Positions 1 through 49,822 of a DNA stretch of 49,822 bases are shown here, in pieces. A program made the position numbers and the translations under genes. Position 1 is the stretch's first letter, and every line of letters starts with the position of its first letter. The DNA is from Lachnospiraceae bacterium (GTDB lineage: Bacteria > Bacillota > Clostridia > Lachnospirales > Lachnospiraceae): positions 1 through 49,822 of the forward strand of contig JAFRGQ010000029.1 in the NCBI GenBank assembly GCA_017433725.1. The letters run 5' to 3'. The notes beneath the pieces are model-generated. The model ran no database searches. It worked only from the letters and a program-made list of their open reading frames with translations, and was not told the origin of the DNA.

Positions 1-3000
1 CCATGAGGTGACAGGTCTTACAGACGGCACGTACACTCTGACAGAGGAGAGCGCACCGAAGGGTTATAAGGTCGCAGAGTCTATCACATTTACAATTAAG
101 GACGGCAAGCTGGTCGAGGACGAGAACGCCAAGGACGGCATAGTCACGATGAAGGACGAGCAGAAGAAGACGGATGTTCAGATCAGCAAGGTCGATGCAG
201 GCGCTGGCAATGAGCTTAAAGGCGCAACGCTGACCCTCACGAAGGAAGGTCAGGAAGAGGCTGTTGACAGCTGGACTTCCGACGGAACGGTTCACACGGT
301 AGCAGGGCTCACGGACGGCGTTTACACACTCGTTGAGGAGAGCGCTCCGAACGGCTACAAGAAAGCAGAATCTATAACATTCACAATTGAGGACGGTAAG
401 CTGGTAGAAGATGCAAATGTCAAGGACGGCATCGTCACGATGGCAGACGAGCAGTACAGCGGCGGCGTATCCATCAGCAAGGAAGTGCTTGGACAGGGCA
501 AAGAACTGGCAGGCGCGGTTCTGGAAGTAAAACAGATCGCTGATGCAGAAGGCACGGCAGTCAGCAAGGAAATTGCAAGCTGGAAAACTGACGGAACACA
601 GAAGGAACTCACAGATCTTGAGGACGGTACATACGTCCTGACAGAGATGAGCGCTCCTGAAGGCTACGTGGTAGCCGAGAGCATAGAGTTCACGATCAAG
701 AACGGCAAGCTGGTTGAAGGCGAGAATGCTCAGGGCGGCGTTGTAACGATGCAGGATGCCCTGAAGAAGACAGACGTCAAGATCAGCAAGGTCGATGCGG
801 GAGCCGGCAATGAACTGATCGGCGCTGCACTTACCGTAACAAGAGTCGCCGATATCGACGGCAATGAAGTGAGCGACGTGATCGAGAGCTGGACATCGAA
901 CGGCAGCGTCCATGAGGTGGCAGGTCTTACAGACGGCACATACACACTTGTTGAGGAGAGCGCACCGGACGGCTATAAGGTCGCAGAGTCCATCACATTT
1001 GTCATCAAGAACGGCAAGCTGGTCGAAGACAAGAACGCCAAGGACGGCATCGTCACAATGAAGGACGAGCTGATGAAGACGGACGTTCAGATCAGCAAGG
1101 TCGATGCAGGACAGGGCAATGAGCTCGTCGGAGCTGCATTGATCCTTACGAAAGAAGGCCAGGATGAAACAGTCGACAAGTGGAAGTCCGACGGCAGCAT
1201 CCACGTAGTGGAAGGTCTGACGGACGGTACATATACTCTGACAGAGCTGAGTGCCCCGGACGGCTATCAGAAGGCGGAGTCGATTACATTTGTCATCAAG
1301 GACGGCAAGCTGGTCGAAGACAAGAACGTTATTAATGGCGTTGTTACAATGCAGGATAAGCAGTACACCGGCGGCGTATCTGTCAGCAAGCAGGCGCTTG
1401 GCCAGGGTACGGAGCTTGCAGGTGCATCTCTCACGGTGACAAAGAAGGGTGAGACAGAGGCAATCGAGAGCTGGACATCCGACGGAACACTGCACGAGAT
1501 CGCAGATCTTGAGGACGGCACATATGTCCTGACAGAGACAAGCGCTCCGGAAGGCTACGAAGTAGCGGAGAGTATTGAGTTCACATTGAAGGACGGCAAG
1601 CTGGTCGAGAGCAGCTATGCTAAGGACGGCGTCGTTACAATGAAGGATGCGCTGAAGACCACTGATGTCAAGATCAGCAAGGTTGACGCAGGTGCCGGAG
1701 CAGAGCTTAAGGGTGCTACACTCACAGTTACAAGGATTGCAGATATCAATGGCAATGAGGCAAACGATCTGATCGAGAGCTGGACGTCCAATGGCACCGC
1801 TCATGAGGTGGCAGGTCTTACGGACGGCACATACAGACTCGTCGAGGAAAGTGCGCCAAACGGCTATAAGGTAGCGGAATCCATCACATTTACAATTAAA
1901 GACGGCAAGCTGGTCGAAGACGCGAACGCTAAGGACGGCATCGTTACAATGAAGGACGAGCTGTTCCGGACAGATGTCAAGGTCAGCAAGGTCGATGCAG
2001 GAGCCGGCAATGAACTGATCGGTGCAAAGCTTACTGTTGAACGAATTGCAGATGCAGCAGGTACAGAGGTCATCGAGACAGTCGAGAGCTGGACATCGGA
2101 TGGAACTGTACATGAAGTAAACGGCCTGACGGATGGTACTTATACTCTGACAGAGTCGAGCGCTCCGGCAGGGTACGAGATTGCTGAGTCCATTATATTT
2201 GTAATCAAGAACGGCAAGCTGGTCGAAGATGCAAACGCCGAGGACGGCATCGTCACAATGAAGGACAGCCAGAAGAAGACGGATGTTAAGATCAGTAAGA
2301 TTGATGCAGGTGCCGGAAATGAACTTGCAGGCGCTACACTGACCCTCACGAAGGAAGGTCAGGATGAGGCAGTTGACAGCTGGATCTCTGACGGCAGTAT
2401 CCATGTAGTATCCGGTATTACAGACGGCATTTACACACTCGTTGAGGAGAGCGCACCGGACGGCTATAAGAAAGCTGAATCTATCACATTTACCGTTAAG
2501 GATGGCATGCTGGTTTCTGCCGGCAATGATGCGATCGTTGATGGCGTAGTTGTGATGGCAGACGAGCAGTACAGCGGCGGCGTATCCATCAGCAAGGAAG
2601 TGCTTGGACAGGGCAAGGAACTGGCAGGCGCGGACCTTACAGTAACAAAGATTGCAGATGCGTCCGGAAATGAAGTCAGCGAACTTATTGACAGCTGGAC
2701 AACGGATGGCAAGCAGCATGAAATCGCTGATCTTGCAGACGGTAAGTATGTCCTGACAGAGACAAGTGCTCCGGAAGGCTATGAAGTAGCAGAAAGCATT
2801 GAGTTCACAATTAAGGACGGCAAGCTGGTAGACGGCGAGGATGCTTCGAGCGGCGTTGTTACAATGCAGGATGCGATGAAGAAGACAGACGTCAAGATCA
2901 GCAAGACAGATGCAGGTCAGGGCGGAGAGCTCATCGGCGCTATGCTCATGGTGACGCGAGTTATGGACATCGCAGGTGACGAAGTCAATGACCTGATTGA

Positions 3001-6000
3001 GAGCTGGACATCTGACGGCACAGTACATGAGATCACAGGCCTTACGGACGGCACATATACTCTTGTTGAGGAAAGTGCACCGAACGGATATAAGGTCGCT
3101 GAATCCATCACATTTACAATTAAGGACGGCAGGCTGGTCGAAGACGAGAACGCCAAGGACGGCGTCGTCACAATGAAGGACGAGCAGAAGAAGACCGACG
3201 TTCAGATCAGCAAGGTCGATGCAGGAGCCGGCAATGAGTTGGCAGGCGCAACGCTTACAGTGACAAGAATCGCTGATGCAGCAGGTACTGAGGTCAGCGA
3301 GGCGGTTGACAGCTGGATCTCTGATGGCAGCATTCACACAGTAGCGGGACTTACGGACGGCACCTACACTCTTACAGAGGAAAGTGCACCGGATGGCTAC
3401 AAGGTTGCTGAATCTATTACATTTGTAATTAAAGACGGCAAGCTTGTCGAGGAAGGAAACGATGCTATCGTTGACGGCGTAGTCAAGATGGCGGATGCGC
3501 AGTATAAGACAGACGTTCAGATCAGCAAGGTCGATATCGGCGCAGGAACAGAGCTGGCGGGTGCAGAGCTTACAGTGACAAGAAGCGCAGATGCTTCCGG
3601 TAAGGAAGTCGATGAGGTAGTTGAGAGCTGGACATCTGACGGCAGCATCCATACAGTAGCAGGCCTTACAGACGGCACATATATTCTGACAGAAGAGAGT
3701 GCGCCGGACGGCTACAAGAAAGCAGAATCTATTACATTTACAATTAAAGATGGCAAGCTGGTCGAGGAAGGCAATGATGCGATCGTTGACGGCATCGTCA
3801 AGATGGCAGATGAGCAGTACAAGGGCGGCGTATCCATCAGCAAGGTAGCGCTCGGACAGGGTACAGAACTGGCAGGTGCGGACCTTACAGTAACGAAGGT
3901 TGCTGATGCAGCAGGCACAGAAGTCAGCGAAATTGTTGAGAGCTGGACAACGGACGGCACGCAGCATGACATTGCAGATCTTGCAGACGGCAAGTATGTC
4001 CTGACAGAGACAAGTGCTCCGGAAGGCTACGAAGTAGCAGAGAGCATTGAGTTCACAATTAAGGAAGGCAAGCTGGTAGACGGCGAGAATGCTTCGAGCG
4101 GCGTAGTTACGATGCAGGATGCTCTGAAGAAGACGAACGTCAAGGTCAGCAAGGTCGATGCAGGAGCCGGTAGTGAACTGGTCGGTGCCGAATTGACAGT
4201 CACAAGAATAGTGAATATTGCAGGCGAGGAAGTCAGCGAGGTGATTGAAAGCTGGACATCCGATGGCAGTGTTCATGAAATAGAAGGCCTCACGGATGGC
4301 ACATATACTCTTGTCGAGGCGAGCGCACCGTACGGCTATGAGGTAGCTGAGTCTATTACATTTGTAATCAAAGACGGCAAGCTGGCAGAGGATGAAAATG
4401 CTGCCGACGGCGTCGTCACGATGAAGGATGAGCTGTACAGGACAGACGTCCAGATCAGCAAGGTCGATGCAGGTCAGGGCAATGAGCTGGCAGGCGCAAC
4501 ACTGACCATCACCAAGGAAGGTCAGGACGAGGCAGTTGCAAGCTGGATCTCCGACGGAACTGTTCACACGGTGGCAGGTCTCACGGATGGCACATATACT
4601 CTTGTTGAGGAAAGTGCGCCGGACGGCTACAAGAAGGCAGAATCTATTACATTTACAATTAAGGACGGCAAGCTGGTAGAAGATGCGAACGTCAAGGACG
4701 GCATCGTCACAATGGCGGATGAGCAGTACAAGGGCGGCGTATCTATCAGTAAGCAGGTACTTGGCCAGGGCAATGAGCTGGCAGGTGCGGACCTTACAGT
4801 AACAAGGATTGCAGATGCATCCGGCAACGAAGTCAATGAACTTGTTGACAGCTGGAAGACAGACGGCATGCAGCATGAGATTGCGGATCTTACAGACGGT
4901 ACGTATGTACTGACAGAGATCAGCGCACCGGAAGGCTATGAAGTAGCAGAGAGCATTGTTTTCGCAATCATCGAAGGCAAGCTGTTCGAAGGTGAGAACG
5001 CTCAGGGCGGTGTTGTCACAATGCAGGATGCAATGAAGAAGACAGATGTCAAGATCAGCAAGACAGATGCAGGCCAGGGCAATGAACTTGCAGGTGCAAC
5101 ACTCACGGTAACCCGTGTAGCTGATATTGCCGGTAACGAGGTCAATGACCTGATTGAGAGCTGGACATCTGATGGCACAATACACGAGATTGCAGGCCTT
5201 ACAGACGGTACATACACTCTTATCGAGGAAAGTGCACCGAACGGATATAAGGTGGCTGAATCCATCACATTTACAATTAAGGACGGCAAGCTGGCAGAAG
5301 ACGAGAATGTTAAGGACGGCGTCGTCACAATGAAGGACGAGCAGTTCAAGACGGACGTTAAGGTCAGCAAGGTGGATGCAGGTCAGGGCAATGAACTGAC
5401 AGGCGCAAACCTTACGGTAACAAAGATTGCGGATGCAGCAGGCGCTGAGGTCAGCGAGAACGTTGCGAGCTGGACATCTGACGGCAAGGTACACGATATC
5501 GCAGGTCTCACAGACGGCACATATACTCTCACAGAGGAGTCTGCGCCGGAAGGATATAATGTCGCTGAGTCGATTACCTTTGTCATCAAGGACGGTAAAC
5601 TGGTCGAGGATGCAAATGTCAAGGACGGCGTCGTCACAATGAAGGACGAGCAGAAGAAGACGGATGTACAGATCAGCAAGGTCGATGCAGGTCAGGGCAA
5701 TGAACTGGCAGGCGCAACACTGACCATTACCAAGGAAGGACAGGATGAGGTAGTTGCAAGCTGGAACTCCGACGGAACTGTTCACACGGTGGCAGGTCTC
5801 ACGGACGGCACATATACTCTCGTTGAGGAAAGTGCACCGGACGGATACAAGAAAGCTGAATCCATCACATTTACAATCAAGGACGGCAAGCTGGTCGAAG
5901 ACGAGAACGCAAAGAATGGCGTCGTCACAATGAAGGACGAGCTGTACAAGGGCGGCGTATCCATCAGTAAGCAGGTACTTGGACAGGGCAATGAACTTGA

Positions 6001-8020
6001 AGGTGCAGAACTTACTGTAAGAAAGATCGCAGATGCAAGCGGCAAGGAGGTTGATAAGAAGGTCGATAGCTGGACATCAGACGGCACGCAGCATGAGATT
6101 GCAGATCTTGAAGACGGCAGATATGTCCTGACAGAGACAAGCGCACCGGAAGGCTACGAAGTAGCTGAGAGTATCGAGTTCACAATCAAGAACGGCAAGT
6201 TGGTCGAAGGCGAAAATGCTGAGGACGGCGTCGTAACAATGCTGGATGCATTGAAGAAGACAGACGTTAAGATCAGCAAGGTCGATGCAGGAGCGGGCAA
6301 TGAACTGCAGGGTGCTGAATTGACAGTTACCAGAATCGCAAATATTGCCGGCCAGGAAGTCAATGAGGTAGTCGAGAGCTGGACATCGGATGGCATAGTT
6401 CATACAGTGGCCGGACTTACGGATGGCACATATACTCTGACAGAGGAGACTGCACCGGATGGTTACAAGAAGGCTGAGTCAATAACATTTGTCATCAAGG
6501 ACGGTAAGCTGGTCGAGGATGCAAACGCCAAGGACGGCATCGTCACGATGAAGGACGAACGTATCAAGGTTAACGTTAAGATCATTCTCTTTGATAAGAG
6601 AACAGGAAAAACGGTCAAAGGCGTGAGAATGATTGTTCGGAAGAGTGACAATGAAGTTGTCGATGAATGGGAGACCGAGGATAAAGAGCATGAAATCAAG
6701 GAGCTCATACTTGGCGAGACGTATACGCTCGAAGAGAAAGTTCCGGCAGGATATGAGGCTGTAGATTCCCTGAAGTTCAGAGTGGATAAGGATGGCAACA
6801 TTCTTAGACTCAATGAGGATGGTTCTACTTCACCGCTCGGTGAGGACGGAATATTCCCGGTCAATATTACTGCTTCAGAAATCAACTTCAAGGTCAACAA
6901 AGTAGACGCCGGAACCGGTGAAGAAGTTGAAGGCGCTGATCTTGCAGTTGTTGAAAGCGGTCAGGACGGTAAGGAGACTGTTCTCGAGAGATGGACATCG
7001 AAGAAAGGCGAGACGCATGACTTTGGCAGCAAGCTTGAACACGGTAAGAAGTACTTACTCCGTGAGGTGACTGCTCCGGAAGGCTACGGTAAGCTGACAA
7101 CGGATATTGCATTCTCTGTAAACGAAGACGGAACAATCCAGACAGAGCTTGCAACGACCAAGGATGCGGACGGAAACATCGTATATCTGGTCGAGAATAC
7201 CAAAATATCAGTCAAGATTTCCAAGGTAGATATCGCAAGCGGTGCGGAACTTGAAGGTGCGAAGATCCGGATACTTGATAAGGACGGACAGGTCATCGAT
7301 GAGTGGACATCCACGAAGGCGGTCCATGTGGTAACCGGTCTTAAGCCGGGTGAAACATATACTCTGAGTGAAACCGTTGCACCGACGGGCTATGCTCTTA
7401 CAGCGGATACAAAGTTTGTTCTGAAAGAAGACGGCAGCATCGATACGACTAAGACGACGACAGCCGTTAAGGATGGCGTGCTGCTCGTTCAGGACAAGAT
7501 GATTAGTGTCAAGGTAAGGAAGCAGGATACGGACGGAAACCTGTTAGGCGGTGCGAAACTTAAGATTTCTTATCGCAATAATAAGGAAGTCAAGGGTGCA
7601 AACTGGACGACAGAGGCAGGTAAGGAGCATACTATTACCGGACTTACTGCAGGATCCTATTACCTGTATGAAGACCAGGCACCGGCCGGTTATCTGAGAG
7701 CGGCGAGAATCGCATTTGACATCGATAAGTATGGCAACATCATCAGAGATGGCAAAATCGTTTCAGTAATCGTCATGACAGACCAGAAGATTACTGGCGG
7801 CAATTCTGAAAACAAGACAACAATTACACAGAGACCCGCGAGCTCGACGTCTGTATCTACCAAGAGCACAACGGGCACAACGACAAAGGCTAAGGCTAAC
7901 GCTAAGACTACCGGAGCCAAGACAGGCGATAATTCACCGATTATGCTGTACATCATTCTGCTTGTAGCAGCAGGTGCGGTCATTGTGGTGATCAAACGCC
8001 GGAGTCAGTCCAACAAATAA
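1..8020 (+). CDS. Giant Cna-B repeat surface protein, sortase anchored (5' end outside window)
   Basis: The reading frame is open at the left edge, so the signal peptide and N-terminal part are missing; about 2,672 codons are visible. I count 26 Cna-B (prealbumin-like, SpaA type) domains, each marked by an E-x-SAP-x-GY motif: 22 near-identical ones of about 95-105 residues, then four diverged ones (nt 6560-7790). Each typical domain has a Lys in ISKVDAG, a Glu before SAP and an Asp in TMKDE or TMQDA. These match the Lys-Glu-Asp triad of self-formed isopeptide bonds in CnaB2 (family knowledge). A Thr/Ser/Lys-rich stalk, AKTGD, a hydrophobic segment and KRRSQSNK end the protein; this is a variant sortase signal with no LPXTG seen. 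It is probably an extended wall-bound adhesin or stalk. Codon use matches the neighbours. The ligand is unknown. Confidence 0.93.
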   Translation, partial: HEVTGLTDGTYTLTEESAPKGYKVAESITFTIKDGKLVEDENAKDGIVTMKDEQKKTDVQISKVDAGAGNELKGATLTLTKEGQEEAVDSWTSDGTVHTVAGLTDGVYTLVEESAPNGYKKAESITFTIEDGKLVEDANVKDGIVTMADEQYSGGVSISKEVLGQGKELAGAVLEVKQIADAEGTAVSKEIASWKTDGTQKELTDLEDGTYVLTEMSAPEGYVVAESIEFTIKNGKLVEGENAQGGVVTMQDALKKTDVKISKVDAGAGNELIGAALTVTRVADIDGNEVSDVIESWTSNGSVHEVAGLTDGTYTLVEESAPDGYKVAESITFVIKNGKLVEDKNAKDGIVTMKDELMKTDVQISKVDAGQGNELVGAALILTKEGQDETVDKWKSDGSIHVVEGLTDGTYTLTELSAPDGYQKAESITFVIKDGKLVEDKNVINGVVTMQDKQYTGGVSVSKQALGQGTELAGASLTVTKKGETEAIESWTSDGTLHEIADLEDGTYVLTETSAPEGYEVAESIEFTLKDGKLVESSYAKDGVVTMKDALKTTDVKISKVDAGAGAELKGATLTVTRIADINGNEANDLIESWTSNGTAHEVAGLTDGTYRLVEESAPNGYKVAESITFTIKDGKLVEDANAKDGIVTMKDELFRTDVKVSKVDAGAGNELIGAKLTVERIADAAGTEVIETVESWTSDGTVHEVNGLTDGTYTLTESSAPAGYEIAESIIFVIKNGKLVEDANAEDGIVTMKDSQKKTDVKISKIDAGAGNELAGATLTLTKEGQDEAVDSWISDGSIHVVSGITDGIYTLVEESAPDGYKKAESITFTVKDGMLVSAGNDAIVDGVVVMADEQYSGGVSISKEVLGQGKELAGADLTVTKIADASGNEVSELIDSWTTDGKQHEIADLADGKYVLTETSAPEGYEVAESIEFTIKDGKLVDGEDASSGVVTMQDAMKKTDVKISKTDAGQGGELIGAMLMVTRVMDIAGDEVNDLIESWTSDGTVHEITGLTDGTYTLVEESAPNGYKVAESITFTIKDGRLVEDENAKDGVVTMKDEQKKTDVQISKVDAGAGNELAGATLTVTRIADAAGTEVSEAVDSWISDGSIHTVAGLTDGTYTLTEESAPDGYKVAESITFVIKDGKLVEEGNDAIVDGVVKMADAQYKTDVQISKVDIGAGTELAGAELTVTRSADASGKEVDEVVESWTSDGSIHTVAGLTDGTYILTEESAPDGYKKAESITFTIKDGKLVEEGNDAIVDGIVKMADEQYKGGVSISKVALGQGTELAGADLTVTKVADAAGTEVSEIVESWTTDGTQHDIADLADGKYVLTETSAPEGYEVAESIEFTIKEGKLVDGENASSGVVTMQDALKKTNVKVSKVDAGAGSELVGAELTVTRIVNIAGEEVSEVIESWTSDGSVHEIEGLTDGTYTLVEASAPYGYEVAESITFVIKDGKLAEDENAADGVVTMKDELYRTDVQISKVDAGQGNELAGATLTITKEGQDEAVASWISDGTVHTVAGLTDGTYTLVEESAPDGYKKAESITFTIKDGKLVEDANVKDGIVTMADEQYKGGVSISKQVLGQGNELAGADLTVTRIADASGNEVNELVDSWKTDGMQHEIADLTDGTYVLTEISAPEGYEVAESIVFAIIEGKLFEGENAQGGVVTMQDAMKKTDVKISKTDAGQGNELAGATLTVTRVADIAGNEVNDLIESWTSDGTIHEIAGLTDGTYTLIEESAPNGYKVAESITFTIKDGKLAEDENVKDGVVTMKDEQFKTDVKVSKVDAGQGNELTGANLTVTKIADAAGAEVSENVASWTSDGKVHDIAGLTDGTYTLTEESAPEGYNVAESITFVIKDGKLVEDANVKDGVVTMKDEQKKTDVQISKVDAGQGNELAGATLTITKEGQDEVVASWNSDGTVHTVAGLTDGTYTLVEESAPDGYKKAESITFTIKDGKLVEDENAKNGVVTMKDELYKGGVSISKQVLGQGNELEGAELTVRKIADASGKEVDKKVDSWTSDGTQHEIADLEDGRYVLTETSAPEGYEVAESIEFTIKNGKLVEGENAEDGVVTMLDALKKTDVKISKVDAGAGNELQGAELTVTRIANIAGQEVNEVVESWTSDGIVHTVAGLTDGTYTLTEETAPDGYKKAESITFVIKDGKLVEDANAKDGIVTMKDERIKVNVKIILFDKRTGKTVKGVRMIVRKSDNEVVDEWETEDKEHEIKELILGETYTLEEKVPAGYEAVDSLKFRVDKDGNILRLNEDGSTSPLGEDGIFPVNITASEINFKVNKVDAGTGEEVEGADLAVVESGQDGKETVLERWTSKKGETHDFGSKLEHGKKYLLREVTAPEGYGKLTTDIAFSVNEDGTIQTELATTKDADGNIVYLVENTKISVKISKVDIASGAELEGAKIRILDKDGQVIDEWTSTKAVHVVTGLKPGETYTLSETVAPTGYALTADTKFVLKEDGSIDTTKTTTAVKDGVLLVQDKMISVKVRKQDTDGNLLGGAKLKISYRNNKEVKGANWTTEAGKEHTITGLTAGSYYLYEDQAPAGYLRAARIAFDIDKYGNIIRDGKIVSVIVMTDQKITGGNSENKTTITQRPASSTSVSTKSTTGTTTKAKANAKTTGAKTGDNSPIMLYIILLVAAGAVIVVIKRRSQSNK
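461..6560 (+). repeat. Higher-order repeat of Cna-B domains (three- and four-domain superunits)
   Basis: Domains whose first strand reads GGVSISK instead of TDVKISK start near 461, 1370, 2575, 3824, 4733 and 5951. Spacings are 909, 1205, 1249, 909 and 1218 bp, so superunits hold three or four domains. Within a superunit the order is fixed: a domain with D/N-I-x-G-x-E-V, an optional D-A-A-G-T-E-V domain, a domain ending GYKKAES (usually with KEGQDE), then the GGV domain. This implies growth by unequal exchange of whole superunits rather than of single domains. Confidence 0.85.
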
Positions 8021-8064
8021 TGATTAAGGCTTTGCGCTTACGGGCAAAGCGGTAGCTGATTGAA

Positions 8065-8162
8065 GGGGCTGCTGCATGGAGTCCTGCACAACGAAGACAG
8101 TCGGAATATGCATAGAATACCGGCACTTCGTTGGGCAGAGCTTCGTGCGGCAGCTCCTTTTT
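8065..8162. terminator. Long composite hairpin (element A) after the Cna-B gene
   Basis: The outer arms GGGGCTGCTGCAT and GTGCGGCAGCTCC pair with few mismatches and are followed by a run of five T. An inner arm AACGAAG pairs with CTTCGTT. The position 45 bp after the stop fits a rho-independent terminator. Its architecture matches the longer hairpins at 18.7, 39.0 and 43.7 kb, although the inner sequence differs. The rest of the 388-bp gap holds a possible promoter and two TAATCAACTGTA repeats. Confidence 0.6.
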
Positions 8163-8268
8163 GAATGGAATCTTTCTATTCGCTGATTGTTCTGGAGTCA
8201 TACCTTATGAGCGTGAGCTGAAATAGTAGTAAATATGTGGATTTTAAGGTAAGATAAAAGAGTAGATG

Positions 8269-8388
8269 TATAATCAACTGTAGATTTCCAGTATATAGTA
8301 AGTGAACAGTCTTTCACATCAAATGCATCGACAGAGCGCTTACGATGGTACTTTAGATAGGAATCGGGGCTTTGTAATCAACTGTAAA
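8269..8388 (+). promoter_or_regulatory. Possible promoter and direct-repeat operator before the first Gfo/Idh gene
   Basis: A TATAAT lies at 8269-8274 without a clear -35 box. The 12-bp sequence TAATCAACTGTA occurs at 8271-8282 and again at 8375-8386, 104 bp apart, the second copy just before the ribosome site. Two copies this far apart suggest a regulator-binding pair, but no regulator is identified. Confidence 0.35.
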
Positions 8389-8408
8389 CGTTATGAAAGG
8401 AGTCGCAC

Positions 8409-9545
8409 ATGATGAAAACCGCTGTTATCGGAGTAGGAAATATGGGCAGCAAGTACGCCAGTCTCATTCAAAACGGTCAGATACCGGGGCTGGAACTCGC
8501 CGCAGTCACGCGGGTGCGCGACCCGTACCGCAAGTTAATATCTGAGGAAGTGCCTGTCTTTGAATCTGCCGATGCTCTTTTTGATGCTGTTGAAAGAGGC
8601 AATCTGGCACTTGATGCCGTCGTCATTGCAACGCCACACTATTCGCATGAGGAGATCGCAATCCGGGCTTTCCGGAACGGATTGCACGTGCTGTCTGACA
8701 AGCCATCCGGCGTTTACAGCCGGCAAGCCCGCCTTATGGAGGAAGCTGCGGACGAAGCCGGTACGACTTTCGGGATGGTCTTTAATCAGCGGACACTGCC
8801 TGTCTATCAGCTTCTCCGCGAGATCGTCACAAGCGGCCGGTACGGCGGGCTGAAACGTGTGAATTGGATTGTTACTGACTGGTATCGCCCGAATAAGTAT
8901 TACTCGTCGAGTTCGTGGCACGCAACCTGGGCAAAAGACGGTGGCGGTGTCCTTCTCAATCAGTGTCCGCACAATCTTGACCTGATGCAGTGGATTTGCG
9001 GTATGCCTGCCAGGGTTCAGGGCTTCTGTATTGAAGGACATTTTCACGACATTGAGGTCGAGGATGATGTTACGATGTACATGGAGTGGGAAAATGGCGC
9101 CACCGGAACCTTCATCTCCTGCACCGGCGAAGCTCCGGGCGTGAATCGGTTGGAGATCTCTCTCGATGAGGCCCTGCTTGTCTGCGAGAACGGGAAAATG
9201 CGAATCGGAGAGCTCACAGAGGAGCTTGGCATGAAAGAGGCCGAGTATCGCCGGACATCAACGGATTATTTCAGGAAAATTAACGGGACCTGGTCTGAGA
9301 TCGTTCCGAAGCAGGAGGAGGATCCTTATGGGGAGGTGCTGAGGGCATTTGCCAATGAATGCCTGGGACGAGGTCAAAGTGTTGCGGATGGAAGAGAGGG
9401 GCGGAAGAGCCTGCTTATGTCCAATGCGGCTTACCTGTCTTCCTGGGAACATCGGATGGTCGAGATTCCTGAGATTGGGAGTGAGGCCGAGCGCATATTT
9501 GAGGAGAAGTATGAGGGTTGGCTGAGGAAGAAGATGGGGGAGTGA
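8409..9545 (+). CDS. Gfo/Idh/MocA family NAD(P)-dependent oxidoreductase
   Basis: A 378-residue protein of the usual family length. The N-terminal Rossmann fold carries GVGNMGSKYA at residues 7-16, and DKPSG near residue 97 is the family's E/D-K-P motif, whose Lys usually helps catalysis. The C-terminal half has the mixed beta-sheet substrate domain with DGGGVLLNQCPH. Such enzymes oxidise or reduce sugars, inositols or sugar derivatives; the substrate cannot be told here. The ribosome site AAAGGAG at 8396-8402 serves ATG 8409 or the adjacent ATG 8412. It stands alone, with a dispersed repeat element directly after the stop. Confidence 0.9.
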   Translation: MMKTAVIGVGNMGSKYASLIQNGQIPGLELAAVTRVRDPYRKLISEEVPVFESADALFDAVERGNLALDAVVIATPHYSHEEIAIRAFRNGLHVLSDKPSGVYSRQARLMEEAADEAGTTFGMVFNQRTLPVYQLLREIVTSGRYGGLKRVNWIVTDWYRPNKYYSSSSWHATWAKDGGGVLLNQCPHNLDLMQWICGMPARVQGFCIEGHFHDIEVEDDVTMYMEWENGATGTFISCTGEAPGVNRLEISLDEALLVCENGKMRIGELTEELGMKEAEYRRTSTDYFRKINGTWSEIVPKQEEDPYGEVLRAFANECLGRGQSVADGREGRKSLLMSNAAYLSSWEHRMVEIPEIGSEAERIFEEKYEGWLRKKMGE

Positions 9546-9560
9546 TTACGGTAGAAGGAA

Positions 9561-9660
9561 TTAATCTCTGACGCAGAATTCTCGTGACTTTAGTCGTGAG
9601 ATGAATGCGCAAAATGAAGCTTGTCTCTGACATGGGATACAAACCTGCGTCAGAGATTAA
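9561..9660. repeat. Dispersed intergenic element R, copy 1, with 16-bp terminal inverted repeats
   Basis: The element starts TTAATCTCTGACGCAG (9561-9576) and ends with its exact reverse complement CTGCGTCAGAGATTAA (9645-9660). Inside are TCGTGAC, GTCGTGAGATGAATGCGC and TTGTCTCTGACATGG, shared with copies near 18.6, 20.0 and 39.1 kb. It may be a small non-autonomous transposon-like element or a structured RNA. No coding capacity is evident. Confidence 0.7.
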
Positions 9661-9679
9661 AAGCCTCTGGCGGATCGCA

Positions 9680-9743
9680 GCCGCGCATTAAGGAAGGTGC
9701 TTCGCACCATGCGCGGCGCGGCAAGAACGCCGAGGCGTTCTTG
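9680..9743. other. Two GC-rich hairpins upstream of the kinase promoter
   Basis: GCCGCGCAT (9680-9688) pairs with ATGCGCGGC (9709-9717), with an inner GGTGC-TTC-GCACC. A second hairpin has CAAGAACGC (9722-9730) and GCGTTCTTG (9735-9743). Neither is followed by a T run. They end 14 bp before the -35 box of the next promoter. Confidence 0.5.
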
Positions 9744-9757
9744 GTTTGCAGTAGTAT

Positions 9758-9815
9758 TTGACGAGCGTCAATTAAAAAGGTATAATCGGGATTAAGAGAA
9801 TGAAATATTTGACGC
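9758..9815 (+). promoter_or_regulatory. Strong promoter with overlapping palindrome, for the HipA-like kinase gene
   Basis: TTGACG (9758-9763), a 17-bp spacer and a perfect TATAAT (9781-9786) form a near-consensus vegetative promoter. The -35 box lies inside the interrupted palindrome TTGACG-AG-CGTCAA. A related half, TTTGACGCACGT, recurs at about 9808-9819 just downstream of the expected start point. This layout suggests negative control by a DNA-binding protein, perhaps the HTH protein of the same operon (inference). Confidence 0.75.
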
Positions 9816-9846
9816 ACGTAAAAGACAATTGTATGTGGAGCGCTTG

Positions 9847-10659
9847 ATGGAAACAAGGATTATACACGATTTACAGGACCTCACTTATCTGAGGTGGTCT
9901 CATATAAGGAGTTCCAGCGGGACAGCGGGAACTTTTCTGAAAAGCAGTTCTACGCTGAACAATAATAAAATATATTACAAGCTTTCCAATTTTGATCCGG
10001 CTGTCGGCATCATTGGACATGAATGTATTAATGAGATTATTGTTGACAGACTGCTTACGGCACTCGGGATCCCACATCTTCACTATGAATTAATACATGC
10101 GGAAATAGAAATAGAAGGCAGAACATATACTACATATCTGTGCGCTTCCGAAGATTTTAAACAGCGGGGTGAGAGTAAAATTGCCTTGGATGACTATTAT
10201 CGAACTAATGCTTTTTCCGGAGAGTCTCACTATGATTTCTGTGTGCGAAATGGATGGAGAGAGTATATTGATGCTATGATTGTGGTGGATTTTCTGATTC
10301 TTAATCGGGATCGCCATGGAGCTAATATAGAAGTCTTAAGAAATGCGAGAGCTCGGACGTTGAGAATTTCCCCGCTTTTTGATCACGGTTTATCTCTGCT
10401 TTATTCATGCTCTACGGAAGAGGCGGCCTCGAAATTTGATGTTCTGAGTGACAGACCCTGTAATAATTTTATCGGGACATTTTCATGCTTCGGCAACCTG
10501 AACCTGATAAATGATAAAAAAAGTGTGTTCCCAAATAAGCTGACTTCTTCAGCCCGGGATCATTTATTAGACGGACTTCAGGGTGTCTTGCCGGATATTT
10601 ATCTCAACAAAATATGGGACATGATTTTTGGAAGGTATTCTATTTATGAAAATTTATGA
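9847..10659 (+). CDS. HipA-like protein kinase
   Basis: The C-terminal half shows HipA/CtkA-type kinase motifs: NRDRHGAN at residues 153-160 (catalytic Asp and Asn positions) and FDHG near 178-181 (metal-binding Asp). It lacks a separate HipA N-terminal subdomain, being only 270 residues. I chose ATG 9847 because GGAG sits at 9837-9840; a TTG at 9829 would also be open. HipA kinases phosphorylate protein targets such as GltX and can halt growth. It overlaps the next gene by 14 bp, a sign of co-translation. Target and toxicity are not shown by the sequence. Confidence 0.75.
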   Translation: METRIIHDLQDLTYLRWSHIRSSSGTAGTFLKSSSTLNNNKIYYKLSNFDPAVGIIGHECINEIIVDRLLTALGIPHLHYELIHAEIEIEGRTYTTYLCASEDFKQRGESKIALDDYYRTNAFSGESHYDFCVRNGWREYIDAMIVVDFLILNRDRHGANIEVLRNARARTLRISPLFDHGLSLLYSCSTEEAASKFDVLSDRPCNNFIGTFSCFGNLNLINDKKSVFPNKLTSSARDHLLDGLQGVLPDIYLNKIWDMIFGRYSIYENL

Positions 10660-11458
10660 GATACTGGACCGGGAAAATGAATTATCGATTGGAACCTTAA
10701 TCTATTATAAGAAGAGCCGAACGTTCATCATAGAATTGCAGGGCTACCTTGATGAGTGGAATGCACCGCTCCTCATGACGAGCTTTGTCAAGAGAGGCAT
10801 TTTTACCATACCGAGAGATATCAGTCTTATGTGGGTCAGAGAACGTATTATTCCGAGCGGCAGACAGAATATCGGTATGATTTTGAATACTCATAAGCTG
10901 AAGGAGTATGATGAAATGACTTTTCTCGAAAAGTCAGGAGGCGTTTGTTCTCAGGACAGTCTTTATATCAGAAAGCTCACGAAGATGCCGGAATATGTCG
11001 TCGAGCGAAGTAAAAGAAATCTGAAAGACTGCATTCTGTGTGAAAATCATATCCTGCTTTGCTTTTTTCTTGATGGAAGTGTCAGGAAGGCAGACTTGAA
11101 TGCATTTTCAGGTAACTATGCACTGGAGGATAGAGACATCGAAAAAATCCTCAGAAATGATCAGCTCTATCGTTCAGGTAAAATTACACCCGGAGGCTAT
11201 GCAGTTACTTTCAATGATTCAATAGACATAGCATCCTCATCGCTATATAAAAACAGCATAGAAATCCCACTGAAGCTGGATGACTTTTTCTCGTTCGTAA
11301 AGAATAATGTGTTAGATACCACGGAAGCGTGTGATTCTCTGCAATGCTCCAGGCAGAATCTTGCATATATGGTTAAAAAAGAGCAGATAGATCCGATCAA
11401 AGAAGATGTGAAGGGAAATCTCTACCTCAAAGGAGATGTTCTTGCGGCGGCCTATTAG
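10646..11458 (+). CDS. DUF2442-like protein with C-terminal helix-turn-helix, partner of the HipA-like kinase
   Basis: 270 residues. The first 110 match nothing I know. Residues about 135-205 (LLCFFLDGSVRKADLN, then SSSLYKNS) resemble DUF2442, often found beside small toxin-like genes. Residues about 225-262 (EACDSLQCSRQNLAYMVKK, then a short wing) look like an excisionase/MerR-type helix-turn-helix. The start at ATG 10646 lies inside the end of the kinase gene with GGAAGG upstream. It probably binds DNA and may repress the operon or restrain the kinase. Two-gene modules with the HTH protein second differ from classical hipBA order. Confidence 0.6.
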   Translation: MKIYEILDRENELSIGTLIYYKKSRTFIIELQGYLDEWNAPLLMTSFVKRGIFTIPRDISLMWVRERIIPSGRQNIGMILNTHKLKEYDEMTFLEKSGGVCSQDSLYIRKLTKMPEYVVERSKRNLKDCILCENHILLCFFLDGSVRKADLNAFSGNYALEDRDIEKILRNDQLYRSGKITPGGYAVTFNDSIDIASSSLYKNSIEIPLKLDDFFSFVKNNVLDTTEACDSLQCSRQNLAYMVKKEQIDPIKEDVKGNLYLKGDVLAAAY

Positions 11459-11580
11459 CTCAGGATTGTGATGTATCCTGAATGAATTCGTAGCAGTTAA
11501 GGAGATATATACTATACCTGACGGGAATAAGCGGCAGAAACACGCTAACGGGGAACTATATAATACAGGGAGATACAATC

Positions 11581-12669
11581 ATGGGAGTAACAAATGGAAA
11601 GAAATTCAAATTTATCATAATCGGTTCCGGCTGGCGTGCCCTCCACTATGTGCGCATAGCGAAAGCTCTGCCACAGAACTTTGAGCTCTGCGCACTGCTG
11701 TGCCGCACGGAAGAGAAAGCGGAAAGATACAGTAAGCAGTATTCCATCCATGCTACAACATCGATCGAGGAATGCGTTTCGATGAAACCCGATTTTGTGG
11801 TCGTTTCGGTCAATAAACCTTCTATCGCAAGTGTCAGCATCGAGTGGATGGAACGAGGCTTCCCGGTTCTTTGTGAGACGCCTGTAGCGCAGACGGAAGA
11901 GGAGGCTGATAAGATAAGGAGTTTGCTCGAAAGCGGATGTAAGCTGACTGTTGCGGAACAGTATACAAGATATCCGCTGAACCGTGCTCTGCTGAAAGTC
12001 ATCGAAAAGGGTTTTATAGGAGAGCCGGAATATGCAGTTGTCTCGATTGCACATGAGTATCACGGTGCCAGCCTGATCAGGGCGTTCCTCGGAATCGGAC
12101 CTGATGTCGGCTACGAGGTCAGAGGGAAGGAGTTTGCATTTGCAACGACCGAGACAAAGAACCGCTATGAGACCTTTACGGATGGGCGTATCGCCATGAA
12201 GAAGAGGGCGCTGGCTCTGTTTACCTTCGAGAACGGAAAAGTTGCTGTGTACGATTTCGATTCGGAGCAGTATCACTCGACGATTCGCGGAAATATGCTG
12301 AAGGTACAGGGGCAGCGCGGGGAGATTCAGGGAAGACGCGGCGAGGTTCAGGAACTTCGAGGCGAGATTCAGGGCGACACAGTGCGCTATCTGGATGAGA
12401 CCAACGAGCCGCACCTTGAGCATCTCGAGGTAGAGAGCAGGGTGGTACACCGGGAGTCGGACAATCCCAATATGCGCGAGATTGTCAGGATCATGTTTAA
12501 CGGTGAATTGGTCTACGAACCGCCGTTCGGGCTTTGCGGACTGTCCGAGGATGAGACAGCGATGGCAACTCTCATGTGGCAGACAGGAGAGTATGTAATA
12601 GGAGAGGGAGAGAATCCGTACGGGTTTGAGGAAGCGTATCTTGATGTGAAGATGGGAAATTTTGAATGA
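11581..12669 (+). CDS. Gfo/Idh/MocA-like oxidoreductase
   Basis: 362 residues with an N-terminal nucleotide-binding fold (IIGSGWRALHYVRIA, residues 13-27) and CETPVA near residue 99, where most relatives have E-K-P; the missing Lys questions standard dehydrogenase catalysis. The GSGWRA variant is seen in relatives linked to sugar or thiazoline chemistry, but the substrate is unknown. Residues about 243-263 hold three back-to-back copies of a heptad ending RGE(I/V)Q, a local 21-bp duplication at about 12307-12376. GGGAG precedes the ATG. The gene is followed by the first hairpin array. Confidence 0.82.
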   Translation: MGVTNGKKFKFIIIGSGWRALHYVRIAKALPQNFELCALLCRTEEKAERYSKQYSIHATTSIEECVSMKPDFVVVSVNKPSIASVSIEWMERGFPVLCETPVAQTEEEADKIRSLLESGCKLTVAEQYTRYPLNRALLKVIEKGFIGEPEYAVVSIAHEYHGASLIRAFLGIGPDVGYEVRGKEFAFATTETKNRYETFTDGRIAMKKRALALFTFENGKVAVYDFDSEQYHSTIRGNMLKVQGQRGEIQGRRGEVQELRGEIQGDTVRYLDETNEPHLEHLEVESRVVHRESDNPNMREIVRIMFNGELVYEPPFGLCGLSEDETAMATLMWQTGEYVIGEGENPYGFEEAYLDVKMGNFE

Positions 12670-13034
12670 ATACCGAAGCTGGGGCAGAAAGGCCGATTGC
12701 TTCGGTAAAGTAGAGCTCTGAGCAGGAGAAATCAAAAGTGAGAATACCGAAGCTGGGGCAGAAAGGCCGGTTACTTCGGTAAAGTAGATCCCTGAGCAGA
12801 AGAAATCAAGAAAGAGAATACCGAAGCAGAGGCAGAAAAGCCGGCTACTTCGGTAGTGTAGAGCCCTGAGCAAGAGAAATCAAAAGCAAGAATACCGAAG
12901 TAGGGGCAGAAAAGCCGGTTACTTCGGTAAAGTAGTGCCCTGAGCAGGGAAATCAAAAGCGAGAATACCGAAGCAGGGGCAGAAAAGCCGGCTACTTCGG
13001 TAGTGTAGAGCCCTGAGCAGGAGAAATCAAAAAA
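12668..13034. repeat. Hairpin array 1: five units of about 74 bp
   Basis: Units start at 12668, 12742, 12816, 12890 and 12963. Each has a 37-bp inverted repeat with arms TACCGAAGC and its complement (G/T)CTTCGGTA or ACTTCGGTA, plus a linker of about 36 bp (TAGAGCCCTGAGCAGGAGAA and variants). The linkers are conserved, so this is not a CRISPR array. The array fills the gap between the second Gfo/Idh gene and the DUF554 gene; no gene is seen in it. Confidence 0.9.
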
Positions 13035-13127
13035 ATCATGCGCAACACCCCAGGTTTTGATAGAATAATAGCAGCGAGACATTGACAACATCAAGTCGGC
13101 ACACTATCCGCATCGGGAGGGACACAT

Positions 13128-13862
13128 ATGCCAATCGGAATCATCATCAATATATCCGCTGTTATCATCGGAGGCATCCTCGGAAGCGTGTTGGGTAAAC
13201 ATCTCAGCACCGATTTCAAGACCAAACTCAGCATGGTATTCGGTGCGTGCTCGATGACTATGGGTATCAGCTCCATCGGACTTATGGAAAATATGCCCGC
13301 CGTCATCTTCTCCGTCGTCTTTGGGACCGCGCTCGGTCTCGCGATTCATCTGGGTGACCGCATCAACGACGGCGGCCGCGCAATGCAGAAGCTGATCAGC
13401 CGCTTCATCAAAGCTCCGTCAAACGGCCTTTCGGAGAAAGAGTTCACCGATGAGCTTGTCACCGTGATTGTCCTTTTCTGTGCCAGCGGAACCGGTATCT
13501 ACGGAACAATTGTATCGGGAATGAGCGGGGACAACAGCATTCTCATCTCAAAATCGATACTTGACTTGCCGACGGCGATGATATTTGCGTGTTCTCTCGG
13601 AGTGGTGGTTTCGGTCATCGCCCTGCCGCAATTTGTCATATTTATGATTCTGTTCCTTCTCGCCGGCGTGATCTATCCGTTGACGACTCCGGCGATGATC
13701 AATGATTTCAAGGCCTGCGGAGGCGTGTTGCTGATCGCGACCGGCTTCCGCATGATCAAGGTGAAAATGTTCCCGATAGCCGATATGATCCCGGCCATGG
13801 TGCTTGTCATGCCGGTCAGCTGGTTCTGGGTGAATTATGTGCTGCCTCTGGTGGCGGGGTGA
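13128..13862 (+). CDS. DUF554 (YdfK-type) membrane protein
   Basis: 244 residues, almost all membrane spanning, with the DUF554 opening MPIGIIINISAVIIGGILG and further family-like stretches (GLAIHLGDRIN, ASGTGIYG). About seven helices are evident. The family is of unknown function, and a transport role is only a guess. A GGAGG lies about 8 bp upstream of ATG 13128. The next gene starts a few bases after its stop, so the two are probably co-transcribed. Confidence 0.88.
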   Translation: MPIGIIINISAVIIGGILGSVLGKHLSTDFKTKLSMVFGACSMTMGISSIGLMENMPAVIFSVVFGTALGLAIHLGDRINDGGRAMQKLISRFIKAPSNGLSEKEFTDELVTVIVLFCASGTGIYGTIVSGMSGDNSILISKSILDLPTAMIFACSLGVVVSVIALPQFVIFMILFLLAGVIYPLTTPAMINDFKACGGVLLIATGFRMIKVKMFPIADMIPAMVLVMPVSWFWVNYVLPLVAG

Positions 13863-13867
13863 ACTCA

Positions 13868-14533
13868 ATGAAAATAGGAATTCTTTCAGACACTCACAAC
13901 ATGCTCCGCCCCGAAGTTCTCGAAGCCCTGCAAGGCTGCGATCTCATCCTTCACGCGGGGGATATCGCAAAGCCGGAGATTTTGGACAAGCTTCGTCAGA
14001 TCGCTCCTCTTAAGGTCGTTCGCGGCAATAATGATCGCGCCTGGGCGGAAGATCTGCCGATGCAGCTCGCATTTGAGCTTGAGGGCCACCGTTTTTTTAT
14101 GACGCACAAGAAGCGCGATATTCCGGGCGATGTTGACGCCGACATCGTCATATTCGGACATTCTCACAAGTATGAGACGTTCCGCGACGGACAGATTCTC
14201 TTCCTGAACCCGGGCAGCTGCGGTCCGCGCCGTTTTACCCAGCCCATCACGCTGATGCTCATGGAACTGGGAAGCGGGCAGCCGGTTGTGAAGAAAGTCG
14301 AGATTGAACATAAAGTAAGGAAAATGAACATTCCGCCCCCCTCCGACCTCAACCTGATTATCATCGGAGCGGTGCGGGATATACAAAAAGGATTGTCGGT
14401 CCCGGAAATAGCGGGCAAATATAACATTTCCGAAGACTTCGCCGAACAGATCTGCCGCATGTATCTCACGCACCCGGGCATAGATGCACAGGGTGTGATC
14501 AACAAGATGGAGCTTTACTCGCGTGGTTTGTGA
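13868..14533 (+). CDS. YfcE/MJ0936-type metallophosphoesterase with C-terminal HTH-like extension
   Basis: Residues 1-155 hold the calcineurin-like core: SDTHN, HAGD, RGNND and FGHSH, the metal ligands of small bacterial phosphodiesterases. YfcE-type proteins end near residue 160-180; here about 60 residues follow (PPSDLNLIIIGAV, then a helix-rich segment with SVPEIAGKYNISEDFAEQ) that resemble a helix-turn-helix. ATG 13868 is preferred, since the in-frame GTG at 13859 lies within the end of the upstream gene. The stop codon lies within the first unit of a 31-bp tandem repeat. Confidence 0.85.
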   Translation: MKIGILSDTHNMLRPEVLEALQGCDLILHAGDIAKPEILDKLRQIAPLKVVRGNNDRAWAEDLPMQLAFELEGHRFFMTHKKRDIPGDVDADIVIFGHSHKYETFRDGQILFLNPGSCGPRRFTQPITLMLMELGSGQPVVKKVEIEHKVRKMNIPPPSDLNLIIIGAVRDIQKGLSVPEIAGKYNISEDFAEQICRMYLTHPGIDAQGVINKMELYSRGL

Positions 14534-14653
14534 GCCATACGCCTTGCGCAGAGAAAATATGTGAACCATACGCCTTGCGCAGTGAAAATATGTGAGCCAT
14601 ACGCCTTGCACAGAGAAAATATGTGAGTCATACGCCTTGCGCAGTGAAAATAA
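14530..14653 (+). repeat. 31-bp tandem repeat, four copies
   Basis: Copies start at 14530, 14561, 14592 and 14623, each GTGAGCCATACGCCTTGCGC plus AGAGAAAATAT with a few changes. The first overlaps the stop codon of the phosphodiesterase gene. No inverted symmetry strong enough for a terminator is seen. The rhomboid gene starts 66 bp later. Confidence 0.9.
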
Positions 14654-14719
14654 AGCCTGAGGATACCTTGAATGTAAAAACTGAGGTTCATCCCCGAACG
14701 ACAAAGATAGAGGTATAAA

Positions 14720-15295
14720 ATGAAAAAGAAACTACACATCTCCTACAACGCCCCTGTCGTCCTGACCTTCATACTTATCTGCCTCGTAGTGCTGATCATC
14801 GGCATTCTGACAGGTGGGAAGAGCACCCGACTCCTCTTTATGACATACCATTCGTCACTTCTTAACCCGCTTACTTACCTGCGTTTCTTTACGCATGTGT
14901 TCGGGCACGTCGACTGGGCGCACTTCATCGGGAACGCGTCGTACATCCTGCTTCTCGGTCCGATGCTTGAAGAAAAATACGGATCAAAAATGCTGATCGA
15001 AATCATCTTAGTGACAGCCGTCGTGACCGGAATTATCAATTACCTGTTTTTCTGGAACGTGGGACTTTGCGGTGCGAGCGGAGTGGTATTTGCATTCATC
15101 ATCATAGCCTCGTTCACCAACTTCAGGGAAGGCGAGATTCCGCTCACATTTATCCTGGTCGCCTGTATATTCATCGGGCAGCAGGTCTATGAAGGTATCG
15201 TGATTTCGGATAATATCTCAAACACTGCCCACATCGTAGGTGGTTTGGTCGGCTCGGTCGCGGGATATTTTCTCAATAGGAAAGCGGCCTGGTGA
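14720..15295 (+). CDS. Rhomboid family intramembrane serine protease
   Basis: 191 residues with about six membrane helices. The catalytic Ser is S120 in GASG, and the partner His is H171 in NTAHIVGG; HVFGHVDWAHFIGN matches the conserved HxxxxHxxxN of the family. Rhomboids cleave membrane-protein segments in the bilayer. Length is that of a minimal rhomboid with no extra domain. Substrates cannot be inferred from the neighbours. Confidence 0.92.
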   Translation: MKKKLHISYNAPVVLTFILICLVVLIIGILTGGKSTRLLFMTYHSSLLNPLTYLRFFTHVFGHVDWAHFIGNASYILLLGPMLEEKYGSKMLIEIILVTAVVTGIINYLFFWNVGLCGASGVVFAFIIIASFTNFREGEIPLTFILVACIFIGQQVYEGIVISDNISNTAHIVGGLVGSVAGYFLNRKAAW

Positions 15296-15314
15296 TGAAA
15301 ATGAAACAGGCACC

Positions 15315-15370
15315 CAGCTTTTGGACAATAAACTTGTATGAAACCCGGCACTCAGCTTTTGGACAATAAA
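15315..15370 (+). repeat. Short direct repeat after the rhomboid gene
   Basis: CAGCTTTTGGACAATAAA occurs at 15315 and again at 15353, with a 38-bp period and matching flanks (GGCACCCAG, GGCACTCAG). The function is unknown. Confidence 0.8.
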
Positions 15371-15480
15371 TTTGAAAAAAATCGGATGTTCAGCGTTCGA
15401 TACTTTGCGGGAAACTCGGTCCTCGGAGCATGGACGTGGACTTACATGAAAGCATGAAAGACTGTACATAAAAATGCAAA

Positions 15481-15560
15481 AAGGACGGTTCTTCAGAAGT
15501 GTGGATACGTGATTTGCTCTAAACACATCACGTAATATACCACCTCGAAGAATCGTCCTT
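15481..15560. terminator. Long composite hairpin (element E) between convergent rhomboid and PepSY genes
   Basis: AAGGACGGTTCTTC (15481-15494) pairs with GAAGAATCGTCCTT (15547-15560), and ACGTGAT pairs inside with ATCACGT. It sits at a convergent junction like elements B, C and D, but its sequence differs from theirs. The T runs are weak, so the terminator call is tentative. A decayed R-like stretch (TCGCGCAATACTCGTGACG) follows at about 15582-15645. Confidence 0.5.
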
Positions 15561-15731
15561 GATATATGCTTTATTTATTCTTCATCGCGCAATACTCGTG
15601 ACGAGAGTCAATGATACGCGCGTAAAATGAAATCTGACTTCATGTTCAAGAATCACGTCGGTCTTCTGTGTTGACTTTGGCCTTGTGACCCACATCAGTT
15701 ACGCATGTCTGTCGCAGAGTCATGATTCACA

Positions 15732-16367
15732 TTAGTCGTTAATATCAACCTCAGACTCGTAGATCTCTCCTGTAGTTGAATTGATATCGTAGCTGTATTC
15801 CGTAGCTCCTACATGGAATTCGATCTCATACTTTGTGACGCCCATATCGTCGTCATAATCCTGATGGATCCGGAGAGCTGAGATAGCATCCTTTGTAAGG
15901 CCTGCGTGCTTGAGTGCGATATCAAGAGCCTGATCCTCAGTCACACCCTGGGTCTGGGCAGGTGCTGCCGTGCCGGCTGCCTTTTTGACAAGCAGGTCTC
16001 TCTCAGCATAGTCTTCTACATCCATGATGCTCTTCTCGCATTTGAGCACAGCGCCTGTTGTAGCGTCGATATCATATTCGAACTCAGTGTCAGTCCAGAA
16101 GAAGTCTACATCGTACTTGGCAATGCCGTCGTCATAATCCAGGGCAGCTTTCTTGAGAACGACATCGCTTTCAGCTAGACCTGCGTTTGTGAAGGCTGCT
16201 TTCTTTGCGTCGTCGACGGAAATCTGTGCATTTACGGTTGCTGTCACAGCCTGCTTTGAGGCCTGGGCTGCTGCTGCACCCTGGTTCGTAACTGCGGAAG
16301 CTCCTGTAAATACGGATGTTGTTAATGTAAGTGCTGTCAAACCTGCTGCTAAAGAAATACAAAACAT
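15732..16367 (-). CDS. Secreted protein with two PepSY domains
   Basis: 211 residues. A hydrophobic start (MFCISLAAGLTALTLTTS) ends near GASA, although the usual basic N-region is missing. Two PepSY domains follow, at about 52-120 and 142-209, each with an A-x-x-A-G-L stretch, a Y-D-V/I-(D/E)-F strand and a Y-D-I-(D/N)-(A/S)-TTG turn. PepSY domains often inhibit or chaperone proteases. AGGAGGA lies 7 bp before the ATG. It is a paralogue of the lipoprotein at 18876-19631 and is divergent from the MATE gene. Confidence 0.88.
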   Translation of the reverse strand: MFCISLAAGLTALTLTTSVFTGASAVTNQGAAAAQASKQAVTATVNAQISVDDAKKAAFTNAGLAESDVVLKKAALDYDDGIAKYDVDFFWTDTEFEYDIDATTGAVLKCEKSIMDVEDYAERDLLVKKAAGTAAPAQTQGVTEDQALDIALKHAGLTKDAISALRIHQDYDDDMGVTKYEIEFHVGATEYSYDINSTTGEIYESEVDIND

Positions 16368-16836
16368 GATATTATCCTCCTGCGCTTTTCTTTTTTCTTT
16401 TTCTTTTTACATCCGAGATAGCCTGATGAGATAAGATTTCTGCTATTCGGTCACATTATGAAGTTTTTTGTTAACTTATGATATGATAAGGTCGCCAAAA
16501 GTTGATTACGGATTATTTTCCACTCAATCAAGCTCGGTGTCAGAATGAAACTTTTGGCACTGTAATCATGTCATTGTGGTTTGGCCTTGAGCCTGTTACT
16601 ATTTGGTAAGTTCCACGATCAGTCTAAAAACAATAGAGAAGTCTGTACTTGCCTTTTAGTATAATTTCTACATTATGTTATACGCAGGGGTTGTGCGGAG
16701 GGCTTATGCTTTTTCGAATTTTCGCATAAAATTTTTTCCTTCATCGCGCAATACTTGTGAATTTTTTCGTGAGACACGAGCGCAAAGTGATACAATTTCA
16801 AGAGCCTGATGCTTGCGACTTTAATCGTGAGATCGC
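16368..16836. other. Divergent intergenic region between PepSY and MATE genes
   Basis: This 469-bp stretch should hold both promoters, but I see no clear consensus pair. At 16538-16576 it has TGTCAGAATGAAACTTTTGG and following bases, matched by 21034-21072 before the phosphoesterase gene. At 16741-16845 there is a decayed R-like element (TCGCGCAATACTTGTGA, then GCGACTTTAATCGTGAGATC). Confidence 0.5.
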
Positions 16837-18249
16837 ATGTACAAGCGCACAGACCTGAAGGTACACAATTACAATACATCTTTCGCTATGATCAAGAAAT
16901 TTATCGGTGCACGCAGCGGCTTTTATGAGCAGCTTTTTTCGCTGCTCCTGCCTATTGTTTTTCAAAATCTTATAACCTCTGCGGTCAGCATGGCGGACGT
17001 GCTTATGCTCGGCCGGGTGAACCAGACAGTCCTCTCGGCATCCTCATTGGCGGGACAGGTGCAGTTCATCTTGAACATCATGTACTTCGGACTCGCCTCG
17101 GCGCTGACGATTCTGGCCTCCCAGTACTGGGGGCGTGATGACCGCCCGACCATTGCACGTATATTCGGAATAGGGTTCCTCATTTCCGTGCCGGTGTCCA
17201 CAGCGGTGAGCGTGATGGCACTCATTTGTCCACATTGGGTCATTTCCATCTGGACAAATGTACCCGAACTCGCCTCTGCCGGAAGCTCCTATCTGAGGTG
17301 GGTCGCATTTTCGTATTTCTTTATGGGAATCACGCAGCCGTATCTGTCTGTGATGAAGAGCTGTGAACGCGTGCAAATGACCACCGCCGTCTCCGTCTTC
17401 ACCCTCTGCCTGAATGTCGTGCTGAATGCGGTGCTGATTTTCGGTCTGTGCGGGTTGCCGCAAATGGGAATTACAGGCGCCGCCCTCGCCACCTCGATCG
17501 CTCGCGGCGTGGAACTTTTTATCTGCTTGTGGGATTACGCCCGCCAGAAGGTGTTCCCGAGGGGAATCAGGCTCATGTTCAGCATTCCGAGGGAGCTGGC
17601 CGGTGACTTTGGGCGCTACTGCCTTCCGGCTTTTATCAACGACGCGATGTGGGGACTGGCTTTTAACATGAACTCTGTCATCATGGGGCATCTCGGGTCC
17701 GACATCGTGGCCGCCAATTCCATCGTGACGGTTGCCAGAGATCTGGTGACGACCGTCGGATTCGGGATAGCGGCAGCGTCGTCTATCATGCTCGGGAAGG
17801 AGATCGGATCGGGCAATCTTTCGCTTGCCCGCCATGATGCGTCGTCGTTGCTACGCACAACGGTGGTCGTCGGTGTATTTGAAGGACTGATTCTTCTTGC
17901 TATCAGTCCGATTATTCCGATGTTTTTCAAGCTAAGTCCCACAGCTGCCGGTTATCTTCGAGTCATGCTTCCGGTCAATACGGTGTATCAGATGGGGCAG
18001 ATCGTGAATACGTTGCTGATCGCATCGCTTTTCAGGTGTGGAGGGGACTCAAGCTATGGGATGAAGCTGGATATCCTGTGTATGTGGTGCTTTGCGGTGC
18101 CACTTGGGCTTGTCAGTGCATTTGTTTTGAAGCTGCCTCCGCTTGTCGTCTATCTTCTGATGTGCACGGACGAGTTTGCGAAGATGCCATTTGCCCTGAA
18201 ACATTATTTTGACGGGGAGTGGATAAGGGATTTGACGAGGGAGTTTTGA
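16837..18249 (+). CDS. MATE family efflux transporter
   Basis: 470 residues with about twelve membrane helices and the MATE/NorM signature near the start (LPIVFQNLITSAVSMADVL), repeated pseudo-symmetrically in the second half (INDAMWGLAFNMNSVIMG). It exports organic cations or drugs using a Na+ or H+ gradient. The start is uncertain: ATG 16837 has GTGAG upstream, while ATG 16888 gives a protein starting MIKKFIG with no clear ribosome site. The last 20 codons resemble a remnant at 19.74 kb, showing a former second copy. Confidence 0.9.
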   Translation: MYKRTDLKVHNYNTSFAMIKKFIGARSGFYEQLFSLLLPIVFQNLITSAVSMADVLMLGRVNQTVLSASSLAGQVQFILNIMYFGLASALTILASQYWGRDDRPTIARIFGIGFLISVPVSTAVSVMALICPHWVISIWTNVPELASAGSSYLRWVAFSYFFMGITQPYLSVMKSCERVQMTTAVSVFTLCLNVVLNAVLIFGLCGLPQMGITGAALATSIARGVELFICLWDYARQKVFPRGIRLMFSIPRELAGDFGRYCLPAFINDAMWGLAFNMNSVIMGHLGSDIVAANSIVTVARDLVTTVGFGIAAASSIMLGKEIGSGNLSLARHDASSLLRTTVVVGVFEGLILLAISPIIPMFFKLSPTAAGYLRVMLPVNTVYQMGQIVNTLLIASLFRCGGDSSYGMKLDILCMWCFAVPLGLVSAFVLKLPPLVVYLLMCTDEFAKMPFALKHYFDGEWIRDLTREF

Positions 18250-18282
18250 ATTGAGAGTCAGATGCGAAAGGGAGGATAATAT

Positions 18283-18588
18283 ATGATTTCGAATAGAGTA
18301 ATCTGGGCAAGAACCCGCGACGAATTAGTCCGCGTGATAGAAGAACTTGGGTTTCCGGCAGAACTTGGGGAGGCGATAGCGAAGCACCTCGGAAGCCCTA
18401 AGGCGATGGAGCGGATGATTGCCTATCTCAATAATGTCAAACCGCAGAGTGAGGAGCTCGTAGTCGATGAGATGCTGGCGATTCGAAGTGAGATCGACGC
18501 GTGGAGGGAGAAGAAGGCGAGTCAGCAGGCGAATGCCAGGTATAATGAGATCTTGTACTATGGGCTGGAGGGCGTAGACGAGGAATAG
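18283..18588 (+). CDS. Small conserved-looking protein of unknown function
   Basis: 101 residues with a strong GGGAGG ribosome site 8 bp before the ATG. The sequence is mostly helical and soluble: an N-terminal LVRVIEELGFPAELGEAIA, a middle PKAMERMIAYL, and a C-terminal acidic tail ending LEGVDEE. There is no signal peptide. It follows the MATE gene by 33 bp and may share its transcript. I do not recognise the family. Confidence 0.75.
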   Translation: MISNRVIWARTRDELVRVIEELGFPAELGEAIAKHLGSPKAMERMIAYLNNVKPQSEELVVDEMLAIRSEIDAWREKKASQQANARYNEILYYGLEGVDEE

Positions 18589-18594
18589 AGTATT

Positions 18595-18730
18595 TAATCT
18601 CTGACGCAGAACTCTCGTGACTTCAGTCGTGAGATGAATGCACAAAGTGAAACTTATCTCTGACGCAGAATTCTCGTGACGTGGGTCTATGATGAATGCG
18701 CAAAATGAAAATAGTCTCAGACATGGAATA
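18595..18730. repeat. Dispersed element R, two tandem copies
   Basis: ATCTCTGACGCAGAACTCTC starts the first copy and TCTCTGACGCAGAATTCTC the second (near 18656), each with TCGTGAC and a GATGAATGC(A/G)CAAA segment. The end CTCAGACATGGAATACC matches the end of copy 1 at 9.6 kb. No right-hand inverted end is present. Composite hairpin B follows at once. Confidence 0.75.
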
Positions 18731-18739
18731 CCAAAAAGA

Positions 18740-18838
18740 GAAGCTGCCGCAGCAGGCGAGCTTACAATATAGCAGACATTTGCAAATAGCATCTGCGATA
18801 TATTGTAGCTTCACGCCTTAATGCGGCAGCTTCTTTTT
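18740..18838. terminator. Composite hairpin B, probable bidirectional terminator
   Basis: GAAGCTGCCGCA (18740-18751) pairs perfectly with TGCGGCAGCTTC (18822-18833) and is followed by TTTTT; the left side has a matching A run, so it can work both ways. Inside, TACAATATA pairs with TATATTGTA and GCAGA with TCTGC around the loop CATTTGCAAATAGCA. It lies between convergent genes (18588 and 18876). Confidence 0.75.
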
Positions 18839-18875
18839 AAAGAATGTATATGGTTATCTTTTATAATGAATCAGA

Positions 18876-19631
18876 TCAGTCGCCTATCTCAGAATCAAAC
18901 TCGTAGATTTCGCCAGTAGTCATATCGATATCATAATTGTATTCCTGTGCGCCCACATGGAACTCGACATCGTACATGGTAATACCCCTGTCATCATCAA
19001 AATCTTTATTTACAAACGAAGAAGTCACATCGCTCTTCGCTACGCCCGCATGGTTCAGTGCGATGTCAAGAGCCTGATCCTCTGTGATGCCTTCTGACTC
19101 AGCGCGTGTTGTTGTACCGGCAGTTGTGCCCAGAAGAGCATCCCTCTCTGCGATATCCTCTGCATCCATGATTTCTTTCTCGGATTTCAGAACAGCACCG
19201 TTTGCAGCGTCGATATCAAAATTGTATTCGTTATCTCCTGCATAGAAGTCGATTTCATATTTCAGAACTCCGTCATCTGTCTCAAGTTGTGCTTTCTTAT
19301 AGACGACGTCGCTCTCCTGCAGGCCGGCATTTGCGAGAGCCGCGTTCTTTGCTTCATCGACTGTGATCTGTGCGGCGGTATTTGCAGTTGTATTTTCAGC
19401 AACCTTTGCAGCGGTGCTCTGAGTCGGCTGAGACTGAGCCACGGATTCTGTTGCGGCGGGAGCCTGCGTTGCTGTCGGTGCTGCGGACGCCGTCGATGCT
19501 GTGGATGACGTCGATTCCGTTGTCTGACGGGCTGCCGGCGCACTGGCGGTTGTCTGGCTGCCGCATCCGGTAAACATGGAAGCGGAGACTGCCAATACTG
19601 CAAGACCTGTTACGAAATACATTTTTCTCAT
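18876..19631 (-). CDS. Lipoprotein with two PepSY domains
   Basis: 251 residues. A lipoprotein signal peptide ends at the lipobox FTGC (Cys 23), followed by a Thr/Ala/Ser/Gln-rich linker to about residue 88, then two PepSY domains at about 90-160 and 180-250 with YEIDFYAGDNEYNFDID and YDVEFHVGAQEYNYDID. It is a diverged paralogue of the protein at 15732-16367. AGGAGG precedes ATG 19631. It probably acts on the outer face of the membrane; the partner is unknown. Confidence 0.9.
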   Translation of the reverse strand: MRKMYFVTGLAVLAVSASMFTGCGSQTTASAPAARQTTESTSSTASTASAAPTATQAPAATESVAQSQPTQSTAAKVAENTTANTAAQITVDEAKNAALANAGLQESDVVYKKAQLETDDGVLKYEIDFYAGDNEYNFDIDAANGAVLKSEKEIMDAEDIAERDALLGTTAGTTTRAESEGITEDQALDIALNHAGVAKSDVTSSFVNKDFDDDRGITMYDVEFHVGAQEYNYDIDMTTGEIYEFDSEIGD

Positions 19632-19708
19632 GATGAAGATCCTCCTATATTCACTTTTCGATCAACTATTAACATTAGCTGAAAATCATATTTATTTCCT
19701 GCTGTTTA

Positions 19709-19818
19709 TACGGTCAGGTGTGGCGGGAGGGCTAAAGAAAATTTGCATTTGCTCTGAAACATTATTTTAACGGGGAGTATATTGGAAACCTGATAAAGGA
19801 GTTCTTAATGAAAAGTCA
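19709..19818 (+). pseudogene. 3' remnant of a second MATE transporter gene
   Basis: Bases 19739-19818, read in one frame, give FAFALKHYFNGEYIGNLIKE, closely matching the end of the intact MATE protein (PFALKHYFDGEWIRDLTREF). Upstream, TCAGGTGTGG at about 19711 matches the intact gene near 18032, so roughly 120 bp between the two blocks, plus everything further upstream, is lost. Like the intact gene it lies divergent to a PepSY gene. Confidence 0.75.
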
Positions 19819-19823
19819 TGTAA

Positions 19824-19862
19824 AAAAGGATGGATCCTGATTATCGGGAACCGTCCCTTTAT
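19824..19862 (+). terminator. Probable terminator of the lost MATE copy
   Basis: AAAAAGGATGG and CCGTCCCTTTA pair with one bulge and a G-U pair, forming a hairpin with a short T run right after the MATE remnant. Confidence 0.45.
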
Positions 19863-19968
19863 AGATGTTTGCCGGCTTTTTATAATCGTGATATTCTGTT
19901 GTGGAATATCATAGGCTTGTGGGAGTGCGCAAGTACGGAACAATGACCGGCACATTCTCGTGAGTCGA

Positions 19969-20055
19969 TTTTAATCTCTGACGCAGAATTTTCGTGACGT
20001 GAGTCTATGATGAATGCGCAAAATGAAACTTATCTCTGACAGGGGATACAAAAAT
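19969..20055. repeat. Dispersed element R, single copy before the LysR gene
   Basis: TTTAATCTCTGACGCAG, TTCGTGACGTGAGTCTATG and ATGCGCAAAATGAAACTTAT are in the same order as in the other copies, ending CTCTGACAGGGGATAC. It lies directly upstream of the LysR ribosome site, so it is probably in that gene's leader or promoter. Confidence 0.75.
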
Positions 20056-20080
20056 CTCAATTGGAAGGAGCCGTATACAG

Positions 20081-20983
20081 ATGGAAATAAAAACTCTTCG
20101 ATATTTCCTCGCCGTAGCGCGGGAAGAAAATATGACGAGGGCAGCGGAGAATCTTCATGTAACGCAGCCCACACTCTCAAAGCAGCTGAAGTCCCTGGAG
20201 GATGAGCTTGGGAAAAAGCTCTTTGTGCGCCATTCATTTTCGATCAAGCTTACGGATGAGGGCGTGCTTCTGAGAAACCGTGCCGAAGACCTTGTGAGCA
20301 TGGCGGATAAGATTGAAAGGGAATTTGTCTCCCTCGATGATATCACGGGCGGAGACCTGTACTTTGGATTGGCCGAGTCTTATCAGATCGGTTTTCTAGC
20401 CAGGGAGATCAGCAGGTTTAAGGAGAGCTATCCGGGACTGCAGTATCATATCACGAGCGGCGATACAGAGCAGGTCGTTGAGAAGCTGGATAAGGGTCTT
20501 CTGGATTTTGTCGTCCTCTGTGAGAAGCCGAATCCGTCAAAGTATGAGGCAATTATGTTTCCGGAGTCAGATGTCTGGGGCGTCGTGATGCCGGAAGATG
20601 ATCCGCTGACGGAAAAAGAGGTCATTCGGGTGGATGACCTGATCGGGCTGCCGCTGTTCTGTTCAAGACAATCATGGGAAAATGACATTCCGAGGTGGGC
20701 GGAGGAGAAAATGGCTCAGTTGCATTTGGAAGGCTCTTTCCGGCTGGCTTACAACGCCTCGATGTTCGCAAAAGAGCATTTGGGTTATCTGCTTACATTT
20801 GACAAGCTACTGAATACGACCCCGGGGAGCGGGCTTGCGTTCCGGCCGCTCGAACCGGCGCTGGAGACCCGGCTTTATCTGGTGTGGAAGCGGTATCAGA
20901 CGTTTTCGCCGATTGCTGAGAGGTTTTTGCAGCGGGTACGGAGGTCTTTTGGGGCACAGGTACAAAATAATAGTGATATCTGA
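20081..20983 (+). CDS. LysR family transcriptional regulator
   Basis: 300 residues, the standard length. The N-terminal winged HTH (residues 1-60) has MTRAAENLHVTQPTLSKQLK, the LysR recognition helix, followed by the linker helix and a two-lobed effector-binding domain (from about residue 90). AAGGAG lies 11 bp upstream of the ATG. LysR proteins usually control a divergent neighbour, but here the divergent side holds only the PepSY gene, about 450 bp away, and the same-strand neighbour is the phosphoesterase. The target is not clear. Confidence 0.93.
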   Translation: MEIKTLRYFLAVAREENMTRAAENLHVTQPTLSKQLKSLEDELGKKLFVRHSFSIKLTDEGVLLRNRAEDLVSMADKIEREFVSLDDITGGDLYFGLAESYQIGFLAREISRFKESYPGLQYHITSGDTEQVVEKLDKGLLDFVVLCEKPNPSKYEAIMFPESDVWGVVMPEDDPLTEKEVIRVDDLIGLPLFCSRQSWENDIPRWAEEKMAQLHLEGSFRLAYNASMFAKEHLGYLLTFDKLLNTTPGSGLAFRPLEPALETRLYLVWKRYQTFSPIAERFLQRVRRSFGAQVQNNSDI

Positions 20984-21089
20984 TATAATAATTAAGAGTT
21001 TCAAGTAGCATTCCTTCTAATCGAAGAAGTCGTTGTCAGAATGATACTTTTAGCACTTGTTATCATGTAATTAAGGAGGAAAAGGAGAT

Positions 21090-24000
21090 ATGAAACGAGC
21101 TTTGGCGCTGCTGCTGATTGCTTCTATGATAAGCACCAGTACCGTGTATGCTGCCGGCGATCCGGATACATTTTCTGATGTATCGGAATATGTCGGGGAA
21201 TATGACCAGGGTGAGTATGAAGACACTTCCGGGAATGACGGAGCGGATGACTACTCCTGCGAGGATAACGATACGGATTACGAAGCGGAGTCTTCCGAGG
21301 GTAGCCGGGAGTCGGACAGCGACACCGGAGCGGAAGACAGTGACACCGGATATTCCGACAGTGAGGCCGGTTCGTCCGATACGGAAGGTTCAGTCTCCGA
21401 CAGTGGCTCAGCCGTGGATAGTGAAAATGTGACAGACAGCGGCGAGAGCAGCGGAGAGTCATTTGCAGAATCCGAGACACCTGACACCGCAGACGGAACA
21501 GAAGGCAAGTCTGAAACGTCTTCCGAATCGGAGTCACTCAAGGAGGATGCTGCATCTGATACGAAAGAGGTGAAGTCTGAAAATGCGTCTGCTCTGAATG
21601 ACGGCAACGCTGAAGACTCAAAGTCTTCAGAGGACGTTAAGAATGCGGATGTGACTGATTCAAATAGTGTTGCCGGTGAAAGCTCGTCAGATTCGAACAG
21701 CCTCAGCGAAGGCAGCGTGTCAGATAGCGATGAGGACGGAACTGTCGGTAACGGAGCGGAGGATGGAAATAATTCTCCGGCAGCGCAGGACAAAAATGCC
21801 TCAAACGGTGTGCTGCCTGTCGTGCCAACCATTATGAAAAATGCAACAGCGGGTGAGAACACGACCACAACGCGCATTGCCATAATGTCAGACATACATT
21901 ATGTCACAGACCAGCTTATCAGCGAGATAGGGCGGGAGAATCTGAAAAATGCCGCCATGACGGAATTCCGCCTGATGGAGGAAATTGATGCTATATTGAA
22001 TGCAGCTCTGGAAGAAGCGTCAGCATCCAGTCCGGATGCCCTGCTGATCTGCGGCGATCTTGTGAGCAACGGAGAGCTGCTCGGCGCAAGGGCGCTTGCC
22101 GCGAAACTGAAAGCGGCGAAGGAGAAGAGCGGGTTTGCAAATACCGGATTCTATGTAGTGAACGGCAATCACGATATCAACAATTCTTATGCCGTTGATT
22201 TCACCGGCGATAAGTCGAAACCTGCAGACCGCGTGCAGCCTTCTGATTTTAAGGAAGTGTTTTCCGGTCTCGGATACGGAGATGACGATCACTGGGCAGG
22301 CGGCAGCCACAGCGTATACGTGCCCGTGAGCGATGATCCTTCTGCTGTTACGAACCATGGCGGACTGTCCTACGCGGCGGATATAGCCGACGGTATTACA
22401 TTGATCGTACTGGATACCGGTATTTACCGCACCGATGAGAACGGGGAGAGCATGTACAACAACGCCCAGAAGACCGCGGGGTATGTGTCCGATGATCTGC
22501 TTGCATGGGCGGCAAATCAGGCAAAAGAAGCCAAGGCCAAAGGAAACCTGGTACTTGCTATGTCACATCACGGTCTTCTGCCGCATTACGACACTGATTT
22601 GGAAGATCAGGCTGCCTGGTACATGGATTCGTTCAGAGTTCCTAACTGGGAGAAGGTAGCCGATACTCTGGCTGACGCCGGCGTATCTGCGGTGCTCACC
22701 GGTCACACCCACGCCAATGACATCGCCACACATGTTTCAAAAAATAATAATGTTCTTTACGATGTGGAAACTGCGGCTCTCTGCGCGTATCCCTGCTTAT
22801 GGCGCGAATTTGATATCGTGACTTCCGGTGAAGGAGATGAAAAGTCATATACGATTTCCATCGACACCACATATATCAACGACTATCTGGAAGCGGACAC
22901 CAGCAGCTGGAGTTTCACGATCGGCGGCAGGACCAAGACATTTGATGAGGACTACAACAGCAATCTGCAGGATTATGCCTATGAGAAGAGCGGTATAACC
23001 GAGGAAATACTCGATGATATGGCAATGTATATGGTAAAGAATACATTATCGGATATTCTTGCTCATGAGGGCGGTCTCGCCGGTTACCTGAAAGAGCAGC
23101 TGAATATTCCCGAAGATAAGAGCCTCGGCCAATACGCGGCTGAATCCATAGGTAACCTTATCAGCGGTTTTACCGGTTTTACGCAGGAAATAAATAATGC
23201 ACTGTTCAAGGGTTCGATATCAATTGAAAACGCCACCAAGGAAGGTGATGCGAATCCTACCTTAAACATTACGGCAAATCTCAGCGGAAGAACGGAGCAA
23301 GGCAAGGCGACTGTTGACATGAGCTATCTTCCTACAGCGGTTGACGAGCTGGCTGTTAAGGCTCAGACAAAGCTTCTTGAAGGCGAATGGCTGAAAAATC
23401 CGTATGCCTCGAACCCGCTGTTGGACGACGTCAAGAAGCTGATTCAAAATGCGGTTGTTCCTGCATTTTCAGCGCCGCTCAAGGAGGGCGATCCGGAAAG
23501 CACGGCGGTGAAGATGTTCAATGAAGCATGGCAGGCATTTTCTTTAGGCGATGAGGGTCTCGCCGACGATGCGAAGAAAGCGAAATGGGAAGAGGCGCGC
23601 GAACTGATCGGCGGGGATACGCTGGCAGGCAAAATAACACAGGGACTCTGGAACGAAGTATTAAAAATGAACACACCCGCCTACTCTGCTTTGTCAGAGC
23701 TGTTTTCTCAGCGCATCGTACCTGAGGGTAAAAATGGCATCATCTCGATAACAACAGATAATCCGGGTGACTATCTGCTGCCCGCCATCACCAATTTGCT
23801 TGGCCTCAACTCGCTGGATACGCTGTCTTCTATCATTCGCACGGCATCCGCGCTGAATATGGTAGGGCTCGGAAATCCGGTCCCGGCAAGTATAGTCAAA
23901 CCGCTCACGCAAAAAGTTGTAGAACTTCACAAGGTCATGACAACGGACAACAACATTAAACACGACAATATCTGGGATATCCAAATCGTTCATTTTGATG

Positions 24001-24725
24001 CAAATGGCGGCAGCGTAAGTCAGACGCACGCCATGACTGTCGAGGATCACAAGCTGGCCGGTCTGCCGACTCCTGATGAGAGAGAGGACTACGTATTTGA
24101 CGGATGGTTCACAGAGGAGACGGGAGGAGTACAGGTAACTGCTGAGGATGACATGACAGGCATAGGCACGCTGTATGCTCACTGGACATACGTCGGCAAG
24201 GAAGAGGAAGAAGAGGAAGAACCGACTCCTGTTGTTCCGGAACCGGTTCAGCCGGAGGAGAAGGAAGAACCCGAGCCGGAGCCGGAGAAAAAGGATGAGA
24301 GCGTCAGCCCTGTGATTCCGCCCAAAACAGAGGAAGTTAAGACAGAGAATACCGAATCCGACAGCCGTGAACCGGCAGTGGAATTGGGACTGCATCGCTA
24401 CTTTGTCTCCCGCAAGGCGTTGCATGACAAGATTTTTAACGTGGAATACAGCGATAACGACCATGCGAAGTTCTGCGAGGCCCTTGTTAAGGCTTTGAAA
24501 GAGGGCGAGACGGTCTTCAATATGGGAGAGTGGCTGAGTCTGGATGCCGAGGCTGTGGCAGCGATAGAGGCATGCGATAAGGATGTGACGCTTGAATACG
24601 TTGGTCAGGGTATCGGTTTCCGCTTTGTGATTCCGGCGAAAGCGAAGATTTCCCGTTTTGCGGACGAGCATGGCGCGGTGTGCGTGGTATGCCTTGCCGA
24701 GTATTATGGGTATGAGAGGATTTGA
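21090..24725 (+). CDS. Large secreted calcineurin-like metallophosphoesterase with acidic spacer and InlB-type repeat
   Basis: 1,211 residues. A signal peptide (1-22, cleavage near VYA) is followed by a very acidic Ser/Asp/Glu spacer (23-245). The phosphoesterase domain spans about 260-600 with SDIHY (about 266), ICGDLVSNGE, VNGNHDIN (about 357), MSHHGLLPH and LTGHTHAND (about 537), a complete metal-ligand set. After a long helical region there is a Listeria-Bacteroides (InlB B-type) repeat at about 968-1040 (HFDANGGS, FDGWFTEE, LYAHWTY), a Glu/Pro-rich linker and a roughly 100-residue unknown C-terminal domain. No sorting signal is seen. The substrate may be an extracellular phosphate ester. 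AAGGAGG precedes the ATG. Confidence 0.88.
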   Translation: MKRALALLLIASMISTSTVYAAGDPDTFSDVSEYVGEYDQGEYEDTSGNDGADDYSCEDNDTDYEAESSEGSRESDSDTGAEDSDTGYSDSEAGSSDTEGSVSDSGSAVDSENVTDSGESSGESFAESETPDTADGTEGKSETSSESESLKEDAASDTKEVKSENASALNDGNAEDSKSSEDVKNADVTDSNSVAGESSSDSNSLSEGSVSDSDEDGTVGNGAEDGNNSPAAQDKNASNGVLPVVPTIMKNATAGENTTTTRIAIMSDIHYVTDQLISEIGRENLKNAAMTEFRLMEEIDAILNAALEEASASSPDALLICGDLVSNGELLGARALAAKLKAAKEKSGFANTGFYVVNGNHDINNSYAVDFTGDKSKPADRVQPSDFKEVFSGLGYGDDDHWAGGSHSVYVPVSDDPSAVTNHGGLSYAADIADGITLIVLDTGIYRTDENGESMYNNAQKTAGYVSDDLLAWAANQAKEAKAKGNLVLAMSHHGLLPHYDTDLEDQAAWYMDSFRVPNWEKVADTLADAGVSAVLTGHTHANDIATHVSKNNNVLYDVETAALCAYPCLWREFDIVTSGEGDEKSYTISIDTTYINDYLEADTSSWSFTIGGRTKTFDEDYNSNLQDYAYEKSGITEEILDDMAMYMVKNTLSDILAHEGGLAGYLKEQLNIPEDKSLGQYAAESIGNLISGFTGFTQEINNALFKGSISIENATKEGDANPTLNITANLSGRTEQGKATVDMSYLPTAVDELAVKAQTKLLEGEWLKNPYASNPLLDDVKKLIQNAVVPAFSAPLKEGDPESTAVKMFNEAWQAFSLGDEGLADDAKKAKWEEARELIGGDTLAGKITQGLWNEVLKMNTPAYSALSELFSQRIVPEGKNGIISITTDNPGDYLLPAITNLLGLNSLDTLSSIIRTASALNMVGLGNPVPASIVKPLTQKVVELHKVMTTDNNIKHDNIWDIQIVHFDANGGSVSQTHAMTVEDHKLAGLPTPDEREDYVFDGWFTEETGGVQVTAEDDMTGIGTLYAHWTYVGKEEEEEEEPTPVVPEPVQPEEKEEPEPEPEKKDESVSPVIPPKTEEVKTENTESDSREPAVELGLHRYFVSRKALHDKIFNVEYSDNDHAKFCEALVKALKEGETVFNMGEWLSLDAEAVAAIEACDKDVTLEYVGQGIGFRFVIPAKAKISRFADEHGAVCVVCLAEYYGYERI

Positions 24726-24729
24726 ATAA

Positions 24730-25212
24730 ATGAGACAGAAAGAAAATCTTACGTTATTAGGAAGCAACCACACCGAGTACAAAACGGATTACGATCCGTC
24801 ACTTCTGGAAACATTTTCCAATAAGCATCCGGACAATGATTATTTCGTGAAGTTCAATTGTCCGGAGTTCACCAGCCTGTGCCCCATCACGGGACAGCCG
24901 GATTTCGCCACGATATACATTTCGTATGTGCCGGATAAGCTGATGGTGGAGAGCAAAAGTCTGAAGCTGTATCTGTTCTCTTACAGAAATCACGGAGATT
25001 TTCATGAGGACTGCGTCAATAAAATCATGAAGGATCTGATCGCCCTTCTCGACCCTAAGTATATCGAGGTCACGGGGAAGTTCCTCCCGCGCGGAGGGCT
25101 TTCCATAGATCCGTATTGTAACTACGGGAAGAGCGGGACGCCGTGGGAGAAGGTCGCGTGGGACAGGCTGACGAAACATGATATGTATCCGGAGAAGATT
25201 GATAATAGGTGA
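24730..25212 (+). CDS. queF: NADPH-dependent 7-cyano-7-deazaguanine reductase (QueF)
   Basis: 160 residues, the length of the short (B. subtilis-type) QueF. It reduces preQ0 to preQ1 in queuosine biosynthesis, a four-electron NADPH reaction. The nucleophile is C51 in [12 protein letters not shown] with the acid D58 seven residues on, the family spacing, and [20 protein letters not shown] is the NADPH-binding stretch. The gene starts 4 bp after the phosphoesterase stop with GAGAGGA as ribosome site. No queCDE and no preQ1 riboswitch are in the window, so the rest of the pathway, or preQ0 uptake, must lie elsewhere. Confidence 0.95.
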
Positions 25213-25225
25213 AGAGGTTTATGCT

Positions 25226-25825
25226 ATGGATATGAGTAAGTTTCAATGGACTCGGGAGCCGGAAAGTTATAAGGTTTCCGACGGAAAGGTCACTATTACA
25301 ACGAAGCCTCATACGGATCTTTGGCAGCGGACGTATTATCATTTTCGCAATGATAACGCACCGGTGTTTCAGATGGAGACGGAGGAGCAGTATTTTTCAT
25401 TTGTCGTGAAGACTTCTTTCGAAGACAGTCATCAACGCTTTGATCAGTGCGGAGTGGTCATGTATCTGGATTCCGAGAACTGGTTGAAGGGCTCTATCGA
25501 ATATGAGAACGACAGCTTCCAGCATCTCGGATCTGTGGCTACCAACCACGGTTACTCTGACTGGGCAACCACGGAGATTCCTGCGGATATCAAGGCTATG
25601 TGGTATCGGTTGAGTCGCCGCCAGGATGATTATTGCATCGAGTGTTCCGAAGATGGTGAGCACTGGAAGCAGATGCGCATCTGCCACATGTACGAGGCTG
25701 CGGGGAAGATCCGTTTCGGTATATATGCTTGTTCTCCGGAGGATTCTTCTTTCACGGCGGTCTTTACGGATATGAAGATTACGGAGTGCGCGTGGCTTGC
25801 GCATGACGGGCAGCAGCCGGATTGA
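25226..25825 (+). CDS. DUF1349 family protein
   Basis: 199 residues from ATG 25226, chosen because GAAGAGG ends 8 bp before it; the longer frame from 25178 would run into the end of queF. The protein is a concanavalin-A-like beta-sandwich of the DUF1349 family (WQRTYYHF, GVVMYLDSENWLKGSIEY, WYRLSRRQDDYCIECSEDGE, IRFGIYACSPE). Relatives are cytosolic and may bind a carbohydrate, but the function is unknown. A strong terminator follows. Confidence 0.9.
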   Translation: MDMSKFQWTREPESYKVSDGKVTITTKPHTDLWQRTYYHFRNDNAPVFQMETEEQYFSFVVKTSFEDSHQRFDQCGVVMYLDSENWLKGSIEYENDSFQHLGSVATNHGYSDWATTEIPADIKAMWYRLSRRQDDYCIECSEDGEHWKQMRICHMYEAAGKIRFGIYACSPEDSSFTAVFTDMKITECAWLAHDGQQPD

Positions 25826-25849
25826 GAGATTGGGCTGAGAAATAAGATA

Positions 25850-25892
25850 GAAAAACGGAAGCAGGGCGAGGGGTGCCTGCTTCCGTTTTTTG
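25850..25892 (+). terminator. Intrinsic terminator after the DUF1349 gene
   Basis: AAAACGGAAGCAGG pairs with CCTGCTTCCGTTTT across a 10-base loop, followed by more T. Its arms contain ACGGAAG/CTTCCGT, the same as hairpin array 2, so it may belong to that family. Confidence 0.9.
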
Positions 25893-25902
25893 TGATATAG
25901 GG

Positions 25903-25993
25903 AAAATCAGTCTGCCGGGACGCAATTTAAAGCGGGAAATACCGAAGTAAAAACAAGAATGCCGCTTCGGTAAAATCAGTCAACCGGGGCACA
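25903..25993. repeat. Single hairpin-array unit with a linker on each side
   Basis: TACCGAAG (25940-25947) pairs with CTTCGGTA (25965-25972). The linker AAAATCAGTCTGCCGGGAC before it recurs after it as AAAATCAGTCAACCGGGGC, a period of 70 bp. The first unit of array 2 (31946) is followed by the similar GTAAAATCCGTCAGCCGGG. Confidence 0.8.
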
Positions 25994-27577
25994 TCAGCCA
26001 ATGTTAGGGCTGACCTGCAAGATACAAAATGACATCCGCAGCGCAAACTGCGTGTCGGGATCATTCAGGTCAAGCCCGCTGACCTCCTCCGCCTTATGCA
26101 GCCGGTAGATGACGCTGTTTCGATGAAGATACAGCGCTTCTGCCGTCTTTTTTATACTGCAGCTGTTTTGAATGTATTCCCGCACCGTCTCCAACAACTT
26201 GGTCCTGCACTCCTCGTCGTACCGGGCGATGCACAAAACAGCGGGGTGAATGTACCGTGTGATATCTCCTGTTTCCGAAAAATGCTTAAGCATGACGGAA
26301 ACGCTGAACTCCTCAAATGAAAACACTCGTCTCCCCGAATCTATGCTTTTCCCAGTCGAGAGAGCGTCCTGAGCTTCGCTGAGAGCCTCGCGCAGAAGCT
26401 CTATCTTGTGGAAGGGATTGCTGATGCCCACACTGACATTGTATTTCGAAGGAAATAAATCGAGCAAATGCCCTACACTCTCCGCATCCTGAGTGCTGCA
26501 CACAACAATCGTTGCCTTTCTGTAGGTTATTACATGGCAATCGGGCAGCTCCCTGTGGAATGCCTCGCGGAGAGATTTTCCTTTTATAGACGGAATCTCG
26601 GAACTGTCAGGTCTGAAATACAGAAGCTTCATATTCTCCTGAAACTTCATATCTCGGTATGCTTCCGGCAGATTTTCAAGAGGCGTGCCGATGAGCAGAT
26701 TATAAAGAAAACTCTGATACTCACTTGTTCTGTAAAGAAGTTCGGGTGAATAGGAAAGCAGCGCATACCCGGTGACCGAGCTGAGCATACGCAGCATCTC
26801 GGAGTGCTCGGATCGGTAAGTCTGATCCCCTTCTATCAGAAGAAGGGACCCGATCCAGGCGTCCTTGCAGTATACTCTGCATGCCAGTTTGCGATAGGGG
26901 GAGGCTGAACAGGTCACTTCAAACGGTGCAATCCCGGGATTGGCCATCTGCACAGATTTCAATTGCTTAACTTCCGTGATGAATTCATAATCGCAATACC
27001 CTTTTCTTATATTATCCACCCACAGTTCATCAGTTACCGGGATTCTGGTCGAATGGCTGAGAATCCGGAAATCCCTGTCTATCAGGACTAAAGATGCATT
27101 GAAAGTCTGCGATGCCAGATCGATCAGTTCATCTACACTTCGTACTTTGTCGGCAGTATCCATAAGGTAATGCAGGTAATCATTCTCATTTCTCTCTGAC
27201 AGGATATCCTGAATGCGGTTGAAGACAACGGCAAAGTGTTCTTTCGAAATAACAGCGAAATCCGAGTCAGGGACAGCGGATTCCTGTTCGACCTCCTTCA
27301 CGCAATCGCAAAGTGAGGCAGATTGTTCATTCGGAATATCAGAGGAATCCGAAGAAAGACCCACGAATTCAGAATCGCCCGAATCTACTGCAAGAATATA
27401 ATGATTCGGCCGCAAATTCGATTGTCCATCATGACCAAAATACAGAATTGAATCCATATCGGGTTCTGCCTGGTCCGCCCAAAGTCTAACTTTGGATATA
27501 TCTGTTTTGGATGAAGCGGAAAAAACCCGAATAGGGCAAAAATGGCTTATTTCATTAACAATATCTGAAAAGGTCAT
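25994..27577 (-). CDS. PucR family transcriptional regulator
   Basis: 527 residues. The C-terminal segment (about 472-527: KKTAEALYLHRNSVIYRLHK) is the PucR-type HTH_30 domain. The middle (about 150-290) looks like a GAF-type sensor, and the first 130 residues are a PucR-like N-terminal region. Such proteins activate catabolic genes on sensing a metabolite. It is divergent from the flavoenzyme/SDR genes across a 448-bp region with a palindrome, which makes it their likely regulator (inference). AGGAAG precedes ATG 27577. Confidence 0.88.
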   Translation of the reverse strand: MTFSDIVNEISHFCPIRVFSASSKTDISKVRLWADQAEPDMDSILYFGHDGQSNLRPNHYILAVDSGDSEFVGLSSDSSDIPNEQSASLCDCVKEVEQESAVPDSDFAVISKEHFAVVFNRIQDILSERNENDYLHYLMDTADKVRSVDELIDLASQTFNASLVLIDRDFRILSHSTRIPVTDELWVDNIRKGYCDYEFITEVKQLKSVQMANPGIAPFEVTCSASPYRKLACRVYCKDAWIGSLLLIEGDQTYRSEHSEMLRMLSSVTGYALLSYSPELLYRTSEYQSFLYNLLIGTPLENLPEAYRDMKFQENMKLLYFRPDSSEIPSIKGKSLREAFHRELPDCHVITYRKATIVVCSTQDAESVGHLLDLFPSKYNVSVGISNPFHKIELLREALSEAQDALSTGKSIDSGRRVFSFEEFSVSVMLKHFSETGDITRYIHPAVLCIARYDEECRTKLLETVREYIQNSCSIKKTAEALYLHRNSVIYRLHKAEEVSGLDLNDPDTQFALRMSFCILQVSPNIG

Positions 27578-27689
27578 ATCATTTTCTTCCTTTCTGACAC
27601 CGCAACAGCTATTTTCAATAAATTCAGATGTTAAGATGCCACTCCGGGCACATCAAGATCAGCGGTAACTCAAAACATTTTTCTTATAT

Positions 27690-27720
27690 CAAGCTTAGTG
27701 CATAATGCACAAAATGTCAA
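27690..27720. promoter_or_regulatory. Candidate operator and pucR-type promoter
   Basis: GTGCAT-A-ATGCAC (27698-27710) is a perfect palindrome. On the minus strand it overlaps TTGTGC, which sits 18 bp from TATAAG, a possible promoter of the regulator gene. The rest of the 448-bp divergent region is AT rich and must hold the flavoenzyme promoter, but I see no convincing pair. Confidence 0.45.
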
Positions 27721-28025
27721 TTCTGATTCATATATCGCGTCCATGGCGTATTGTTCTTCCCTGATATAAAATATAAGTAGATTACTAACATTTCCGCATT
27801 GTTTCGATTTCGGCCTTAAAGAGACATGCGGAAGTTTTAGCAGAATAGTGGCGTTTGTTTAAGATACGAAGCATATGCAGCAAGCAGGCAAATATCCTGT
27901 GCGGAGGGAAAAAACAGGCGTCTTCGAAATGTTATACGCAAAGAATGACACGAATTATTCAAATAAGATTCGTGAAGTACAATGTTGCGCAAATATCTAA
28001 AAACTACTATGAAGGAGGTTACACC

Positions 28026-30836
28026 ATGTACGAAAAACTTTTTGAGAAGGGGCGTATCGGGAACGTCGAGCTAAAGAACCGTCTCGTTATGACCCCAATG
28101 GGAACAAACTTAGCTGAACTTGACGGAACCGTCGGTCCCGCAATGCTTGCCTATTTTGAAGCAAGAGCAAAGGGCGGATGCGGTCTCATCATGCCCGAGA
28201 TCTGCAAGGTCAATGAGAAGACCGGCGTGGGCATGTTCCGCCAGATCGCCGCTACCAGCGACCGTCACATTCCGTCACTGGCAAAACTCGCAGCAACGGT
28301 TCATAAATACGGAAGCAAGATTTTCATTCAGCTTCATCACCCAGGCCGTGAGGGCGTCTCCTCCCTGATCGGCGGACAGCCATGCGTCTCCGCATCGGAC
28401 CGTATGTGCAATGTGTCCAAGCAGGAGACCCGTCCGATGACACTGGATGAGATCCATGAGCTGGTAGAACAGTTCGGAGATGCGGCACTGCGCTGCAAGA
28501 AGGCCGGCATCGACGGAGTGGAGCTTCACTGCGCACACGGCTACCTGCTGCAGCAGTTCCTCTCCCCGTATACCAACAAGAGAACGGATGAATATGGCGG
28601 AAGTTTCGAGAACCGTATGAGACTGGTTCTTGAGATCATCGAGGACATTCGCAAAAAGTGCGGCAAGGACTTCGTTCTCGGATGCCGCGTGTCCGTAGAT
28701 GAATTCCTGAACACAATCGGCGTCACGGAAGATTACATCCATATCGAGGATGGTATCCGTATCGTCAAGACGATGGAAGCAGCAGGTATTGATTTCGTCG
28801 ACGTCAGCTGCGCGCTCTATGAGACAGGTCTCATGGCGATTGAACCGATTTCCTTCCCGCAGGGCTGGAGAAAAGATTTCATCAAGGCTGTTCGTGACAA
28901 TGTAAAGATCCCGGTCATCGGCGTTTCCGCTATCCGTGAGCCGGCCGTTGCAGAAGCCTTCCTGGAAGGCGGAGTTGTTGACTTCGTCGGCATGGGCAGA
29001 ACATGGCTTGCCGATCCGGAATGGGGCATCAAAGTACAGCAGGGCAGAGAGAGCGAGCTGAAGAAATGTATCAACTGCCTCAGATGCTTCGAGACACTGA
29101 TGAGCCTGAACGCACAGGGACTTCCGCTGGAATGCGCTGTCAATCCGCTCACATGTAATGAAAAGCGCTATGGCGATCTGGAACCGGATACACAGGGACA
29201 CAAAGTCGTTGTTGTCGGCGGCGGCCCGGGTGGCATGATGGCTGCAGAGACCCTCGCAAAGAGAGGAATCAAGACGGTCCTCATCGACCGTCAGGAAGCT
29301 CTCGGCGGCACGGTCAATCTTGCCAAGCTGCCTCCGCTCAAAGAGAGAATGGAGTGGATCGCAGATTACTACAGAGACAGTTTCGGAAAACTCGGCGTTG
29401 AGGTACAGCTCGGAAAAGAGGCGACGGCTGAGGATATCATTGCTATGGAGCCGGATGCAGTTATTCTTGCGACCGGATCCAAATCCATCATACCGAAGAG
29501 CATTCCGGGCGTAGATGGCGCAAATGTTTACACCATCGAGGAAGTTCTTACCGGCAAGAAGGATATCAGCGGCAAATCCGTCGCCATGATCGGAGCCGGA
29601 CTTACAGGCCTCGAGACCGGTGAGTTCCTTGGGGCGAAGGGATGTCATGTGACATTTGTCGATATGCTTAAGGCAGCGGGCACAAATGCCTACAAGAACA
29701 ATGTTCTGGACATCATGACCAGGTTAAGGAAAATGGACATCGCCTGGGCTCTCGGCCATGCCCTCAAAGAAATCACGCCGGATGGCGTAATCGTCGAAAA
29801 TGTCGATACTCAGGAAGAGAAAAAGATCGAAGCGGAAGCAGTGGTTCTTTCTCTCGGATATCGGGCTGATCAGAGCCTTAAGGCAGCGCTCGAGGAGAAG
29901 GGAATTCCGGTCAAGCTGGTCGGCTCCGCAATTAAGGACGGAGTGATCGCACCCGCAACGAGGACAGGCTATGAAGTCGCGGCAGGTCTTTTCAAGGCGC
30001 CGAAGCCGAGCTTCGTGCTTAGCGACGATGAGGTGAAGAATTTTGCGAAGATTTCCGATATGCGTGGACAGGAAGGCGTTTATCTCGCATTCCTCACACG
30101 TCCGGAGGTAGTGCGTGAGCTTCTGCCTGAGCCGCTTGAGCCATTTTCCGTTCCGGTCGTGACGCTTTCTGTGTGCCATATAAAGGATCCAACATTTGCA
30201 GATAACTACTATGAGACGATTCTCGGCATTTACTGTACATATAAGGGACAACTCGGCATGTATCCGATCAGCCTGCTCCTCGGCGGACAGGGCGCGGAGA
30301 TGGCGACACAGCTCGGACGTGACAATTCTGCGATTCCGAAGAAGCTGGATGCGGAATTTGTCATCAGGAAAAACGGAACGAAGGTTGAAGTAGGCGTAGT
30401 GAGAAGAGGAGCTCAGATCGTCAAGATCGAGATGGAGCTGGGCGGCTACAATCATCCGCTTACACACGTTCTGTTCCAGGCACCGGCTCCGGGTAAGAAG
30501 ACAGCCGGAAGCGGGTATTACTTCCACTTTGACCGCCTGCCGGATGAGAACGGCGTATGGAGATTTACGAATACCTGCCTGATCCGGAACATCGTGAACT
30601 ATACCTATGACGCATGGACACCGGGCTTCATCACAAAGCTTGAGATCAATTCCAGCAAGGATGATCCGTGGGGATGCGTTCCGGTCGAGACTATCGTCGG
30701 CGGTGCGTATGCGGAGAACAATCTGCTGATTACTGCGCTTCAGAAGCTGGAGGATGTGGATGCGGAGAAGCTTATGCCGAAGATCCTGCCGGCGTGGTAT
30801 GACAAGACGACGTTCATGGAGACGGGACGGAAGTAA
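28026..30836 (+). CDS. Old-yellow-enzyme-type FMN/Fe-S/FAD oxidoreductase fused to an acetoacetate-decarboxylase-like domain
   Basis: 936 residues from ATG 28026 (AAGGAGG 7 bp upstream; the frame is open further upstream but has no ribosome site). Residues 1-345 are an FMN barrel (QLHHPGR at 102-108; HCAHGYLLQQFLSPYTNKR). The Fe-S cysteines are C348, C351, C354 and C370 (CINCLRCF). About 390-650 is a FAD/NADH-binding region with GGGPGG and GAGLTG, as in 2,4-dienoyl-CoA reductase and BaiCD-type enoate reductases. About 665-936 resembles acetoacetate decarboxylase: IPKKL holds K772-K773, matching the Schiff-base Lys pair. It probably reduces a conjugated double bond and then decarboxylates or rearranges the product. 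The substrate is unknown. Confidence 0.85.
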   Translation: MYEKLFEKGRIGNVELKNRLVMTPMGTNLAELDGTVGPAMLAYFEARAKGGCGLIMPEICKVNEKTGVGMFRQIAATSDRHIPSLAKLAATVHKYGSKIFIQLHHPGREGVSSLIGGQPCVSASDRMCNVSKQETRPMTLDEIHELVEQFGDAALRCKKAGIDGVELHCAHGYLLQQFLSPYTNKRTDEYGGSFENRMRLVLEIIEDIRKKCGKDFVLGCRVSVDEFLNTIGVTEDYIHIEDGIRIVKTMEAAGIDFVDVSCALYETGLMAIEPISFPQGWRKDFIKAVRDNVKIPVIGVSAIREPAVAEAFLEGGVVDFVGMGRTWLADPEWGIKVQQGRESELKKCINCLRCFETLMSLNAQGLPLECAVNPLTCNEKRYGDLEPDTQGHKVVVVGGGPGGMMAAETLAKRGIKTVLIDRQEALGGTVNLAKLPPLKERMEWIADYYRDSFGKLGVEVQLGKEATAEDIIAMEPDAVILATGSKSIIPKSIPGVDGANVYTIEEVLTGKKDISGKSVAMIGAGLTGLETGEFLGAKGCHVTFVDMLKAAGTNAYKNNVLDIMTRLRKMDIAWALGHALKEITPDGVIVENVDTQEEKKIEAEAVVLSLGYRADQSLKAALEEKGIPVKLVGSAIKDGVIAPATRTGYEVAAGLFKAPKPSFVLSDDEVKNFAKISDMRGQEGVYLAFLTRPEVVRELLPEPLEPFSVPVVTLSVCHIKDPTFADNYYETILGIYCTYKGQLGMYPISLLLGGQGAEMATQLGRDNSAIPKKLDAEFVIRKNGTKVEVGVVRRGAQIVKIEMELGGYNHPLTHVLFQAPAPGKKTAGSGYYFHFDRLPDENGVWRFTNTCLIRNIVNYTYDAWTPGFITKLEINSSKDDPWGCVPVETIVGGAYAENNLLITALQKLEDVDAEKLMPKILPAWYDKTTFMETGRK

Positions 30837-30898
30837 GAGCGGAGATTTTGGCGACTTGGTATGATTAGACGTCGTTCACGTAGACGGGACGTAAGTAA
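30793..30898 (+). repeat. Decaying tandem copy of the 3' end of the flavoenzyme gene
   Basis: The last 44 bp of the gene (TGGTATGACAAGACGACGTT through the stop) are repeated about 60 bp later as TTGGTATGATTAGACGTCGT and onward to GGGACGTAAGTAA, with several substitutions and an in-frame stop. It lies before the SDR ribosome site. Confidence 0.8.
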
Positions 30899-30934
30899 AA
30901 ATGTCTTAAATATGTAGATACGAGGTGGACTAAA

Positions 30935-31816
30935 ATGAAAGAATTTAAGGGTAAAACAGCATTAATAACCGGTGCAGCATATGGCTTCGGCAAAGAATTC
31001 GTCAAGCAGGCTGCAATGCGGGGTATGAAGATCGTAGCGGTTGACATCATGGGAGACGAGCTTGCTAAGCTGGAAGATATCGCAAAGGAGTGCGGAGCAG
31101 AAGATATCACACTCATTACTGCCGATGTGGGAATCTACGAGGAGACGGAAAAAGTCGTAAATACGGCGCTTGAGAAGTATGGCACAATCGATATTCTTAT
31201 GAATAATGCGGGCGTTGCAGTACCGGGCAACGGTTATAACCTGCCGCTTCGCGACTGGGAGTGGATCGTCCAGACCAACTTTATGTCTCACGTGTATTTC
31301 ATGAGACAGGTCATCCCGATCATGATCAAGCAGGGCACACATTGCAACATTATGAACACATGCTCTGTCGCCGGCGTCATCAACTGGATCGGAATGGTTC
31401 CGTATTATGCTACCAAGCATGCCGCTGTGGCTCTTGCCGAGAGTATCAACTACGAGCTGCAGGCTATCGGAGCCGATATCGCGATGGGCGTATTCTGCCC
31501 GGGCTATGTCCAGACCAATCTTGACCACAGCGAGTGGTATCGTCCGGAACGCTTTAAGGATGATACCGATCCGTACTATCAGAGCGAAGAGTTCAAGAAG
31601 GGCCAGGCAGAGGCGAAGCATGTAATCGAGACCGGTCTTCCGATCGAGGGACATGCCGAGCAGGTATGGGAGGCAATCGAAGAGGATCGCTTCTATGTGC
31701 TTCCGCATGAGAAGTATGACGGCTTCCTCAAGCTGCAGACGGCAGAGAAGCTCCAGAGAAAGAGCCCGAATCTCAAGGAGGTCATGGCGCTTTTGAAGGG
31801 CGGAGCGAATAAGTAA
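30935..31816 (+). CDS. Short-chain dehydrogenase/reductase (SDR)
   Basis: 293 residues. TGAAYGFG (13-20) is the nucleotide-binding loop, NNAG follows near 91, and the catalytic set is the Ser in NTCSVAG, Y157 and K161 (YYATK). An Asp after the second strand (VDIMG) suggests NAD+ preference (inference). The C-terminal tail is longer than in the 250-residue classical type. It follows the flavoenzyme by 98 bp and probably works in the same pathway on a hydroxyl or keto group, as BaiA does with BaiCD in bile-acid metabolism (analogy only). Confidence 0.92.
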   Translation: MKEFKGKTALITGAAYGFGKEFVKQAAMRGMKIVAVDIMGDELAKLEDIAKECGAEDITLITADVGIYEETEKVVNTALEKYGTIDILMNNAGVAVPGNGYNLPLRDWEWIVQTNFMSHVYFMRQVIPIMIKQGTHCNIMNTCSVAGVINWIGMVPYYATKHAAVALAESINYELQAIGADIAMGVFCPGYVQTNLDHSEWYRPERFKDDTDPYYQSEEFKKGQAEAKHVIETGLPIEGHAEQVWEAIEEDRFYVLPHEKYDGFLKLQTAEKLQRKSPNLKEVMALLKGGANK

Positions 31817-31876
31817 GGGATAGCCTGCTCCGCGAGCGGGGCATGGAAAAATAGTACAACCGGGTCTGAAATAGTA

Positions 31877-31930
31877 CAGCCGGGTATGGCAGGATTTGTA
31901 TTCAAAATCGGCCATATCCGGCTGTTTTTG
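31877..31930 (+). terminator. Intrinsic terminator after the SDR gene
   Basis: CAGCCGG-G-TATGG pairs with CCATA-T-CCGGCTG, followed by TTTTTG. It ends the flavoenzyme-SDR transcript. Confidence 0.85.
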
Positions 31931-31945
31931 CGTAAGGATCGGGCG

Positions 31946-32351
31946 TTACCGAAGTGAGAGCAAGAATGTCGTTTACTTCGGTAAAATCCGTCAGCCGGGA
32001 GTCAATTCAAGACAGATTACGGAAGCAGGAGAAGAAATCTCGATTACTTCCGTAAATGTCGCACCCCAGCGAGAAAAAAGCAAGCCAGATTACGGAAGTA
32101 AAAGCAAGAATGCCGATTACTTCCGTAATATTCGTCAGCCGACATTCAACTCAAACCGAAAATTACGGAAGCAGGAGAAGAAATCTCGATTACTTCCGTA
32201 AATGTCGCACCCCAGCGAGAAAAAAGCAAGCCAGGATTACGGAAGTAGAAGCAAAAATGGAGATTACTTCCGTAAATGTCGAGCTCCTGCCAGAAAAAGC
32301 CGGACAAGATTACGGAAGTAAAAGAAAAAATCCCGTTTACTTCCGTAATTT
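31946..32351. repeat. Hairpin array 2: six units of about 73 bp
   Basis: Units start at 31946, 32017, 32090, 32163, 32237 and 32310. The first has arms TTACCGAAGT/ACTTCGGTAA as in array 1; the other five have TTACGGAAG and CTTCCGTAA, a paired change that keeps the stem. Hairpins are about 37 bp with linkers of about 36 bp (AATGTCGCACCCCAGCGAG and variants). Short open frames across it are chance products of the repetition. Confidence 0.92.
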
Positions 32352-32360
32352 GCTCCTCCA

Positions 32361-32430
32361 GGGTCAGGCGACCATGCTTGCATGGTCATCTGACCCGCCA
32401 ATCAAAGTTTGAAAGTTTACTTTCAAACTT
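32361..32430. other. Two strong hairpins at the end of array 2
   Basis: GGGTCAG-GC-GACCATG (32361-32376) pairs with CATGGTC-AT-CTGACCC (32381-32396). Then AAGTTTGAAAG (32405-32415) pairs with CTTTCAAACTT (32420-32430) across four bases. Neither has a T run. They lie about 170 bp before the thymidine kinase start, so they could be leader structures or the end of the array. Confidence 0.7.
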
Positions 32431-32603
32431 CCACCCCTCCACATCCGGCTCCCATTGATGTTTGCAGGATATAACAAATCAAGGTATACTTTACTATAGA
32501 ATACTTCGTATTTATACAGTTCTTCAGCAACCACAAACCCCGCACCCGCTCCTCAAAGGAGCGACTCAGCCTTCTCACGCAGAAGGATACAAAGGACAAA
32601 GAC

Positions 32604-33227
32604 ATGGCAAGACTCTATTTCCGATACGGCGCAATGGGCTCCTCCAAGACCGCCAACGCGCTGATGGTCAGATACAATTACATTGAAAAGAATCAGCATC
32701 CGGTCCTGCTGAAACCGCGGACCGACACCAGAGACGGCGAGACCATCGTGAAGTCAAGAATCGGTCTTCAGGCAGAGTGCGTGTTCGTGGATGACTTCCT
32801 CGGCGATATGCCAAAGCCGGGAAGCCGCGCCAGGGTCGGACTGGAGAGCCATGACATAGCAGCGGTCATCGTCGATGAAGCGCAATTCCTCACGGAAGAA
32901 CAGGTCGACATGCTGTCTGACATAGTAGACATATACGATGTTCCCGTGCTTTGCTACGGGCTTCGGACAGACTTCACGGGACACTTTTTTGAGGGAGCCC
33001 GCAGACTCATGGAGATTGCGGATGTGATAGAAGAGGTGCCTACTGTATGCTGGTGCGGGCGGCGCGCGCAGTATAACGCGAGAGTGAAAGACGGAATGAT
33101 TGTACGAACCGGTGAGCAGGTCATGCTCGGGGGAAATGAATCTTACGTGTCCCTGTGCAGAAGACATTTTAAGGAAGGAAAATTGTCGGAGGTTCAGAAC
33201 TCTATTGCTTTTAAAATGCAGAGGTAG
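32604..33227 (+). CDS. tdk: Thymidine kinase
   Basis: 207 residues, type II (tetrameric, zinc-binding) thymidine kinase. GAMGSSKT at residues 9-16 is the P-loop, VIVDEAQF carries the catalytic Glu, and the lasso/zinc part has CWC and CRRH. It makes dTMP from thymidine and ATP in salvage. AAAGGAC is 6-10 bp before the ATG. It stands alone after the hairpin array. Confidence 0.95.
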   Translation: MARLYFRYGAMGSSKTANALMVRYNYIEKNQHPVLLKPRTDTRDGETIVKSRIGLQAECVFVDDFLGDMPKPGSRARVGLESHDIAAVIVDEAQFLTEEQVDMLSDIVDIYDVPVLCYGLRTDFTGHFFEGARRLMEIADVIEEVPTVCWCGRRAQYNARVKDGMIVRTGEQVMLGGNESYVSLCRRHFKEGKLSEVQNSIAFKMQR

Positions 33228-33337
33228 TATTATCTAATTAATGCCATATAATATATAAAATATACAGAAAATTATAGAAAAATATATGAGCTACATGACT
33301 TTTAGGTGTATGAATTACAATTGATGGAGGAAATCAT

Positions 33338-34132
33338 ATGGGACTGATTGCCGCAATCATCACAGCCATAATCTGTACCGTCGTGTATGTCAGAATGTAT
33401 AAGAGGGAGCTTCCGGAACCCGCCGGAGTAAAGAGAGCTGCCATTCCGGTCGTATTCGGCGTGCTGGCCGTCATCCTGGTAGCGCCGGTAACCATCATCA
33501 TATCATTATCGACCAGGAAGCTTTTGGGAACTTCGATTAAAGAATTCTTACCGTCGCCTATTCTGTCAGCCCTTGTTCAGGCTTTTCTGCTGGCCGGTTT
33601 TACAGAAGAATTTGTCAAGTTCCTGATGTTTCTGATAACGATAAAGATCGTCAAACCCGGAAATGTCTATGAATATGGTATGTTCTGTGCAGGCATCGGT
33701 TGCGGCTTTACAGTTCTTGAGGATCTCTTCTACGGAGCCACCAACCCTATAACAGCAGTGACCCGCTTATTCTTTTTCGCAATGCATATGATGTTCGGAC
33801 TTCTGATGGGCATACACCTGGGACTCGCCAAATACAGCAAGAGGGAGGGACTCAAGGATGCCGGGAAACATATTTTCCTTGCCTTTTTCCTGCCGGTCCT
33901 GTGGCACACCATATTCGACTCAGTGACGACTGTAAATCCCGCATTGAATTCGAATGACGATATTATTCAGATGGTAGGAATTATCGTCGCACTGATCGTC
34001 ATGGCTATCTCGATCACGCTGCAGTTCGTACTTCTTATACGATTTAAGAAGAAGACGGCAGAATATTGCGGCATGATGGTGACGGATCCTGAACCCGAAG
34101 ACGTTTACAGAAACGGAGAAGAGAATGGATAA
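33338..34132 (+). CDS. PrsW family intramembrane metalloprotease
   Basis: 264 residues with about seven helices. EEFVKF near residue 90, GFTVLEDLFY, HMMFGLLMG and WHTIFD are the Glu/His motifs of the PrsW/CPBP superfamily. In B. subtilis PrsW cleaves an anti-sigma factor, but no anti-sigma gene is present here. TGGAGGAAATC gives a good ribosome site. It overlaps the next gene by 8 bp, so the two are translationally coupled. The 110-bp AT-rich gap upstream should hold the operon promoter. Confidence 0.9.
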   Translation: MGLIAAIITAIICTVVYVRMYKRELPEPAGVKRAAIPVVFGVLAVILVAPVTIIISLSTRKLLGTSIKEFLPSPILSALVQAFLLAGFTEEFVKFLMFLITIKIVKPGNVYEYGMFCAGIGCGFTVLEDLFYGATNPITAVTRLFFFAMHMMFGLLMGIHLGLAKYSKREGLKDAGKHIFLAFFLPVLWHTIFDSVTTVNPALNSNDDIIQMVGIIVALIVMAISITLQFVLLIRFKKKTAEYCGMMVTDPEPEDVYRNGEENG

Positions 34133-34895
34133 AAAAAGAATATTTTTAATTGTACAATCCACCCTCTGTGTGGTGATTGCCCTGATGCTTGCCATAGCAG
34201 CAATCGGTATATACAGGGAAGGCCTGGCCTTGAAAGCGGCCGATCCCCTGAGCTGGATCTATACCCGTGAGAAAGCGGCCGCGGCACTGGTGCCTGTTCT
34301 GCCTCTCATAATCCTGAGTCTGATCATGACCATTGTGGGACTTGTTATGGGAATTCGGGATGAAGAAGGACATAAGATTGTGAAGGACACCGAGTGGCTG
34401 AGGGATATGACCGCTGACCGGGTAGCTTCTGCGAGTGATGAAATGAAGGCGGAGAGGGCGAAACAGAAGAAAATATTCTATGCCGGCTGGGCTGTATTTG
34501 CACTCTCCATGATTCCGATTTTGCTCTATATTGCGAACGGAGACCATTTTCCGAACGGTGATCTGGAGAGTATGTTCCTCTCACTGATCGCCCATATCCT
34601 TCCATGGATTGCGATCGGTTTTGCTGCACTGATGATTTCTTCCGTCCTGCAGGAAAAGAGTATGCAGCGTGAGATTGCATTTGCAAAAGAGCAGATCAAA
34701 TCAGAGAAAGAAAACAATATCAAGCCCGTTGCCAAAAAGAAAGAACAGGACGTGTACAGCAGACTGAAGATCTTTCGTATCGCACTGCTGGTTCTCGCAT
34801 GCGTGCTGATCGTTGCGGGCGTCTTCAACGGAAGCGCCAACGATGTATTTGGCAAGGCGGTAAATATTTGCACGGAGTGTATCGGCCTTGGATAA
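34125..34895 (+). CDS. Membrane protein with CD1871A-like CXXC tail
   Basis: 256 residues: two N-terminal helices (about 7-27 and 54-76), a charged segment, two middle helices (about 120-140 and 150-175), a Lys-rich loop, and a final helix followed by FGKAVNICTECIGLG. That end matches the small CD1871A-type CXXC proteins that accompany NapH/TlpA redox genes in Clostridia; here it is fused to a larger membrane protein. The CXXC pair suggests redox or metal contact with the next gene's product. It overlaps both neighbours by 8 bp. Confidence 0.75.
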   Translation: MDKKRIFLIVQSTLCVVIALMLAIAAIGIYREGLALKAADPLSWIYTREKAAAALVPVLPLIILSLIMTIVGLVMGIRDEEGHKIVKDTEWLRDMTADRVASASDEMKAERAKQKKIFYAGWAVFALSMIPILLYIANGDHFPNGDLESMFLSLIAHILPWIAIGFAALMISSVLQEKSMQREIAFAKEQIKSEKENNIKPVAKKKEQDVYSRLKIFRIALLVLACVLIVAGVFNGSANDVFGKAVNICTECIGLG

Positions 34896-36381
34896 TAAGA
34901 ATACAATGAATGCAGGATGGCAGAGTCTCCGTCCATCGAAAAGAAGACTCATTCAGCTTTACAGCGCGTTGCTGCATAACGCGCATCTGAAAGGTTTTAT
35001 TGTCGGTGAAATTTATCAGGGTAATGCTAAATATGCGTGTGTTCCGGGCTTTAACTGTTATTCCTGCCCCGGAGCGATCGGTGCCTGTCCGCTCGGCGCG
35101 CTCCAGAACGCGCTGGCTTCTACCGGACATCGCGCCGGATGGTATATGATGGGTATCATCCTGCTTTTCGGAGTGACGCTGGGACGGACAATATGCGGAT
35201 GGCTATGCCCGCTGGGCCTCCTGCAGGAGCTTTTGCATAAGATCCCGACGTTCAAACTTAAGAAGAATCGATTGACAAGAGCACTGTCATGGCTGAAATA
35301 TGTGGTGCTGGCGGTATTTGTTGTGGCGATTCCGCTCTGGTATGGAGTGAAACATGATATTCCGGTACCGGGATTTTGCAAATACATCTGCCCCGCAGGT
35401 ACCTTCGGCGGCGCGGTCGCACTGCTCTCCAATCCCAACAATACGGGGCTTTTTGGCATGCTGGGCGTTCTCTTTACACGCAAATTCGTGATTTTGACAG
35501 TTATCGCTCTGACCTGCATCTTTTGCTATCGCAGCTTCTGCCGTTTTCTCTGTCCTCTTGGAGCTATTTACGGGCTTTTTAATCGGTTCTGTCTTGTTGG
35601 CGTGCGGGTCGAAGCAAATCGCTGTAACGGCTGTGGCGCCTGTGTGATGAACTGCGGTATGGATGTGCGGCATGTGGGAGACCACGAATGCATCCATTGC
35701 GCGAAGTGTATGAATGTCTGCGCACAGAAAGCTATCTCTCTGAAAGCAGGAAAGGTGGTGCTCAGTGCTCCGGCGGATACGCGGCGCGAAGAGAAACCTT
35801 CTAATAACGGAAACAGCGGAAGAATTATTACCGGTGCTATGCTAGCTGTACTCTGTCTGGCTCTCGTGTGGTTCAATTTCCTCGACCCGGCTGTTCGGGC
35901 GGAAACGGGAACGCAGGGCGTACAGATCGGAACGGGTGAAGTAAGTACCGGCTATGACCCCGGTATGGAACTCGAGGACTTTACACTGACCTGCCTTGAC
36001 GGCACAGAATTCCATCTTGCGGATACACGGGGAAAGGTCGTCTTCATAAATCTGTGGGCAACATACTGCGGTCCATGTGTGCATGAGTTGCCGTATTTTA
36101 ACGAATTGTACAAGGAACACGAAGATGATATAGCCATGCTTGCCGTGCATTCTTCCATCGTGACGGATGACCCGGCAGAGTTCCTGAATGATAAGGGGTG
36201 GGAGATACCTTTTGCCGTCGACACGGATGATGACCTGCTTTGGAAAATTGTTAATGGTTCCTCGACCTTGCCTCAGACGATTGTAATGGATAAGGATGGT
36301 ATCGTTGTTTATAACCAGATAGGGTCCGTGACTCCGGAGATGCTCGAGGCGCTTTATGAGCAGGCAGAGCAGGGGTACTAG
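34888..36381 (+). CDS. NapH-like 4Fe-4S membrane protein fused to a TlpA-type thioredoxin domain
   Basis: 497 residues. The membrane part has paired Cys motifs (CGWLCPLG, CKYICPAG, CRFLCPLG) typical of NapH/YccM ferredoxin-like proteins. Two 4Fe-4S motifs follow (CNGCGACVMNC; CIHCAKCMNVC, about 245-290), then one helix (about 312-330) and an extracytoplasmic TlpA domain with WATYCGPC (C394, C397). It probably carries electrons across the membrane to the thioredoxin domain, reducing disulfides outside. I use TTG 34888, since GGAG lies upstream and it repeats the overlap of the previous pair; ATG 34906 has no ribosome site. Confidence 0.88.
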   Translation: MDNKNTMNAGWQSLRPSKRRLIQLYSALLHNAHLKGFIVGEIYQGNAKYACVPGFNCYSCPGAIGACPLGALQNALASTGHRAGWYMMGIILLFGVTLGRTICGWLCPLGLLQELLHKIPTFKLKKNRLTRALSWLKYVVLAVFVVAIPLWYGVKHDIPVPGFCKYICPAGTFGGAVALLSNPNNTGLFGMLGVLFTRKFVILTVIALTCIFCYRSFCRFLCPLGAIYGLFNRFCLVGVRVEANRCNGCGACVMNCGMDVRHVGDHECIHCAKCMNVCAQKAISLKAGKVVLSAPADTRREEKPSNNGNSGRIITGAMLAVLCLALVWFNFLDPAVRAETGTQGVQIGTGEVSTGYDPGMELEDFTLTCLDGTEFHLADTRGKVVFINLWATYCGPCVHELPYFNELYKEHEDDIAMLAVHSSIVTDDPAEFLNDKGWEIPFAVDTDDDLLWKIVNGSSTLPQTIVMDKDGIVVYNQIGSVTPEMLEALYEQAEQGY

Positions 36382-36388
36382 AATACGA

Positions 36389-36427
36389 ATACTTCCCGCG
36401 CGGAGACTCAATGTGCCGCGGAAGTAT
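36389..36427. other. Hairpin after the NapH-TlpA gene
   Basis: ATACTTCC-C-GCG pairs with CGCGGAAGTAT with one bulged base; no T run follows, so termination here is doubtful. Confidence 0.5.
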
Positions 36428-36495
36428 GAGTGATATAACATATCGGAAGTCGCGTAGTAATTAACGAAAAAGGTACATAAATGCACCGAATTATG

Positions 36496-36526
36496 ATTAT
36501 CAGATTCGTGAAGCGGTTCCGATAAG
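36496..36526. promoter_or_regulatory. Conserved upstream element, copy 1 (before small lipoprotein gene)
   Basis: ATTATCAGATTCGTGAAGCG and the following GTTCCGATAA match 43129-43158 before the glutathione peroxidase gene in most positions. The ends TTATC and GATAA are inverted. It may be a shared operator or an RNA hairpin. Confidence 0.45.
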
Positions 36527-36586
36527 ATTGATACAGAGGTACGGAAGCAGCAAATTCACACAGAAATAATTTTTAAGGAGGAAAAT

Positions 36587-36919
36587 ATGACACAAATGAA
36601 AAAAATCTTTGCTTTATGTCTGGTTCTGATTCTGGCCGCAAGTGCGCTCGCGGGCTGCAGCTCGAAGCCGGGAAAATATGAGATTCTTATAACAGATGAG
36701 GCAGGCGACCCTGTCGAGGGAATTACGATACAGTTCTGCTCGGACACTTTGTGCGAAACGCAAAAGACAGACGCGACAGGTATCGCGGCTTTCGAGAAGG
36801 AACCGGGCAAGTATACGATTCATGTGCTCAAAGTAACGGAAGGCTATGCGGAGGATGACACGGAGTATGAGGCACCGGAAAAGCCGGGGCATGTAACAAT
36901 CACTCTTAAGAAGAAATAA
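36587..36919 (+). CDS. Small lipoprotein with a prealbumin-like domain and two cysteines
   Basis: 110 residues. The lipoprotein signal ends at LAGC (Cys 24). The rest is one transthyretin/Cna-B-like domain (YEILITDEAGDPVEGITIQF, KTDATGIAAFE, VTEGYAEDD) with an F-C-x4-C pair. AAGGAGG lies 5 bp before ATG 36587, and a second ATG at 36596 is possible. It follows the NapH-TlpA gene, and I recall similar lipoproteins beside such modules, so it may be their extracytoplasmic partner (inference). Confidence 0.75.
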   Translation: MTQMKKIFALCLVLILAASALAGCSSKPGKYEILITDEAGDPVEGITIQFCSDTLCETQKTDATGIAAFEKEPGKYTIHVLKVTEGYAEDDTEYEAPEKPGHVTITLKKK

Positions 36920-37122
36920 GACGGTCGATAAAACTGTGTGAAAGAAGTGGTGGGAGTATGTCACCCCCGTATATTATCGGTGCACTCGAAGCGAATCTGA
37001 ACTTCAAGTATGGTCTGCGATCCGCCGACAGCGGCACTATGGTCGCAGGATTCACTTTATGGGAGCGGACGCTCATTTTGTAACTACTAGTTGGAAAAAC
37101 TATGCAATAAAGGAGGTACTAC

Positions 37123-37581
37123 ATGTTAACCGGCAGTCTTACTATTTCTGATAAGTATGATTATCTCAGCGACAAATTCGCCAAGGTCTATGCTTTTCTG
37201 AGAGAAACTGATCTTGCTGCTCTCCCGGTGGGAACCATCCAGATAGATGGAAATGACATCTATGCCATGGTGCAGAGCTATACCACAATGGGACCGGATG
37301 AGTGCAAGTTCGAAAGCCACAGAAATTACTTCGATCTGCAGTATGTCGTGGAAGGAGAGGAGTTATTCGGATATGCCCCGGTATCCACGCTGGAGCCATG
37401 CATGGAATATGACCCGAACCGCGATCTGATTTTCTATAATGAGCCGGAGCTCAGCGGAGCGACGATACTGAAGGCGGGCGATTTTGCCATTGTGGCACCT
37501 GAGGATGGACATGCTCCGCGCCGGATGACGGCTAACGGACCCTGTCCGATCAAGAAAATCGTGGTAAAGATTAAACTTTGA
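37123..37581 (+). CDS. YhcH/YjgK/YiaL (DUF386) family sugar protein
   Basis: 152 residues, a single cupin-like barrel of the EbgC/TabA group: FESHRNYFDLQYVVEGEE and GDFAIVAPEDGHAPRR carry the metal-ligand Glu/His positions. Relatives act on sugar anomers or sialic-acid and alginate breakdown products. AAAGGAGG precedes the ATG. No sugar operon surrounds it. The 203-bp gap before it holds nothing I recognise apart from a small GC-rich hairpin near 37019-37045. Confidence 0.9.
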   Translation: MLTGSLTISDKYDYLSDKFAKVYAFLRETDLAALPVGTIQIDGNDIYAMVQSYTTMGPDECKFESHRNYFDLQYVVEGEELFGYAPVSTLEPCMEYDPNRDLIFYNEPELSGATILKAGDFAIVAPEDGHAPRRMTANGPCPIKKIVVKIKL

Positions 37582-37590
37582 CGGAGATTA

Positions 37591-37628
37591 AAAAAGGGGG
37601 AGTTCACAGACGTGACTCCTCCTTTTAT
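37591..37628 (+). terminator. Intrinsic terminator after the YhcH-type gene
   Basis: AAAGGGGGAGTTCAC pairs with GTGACTCCTCCTTT around AGAC, followed by TTTTA. Confidence 0.85.
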
Positions 37629-37731
37629 AGTGCGTTGGAAATGTTTTTGTGCCCGAGAGCGATATGCTTCCGTCTGCGATGACAGAGCAGAGTGCCGCAT
37701 TCATTGAGTCGTAGCGGATAGGTGCAAAGGC

Positions 37732-38403
37732 TCATCGCCGCAGTGAGGACGGTGAAACCGGAAAATCAAAATATGTATCCGGGAACGGTTCATCTCTCAG
37801 CGTAAAATGCCACCATTCACAGTCAATAGGCGCAAATCCCGATTTTTCCATGAGCGACCGGAGCATCATACGATTCTCGTACTGCTCTTCGGTGATGCCT
37901 TTGTAATCCGGGTGCGATACCACGCTGAACATGTCAAACGGACTTCCCATATCGACTTCCTTGCCTGTGCGCATGTCGAACAGAGTCAGGTCGACGGTGC
38001 TTCCCCGGCTGTGGCTGGACTGACTTGCAATATAGCCTTTGACAAACAGCTCCTGCTTTTCAAGATCGGGATAAAAATAGGGCTTCATCCTCAGATCCAG
38101 ATCTTCGATCCCCCATAACACAAAGTGTCTGACGGCCCTTGCCGGTCTGTATGTGTCAAAGATTTTGAGACGGTAGCCGAGGACATTTGCTTCATTTGCC
38201 ACCATTTTGAGCGCTCTTGCAGCTTCCCTTGTCAATAGTGCGCAGGGCTCCTCATACCCGTCTATACGATCACCGATAAAATTGTATGTTGAGTAGTAAC
38301 GTATCTCCTGAATAATGCCGGGAACATAGTCGGCAAGTAAAACAAAGTCAGATGAGTCCATGGTTACTCTCTTCATGTAATCTAACATGTTGTCTAACTT
38401 CAT
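37732..38403 (-). CDS. VanX/DdpX-like D-alanyl-D-alanine dipeptidase (M15D)
   Basis: 223 residues. SSHSRGSTVDLTL supplies the zinc His and Asp of VanX and EWWHF the catalytic Glu and second zinc His; YNFIGDRIDGYE is the family's N-terminal signature. It hydrolyses D-Ala-D-Ala or similar dipeptides, for peptidoglycan turnover or nutrition. No vanHA genes are nearby, so glycopeptide resistance is not implied. The start is ATG 38403; the upstream in-frame ATG at 38415 is followed by the GGAGG that serves 38403. Tandem repeats lie in its upstream region. Confidence 0.9.
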   Translation of the reverse strand: MKLDNMLDYMKRVTMDSSDFVLLADYVPGIIQEIRYYSTYNFIGDRIDGYEEPCALLTREAARALKMVANEANVLGYRLKIFDTYRPARAVRHFVLWGIEDLDLRMKPYFYPDLEKQELFVKGYIASQSSHSRGSTVDLTLFDMRTGKEVDMGSPFDMFSVVSHPDYKGITEEQYENRMMLRSLMEKSGFAPIDCEWWHFTLRDEPFPDTYFDFPVSPSSLRR

Positions 38404-38444
38404 AAAAACCTCCAAACTGAGATATATCAGCTGACGTTGACCTG

Positions 38445-38580
38445 AAGTCCCGCGTCAGACCTCGTAAGAGGGGCTTGACCTGTGTCAGCCGTAAAATCCC
38501 GTAGCCTCGTGAGCGAGGTTTGAATTGTGTCAGCTGTAAAGTCTCACATCCTTGTGAGCTGGACTTGAAACAGGCGTTGT
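38445..38580. repeat. 45-bp tandem repeat, about three copies, upstream of the VanX-like gene
   Basis: CCTCGTAAG at 38460, CCTCGTGAG at 38505 and CCTTGTGAG at 38550 mark three units of 45 bp, each with a following GACCTGTGTCAGC-like or AATTGTGTCAGC-like segment. Copies have diverged. The rest of this 341-bp gap shows nothing clear. Confidence 0.75.
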
Positions 38581-38744
38581 CCCTGAAAAGACTATACCGC
38601 ACAATTGCGGTTTTGTCTTTAACAAGTTCGCATTAATGCGCGGAGATGCCCTGAAGACCAAGCCTTGACACTAACTACCCTTGAGAATATTATGATTATG
38701 ACACAAAAAGAAATTCGTCACTGACGGAAATATAGAGGTGTGAT

Positions 38745-38978
38745 ATGAAAAGCTATCTTATTAAAGACACTACAAGAGAAGAAAGAGAGCAGATCGTTGC
38801 CGACTCTATCGGAAATATTGACGGATCATGCGACGGATGCGCCTCCGGTCTGATCGATATGTATCAGGATTACATTGACGGCATAAAGGAACTGAGAGAC
38901 ATCAACATGGAATTCCGTGCACACTATGTTTCCGGTGACGAAGGCCCGGTCAAGGAGTCTTGCGGCTTTATAATGTAA
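38745..38978 (+). CDS. Small conserved Firmicutes protein of unknown function
   Basis: 77 residues opening MKSYLIKDTTREEREQIVAD, with C-D-G-C in the middle and DMYQDYIDGIKELRDINMEF after it. I recognise this as a widespread small protein of Firmicutes, sometimes misnamed PurH-related, with no known role. The Cys pair and acidic residues might bind metal. GAGGTGTGAT precedes the ATG. Composite hairpin C follows 49 bp after the stop. Confidence 0.8.
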   Translation: MKSYLIKDTTREEREQIVADSIGNIDGSCDGCASGLIDMYQDYIDGIKELRDINMEFRAHYVSGDEGPVKESCGFIM

Positions 38979-39027
38979 ATAAGAGTGAAGGCGGCTCATA
39001 TGAGCGGCCGGTGAATAAGCAGACAAA

Positions 39028-39116
39028 GAGGCTGACGCATCAGGTACCGGCAATATATGGCAGATATGTGTATATCATATGCAATATATTGTCGCTTCAC
39101 TTGATGTGTCAGCCTC
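39028..39116. terminator. Composite hairpin C at a convergent junction
   Basis: GAGGCTGACGCATCA (39028-39042) pairs with TGATGTGTCAGCCTC (39102-39116), with G-U pairs. Inside, GCAATATATGGCAGATATG pairs partly with CATATGCAATATATTG. T runs are short, so termination strength is uncertain. The apical part resembles hairpins B and D. Confidence 0.65.
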
Positions 39117-39122
39117 GTAACA

Positions 39123-39240
39123 TTTTAATCTCTGACGCAGAATTCTCGTGACGTGAGTCTATGATGAATGCGCAAAATGATACTTGTCTCTGACGCAGAA
39201 TTCTCGTGAGATGAATGCACAAAATGAAACTTGTCTCACA
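39123..39240. repeat. Dispersed element R, two copies, reaching the end of the RyR gene
   Basis: TTTAATCTCTGACGCAG starts the first copy, and a shortened second copy (CTCTGACGCAGAATTCTCG, then GATGAATGCACAAAATGAAA) runs to the stop codon of the minus-strand gene at 39236. The last two codons of that gene lie against the repeat, suggesting insertion at or into its end. Confidence 0.75.
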
Positions 39241-41092
39241 CAAGCAGCTCCGGTATCAGCTGAATTGTGTGGCGGTCCATCTCCGGATAATCCGGATCGA
39301 CTCCCGTGACAGCCTGCTCCCGAAGATCAAGCTCCGGAAGCTCCTCCCACGGAATCAGGCACGCGTGTGTTCTGTCATGCCGGTTTTTCCCGATCTTAAT
39401 ATTGGAATAACCTTTTTCTGCTTTTTCGCGCTTGTATAGTTCTGCCCGCGCATTCCACTCCTCTATCGACATCGTCTGATAGCGGTGGGCAAACAAAAAT
39501 GCGCACCACCTCTCATGCTCTGTCCGGTAGAGCGTCTCCTCCTGCCTTTTCGTAAGCATCAGACCGTTCTTAAGCACATCTTCCTTAGTCTTTCCTACCA
39601 TATGCAAAAATGCCGGTACAAAATCCGCGGCAGCTTCTGAACTCAGGCGGTTGAAATAATCGCAGGCGATCCAGTTTTCTTCTGCTGTTTTTCCGTTGTT
39701 TCCGCAGTAATGCTGATTCAACTCCTTGGCTCTCCGGTCCATAGCCTCTCCGGATACTATGGCCTGGTTGTAAAGAGGCCAGGTCTTTCGCACAATTCCG
39801 TCTTCCTCCGTACGAATTTCTGTTACCTCAGATGAACGGCACGACATGAGGTAAGCTTTGGGATTTACCGTATGCAGGATGTTCGCATAGGAATACTCCA
39901 GTTCCGAATCTGTCTGCCCGCCCGTAGCAATCACAATGTACCGCAGATCCCCGGCGTGACGACGGAGATAGTCAAATGCTTCTTCGCTCCGTCCATCCTT
40001 ATCCGAAAATGAAATATCATACTGATGCAGCATGCCCTCGTACATCAATTTGAAGGCACCGCTCTTTGATTTTCCCGCAGGATCAAAAATCATGGCTGAA
40101 AAATGACTTCCGGCAAATTGTCCATGCATGACCAGCGCTTTTAAAGCGGCCTGTCCCATGGTTCCGAATCCGACGATCATGACATGGAAATCTTCATTTG
40201 CACAGGCATTTTCGTCGAATGTAAGGGTTTTGTACGGAGGACAGTCTGTGATCATAATTCTCGCGGCAAGAGAGGTGTCTTCGAAGACGTGGATATTTTC
40301 AAAACCGTAGTGCGTATCGGTGTTCATCAGGGAGGATATGTCAAAATATTCATTTGCACATAGAATCAGACGTGTGCCGGCTGTCGGCACACGGAGATTT
40401 TTCATGGATTTGCGGAAGGAACGAGCGTAAGCGATATTTTCCGCGGCGGAATCGCCCACCGCGTAAACGGTGACCTCTCGGCCGGGTCGGCCCATAGCGA
40501 TTGTCTTCAGGAACGATTCGGTCGCCGAGGAAGCGGCATTGTGAGAGGTATGGACCGCTCTCATATCCCGTATTTTTCCCAGAACTTCACCCGGCATGTT
40601 CTTATCACAGATAAAGAGGACTTTTTCCCCCTGGCTGCACAATTCACTTCCGAGATACAGAGTATGGTCGTTCACAAACGGAAACACGTTCAGTTCTCCC
40701 CTGCGCAGCATAATCCCTCTGACACGGTTCATAAAACCCGAGCCGAAAGCCGTCATCGCAGCGCTAGCTGTGACGTAGAGGGCGAGAATCTGCGCTATAT
40801 AAAAGAAGAACTGGATCGGTAGCAATTCAAAAAAGGACAAATTAGACATGTCTTTGAGCGAATCTTTTCCGAGAAACATTCCGATAACGGCAAAAAGCGT
40901 CTTGAGAATAGCTATGACTGTGTTTTCTTCATCTATTGAGTAGCCGTACCCATAAAGGAAGAAGCCGAGAAAATTGGCCAATCCGCCGACAAGGATTAAA
41001 ATTTTCTTAGTTGCCTGCGGCTTAAGAAGCAGATTGGCAATTAATACCAGCATGATCGCACATGGCGCCGACACAACAATAAAGATTTTCAT
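39236..41092 (-). CDS. Membrane protein with TrkA-N-like Rossmann lobes and a C-terminal RyR domain
   Basis: 618 residues. The N-terminal 115 residues hold about four helices. Two nucleotide-binding-like lobes follow, near 135-290 and 300-450; the second has VMIVGFGTMGQAALKAL, a clear dinucleotide loop as in TrkA-N. Residues about 525-590 (EHERWCAFLFAHRY, then CLIPWEELPELD) match the RyR domain, which in bacteria is predicted to sense nucleotide-type ligands. No K+-channel selectivity filter is seen. It starts 29 bp after the TIR gene with GGGAGG. The pair may form a membrane sensor-effector unit. Confidence 0.72.
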   Translation of the reverse strand: MKIFIVVSAPCAIMLVLIANLLLKPQATKKILILVGGLANFLGFFLYGYGYSIDEENTVIAILKTLFAVIGMFLGKDSLKDMSNLSFFELLPIQFFFYIAQILALYVTASAAMTAFGSGFMNRVRGIMLRRGELNVFPFVNDHTLYLGSELCSQGEKVLFICDKNMPGEVLGKIRDMRAVHTSHNAASSATESFLKTIAMGRPGREVTVYAVGDSAAENIAYARSFRKSMKNLRVPTAGTRLILCANEYFDISSLMNTDTHYGFENIHVFEDTSLAARIMITDCPPYKTLTFDENACANEDFHVMIVGFGTMGQAALKALVMHGQFAGSHFSAMIFDPAGKSKSGAFKLMYEGMLHQYDISFSDKDGRSEEAFDYLRRHAGDLRYIVIATGGQTDSELEYSYANILHTVNPKAYLMSCRSSEVTEIRTEEDGIVRKTWPLYNQAIVSGEAMDRRAKELNQHYCGNNGKTAEENWIACDYFNRLSSEAAADFVPAFLHMVGKTKEDVLKNGLMLTKRQEETLYRTEHERWCAFLFAHRYQTMSIEEWNARAELYKREKAEKGYSNIKIGKNRHDRTHACLIPWEELPELDLREQAVTGVDPDYPEMDRHTIQLIPELLV

Positions 41093-41121
41093 GACGACCT
41101 CCCGTAATAGTTACGACGTTC

Positions 41122-42282
41122 TTAATTCATGGAAAAAGAGGAGTGTCTCTCCACGTAATTCAGCTCCTGCCACATCTGGTTGTACTCATCATAAATGCGT
41201 TCATTATCCATATATCCCTGCACGTCGGTCGGGTACATAAGATAATAGTATTCCTCAGCATTTCTTCCCAGTTCGCTGTAACTGGGCAAAACTTTATAAT
41301 CCTGTGTTTTGCTGTAGCACAGGGAAAACAGCTTGCCTCCGTGTGAGCCTTCGTGAATCTGCCAGGCGTTCCTGCTGCCCTCATGGTAGAAGACAAAATT
41401 TTTGTCCTCTTCCATGACCGTAATCTTATTTTTCCAGGATATCGGCATGACAATGACGGGACCGCTGCGGAAAGTATATGTCAGGTTCTCCTCATCTGTT
41501 GAGACGGAGTAGATCCACCGTGGATCCGGCGTTGTCTCTGCCGGAGTCTCGACTGTTGAATCCGGTTCTGAAACAGTGCCGGAAGATGTGTCTGTGATTG
41601 TCGCGGCAGAACTGTCCGGACTTGCTGTGTTGCTGTCCGGGCTCACTTCACTGCTGTCCGTTGATGTCACCGCGGGAACGGTCTGTTCAGGAGGTTCTTT
41701 TGTGGATTTGTTTTGAGATACAGCAAAGAAGATGAGAAGAGCAGCCAGGACGATACCCAGACCGGCTGCGATACGGATGTCCGGCTTTTTCTTTTTAGTC
41801 GCTGTAGGTTCTGCATTTTGAGCGTTCGATTCATCGGGAATATCCGTAGCGGGATTGATTTTGCAGGGGTCCATGTAGGAGCAGGACTCTATTTTATCCA
41901 GGAAGCGGACCTCATCCGTGAAGTTATAGCGCAGGACGCTCTGCTGGGAAGACAACTGTAATTCCATTCCCGCCGGTATTTCCGTTTTCTCCAGAACAAC
42001 GGAGAGGAGAGGCTTGCCTTTGGACATGGCATAATTGATCTCTCTTCTGCAGTTGACAGACTCCATGGAGTCATTTGTGATCATAGCCAGGACCATCTCT
42101 GCGCGAAGGAGATGATTGGCAATATTTTCCGGCCATTCCGAGCCCGGCTCGATTCCCTCGTCATACCAGATCCGGTAGCCTCTTGCCGCGAGCTTCTCAA
42201 TCAGGTCGAACACTTCACGGCTGTCTTTATGTGCGTAACTGACAAAAATAAATGGGAGATTTCCTTCGTAAGCAGCAATCAT
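41122..42282 (-). CDS. TIR domain protein with a transmembrane segment and extracytoplasmic domain
   Basis: 386 residues. The TIR domain (about 10-130) has FIFVSYAHKDS, GYRIWYDEGIEPGSEWPENI and NCRREINYA; E81 lies where NAD+-cleaving TIR domains have their catalytic Glu. A Lys-rich stretch precedes one helix (171-189), then a Ser/Thr/Pro-rich linker (191-255) and a folded C-terminal domain (256-386) with FYHEGSRNAW and GGKLFSLC. The positive-inside rule puts TIR in the cytosol and the last domain outside. It is first in an operon with the RyR-domain gene. AGGTGA precedes ATG 42282. Confidence 0.85.
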   Translation of the reverse strand: MIAAYEGNLPFIFVSYAHKDSREVFDLIEKLAARGYRIWYDEGIEPGSEWPENIANHLLRAEMVLAMITNDSMESVNCRREINYAMSKGKPLLSVVLEKTEIPAGMELQLSSQQSVLRYNFTDEVRFLDKIESCSYMDPCKINPATDIPDESNAQNAEPTATKKKKPDIRIAAGLGIVLAALLIFFAVSQNKSTKEPPEQTVPAVTSTDSSEVSPDSNTASPDSSAATITDTSSGTVSEPDSTVETPAETTPDPRWIYSVSTDEENLTYTFRSGPVIVMPISWKNKITVMEEDKNFVFYHEGSRNAWQIHEGSHGGKLFSLCYSKTQDYKVLPSYSELGRNAEEYYYLMYPTDVQGYMDNERIYDEYNQMWQELNYVERHSSFSMN

Positions 42283-42318
42283 GATTTCACCTGCCTGTAC
42301 ATAGTTTTAGATGGTTTT

Positions 42319-42347
42319 ATTATATCAGAGCGCAATAACGAATGCAA
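42319..42347 (-). promoter_or_regulatory. Promoter of the TIR-RyR operon
   Basis: Read on the minus strand, TTGCAT and TATAAT are separated by 17 bp and lie 37 bp upstream of the TIR start. The same 308-bp gap has a plus-strand TATAAT at 42438-42443 that may serve the flavin reductase gene. Confidence 0.7.
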
Positions 42348-42590
42348 TTTAGACGCACAAATCCTATTGACAGAGAAACAGAAGGTAAGGTGCGTAAGAT
42401 TTATCTGCTATTTTTCCACATTCGCTCTATTGTATTGTATAATACTATAATATGGAATTGTGGGAGTGAATGCTTGAAAATTTAAAGGACCGGCCGCCAG
42501 GCGACGCCGCTCCGATTGCATTATTTATGGATTCGACAGCAACTTAGACACGATGTGGGAAGTTTTAGTTATTAATATCAGGAGGAATAT

Positions 42591-43061
42591 ATGGAATTAA
42601 GAACAGAGATCTTCAGTCAGTTCGACAAGAAATGGGCGCTGCTCACAGCCGGAGATAAGGACAACTTTAATACGATGACAATCAGCTGGGGAGGACTCGG
42701 CACTTTGTGGAACAATCCTGTTGCCACAGTGTATGTGAGAGCATCCAGATTTACGCATGAATTTATGGACGCGAATGAGTATTTTTCGATAAGCTTTTAT
42801 CCGGAGCGATACAGGAGAACACTGGCTGAGCTCGGATCTAAGTCCGGAAGAGATATGGATAAAATGCATGTGCCCGGACTCACACCGGTCACGGCTCACG
42901 GAACGGTTTCTTTTGAGGAGGCCGAAGTTACATTAATCTGCCAGAAGCTGTTCAAACAGCAGCTGGACACAGCAAATATGCCGGAGGATGTCGTAAAGGA
43001 TTTCTATGCGGACCAGGATATGCATGATATGTATATCGGGAAAGTAGTTACGGTTATCTAA
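42591..43061 (+). CDS. Flavin reductase-like FMN-binding protein
   Basis: 156 residues with the split-barrel flavin-binding fold: NTMTISWGGLGTLWNNP, VRASRFTHEFMDANEYFSIS and GSKSGRDMDKM are typical of the flavin reductase-like family in anaerobes. It probably binds FMN and uses NAD(P)H; the electron acceptor is unknown. AGGAGG precedes the ATG. The next gene, a peroxidase, suggests a role in oxidative stress. Confidence 0.9.
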   Translation: MELRTEIFSQFDKKWALLTAGDKDNFNTMTISWGGLGTLWNNPVATVYVRASRFTHEFMDANEYFSISFYPERYRRTLAELGSKSGRDMDKMHVPGLTPVTAHGTVSFEEAEVTLICQKLFKQQLDTANMPEDVVKDFYADQDMHDMYIGKVVTVI

Positions 43062-43128
43062 GGCGGAAAACCGCAGGGAAGTTGCGCAGCAACCTCTGAT
43101 AAAAGGCCGATTTATCGGTCGCAATTTA

Positions 43129-43158
43129 ATTATCGGGTTCGCGAAACGGTTCTGATAA
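43129..43158. promoter_or_regulatory. Conserved upstream element, copy 2 (before glutathione peroxidase gene)
   Basis: ATTATCGGGTTCGCGAAACG and the following GTTCTGATAA match the element at 36496-36526. The ends are inverted (TTATC, GATAA). It is about 30 bp upstream of the peroxidase ribosome site. A GGCCGATTTATCGGTC palindrome lies just upstream at 43105-43120. Confidence 0.45.
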
Positions 43159-43190
43159 CATCGTTTATAAAATGAATGGAGGATATAGCA

Positions 43191-43730
43191 ATGATTTATG
43201 ATTTTACTGTCACTACAGGAAAAGGGGCGCAGCTGAATCTGTCCGACTACAAGGGAAAAGTCATCCTGGTCGTTAACACCGCGACCGGCTGCGGTTTCAC
43301 GCCGCAATACGCGCCTATCGAGCAGCTGTATAAAGACTATCATGATCAGGGGCTGGAGATTCTCGACATTCCGTGCAACCAGTTCGGAGGTCAGGCTCCC
43401 GGTACGGATGATGAGATTCATGAGTTCTGTACGCTGCATTTTAATACCACATTCCCGCAGATGAAGAAAGCGGATGTAAACGGCGAAAATGAACTGCCGC
43501 TGTACACTTACCTGAAATCTCAGAAGGGGTTCGAGGGATTCGGACCGCATCCGTACAAAGAGTTGCTGGAGAAAATGTTCGCAGAGGCAGATCCGGATTG
43601 GGACAAGAAGCCGGACATCAAGTGGAACTTTACAAAGTTCGTTGTCAATCGTGACGGCGAGGTGGTCGCAAGATTCGAGCCGACGGCGGATATGGCAGAA
43701 GTGGAGGCTTGTATAAAAGAGTTGCTGTAA
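43191..43730 (+). CDS. Glutathione peroxidase family protein
   Basis: 179 residues from ATG 43191; the in-frame ATG at 43176 is followed by the GGAGG that serves 43191. The peroxidatic residue is C34 in ATGCGFTPQY (Cys, not selenocysteine; usual form ASKCGFT). NQFGGQAPG supplies the Gln, with Ala where most have Glu, and WNFTKF the Trp and Asn. Such bacterial enzymes mostly use thioredoxin as reductant. The gene ends just before composite hairpin D. Confidence 0.95.
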   Translation: MIYDFTVTTGKGAQLNLSDYKGKVILVVNTATGCGFTPQYAPIEQLYKDYHDQGLEILDIPCNQFGGQAPGTDDEIHEFCTLHFNTTFPQMKKADVNGENELPLYTYLKSQKGFEGFGPHPYKELLEKMFAEADPDWDKKPDIKWNFTKFVVNRDGEVVARFEPTADMAEVEACIKELL

Positions 43731-43748
43731 AGAAATAGAAGCTGCAAA

Positions 43749-43848
43749 AGGGCTGTCGCATTAGACGGAATCACCGCCATATATGGCAGACATATGTAAA
43801 TAACGTCTGCTTATATAGCGGTGGTACGCCATAATGCGACAGCCCTTT
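43749..43848. terminator. Composite hairpin D, between peroxidase and small peptide genes
   Basis: AGGGCTGTCGCATTA (43749-43763) pairs perfectly with TAATGCGACAGCCCT (43832-43846). Inside, CACCGC and GCGGTG, then GCAGAC and GTCTGC, pair around ATATGTAAATAAC. T runs lie on both sides. It is at a convergent junction, so a bidirectional terminator is likely. Confidence 0.75.
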
Positions 43849-43926
43849 GTTAGACTGTCTTGATCTTATGTCAGCTACGGAAATCACACTAACTTCGATT
43901 AGTATCGATATCCGGGCTTATGCTCA

Positions 43927-44070
43927 TTATACAGATTTCTTGCCGTTTTTAAGAATCGCGTCGATCAGATAAATGATACCGCTCTTTCTCTTAACATAGA
44001 TCTGTTTCTTGCCGCCGTTTACAATTGAAAGCTCGTTGAGGTTCATTTCCTTCATATTTGTATTCTTCAT
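43927..44070 (-). CDS. Small peptide with a double-glycine leader (bacteriocin-like)
   Basis: 47 residues from the ATG at 44070, which has AGGAG 8 bp upstream; a longer frame starts at 44133 but without a ribosome site. The first 20 residues (MKNTNMKEMNLNELSIVNGG) are a textbook double-glycine leader, recognised by C39-peptidase ABC exporters. The remaining 27 residues (KKQIYVKRKS, then GIIYLIDAILKNGKKSV) are strongly basic with a hydrophobic centre, as in cationic bacteriocins or peptide pheromones. No transporter, immunity or kinase gene is adjacent. The function is inferred. Confidence 0.7.
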   Translation of the reverse strand: MKNTNMKEMNLNELSIVNGGKKQIYVKRKSGIIYLIDAILKNGKKSV

Positions 44071-44091
44071 TTTGATTCTCCTGCATAATGA

Positions 44092-44160
44092 TATTTGTTT
44101 TACATCGGTGTAGATGTTGTTATTTGTTTTCACCGATGTAGAGCTTGTTATTTGCTTTAC
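44092..44160 (-). promoter_or_regulatory. Direct and inverted repeats upstream of the double-glycine peptide gene
   Basis: TATTTG(T/C)TTT starts near 44092, 44121 and 44149 (29 and 28 bp apart). ACATCGGTG (44102-44110) has its exact complement CACCGATGT at 44131-44139. A TATAAA on the minus strand near 44166 could be the -10 box, which would put the repeats in the leader RNA. Either regulator binding or an RNA hairpin is possible. Confidence 0.5.
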
Positions 44161-44313
44161 CTCTGTTTATACGAAGGTTCCGAAGGAGGGTACAAAACAA
44201 AACAAAAAATTTGAAAATAAATCGAAGAAGGTTCGAAATACTGCTAAGAATAAAGCTTTCGCTACACAATGCTTAGGCACGGCGGATCGCAGACATGCGC
44301 TGGGGATATGCGC

Positions 44314-44979
44314 TTACGCGCCACTTGATTCATCCCCGGAATCCGGTGCCGGAACCACAAAGTATTCCCTGCAGCAGAGGACCCCGTCGCTGATCCCTTC
44401 GTTTATCGTTTCTTTCGAGACATCTTTGAGGCAGCATATGAGAGTACCGTCTTCGCCGTCATATTGTTTGTCATAGCGGTATATCCAGGCGCCTTCCTTC
44501 CAGATTGCTGTTTTTCCGTACTCGTTGAGGAAGATATCCCCGTCGGCGTAATCGCCGATCAGACAGAGACCATATCTGCTTTTTGTTATACTCGGCAGAT
44601 TAAGGTCCAGAGGAGATATCTCCTCACATTCCGAGACATCTTTTATCTCCGGATAATTCACATATCCGGCAACGCCGCCGTTTAGATAGTTGACATCCGC
44701 CGTGAGTTTATAGAATCCGCCGTTTTCCATGGATTCTGCCGCATACGTTTTGATTTCATAGATAGAATCGACAGTATAGACCCGGTCCTCATACATGAAG
44801 GCATATATTTTCGCATCGTACTGAGTGTCCTTGAACATCTCATCGGTGGTTCCCGACGTTGACACTTTCGGTTTGCGTCCGCAGCCGCACAGAAGAATAG
44901 CGGGAAGGGCCACACACAGAAACATGAGCCGAATTAAATATTTGAATACAGAAGATCCGGTATAAGAAAAACGCTTCAT
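44314..44979 (-). CDS. Lipoprotein of unknown function
   Basis: 221 residues from ATG 44979, preceded by AAAGGA. The signal region MKRFSYTGSSVFKYLIRLMF runs on to LLCGC, a lipobox at about Cys 33. The mature part is soluble and rich in Tyr, Asp and Glu with repeated short strands (YAFMYEDRVYTV, YKLTADVNYLNGG). No family is recognised. It follows the membrane protein gene at 45020 by about 40 bp, and the two probably form an operon. Confidence 0.72.
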   Translation of the reverse strand: MKRFSYTGSSVFKYLIRLMFLCVALPAILLCGCGRKPKVSTSGTTDEMFKDTQYDAKIYAFMYEDRVYTVDSIYEIKTYAAESMENGGFYKLTADVNYLNGGVAGYVNYPEIKDVSECEEISPLDLNLPSITKSRYGLCLIGDYADGDIFLNEYGKTAIWKEGAWIYRYDKQYDGEDGTLICCLKDVSKETINEGISDGVLCCREYFVVPAPDSGDESSGA

Positions 44980-45019
44980 AGATAGAATCCTTTCTGCCTT
45001 TGCGTGATGGGCGGAACCT

Positions 45020-45523
45020 TTACCTGTCCCACTCATATCTGCGCTCACAATCTCCCGGGAGACGATTCAAAATATAGTTCGATACGAACGGGAAGTCTCC
45101 TTCCGGAGTGTAAACGCGAATTTTCTTGACCTTTCCCATCAGTTCCAGATACTTTCCTGTGATGATGACTGTTTTTGCTTTATCGTAATCAAAGTATACG
45201 GAAGACTTTCCATATCCGTTTTTGACGTATATATCCGACATTTTATAAGTCTCATGAGGATCGTCGGCGCTAAAGGCCAGCCGAAACGTCAGAGCGGTAA
45301 TCAAAAGGTATACCGCTACGCATCCGACGACAATCCCAAAATGCATCGGGTTCTTGTACATATATGCAAGATACCCGCCGAAGAGCAGCAGAAAAACTGC
45401 GATACCGAGGCATGCATATAAGCCCGGCTTTAGGCTTTCCCGGTAGTACTCCGGATCGATGGAACATGTCCAGACGTAGGAATCATCCGGTTCTTTTTTA
45501 ATATTTGATGAATATTCTTCCAT
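45020..45523 (-). CDS. Membrane protein with YcxB-like C-terminal domain
   Basis: 167 residues from ATG 45523, with GGAGGG 7-12 bp upstream. Two adjacent helices (about 35-53 and 62-82) are followed by a beta-rich cytoplasmic part (YVKNGYGKSSVYFDYDKAK, then LELMGKVKKIRVYTPEGDFPF) resembling the PH-like YcxB fold. The function is unknown. The lipoprotein gene downstream suggests that the two act together at the cell envelope. Confidence 0.65.
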   Translation of the reverse strand: MEEYSSNIKKEPDDSYVWTCSIDPEYYRESLKPGLYACLGIAVFLLLFGGYLAYMYKNPMHFGIVVGCVAVYLLITALTFRLAFSADDPHETYKMSDIYVKNGYGKSSVYFDYDKAKTVIITGKYLELMGKVKKIRVYTPEGDFPFVSNYILNRLPGDCERRYEWDR

Positions 45524-45597
45524 AATTAAACCCTCCGAATACATGATATCAGCAGGTTTTTAAATATACAAGCAGGAATGAAGTTTCCCATGATATG

Positions 45598-45633
45598 AAA
45601 AAAGCTGCCATGTCAGTTAGGTGACATGACAGC
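45598..45633 (-). terminator. Intrinsic terminator of the 3D-domain gene
   Basis: On the minus strand GCTGTCATGTCA pairs with TGACATGGCAGC, followed by TTTTTT. Confidence 0.85.
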
Positions 45634-45723
45634 GTCTTTAATTAACGAAGTATTCCCGTGTGCAGTTCCTTAGCAGTCTCATCATTAAAGAGGTATTTGC
45701 TGCATGAAGCGGGAAGTTTGCAA

Positions 45724-46560
45724 TTAATACTCAGGTACAAGATAAACGTCTGCACTGCTCATACCGAACTGCAGAGCCTCCGCATGTGAATCAAAGAAGA
45801 TATCCACATGGCCGTACGGCGTTCCGCGATCCTCAACAGTATAAACTTTACCGTTGATGAGGAGCTTCGAGCCAAAATCAATACCGCCCATAGCGACCGT
45901 ATGCCCTGATGTCGGCATTACGCCGCTGGCAGTAGCATTTCCGGCTGTACCGCAGCAGCTTGCGCAGTTGCAATATGCTGTAAGAGTGAAGTTTCCGAGA
46001 TACTCAGCAGAAGCGATGGCTTCAGCCTCCCTGGCAGCGGCTTCGGCCTCTGCGGCCTTCCGAGCTTCCTCCGCTTCCTTTTCGGCACCCTCTTCAGCTT
46101 TCTTTGCATTTTCCTCAGCCTCTTCTTTGGCTGCTTCGGCGATTTCAACGGCCATATCTATTGTCTTGCCGTCATTTGCACCTTCGGCGAGATCAGCCGC
46201 GGCTCTGGCATTTTCTGCATCTTCGACTGCAGCCTCTGCAGCCTCCTCGATTTCTTCACCTTCCGTTTTATCGGCATAACCCTGAGCTTCATCGGCAGCT
46301 TCTTCAGCCGCCTCAGCCGCCTCATTGGCTGCTTCGCGTCCCTCATCGAGATCGGGAGCTTCGTCCGAAATTTTCTCTGTTAATGAATCCGTACTATCTT
46401 TCTCTTTGTGATTCTCCGAATCCAAATCATACTCAGCTACATATTTTTCCAGGTCATTTACTGCGGTCTTCTCAGTCGCGTCGGCATATACAGGACTTAC
46501 CGAAACGGCGACGAACATAGATGACGCAAGCAGCATACCTGCCATTTTTCTAACAAACAT
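45724..46560 (-). CDS. Secreted 3D-domain wall protein with Ala/Glu-rich coiled coil
   Basis: 278 residues from ATG 46560, with CGAGGAG 8 bp upstream. A signal peptide (about 1-26, ending VYA) precedes an acidic segment and a long Ala/Glu/Lys-rich helix (about 70-185), probably a coiled coil. The C-terminal 90 residues are a 3D barrel as in lytic transglycosylases and Rpf/Sps proteins: FTLTAYCNCASCCG, ASGVMPTSGHTVAM, VEDRGTPYGHVDIFF with the conserved Asp residues. It probably cuts or binds peptidoglycan during growth or resuscitation. Confidence 0.9.
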   Translation of the reverse strand: MFVRKMAGMLLASSMFVAVSVSPVYADATEKTAVNDLEKYVAEYDLDSENHKEKDSTDSLTEKISDEAPDLDEGREAANEAAEAAEEAADEAQGYADKTEGEEIEEAAEAAVEDAENARAAADLAEGANDGKTIDMAVEIAEAAKEEAEENAKKAEEGAEKEAEEARKAAEAEAAAREAEAIASAEYLGNFTLTAYCNCASCCGTAGNATASGVMPTSGHTVAMGGIDFGSKLLINGKVYTVEDRGTPYGHVDIFFDSHAEALQFGMSSADVYLVPEY

Positions 46561-46569
46561 ATCAATTTC

Positions 46570-46751
46570 TCCTCGTGTAAAAAGTTTTGCAGAAACCTGC
46601 AAGTGTCGGATCGCTGCGTATGTAACACGTCTGCTGCGCAGCCGTTAACATTCGCATGTGTCCTCGTATAATCAGTTTTGTAGAAACCTGCAAGTGTCGG
46701 ATCGCTGCGTATGTAACACGCCTGCTGCGCTGCCGTTAACATATGCATGTT
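46570..46751 (-). repeat. Tandem 91-bp duplication in the leader of the 3D-domain gene
   Basis: Two copies (46570-46660 and 46661-46751) are nearly identical, sharing GCAAGTGTCGGATCGCTGCG and flanks. A minus-strand TATAAT at 46767-46772 puts both inside an untranslated leader of about 200 nt. The period is not a multiple of three, so it is not coding. It resembles a doubled regulatory RNA module; no known riboswitch is recognised. Confidence 0.8.
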
Positions 46752-46772
46752 TCCTTTCGACGGCAGATTATA

Positions 46773-47095
46773 ACACCGGGTTTCAAAAAGAAAAGAGTTT
46801 TTTCAAATTCTGTTACGATTCTGTAATATTTGAGTAATTTTCGGCTCTTTTCGATTTTCGGAGAAATTGTTTTGTGCGAATTAGATAAATTAAATATATA
46901 GATATTGGCTAATTTGGCGAAAAAGTCGACGAAAATTTATTCGTCTCGCAAGACACCTGAAAATTGAATAATTTCGGACCCCTGAAAAATGACGTTTCGA
47001 GCTCGATTTTGGCTGAAAATGACGGTTTTTCAAGGTATAAAACGTGCATAACACAGATATATCGGCGGAGTACGAGGGATTTTTGGAAAGAAAAA
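46773..47095. other. AT-rich intergenic stretch without a recognised gene
   Basis: About 320 bp of AT-rich sequence between the Smr gene's end and the 3D-gene promoter. I see no open frame with a ribosome site, no clear hairpin and no known RNA. Confidence 0.6.
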
Positions 47096-47344
47096 TCAGT
47101 ACAGCTCCTTTAAAACCAGCACCGTAATCCCCGGATTATCGCCGGGAATTATTCGCTTTACCTTGGGCTCATACCGGTACCAGTCGTAGATCATGGACCG
47201 GAGGCTGGTGCCGCGGTTGCAGCCGTGGATCAACTGAAGCTGATAGGTTGCCGGGCCTGCAGCGGCGAGGGCTTTGTCGATGACTTTGATGGCTTCCTCT
47301 TGTCTGAGACCGTGGAGATCTATTTTGATGAAGGGTGTGGGCAT
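47096..47344 (-). CDS. Stand-alone Smr domain protein
   Basis: 82 residues from ATG 47344; the in-frame ATG at 47359 is followed by AAAGGAG, which serves 47344. KIDLHGLRQEEAIKVIDKAL and LIHGCNRGTSLRSMI are the DLHG and HG-x-G-T motifs of the Smr fold found at the end of MutS2. Stand-alone Smr proteins can be nucleases acting on DNA or on RNA in stalled ribosomes. No partner gene is adjacent. Confidence 0.9.
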   Translation of the reverse strand: MPTPFIKIDLHGLRQEEAIKVIDKALAAAGPATYQLQLIHGCNRGTSLRSMIYDWYRYEPKVKRIIPGDNPGITVLVLKELY

Positions 47345-47520
47345 GGGGGCTCCTTTCATTGGTGGTCTTTTCTTGGATTCTTCTTAATTATAGAGCAAGT
47401 GACCGAGTATTGATACTGTGATTAAACTCCCCAGGTATCATTCTTCCCAATAGAGAAAGATCGGTGTCAGTTTCTGTATGCAGTGTATAAATTCAGGAAA
47501 TGCATATAGATGACTTTACG

Positions 47521-47548
47521 TTGGATTTATGCGTTTTTCTTGTATAAT
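47521..47548 (+). promoter_or_regulatory. Promoter of the membrane protein gene
   Basis: TTGGAT (47521-47526), a 16-bp spacer and TATAAT (47543-47548). Transcription would start near 47555, which excludes the upstream ATG at 47510 as a start codon. Confidence 0.7.
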
Positions 47549-47596
47549 AGAAATAGTGATTCATTTACCCGACTCAAACATGAAGGGGACAGACTT

Positions 47597-48142
47597 ATGC
47601 GCAGAGTTATGATCGGACAGATGTTGCTAATCCTGTGTTGCATTTTCTATATCATCTGGTGGTACCGCGGCTTCCGTCCGAACGTTATTGTAAGAAGAGT
47701 AGGCGGAGTGAACGGTATCTTACTGATGATTACGGCGGTACTTGGATTAGCCGGCATTTTCATTAGCATGACGCACATTCCGGCAGTAACGAAACCGAAG
47801 ATCGATTCAAGCGTAATCGTCTTGGGTGGGATTGTATTATATATAGGCTTGCTTCTGATCACTCGGTTGGTTTTTCGCAGGATCGTGACCACAGAGCTTA
47901 TCCTGATCGTTGGGTGGACTGTGCTGGAGCTGACGGTGATAAACAGGTTGAATGCAGCCGGGTACCTTTCAGAGGGAAAGTTTTTTGCAATCTGCATCGT
48001 GATTGCCATTGCTTTTCTGATCAGCATGGTCTTGTATGTGGCGTATTACCGGATGGAGGAGATGAAGGCTTTCTATGCGGCTATGGTTCCGCTGATAACC
48101 GAGTCGGTGGCTATGGCGGTGCTGGTCGGGATGCTGTTATAG
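47597..48142 (+). CDS. Multi-helix membrane protein of unknown function
   Basis: 181 residues from ATG 47597, with AAGGGG upstream. About six hydrophobic helices are spaced along the whole length (QMLLILCCIFYIIWWY; LLMITAVLGLAGIFIS; VIVLGGIVLYIGLLLI; TELILIVGWTVLEL; FFAICIVIAIAFLISM; PLITESVAMAVLVGML), with short basic loops. There is no recognised family. It lies 31 bp before the next gene and may share its transcript. Confidence 0.7.
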   Translation: MRRVMIGQMLLILCCIFYIIWWYRGFRPNVIVRRVGGVNGILLMITAVLGLAGIFISMTHIPAVTKPKIDSSVIVLGGIVLYIGLLLITRLVFRRIVTTELILIVGWTVLELTVINRLNAAGYLSEGKFFAICIVIAIAFLISMVLYVAYYRMEEMKAFYAAMVPLITESVAMAVLVGMLL

Positions 48143-48173
48143 TGAAATAATCGGACGAAAAGAGGGATTACAA

Positions 48174-49604
48174 ATGCTTCTGTTCTCAACAATTCTCGAA
48201 ATCAAAGAATCCGTCACCCCGGAAGATTTCATCCGGCTGGTATTAGAATGGAATGAGACAAGCAAATATGCTGAAAACAGAGTCACCGGAATCGATTGGC
48301 ATGGTGAGCGTACAGCCCGTTACGGGAACGACAGTCTCTGGCTGCAATTTATCGAATATCCCGAAAAAAACATATTAGCCGTTCGTCATGAGAAAATCAG
48401 TGATGATGGTGTGGCATGGGATTCGGATTTCGTGGTAAATTTTGAAAAAAGACGTGTTGCTATCCGGCTGGACCGTACATACAGCGAAGAAGCGCTGGTC
48501 ATGGACGCGGTCTTTTCGACGCCGCATTTTATATCACTGCTTATAGCACATGAATTTCTTCAGGATGACCGGAATCTTCCGGTATTACGAACTCCCATAA
48601 GCATCACGGACGATAATATAGACATGTTGCGAAATATTTTTGAGGAAAAGAAGCAATACAGACTGCCGGTGGTCCTTGTCTCAAAAACAGAAGAGGATAC
48701 AGATCCCTTAAGTATTACCTGGCTTGCATCCCGATTAAAGGGGGCCGCACATGTACTGGTGGAGGATTCTCGTAATCAGTGTTCCGAGATCCGAAAGCGT
48801 TATGTAAAATCCAACAATCCATTCGGCAACGTACGCATTAAATATCCCTCAGAAACAGTCGGGAAGAAGAGCTTCTGTTTTAGAAGCGCCACAGGAAATC
48901 CGGAGGTGCGTCTGGAAAAGGTGATTCGCAGTGTGATTCAGTATGGCATTTCTCAGAGGATAGACCGGCTATTTACATGGCAGGGTGTGTATGGAGCCGT
49001 ACTTAATGAACAGTTGGAGCGCCAGGTTTCCATCCGCATGAGTGCAGAACATGCCAGACAGGCGGCGGAGGATGAAGTTGACAAGGTGTATGAAACCTTT
49101 GATGAGGATCTCAGGGAACTGCAGGAAAAGGTCGCTGAGCTGACAAAGGCAAATGAAGCCCTGCAGTATGAAAATCAGGGGCTACGCGCCAAGTATGCCG
49201 AATCAGATGCCGCTCCGATCTTATATTTTGGTGATGAGGAGGAATTCTATCAGGGTGAAATCCGCGACATGGTACTCGGAACATTAGATGAGGCTTTGTC
49301 TGCTACAGAAAAAGCGACCAGAAAGGCAGATGTTTTGGAGGATATTTTGGAAAATAACCCCTACTATCATTTGAGCGATGAGCGGAAACAAAGAATCAAG
49401 GCTTTATTCAAGGGATACAAGAATCTGACCGGTGCCATGAGGCAGGAACTTCAGAGTCTTGGATTTGAAATTACGGAAGCCGGTAAGCATTATAAGATTA
49501 CTTACGGAGGCGATCAGAGGTACATGGTTACAGTGGGGAAAACCCCCAGTGATAATCGGAGCGGCAGTAATAATGCGGCTTTGATCAGTAAGACGATGCT
49601 GTGA
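48174..49604 (+). CDS. 476-residue protein with coiled coil and HicA-like C-terminal domain
   Basis: The first 290 residues match nothing I can name. They open LFSTILEIKESVTPEDFIRL and are mixed alpha/beta. Residues about 293-345 form a coiled coil (EDLRELQEKVAELTKANEAL). Residues about 370-476 are helical, then end LGFEITEAGKHYKITYGGDQ and TPSDNRSGSNNAALI, which resembles the dsRBD-like HicA fold with its catalytic His at H439. Proteins of this layout occur near mobile and defence genes, so a defence role is possible but unproven. AGAGGG lies before the ATG. Confidence 0.6.
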   Translation: MLLFSTILEIKESVTPEDFIRLVLEWNETSKYAENRVTGIDWHGERTARYGNDSLWLQFIEYPEKNILAVRHEKISDDGVAWDSDFVVNFEKRRVAIRLDRTYSEEALVMDAVFSTPHFISLLIAHEFLQDDRNLPVLRTPISITDDNIDMLRNIFEEKKQYRLPVVLVSKTEEDTDPLSITWLASRLKGAAHVLVEDSRNQCSEIRKRYVKSNNPFGNVRIKYPSETVGKKSFCFRSATGNPEVRLEKVIRSVIQYGISQRIDRLFTWQGVYGAVLNEQLERQVSIRMSAEHARQAAEDEVDKVYETFDEDLRELQEKVAELTKANEALQYENQGLRAKYAESDAAPILYFGDEEEFYQGEIRDMVLGTLDEALSATEKATRKADVLEDILENNPYYHLSDERKQRIKALFKGYKNLTGAMRQELQSLGFEITEAGKHYKITYGGDQRYMVTVGKTPSDNRSGSNNAALISKTML

Positions 49605-49682
49605 AGTAAAAGAGGCGAGTAGAATATTCCCGAAACCTGTTAAGGTAATAGACGGAATCTGTATAGCATTGTTCTTTTTTAG

Positions 49683-49711
49683 GGTCAATCATTTTTCTCG
49701 TGGGATTGACC
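49683..49711. other. Inverted repeat near the right edge
   Basis: GGTCAATC (49683-49690) and GATTGACC (49704-49711) pair perfectly across 13 bases. The T run lies before it, not after, so it is not a usual plus-strand terminator. It could be the end of a mobile element. Confidence 0.5.
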
Positions 49712-49719
49712 ATGACACA

Positions 49720-49822
49720 CTATAGGTTTGCGATGCCTGCCGCCAGCCTTGACATGAACCTCAGGCAATGCATGAGGACTTTCACCCCGACGGCGAAGAA
49801 CTCAGGAACAGCCTGCTTTCTC
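49720..49822 (-). CDS. Possible C-terminal end of a reverse-strand gene (truncated by window)
   Basis: The minus strand is open from the right edge to a TAG at 49720-49722. It would encode 33 residues including VPEFFAVGVKVLMHCL and MSRLAAGIANL. This is basic and hydrophobic, somewhat like a transposase tail, but too short to identify. The inverted repeat just downstream would fit an element end. Confidence 0.25.
   Translation of the reverse strand, partial: RKQAVPEFFAVGVKVLMHCLRFMSRLAAGIANL

Follow-up and report, generated by a model that had tools for sequence, protein, structure and literature searches.

Does a membrane-bound TIR protein signal to the membrane protein encoded next to it and, if so, through what messenger? 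This question is raised by two genes in a 49,822-nucleotide stretch of a Lachnospiraceae contig (GenBank accession number JAFRGQ010000029.1), the whole of which is referred to here as the window. The genes encode a TIR receptor and a partner designated P (Table 1), and both are open where an earlier sequence-only reading had placed them, with 29 bp between them.

Table 1. Features of the TIR receptor gene, of P and of the DNA adjoining them (window positions)
Feature	Position	Strand	Details
Promoter-like TTGCAT-17-TATAAT, 5' of the TIR gene	42319..42347	-	Stretch picked by eye
TIR receptor gene, 386 aa	41122..42282	-	Order: TIR, membrane helix, Ser/Thr/Pro-rich linker, outer domain
TIR domain, aa 12-111	41950..42249	-	Pfam TIR_2, 6.9e-20
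Codon of Glu81, catalytic-position Glu	42040..42042	-	Alignment
Single membrane helix, aa 171-189	41716..41772	-	Hydropathy 2.64; K/R 5 before, 2 after
Outer domain, aa 251-386	41125..41532	-	phmmer, 5.1e-23 to 2.6e-11 against five proteins
29-bp gap between the TIR gene and P, ribosome-binding-like GGGAGG just before the ATG of P	41093..41121	-	By eye
P gene, 618 aa	39236..41092	-	Membrane segments, two Rossmann lobes, C-terminal RyR domain
Membrane part of P (four hydrophobic segments), aa 5-113	40754..41080	-	
Pore-loop-like motif KTLFAVIGMFLGKD, aa 64-77 of P	40862..40903	-	Putative pore role
Two Rossmann (TrkA-N/RCK-like) lobes of P, aa 130-504	39581..40705	-	hhalign against RyR-K+ channel profile, E 1e-20, pairwise
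GFGTMG nucleotide-binding-type motif, second lobe, aa 308-313	40154..40171	-	
RyR domain of P, aa 505-618, containing H526, W529, H576 and D606	39239..39580	-	Profile comparison

The TIR receptor and the channel kinship of P

The TIR domain scores 72.2 bits against Pfam TIR_2 (cut-off 28), Glu81 is invariant in the nine TIRs of alignment A2, and a Glu is kept at the catalytic position in 27 of the 30 TIR hits from all loci. By its fold and Glu81 the window protein is a candidate TIR-type NADase or cyclase and is predicted to cleave or cyclise NAD+. The outer domain is homologous (phmmer) to five proteins in related genomes which, by eye, have signal-peptide-like stretches and look secreted. 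The TIR domain with E81, the membrane helix and the outside domain of the earlier reading were thus all borne out. The single promoter it had proposed is less secure: the TTGCAT-17-TATAAT sequence is present upstream and plausible, but it was absent from the list reported by a promoter scanner, and its -35 box matches at 3/6 positions.

Window P alone matched no family at E<=1 in Pfam, NCBIfam or PADLOC and, because these single-protein library scans gave nothing, P was analysed through family profiles. The two Rossmann lobes that had been read from the sequence were confirmed at the family level, where Pfam TrkA_N is found at E<=0.1 in 5 of the 16 P family members and the glycines of the GFGTMG motif are conserved (G308 in 36/36 P proteins, G310 and G313 each in 33/36). 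In one pairwise comparison (hhalign, 4.7e-31), P is homologous over 420 columns, which cover an inner helix, the two Rossmann lobes and the RyR domain, to bacterial K+ channels with a Pfam RyR domain. These channels, which together with the RCK-gated K+ channels are among the closest known counterparts of P, combine Ion_trans_2 with RyR; PF02026 is found at E<=0.1 in all 11 channels of alignment A3, the first of which exceeds the family cut-off (32.5 vs 27.4). A gene for an RyR-K+ channel is also present in 12 of 36 P loci.

The membrane part is where P and the channels differ. A TVGYGD-type filter motif, by which the channels were selected, was looked for in P and not found, a GMFLG-type sequence lying there instead. 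The KTLFAVIGMFLGKD motif, which holds no K+ filter, precedes the P helix to which the inner helix of the channels aligns, and its M72 and G75 are invariant in 16 aligned rows and kept in 30/36 and 27/36 P loci, respectively. A membrane-only profile of P aligned with nothing when compared with the channel profile and gave one irrelevant match in the PDB (E 0.9). On the homology over 420 columns, P appears to belong with the RyR-K+ channels as a channel-like protein that may form a pore.

Pairing of TIR genes with P

The 36 P loci were collected by P alone and the presence of a TIR gene was counted afterwards. In 21 of them the P (or P and channel) block has a TIR gene no more than 1 kb away, in two the distance is about 2.1 kb, and at 13 there is none in the sampled stretch; clustering at 90 % identity leaves a TIR within 1 kb in 19 of 32 P clusters. 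The close pairs are found on the same strand (15), divergent (5) or convergent (1). The TIR model had been seeded with TIRs near P, a bias that is offset, for the genus only, by an independent count using Pfam TIR_2: 13 P genes were detected in 10 of 42 genomes of the same genus (E below 1e-45), and these ten genomes contain 19 TIR_2 genes, 11 beside P and eight elsewhere. The chance expectation is roughly 0.05 (26 TIR-P combinations at about 0.002 each). In the source genome, both TIR_2 genes adjoin its two P genes.

Where a channel gene accompanies P, seven of 12 loci have a TIR and five do not, and none of five RyR-K+ channel genes without P has a TIR in the sampled stretch, only about 5 kb long in two cases; the pairing therefore goes with P. 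The TIR HMM matched near three of 13 filter-less channel-like hits without P, no more than about 110 bp away; two of the three matches are partial and lack the Glu. A weaker TIR-HMM match (E 2e-07) lies next door at locus L159, and the orthologue of window P at L020 (75 %) has no TIR. Ten neighbours at P loci scanned with Pfam comprised two zinc-ribbon proteins, a weak glycosidase, LRR_5, KARI, a nitroreductase, a histidine kinase, a weak Castor/Pollux match, an M48 peptidase and one protein without a family. There was no TIR among these ten, nine of which came from loci with no TIR within 1 kb, a loose count, since at L067 and L112 a TIR is present 2.1 kb away.

If TIR and P were unrelated accessory genes that share hot spots, loci without a TIR (13/36) and TIR_2 genes away from P (8/19) would both be expected. 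However, the nearest TIR is within 1 kb in 21 loci and farther in only two, pairs occur in three orientations, with different outer parts and on numerous branches of the P phylogeny, and both the 2/2 in the source genome and the 0/5 of the small channel-only control point the same way; we consider mere neighbourhood highly improbable. The pairing is strong and not accidental, and the expectation that the two genes are inherited together was not refuted overall, with 21/36 loci paired and 13/36 without a TIR.

A membrane helix follows the TIR in 22 of the 25 TIRs of P loci, the exceptions being those of L065 and L111, which have no helix at the threshold used, and one cut by the contig end. The outer parts are varied, with LRR, Sel1, TPR and propeller/PQQ-type families among the seven of 25 TIRs scanned (Pfam). 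Most P-locus TIRs thus resemble membrane receptors with an outer part, and the trigger therefore probably lies outside the cell. Well-studied bacterial TIR signalling systems generally use soluble TIR sensors, unlike these 22 of 25 with a membrane helix, whose constant partner is channel-like and has an RyR domain. Animal Toll-like receptors consist of an outer LRR, a membrane helix and an inner TIR, and the predicted plan here is similar (outer sensor, helix, inner TIR), an LRR even being present in the TIR protein of L105. However, the domain order is reversed, in L105 as well, and the window outer domain has no LRR (Pfam).

The RyR domain and a possible messenger

The RyR domain attributed to P in the sequence-only reading emerges from the family profile, over about 30 residues, and cannot be detected in the window protein by itself. 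For the latter, Pfam returned 0 families at E<=1, RyR/R12 (PF02026) included, and only an RyR1 chimera was found in the PDB (E 0.085). The family profile of the P RyR segment (A7) matched the RyR1 chimera at 1.3e-7 and 3nrt, a 'Putative ryanodine receptor', at 0.0036, each match being about 30 residues long, and a single hhalign comparison of this segment with the channel RyR segment gave 1.4e-12.

Four residues of the domain, H526, W529 and H576 (each 36/36 P loci) and D606 (34/36), line up with H75, W78, H100 and D117 of phage RyDEP, an RyR/R12 cADPR glycosidase or sponge, a match that is by sequence only and has insertions before H576 and D606. PMC13232231 reports that these RyDEP residues contact a cADPR-derived ligand, that six of eight RyDEP homologues bound, and that tested homologues showed no cleavage despite high conservation. 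Because conserved homologues bound without cleaving, the RyR residues cannot separate binding from hydrolysis. RyDEP also differs from P in that it is a phage counter-defence protein whereas P is a bacterial membrane protein adjoining a TIR.

Should P be a brake, its RyR domain would bind or cleave the TIR product and silence the receptor, and damage would come from NAD+ loss. This fits the retention of the RyDEP catalytic dyad residues (H526 and D606), the existence of RyR proteins with hydrolase activity and with sponge activity (PMC13232231), and the P genes without a nearby TIR (13/36), which need not be lethal. However, the P proteins of L007 and L065, both beside a TIR, have Asn in place of D606, a soluble enzyme would suffice for a brake whereas a membrane protein of 600 aa that is related to channels suggests an output, and the neighbouring K+ channels carry an RyR domain as well. 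We regard a brake as quite unlikely.

To the reading of TIR receptor and P as a two-gene receptor-channel circuit, in which an ADPR-type signal would alter ion flow, we would give an even chance. From the domains, their conservation and their pairing, which are seen in the sequence, we infer a topology, catalysis, ligand, signal flow, ion and purpose along the following lines. The TIR protein would be anchored in the membrane, the TIR domain facing the cell interior and the sensor domain the exterior. When the sensor is triggered, the TIR domains would cluster and convert NAD+ to an ADP-ribose-type signal, 2'- or 3'-cADPR being our first guess. This signal would be bound by the RyR domain of P and would alter the state of the channel-like membrane part through the Rossmann lobes, P possibly acting with the neighbouring K+ channel at other loci. 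A shift in ion flow or membrane potential would then lead to arrest, death or a stress response. The sequence-only reading had already suggested that the partner senses what the TIR produces and that ion flow may change, and it finds partial support because such a reading predicts the pairing (21/36), the TIR Glu (27/30) and the cADPR-contact residues in a channel-like P.

A wider proposal, a bacterial 'Toll-receptor to ryanodine-channel' pathway in which swappable outer sensors and cADPR-type messengers gate RyR-domain channels (P alone or with the RyR-K+ channel), is tentative and we think it rather more likely to fail than to hold. The RyR domain of P is the presumed ligand site, and a link between cADPR and the ryanodine receptor is also raised in PMC13232231. 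P differs from ryanodine receptors in having Rossmann lobes and K+-type relatives, and the likeness, to these as to Toll-like receptors, is one of analogy only.

Also among the closest known counterparts is Thoeris, where a TIR with a Glu at the catalytic position is likewise encoded next to a protein in which a domain for binding an ADPR-type signal is predicted. The window TIR passes the Pfam ThsB_TIR model (24.5 bits vs cut-off 21.2), though TIR_2 fits far better (72.2). However, the window TIR is a predicted membrane protein with an outer sensor, and it passes no Thoeris equivalog model: its score for NCBIfam ThcB4 is 31.1 bits where 220 would be needed, and the PADLOC ThsB models, for which no cut-off is given, reach at most 24.2 bits over the TIR part only. 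P itself falls in no known effector family (Pfam, NCBIfam, PADLOC, E<=1).

Distribution, surroundings and role of the pair

Any match to P was found in 11 of 42 genus genomes, many of them incomplete, and in two of 299 genomes of a phylum sample, both of the same family; the related-locus search gave one 99 % copy (L003). No related loci were found in viral contigs and tblastn of P against phages gave no match. Against plasmids, tblastn of P gave one record and a DNA-level search gave no match. The RyR-K+ channel of the source genome gave three partial plasmid matches (tblastn), in Arcobacter, Aeromonas salmonicida and Thermomicrobium. On the Arcobacter plasmid, TrkA_N, RyR and DUF4062 genes lie in a row with a restriction gene and recombinases nearby; DUF4062 is a reported TIR-like NADase family (PMC13174449), and the arrangement is a parallel to the TIR-P pair. 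In A. salmonicida the RyR gene is surrounded by phage-like and hypothetical genes, none of them annotated as a TIR, and the Thermomicrobium match is to a channel only.

Around the window pair, a scan with Pfam alone revealed no known defence genes among ten other window proteins, of which five are encoded no more than 3 kb away; nine belong to ordinary families and one to none, the near neighbours including DUF386, an M15 dipeptidase, a flavin reductase and a glutathione peroxidase. A recently acquired island was considered but is not indicated by the GC content of the pair, which is within the range of its flanks. With these neighbours and this GC content, the surroundings give no sign of a defence island. 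The flanking flavin reductase has orthologues (65-67 %) in three genus genomes, of which G006 has P on another contig and G013 and G039 have no P match; only G030 shares the site of the pair.

These surroundings would suit envelope-stress or cell-surface signalling with no phage role, in which the outer domain senses the wall, ions or nutrients and P tunes K+ or membrane potential. The sensors are predicted to lie outside the membrane, the window outer domain is common to secreted-looking proteins, and the neighbours and GC are those just described. However, P is patchy even within the genus (11/42 genomes, many incomplete), the varied outer parts and plasmid location look like those of accessory conflict genes, and the Arcobacter RyR gene is next to DUF4062, a restriction gene and recombinases. 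We think this explanation unlikely, and the receptor-channel circuit may instead serve in phage defence.

No publication on this TIR-P pair was among the matches listed in the literature searches made. Yirmiya (2025) reportedly covers newer Thoeris types and Burroughs (2015) is said to connect the RyR domain with the TIR domain within conflict systems based on nucleotides; the pair may be described in either work, and no priority is claimed. The wider pathway, if it holds, would unite within a single prokaryotic operon two themes long known from animals, that of TIR receptors and that of cADPR-ryanodine-receptor signalling. If the receptor-channel reading is true, the pair would allow a direct test, in bacteria, of whether cADPR-type nucleotides act on RyR domains, a link that is disputed, and would hint at the model that phage sponges and hydrolases with an RyR domain imitate. 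A named carrier strain of the pair is Butyrivibrio fibrisolvens D1, in which the annotated plasmid pNP243 carries the TIR gene followed by P.

The two genes and their setting

Both genes lie on the minus strand, with 29 bp between the TIR gene and its partner gene, P. The candidate promoter entered in the table was absent from the promoter scanner's listing. The source assembly is 2.66 Mb long with a completeness of 77 %, and a near-identical copy of the locus (99 % identity for P, 90 % for the TIR protein) comes from an entry named uncultured Lachnospiraceae bacterium RUG12161, RUG standing for rumen.

Coordinates of features in the window and in the compared loci (L numbers)
Feature	Record	Position	Strand	Remarks
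TIR gene	window	41122-42282	-	386 aa
P gene	window	39236-41092	-	618 aa
Candidate promoter	window	42319-42347	-	TTGCAT-17-TATAAT
Two interleaved 28-bp repeat pairs	window	39129-39237		93 % alike; at and just past the end of P
Two 45-nt copies	window	38460-38549		73 % alike
Small peptide	window	43927-44133	-	double-glycine-type leader ELSIVNGG (by eye); possibly bacteriocin-like or a signalling peptide
Very large protein	window	8-8020	+	25 SpaA-domain stretches; probably a surface protein
TIR, P and RyR-K+ channel genes together	L023 (G000:C11:1-15161)	4503-9838		second TIR/P locus of the own genome, divergent; P identity 33 %
TIR then P	L118 (NZ_CP146964.1)	6236-10815		plasmid pNP243
TIR-helix-LRR protein	L105	9915-11951		adjoins P
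TIR-helix-LRR protein	L106	6697-8754		adjoins P
TrkA_N, RyR and DUF4062 genes	L119 (CP146529.1)	3967-7690		Arcobacter plasmid; RyR-NADase-type pairing in another phylum

Pairing of TIR genes with P

P loci were collected with P as the query, the TIR not being used, and 36 were kept, leaving out a 180-aa contig-end fragment (L029/L161) and channel-like matches without the filter. In 21 of the 36 loci (19 of the 32 clusters obtained at 90 % identity), the block formed by P, with or without a channel gene, has a TIR gene no more than 1 kb away; in another two the distance is about 2.1 kb, and in 13 no TIR was found in the fetched stretch, some stretches stopping at contig ends. The 21 close pairs comprise 15 on the same strand, five divergent and one convergent. 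When TIR presence is mapped on the phylogeny of the 36 P proteins, 8 changes are needed, compared to a mean of 11.8 for shuffled labels, and 6 of 500 shuffles were that low. The pairing therefore occurs on many branches and has repeatedly been gained or lost. Five rows, of which three sit on long branches, form a group with weak support in which no TIR lies within 1 kb.

The TIR HMM was seeded with TIRs near P, a bias that is offset, for the genus only, by counting Pfam TIR_2 matches. The 42 genomes of the genus sample include 40 such matches in 20 genomes, and 13 P genes in 10 genomes (E below 1e-45, omitting fragments and a weak match in G004). The ten P-bearing genomes hold 19 TIR_2 matches, 11 of which adjoin a P, and a TIR_2 neighbour is missing from only two of the 13 P genes (those of G002 and G035). 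Two TIR_2 genes are present in the window's own genome, one beside each of its two P genes, and the second locus (G000:C11) also carries a K+ channel gene. Butyrivibrio fibrisolvens D1 is a named strain for which an annotated record exists; on its plasmid pNP243 the TIR gene is followed after 320 bp by P, annotated as a hypothetical protein. As a control, a TIR was sought near RyR-K+ channel genes lacking P and was found in none of five fetched stretches, two of them only about 5 kb long. RyR-domain K+ channels (TVGYGD) with P and TIR absent from the fetched stretch were seen in L148, L149, L151, L153 and L155.

Where P has no TIR, its neighbours encode zinc-ribbon proteins in L103 and L104 and, by eye, a PPIase-like lipoprotein in L064; L101 has a gene of the same size as the latter, and in L110 an LRR_5 protein is encoded nearby. 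These neighbours are perhaps other inputs.

The distribution of P is narrow. Any match was found in 11 of 42 genus genomes and 11 of 299 in one family sample (cut-off 0.001 for both), and in 14 of 397 genomes of a second family sample, 17 of 295 sampled across the order and 2 of 299 sampled across the phylum (cut-off 1e-10 for these three), figures obtained with unequal cut-offs from genomes many of which are incomplete, and with the own genome counted in every sample.

Domains of the TIR protein and of P

Pfam TIR_2 matches aa 12-111 of the TIR protein (E 6.9e-20), which includes Glu81, and across all loci a Glu occupies this column in 27 of 30 TIR-HMM matches, the others being the degenerate second TIR of L102 and partial matches in L114 and L068. 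A single membrane helix (171-189), with positive charges richer on the TIR side, is joined by a Ser/Thr/Pro-rich linker to a C-terminal domain whose homologues are five proteins from related genomes with signal-peptide-like stretches (by eye). Because of the charge bias and these homologues, the TIR domain is predicted to be inside and the last domain outside. Tallied by hand from a hydropathy/charge table, 22 of 25 TIRs of P loci are followed by a strong hydrophobic helix with K/R higher before than after, leaving L065, L111 and L080, which ends at a contig end. Pfam scans of seven of the 25 proteins identified LRR (L105), Sel1 (L063) and TPR (L102); propeller or PQQ matches passed the cut-off in L022 and fell short of it in L065, L118 and L107. 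With a constant inner enzyme and diverse outer parts, these proteins look like a family of receptors. The TIR-helix-LRR proteins of L105, where Pfam shows the LRR, and L106, likened to it through similar P neighbours, resemble a Toll-like receptor, but with the domain order reversed.

Four hydrophobic segments lie within the first 113 aa of P, which continues with two Rossmann lobes and has an RyR domain at its C-terminus. P alone had no match at E<=1 in Pfam, NCBIfam or PADLOC, and TrkA_N was detected at E<=0.1 in 5 of 16 members of an alignment of P and 15 relatives. A profile of the RyR segment matched an RyR1 chimera (1.3e-7), four 'putative ryanodine receptor' entries (0.0036-0.005; best stretch about 30 residues) and two further entries at 0.07-0.1, one of them no RyR.

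An RyR-K+ channel gene adjoins P in 12 of the 36 loci. Ion_trans_2 and RyR were found at E<=0.1 in all 11 channels of one alignment; the channels were chosen by a TVGYGD-type filter, which is therefore present in 17 of 17 by construction. When profiles built from 25 of the 29 P rows and from 12 channel rows were compared pairwise, P 93-587 aligned with channel 68-527 (4.7e-31), from the channel's inner helix onward. By part, the values were 1.4e-12 for RyR alone and 1e-20 for the lobes; no alignment was obtained for the membrane parts, or in the one mismatched control, P RyR versus channel lobes. The filter region of P is GMFLG or similar. Given the alignment from the inner helix through RyR, P is a divergent, channel-like relative of the RyR-K+ channels.

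Putative RyR ligand residues, proposed signalling and parallels

Channel residues H491, W494, H516 and D533 match, at the same spacing (3, 22, 17), residues H75, W78, H100 and D117 of the phage protein RyDEP, which contact its cADPR-derived ligand (PMC13232231). All 17 channels have H, W and H; the D stands in the matching column in 14 and, by eye, is shifted one place in the other three. In P, H526 and W529 have RyDEP-like spacing, and H576 and D606 come after insertions; the first three are present in 36 of 36 P proteins and D606 in 34, matched by sequence alignment rather than structure. These kept residues favour signal binding by the RyR domain without settling it, because, according to PMC13232231, signals were bound by six of eight homologues tested and these homologues did not cleave them.

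Building on the observed domains, residues and pairing, we infer a chain, its topology, catalysis, ligand, gating, ion, trigger and benefit included, to which we give an even chance: the outer part of the TIR protein would sense something at the cell surface, the TIR domain would produce an ADPR-type signal, the RyR domain of P would bind it, and the Rossmann lobes would relay binding to the membrane part. The purpose would be one of two, anti-phage action or surface stress signalling, and both are live. As in the anti-phage system Thoeris, the TIR domain is over the threshold of the Pfam ThsB_TIR model; however, the protein has a predicted membrane-receptor form, fails the best-matching Thoeris equivalog (NCBIfam), and has a partner that none of the scanned models (Pfam, NCBIfam, PADLOC) recognises. 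No published description of the pair was found among the matches listed, and a prior one may exist.

No TIR is annotated near an RyR gene on an Aeromonas plasmid. Three adjoining genes on a plasmid of Arcobacter encode TrkA_N, RyR (40.2 bits, cut-off 27.4) and DUF4062 proteins, and nearby are a type I restriction gene and genes for an integrase and a recombinase; DUF4062 is reported to be a TIR-like NADase family (PMC13174449).
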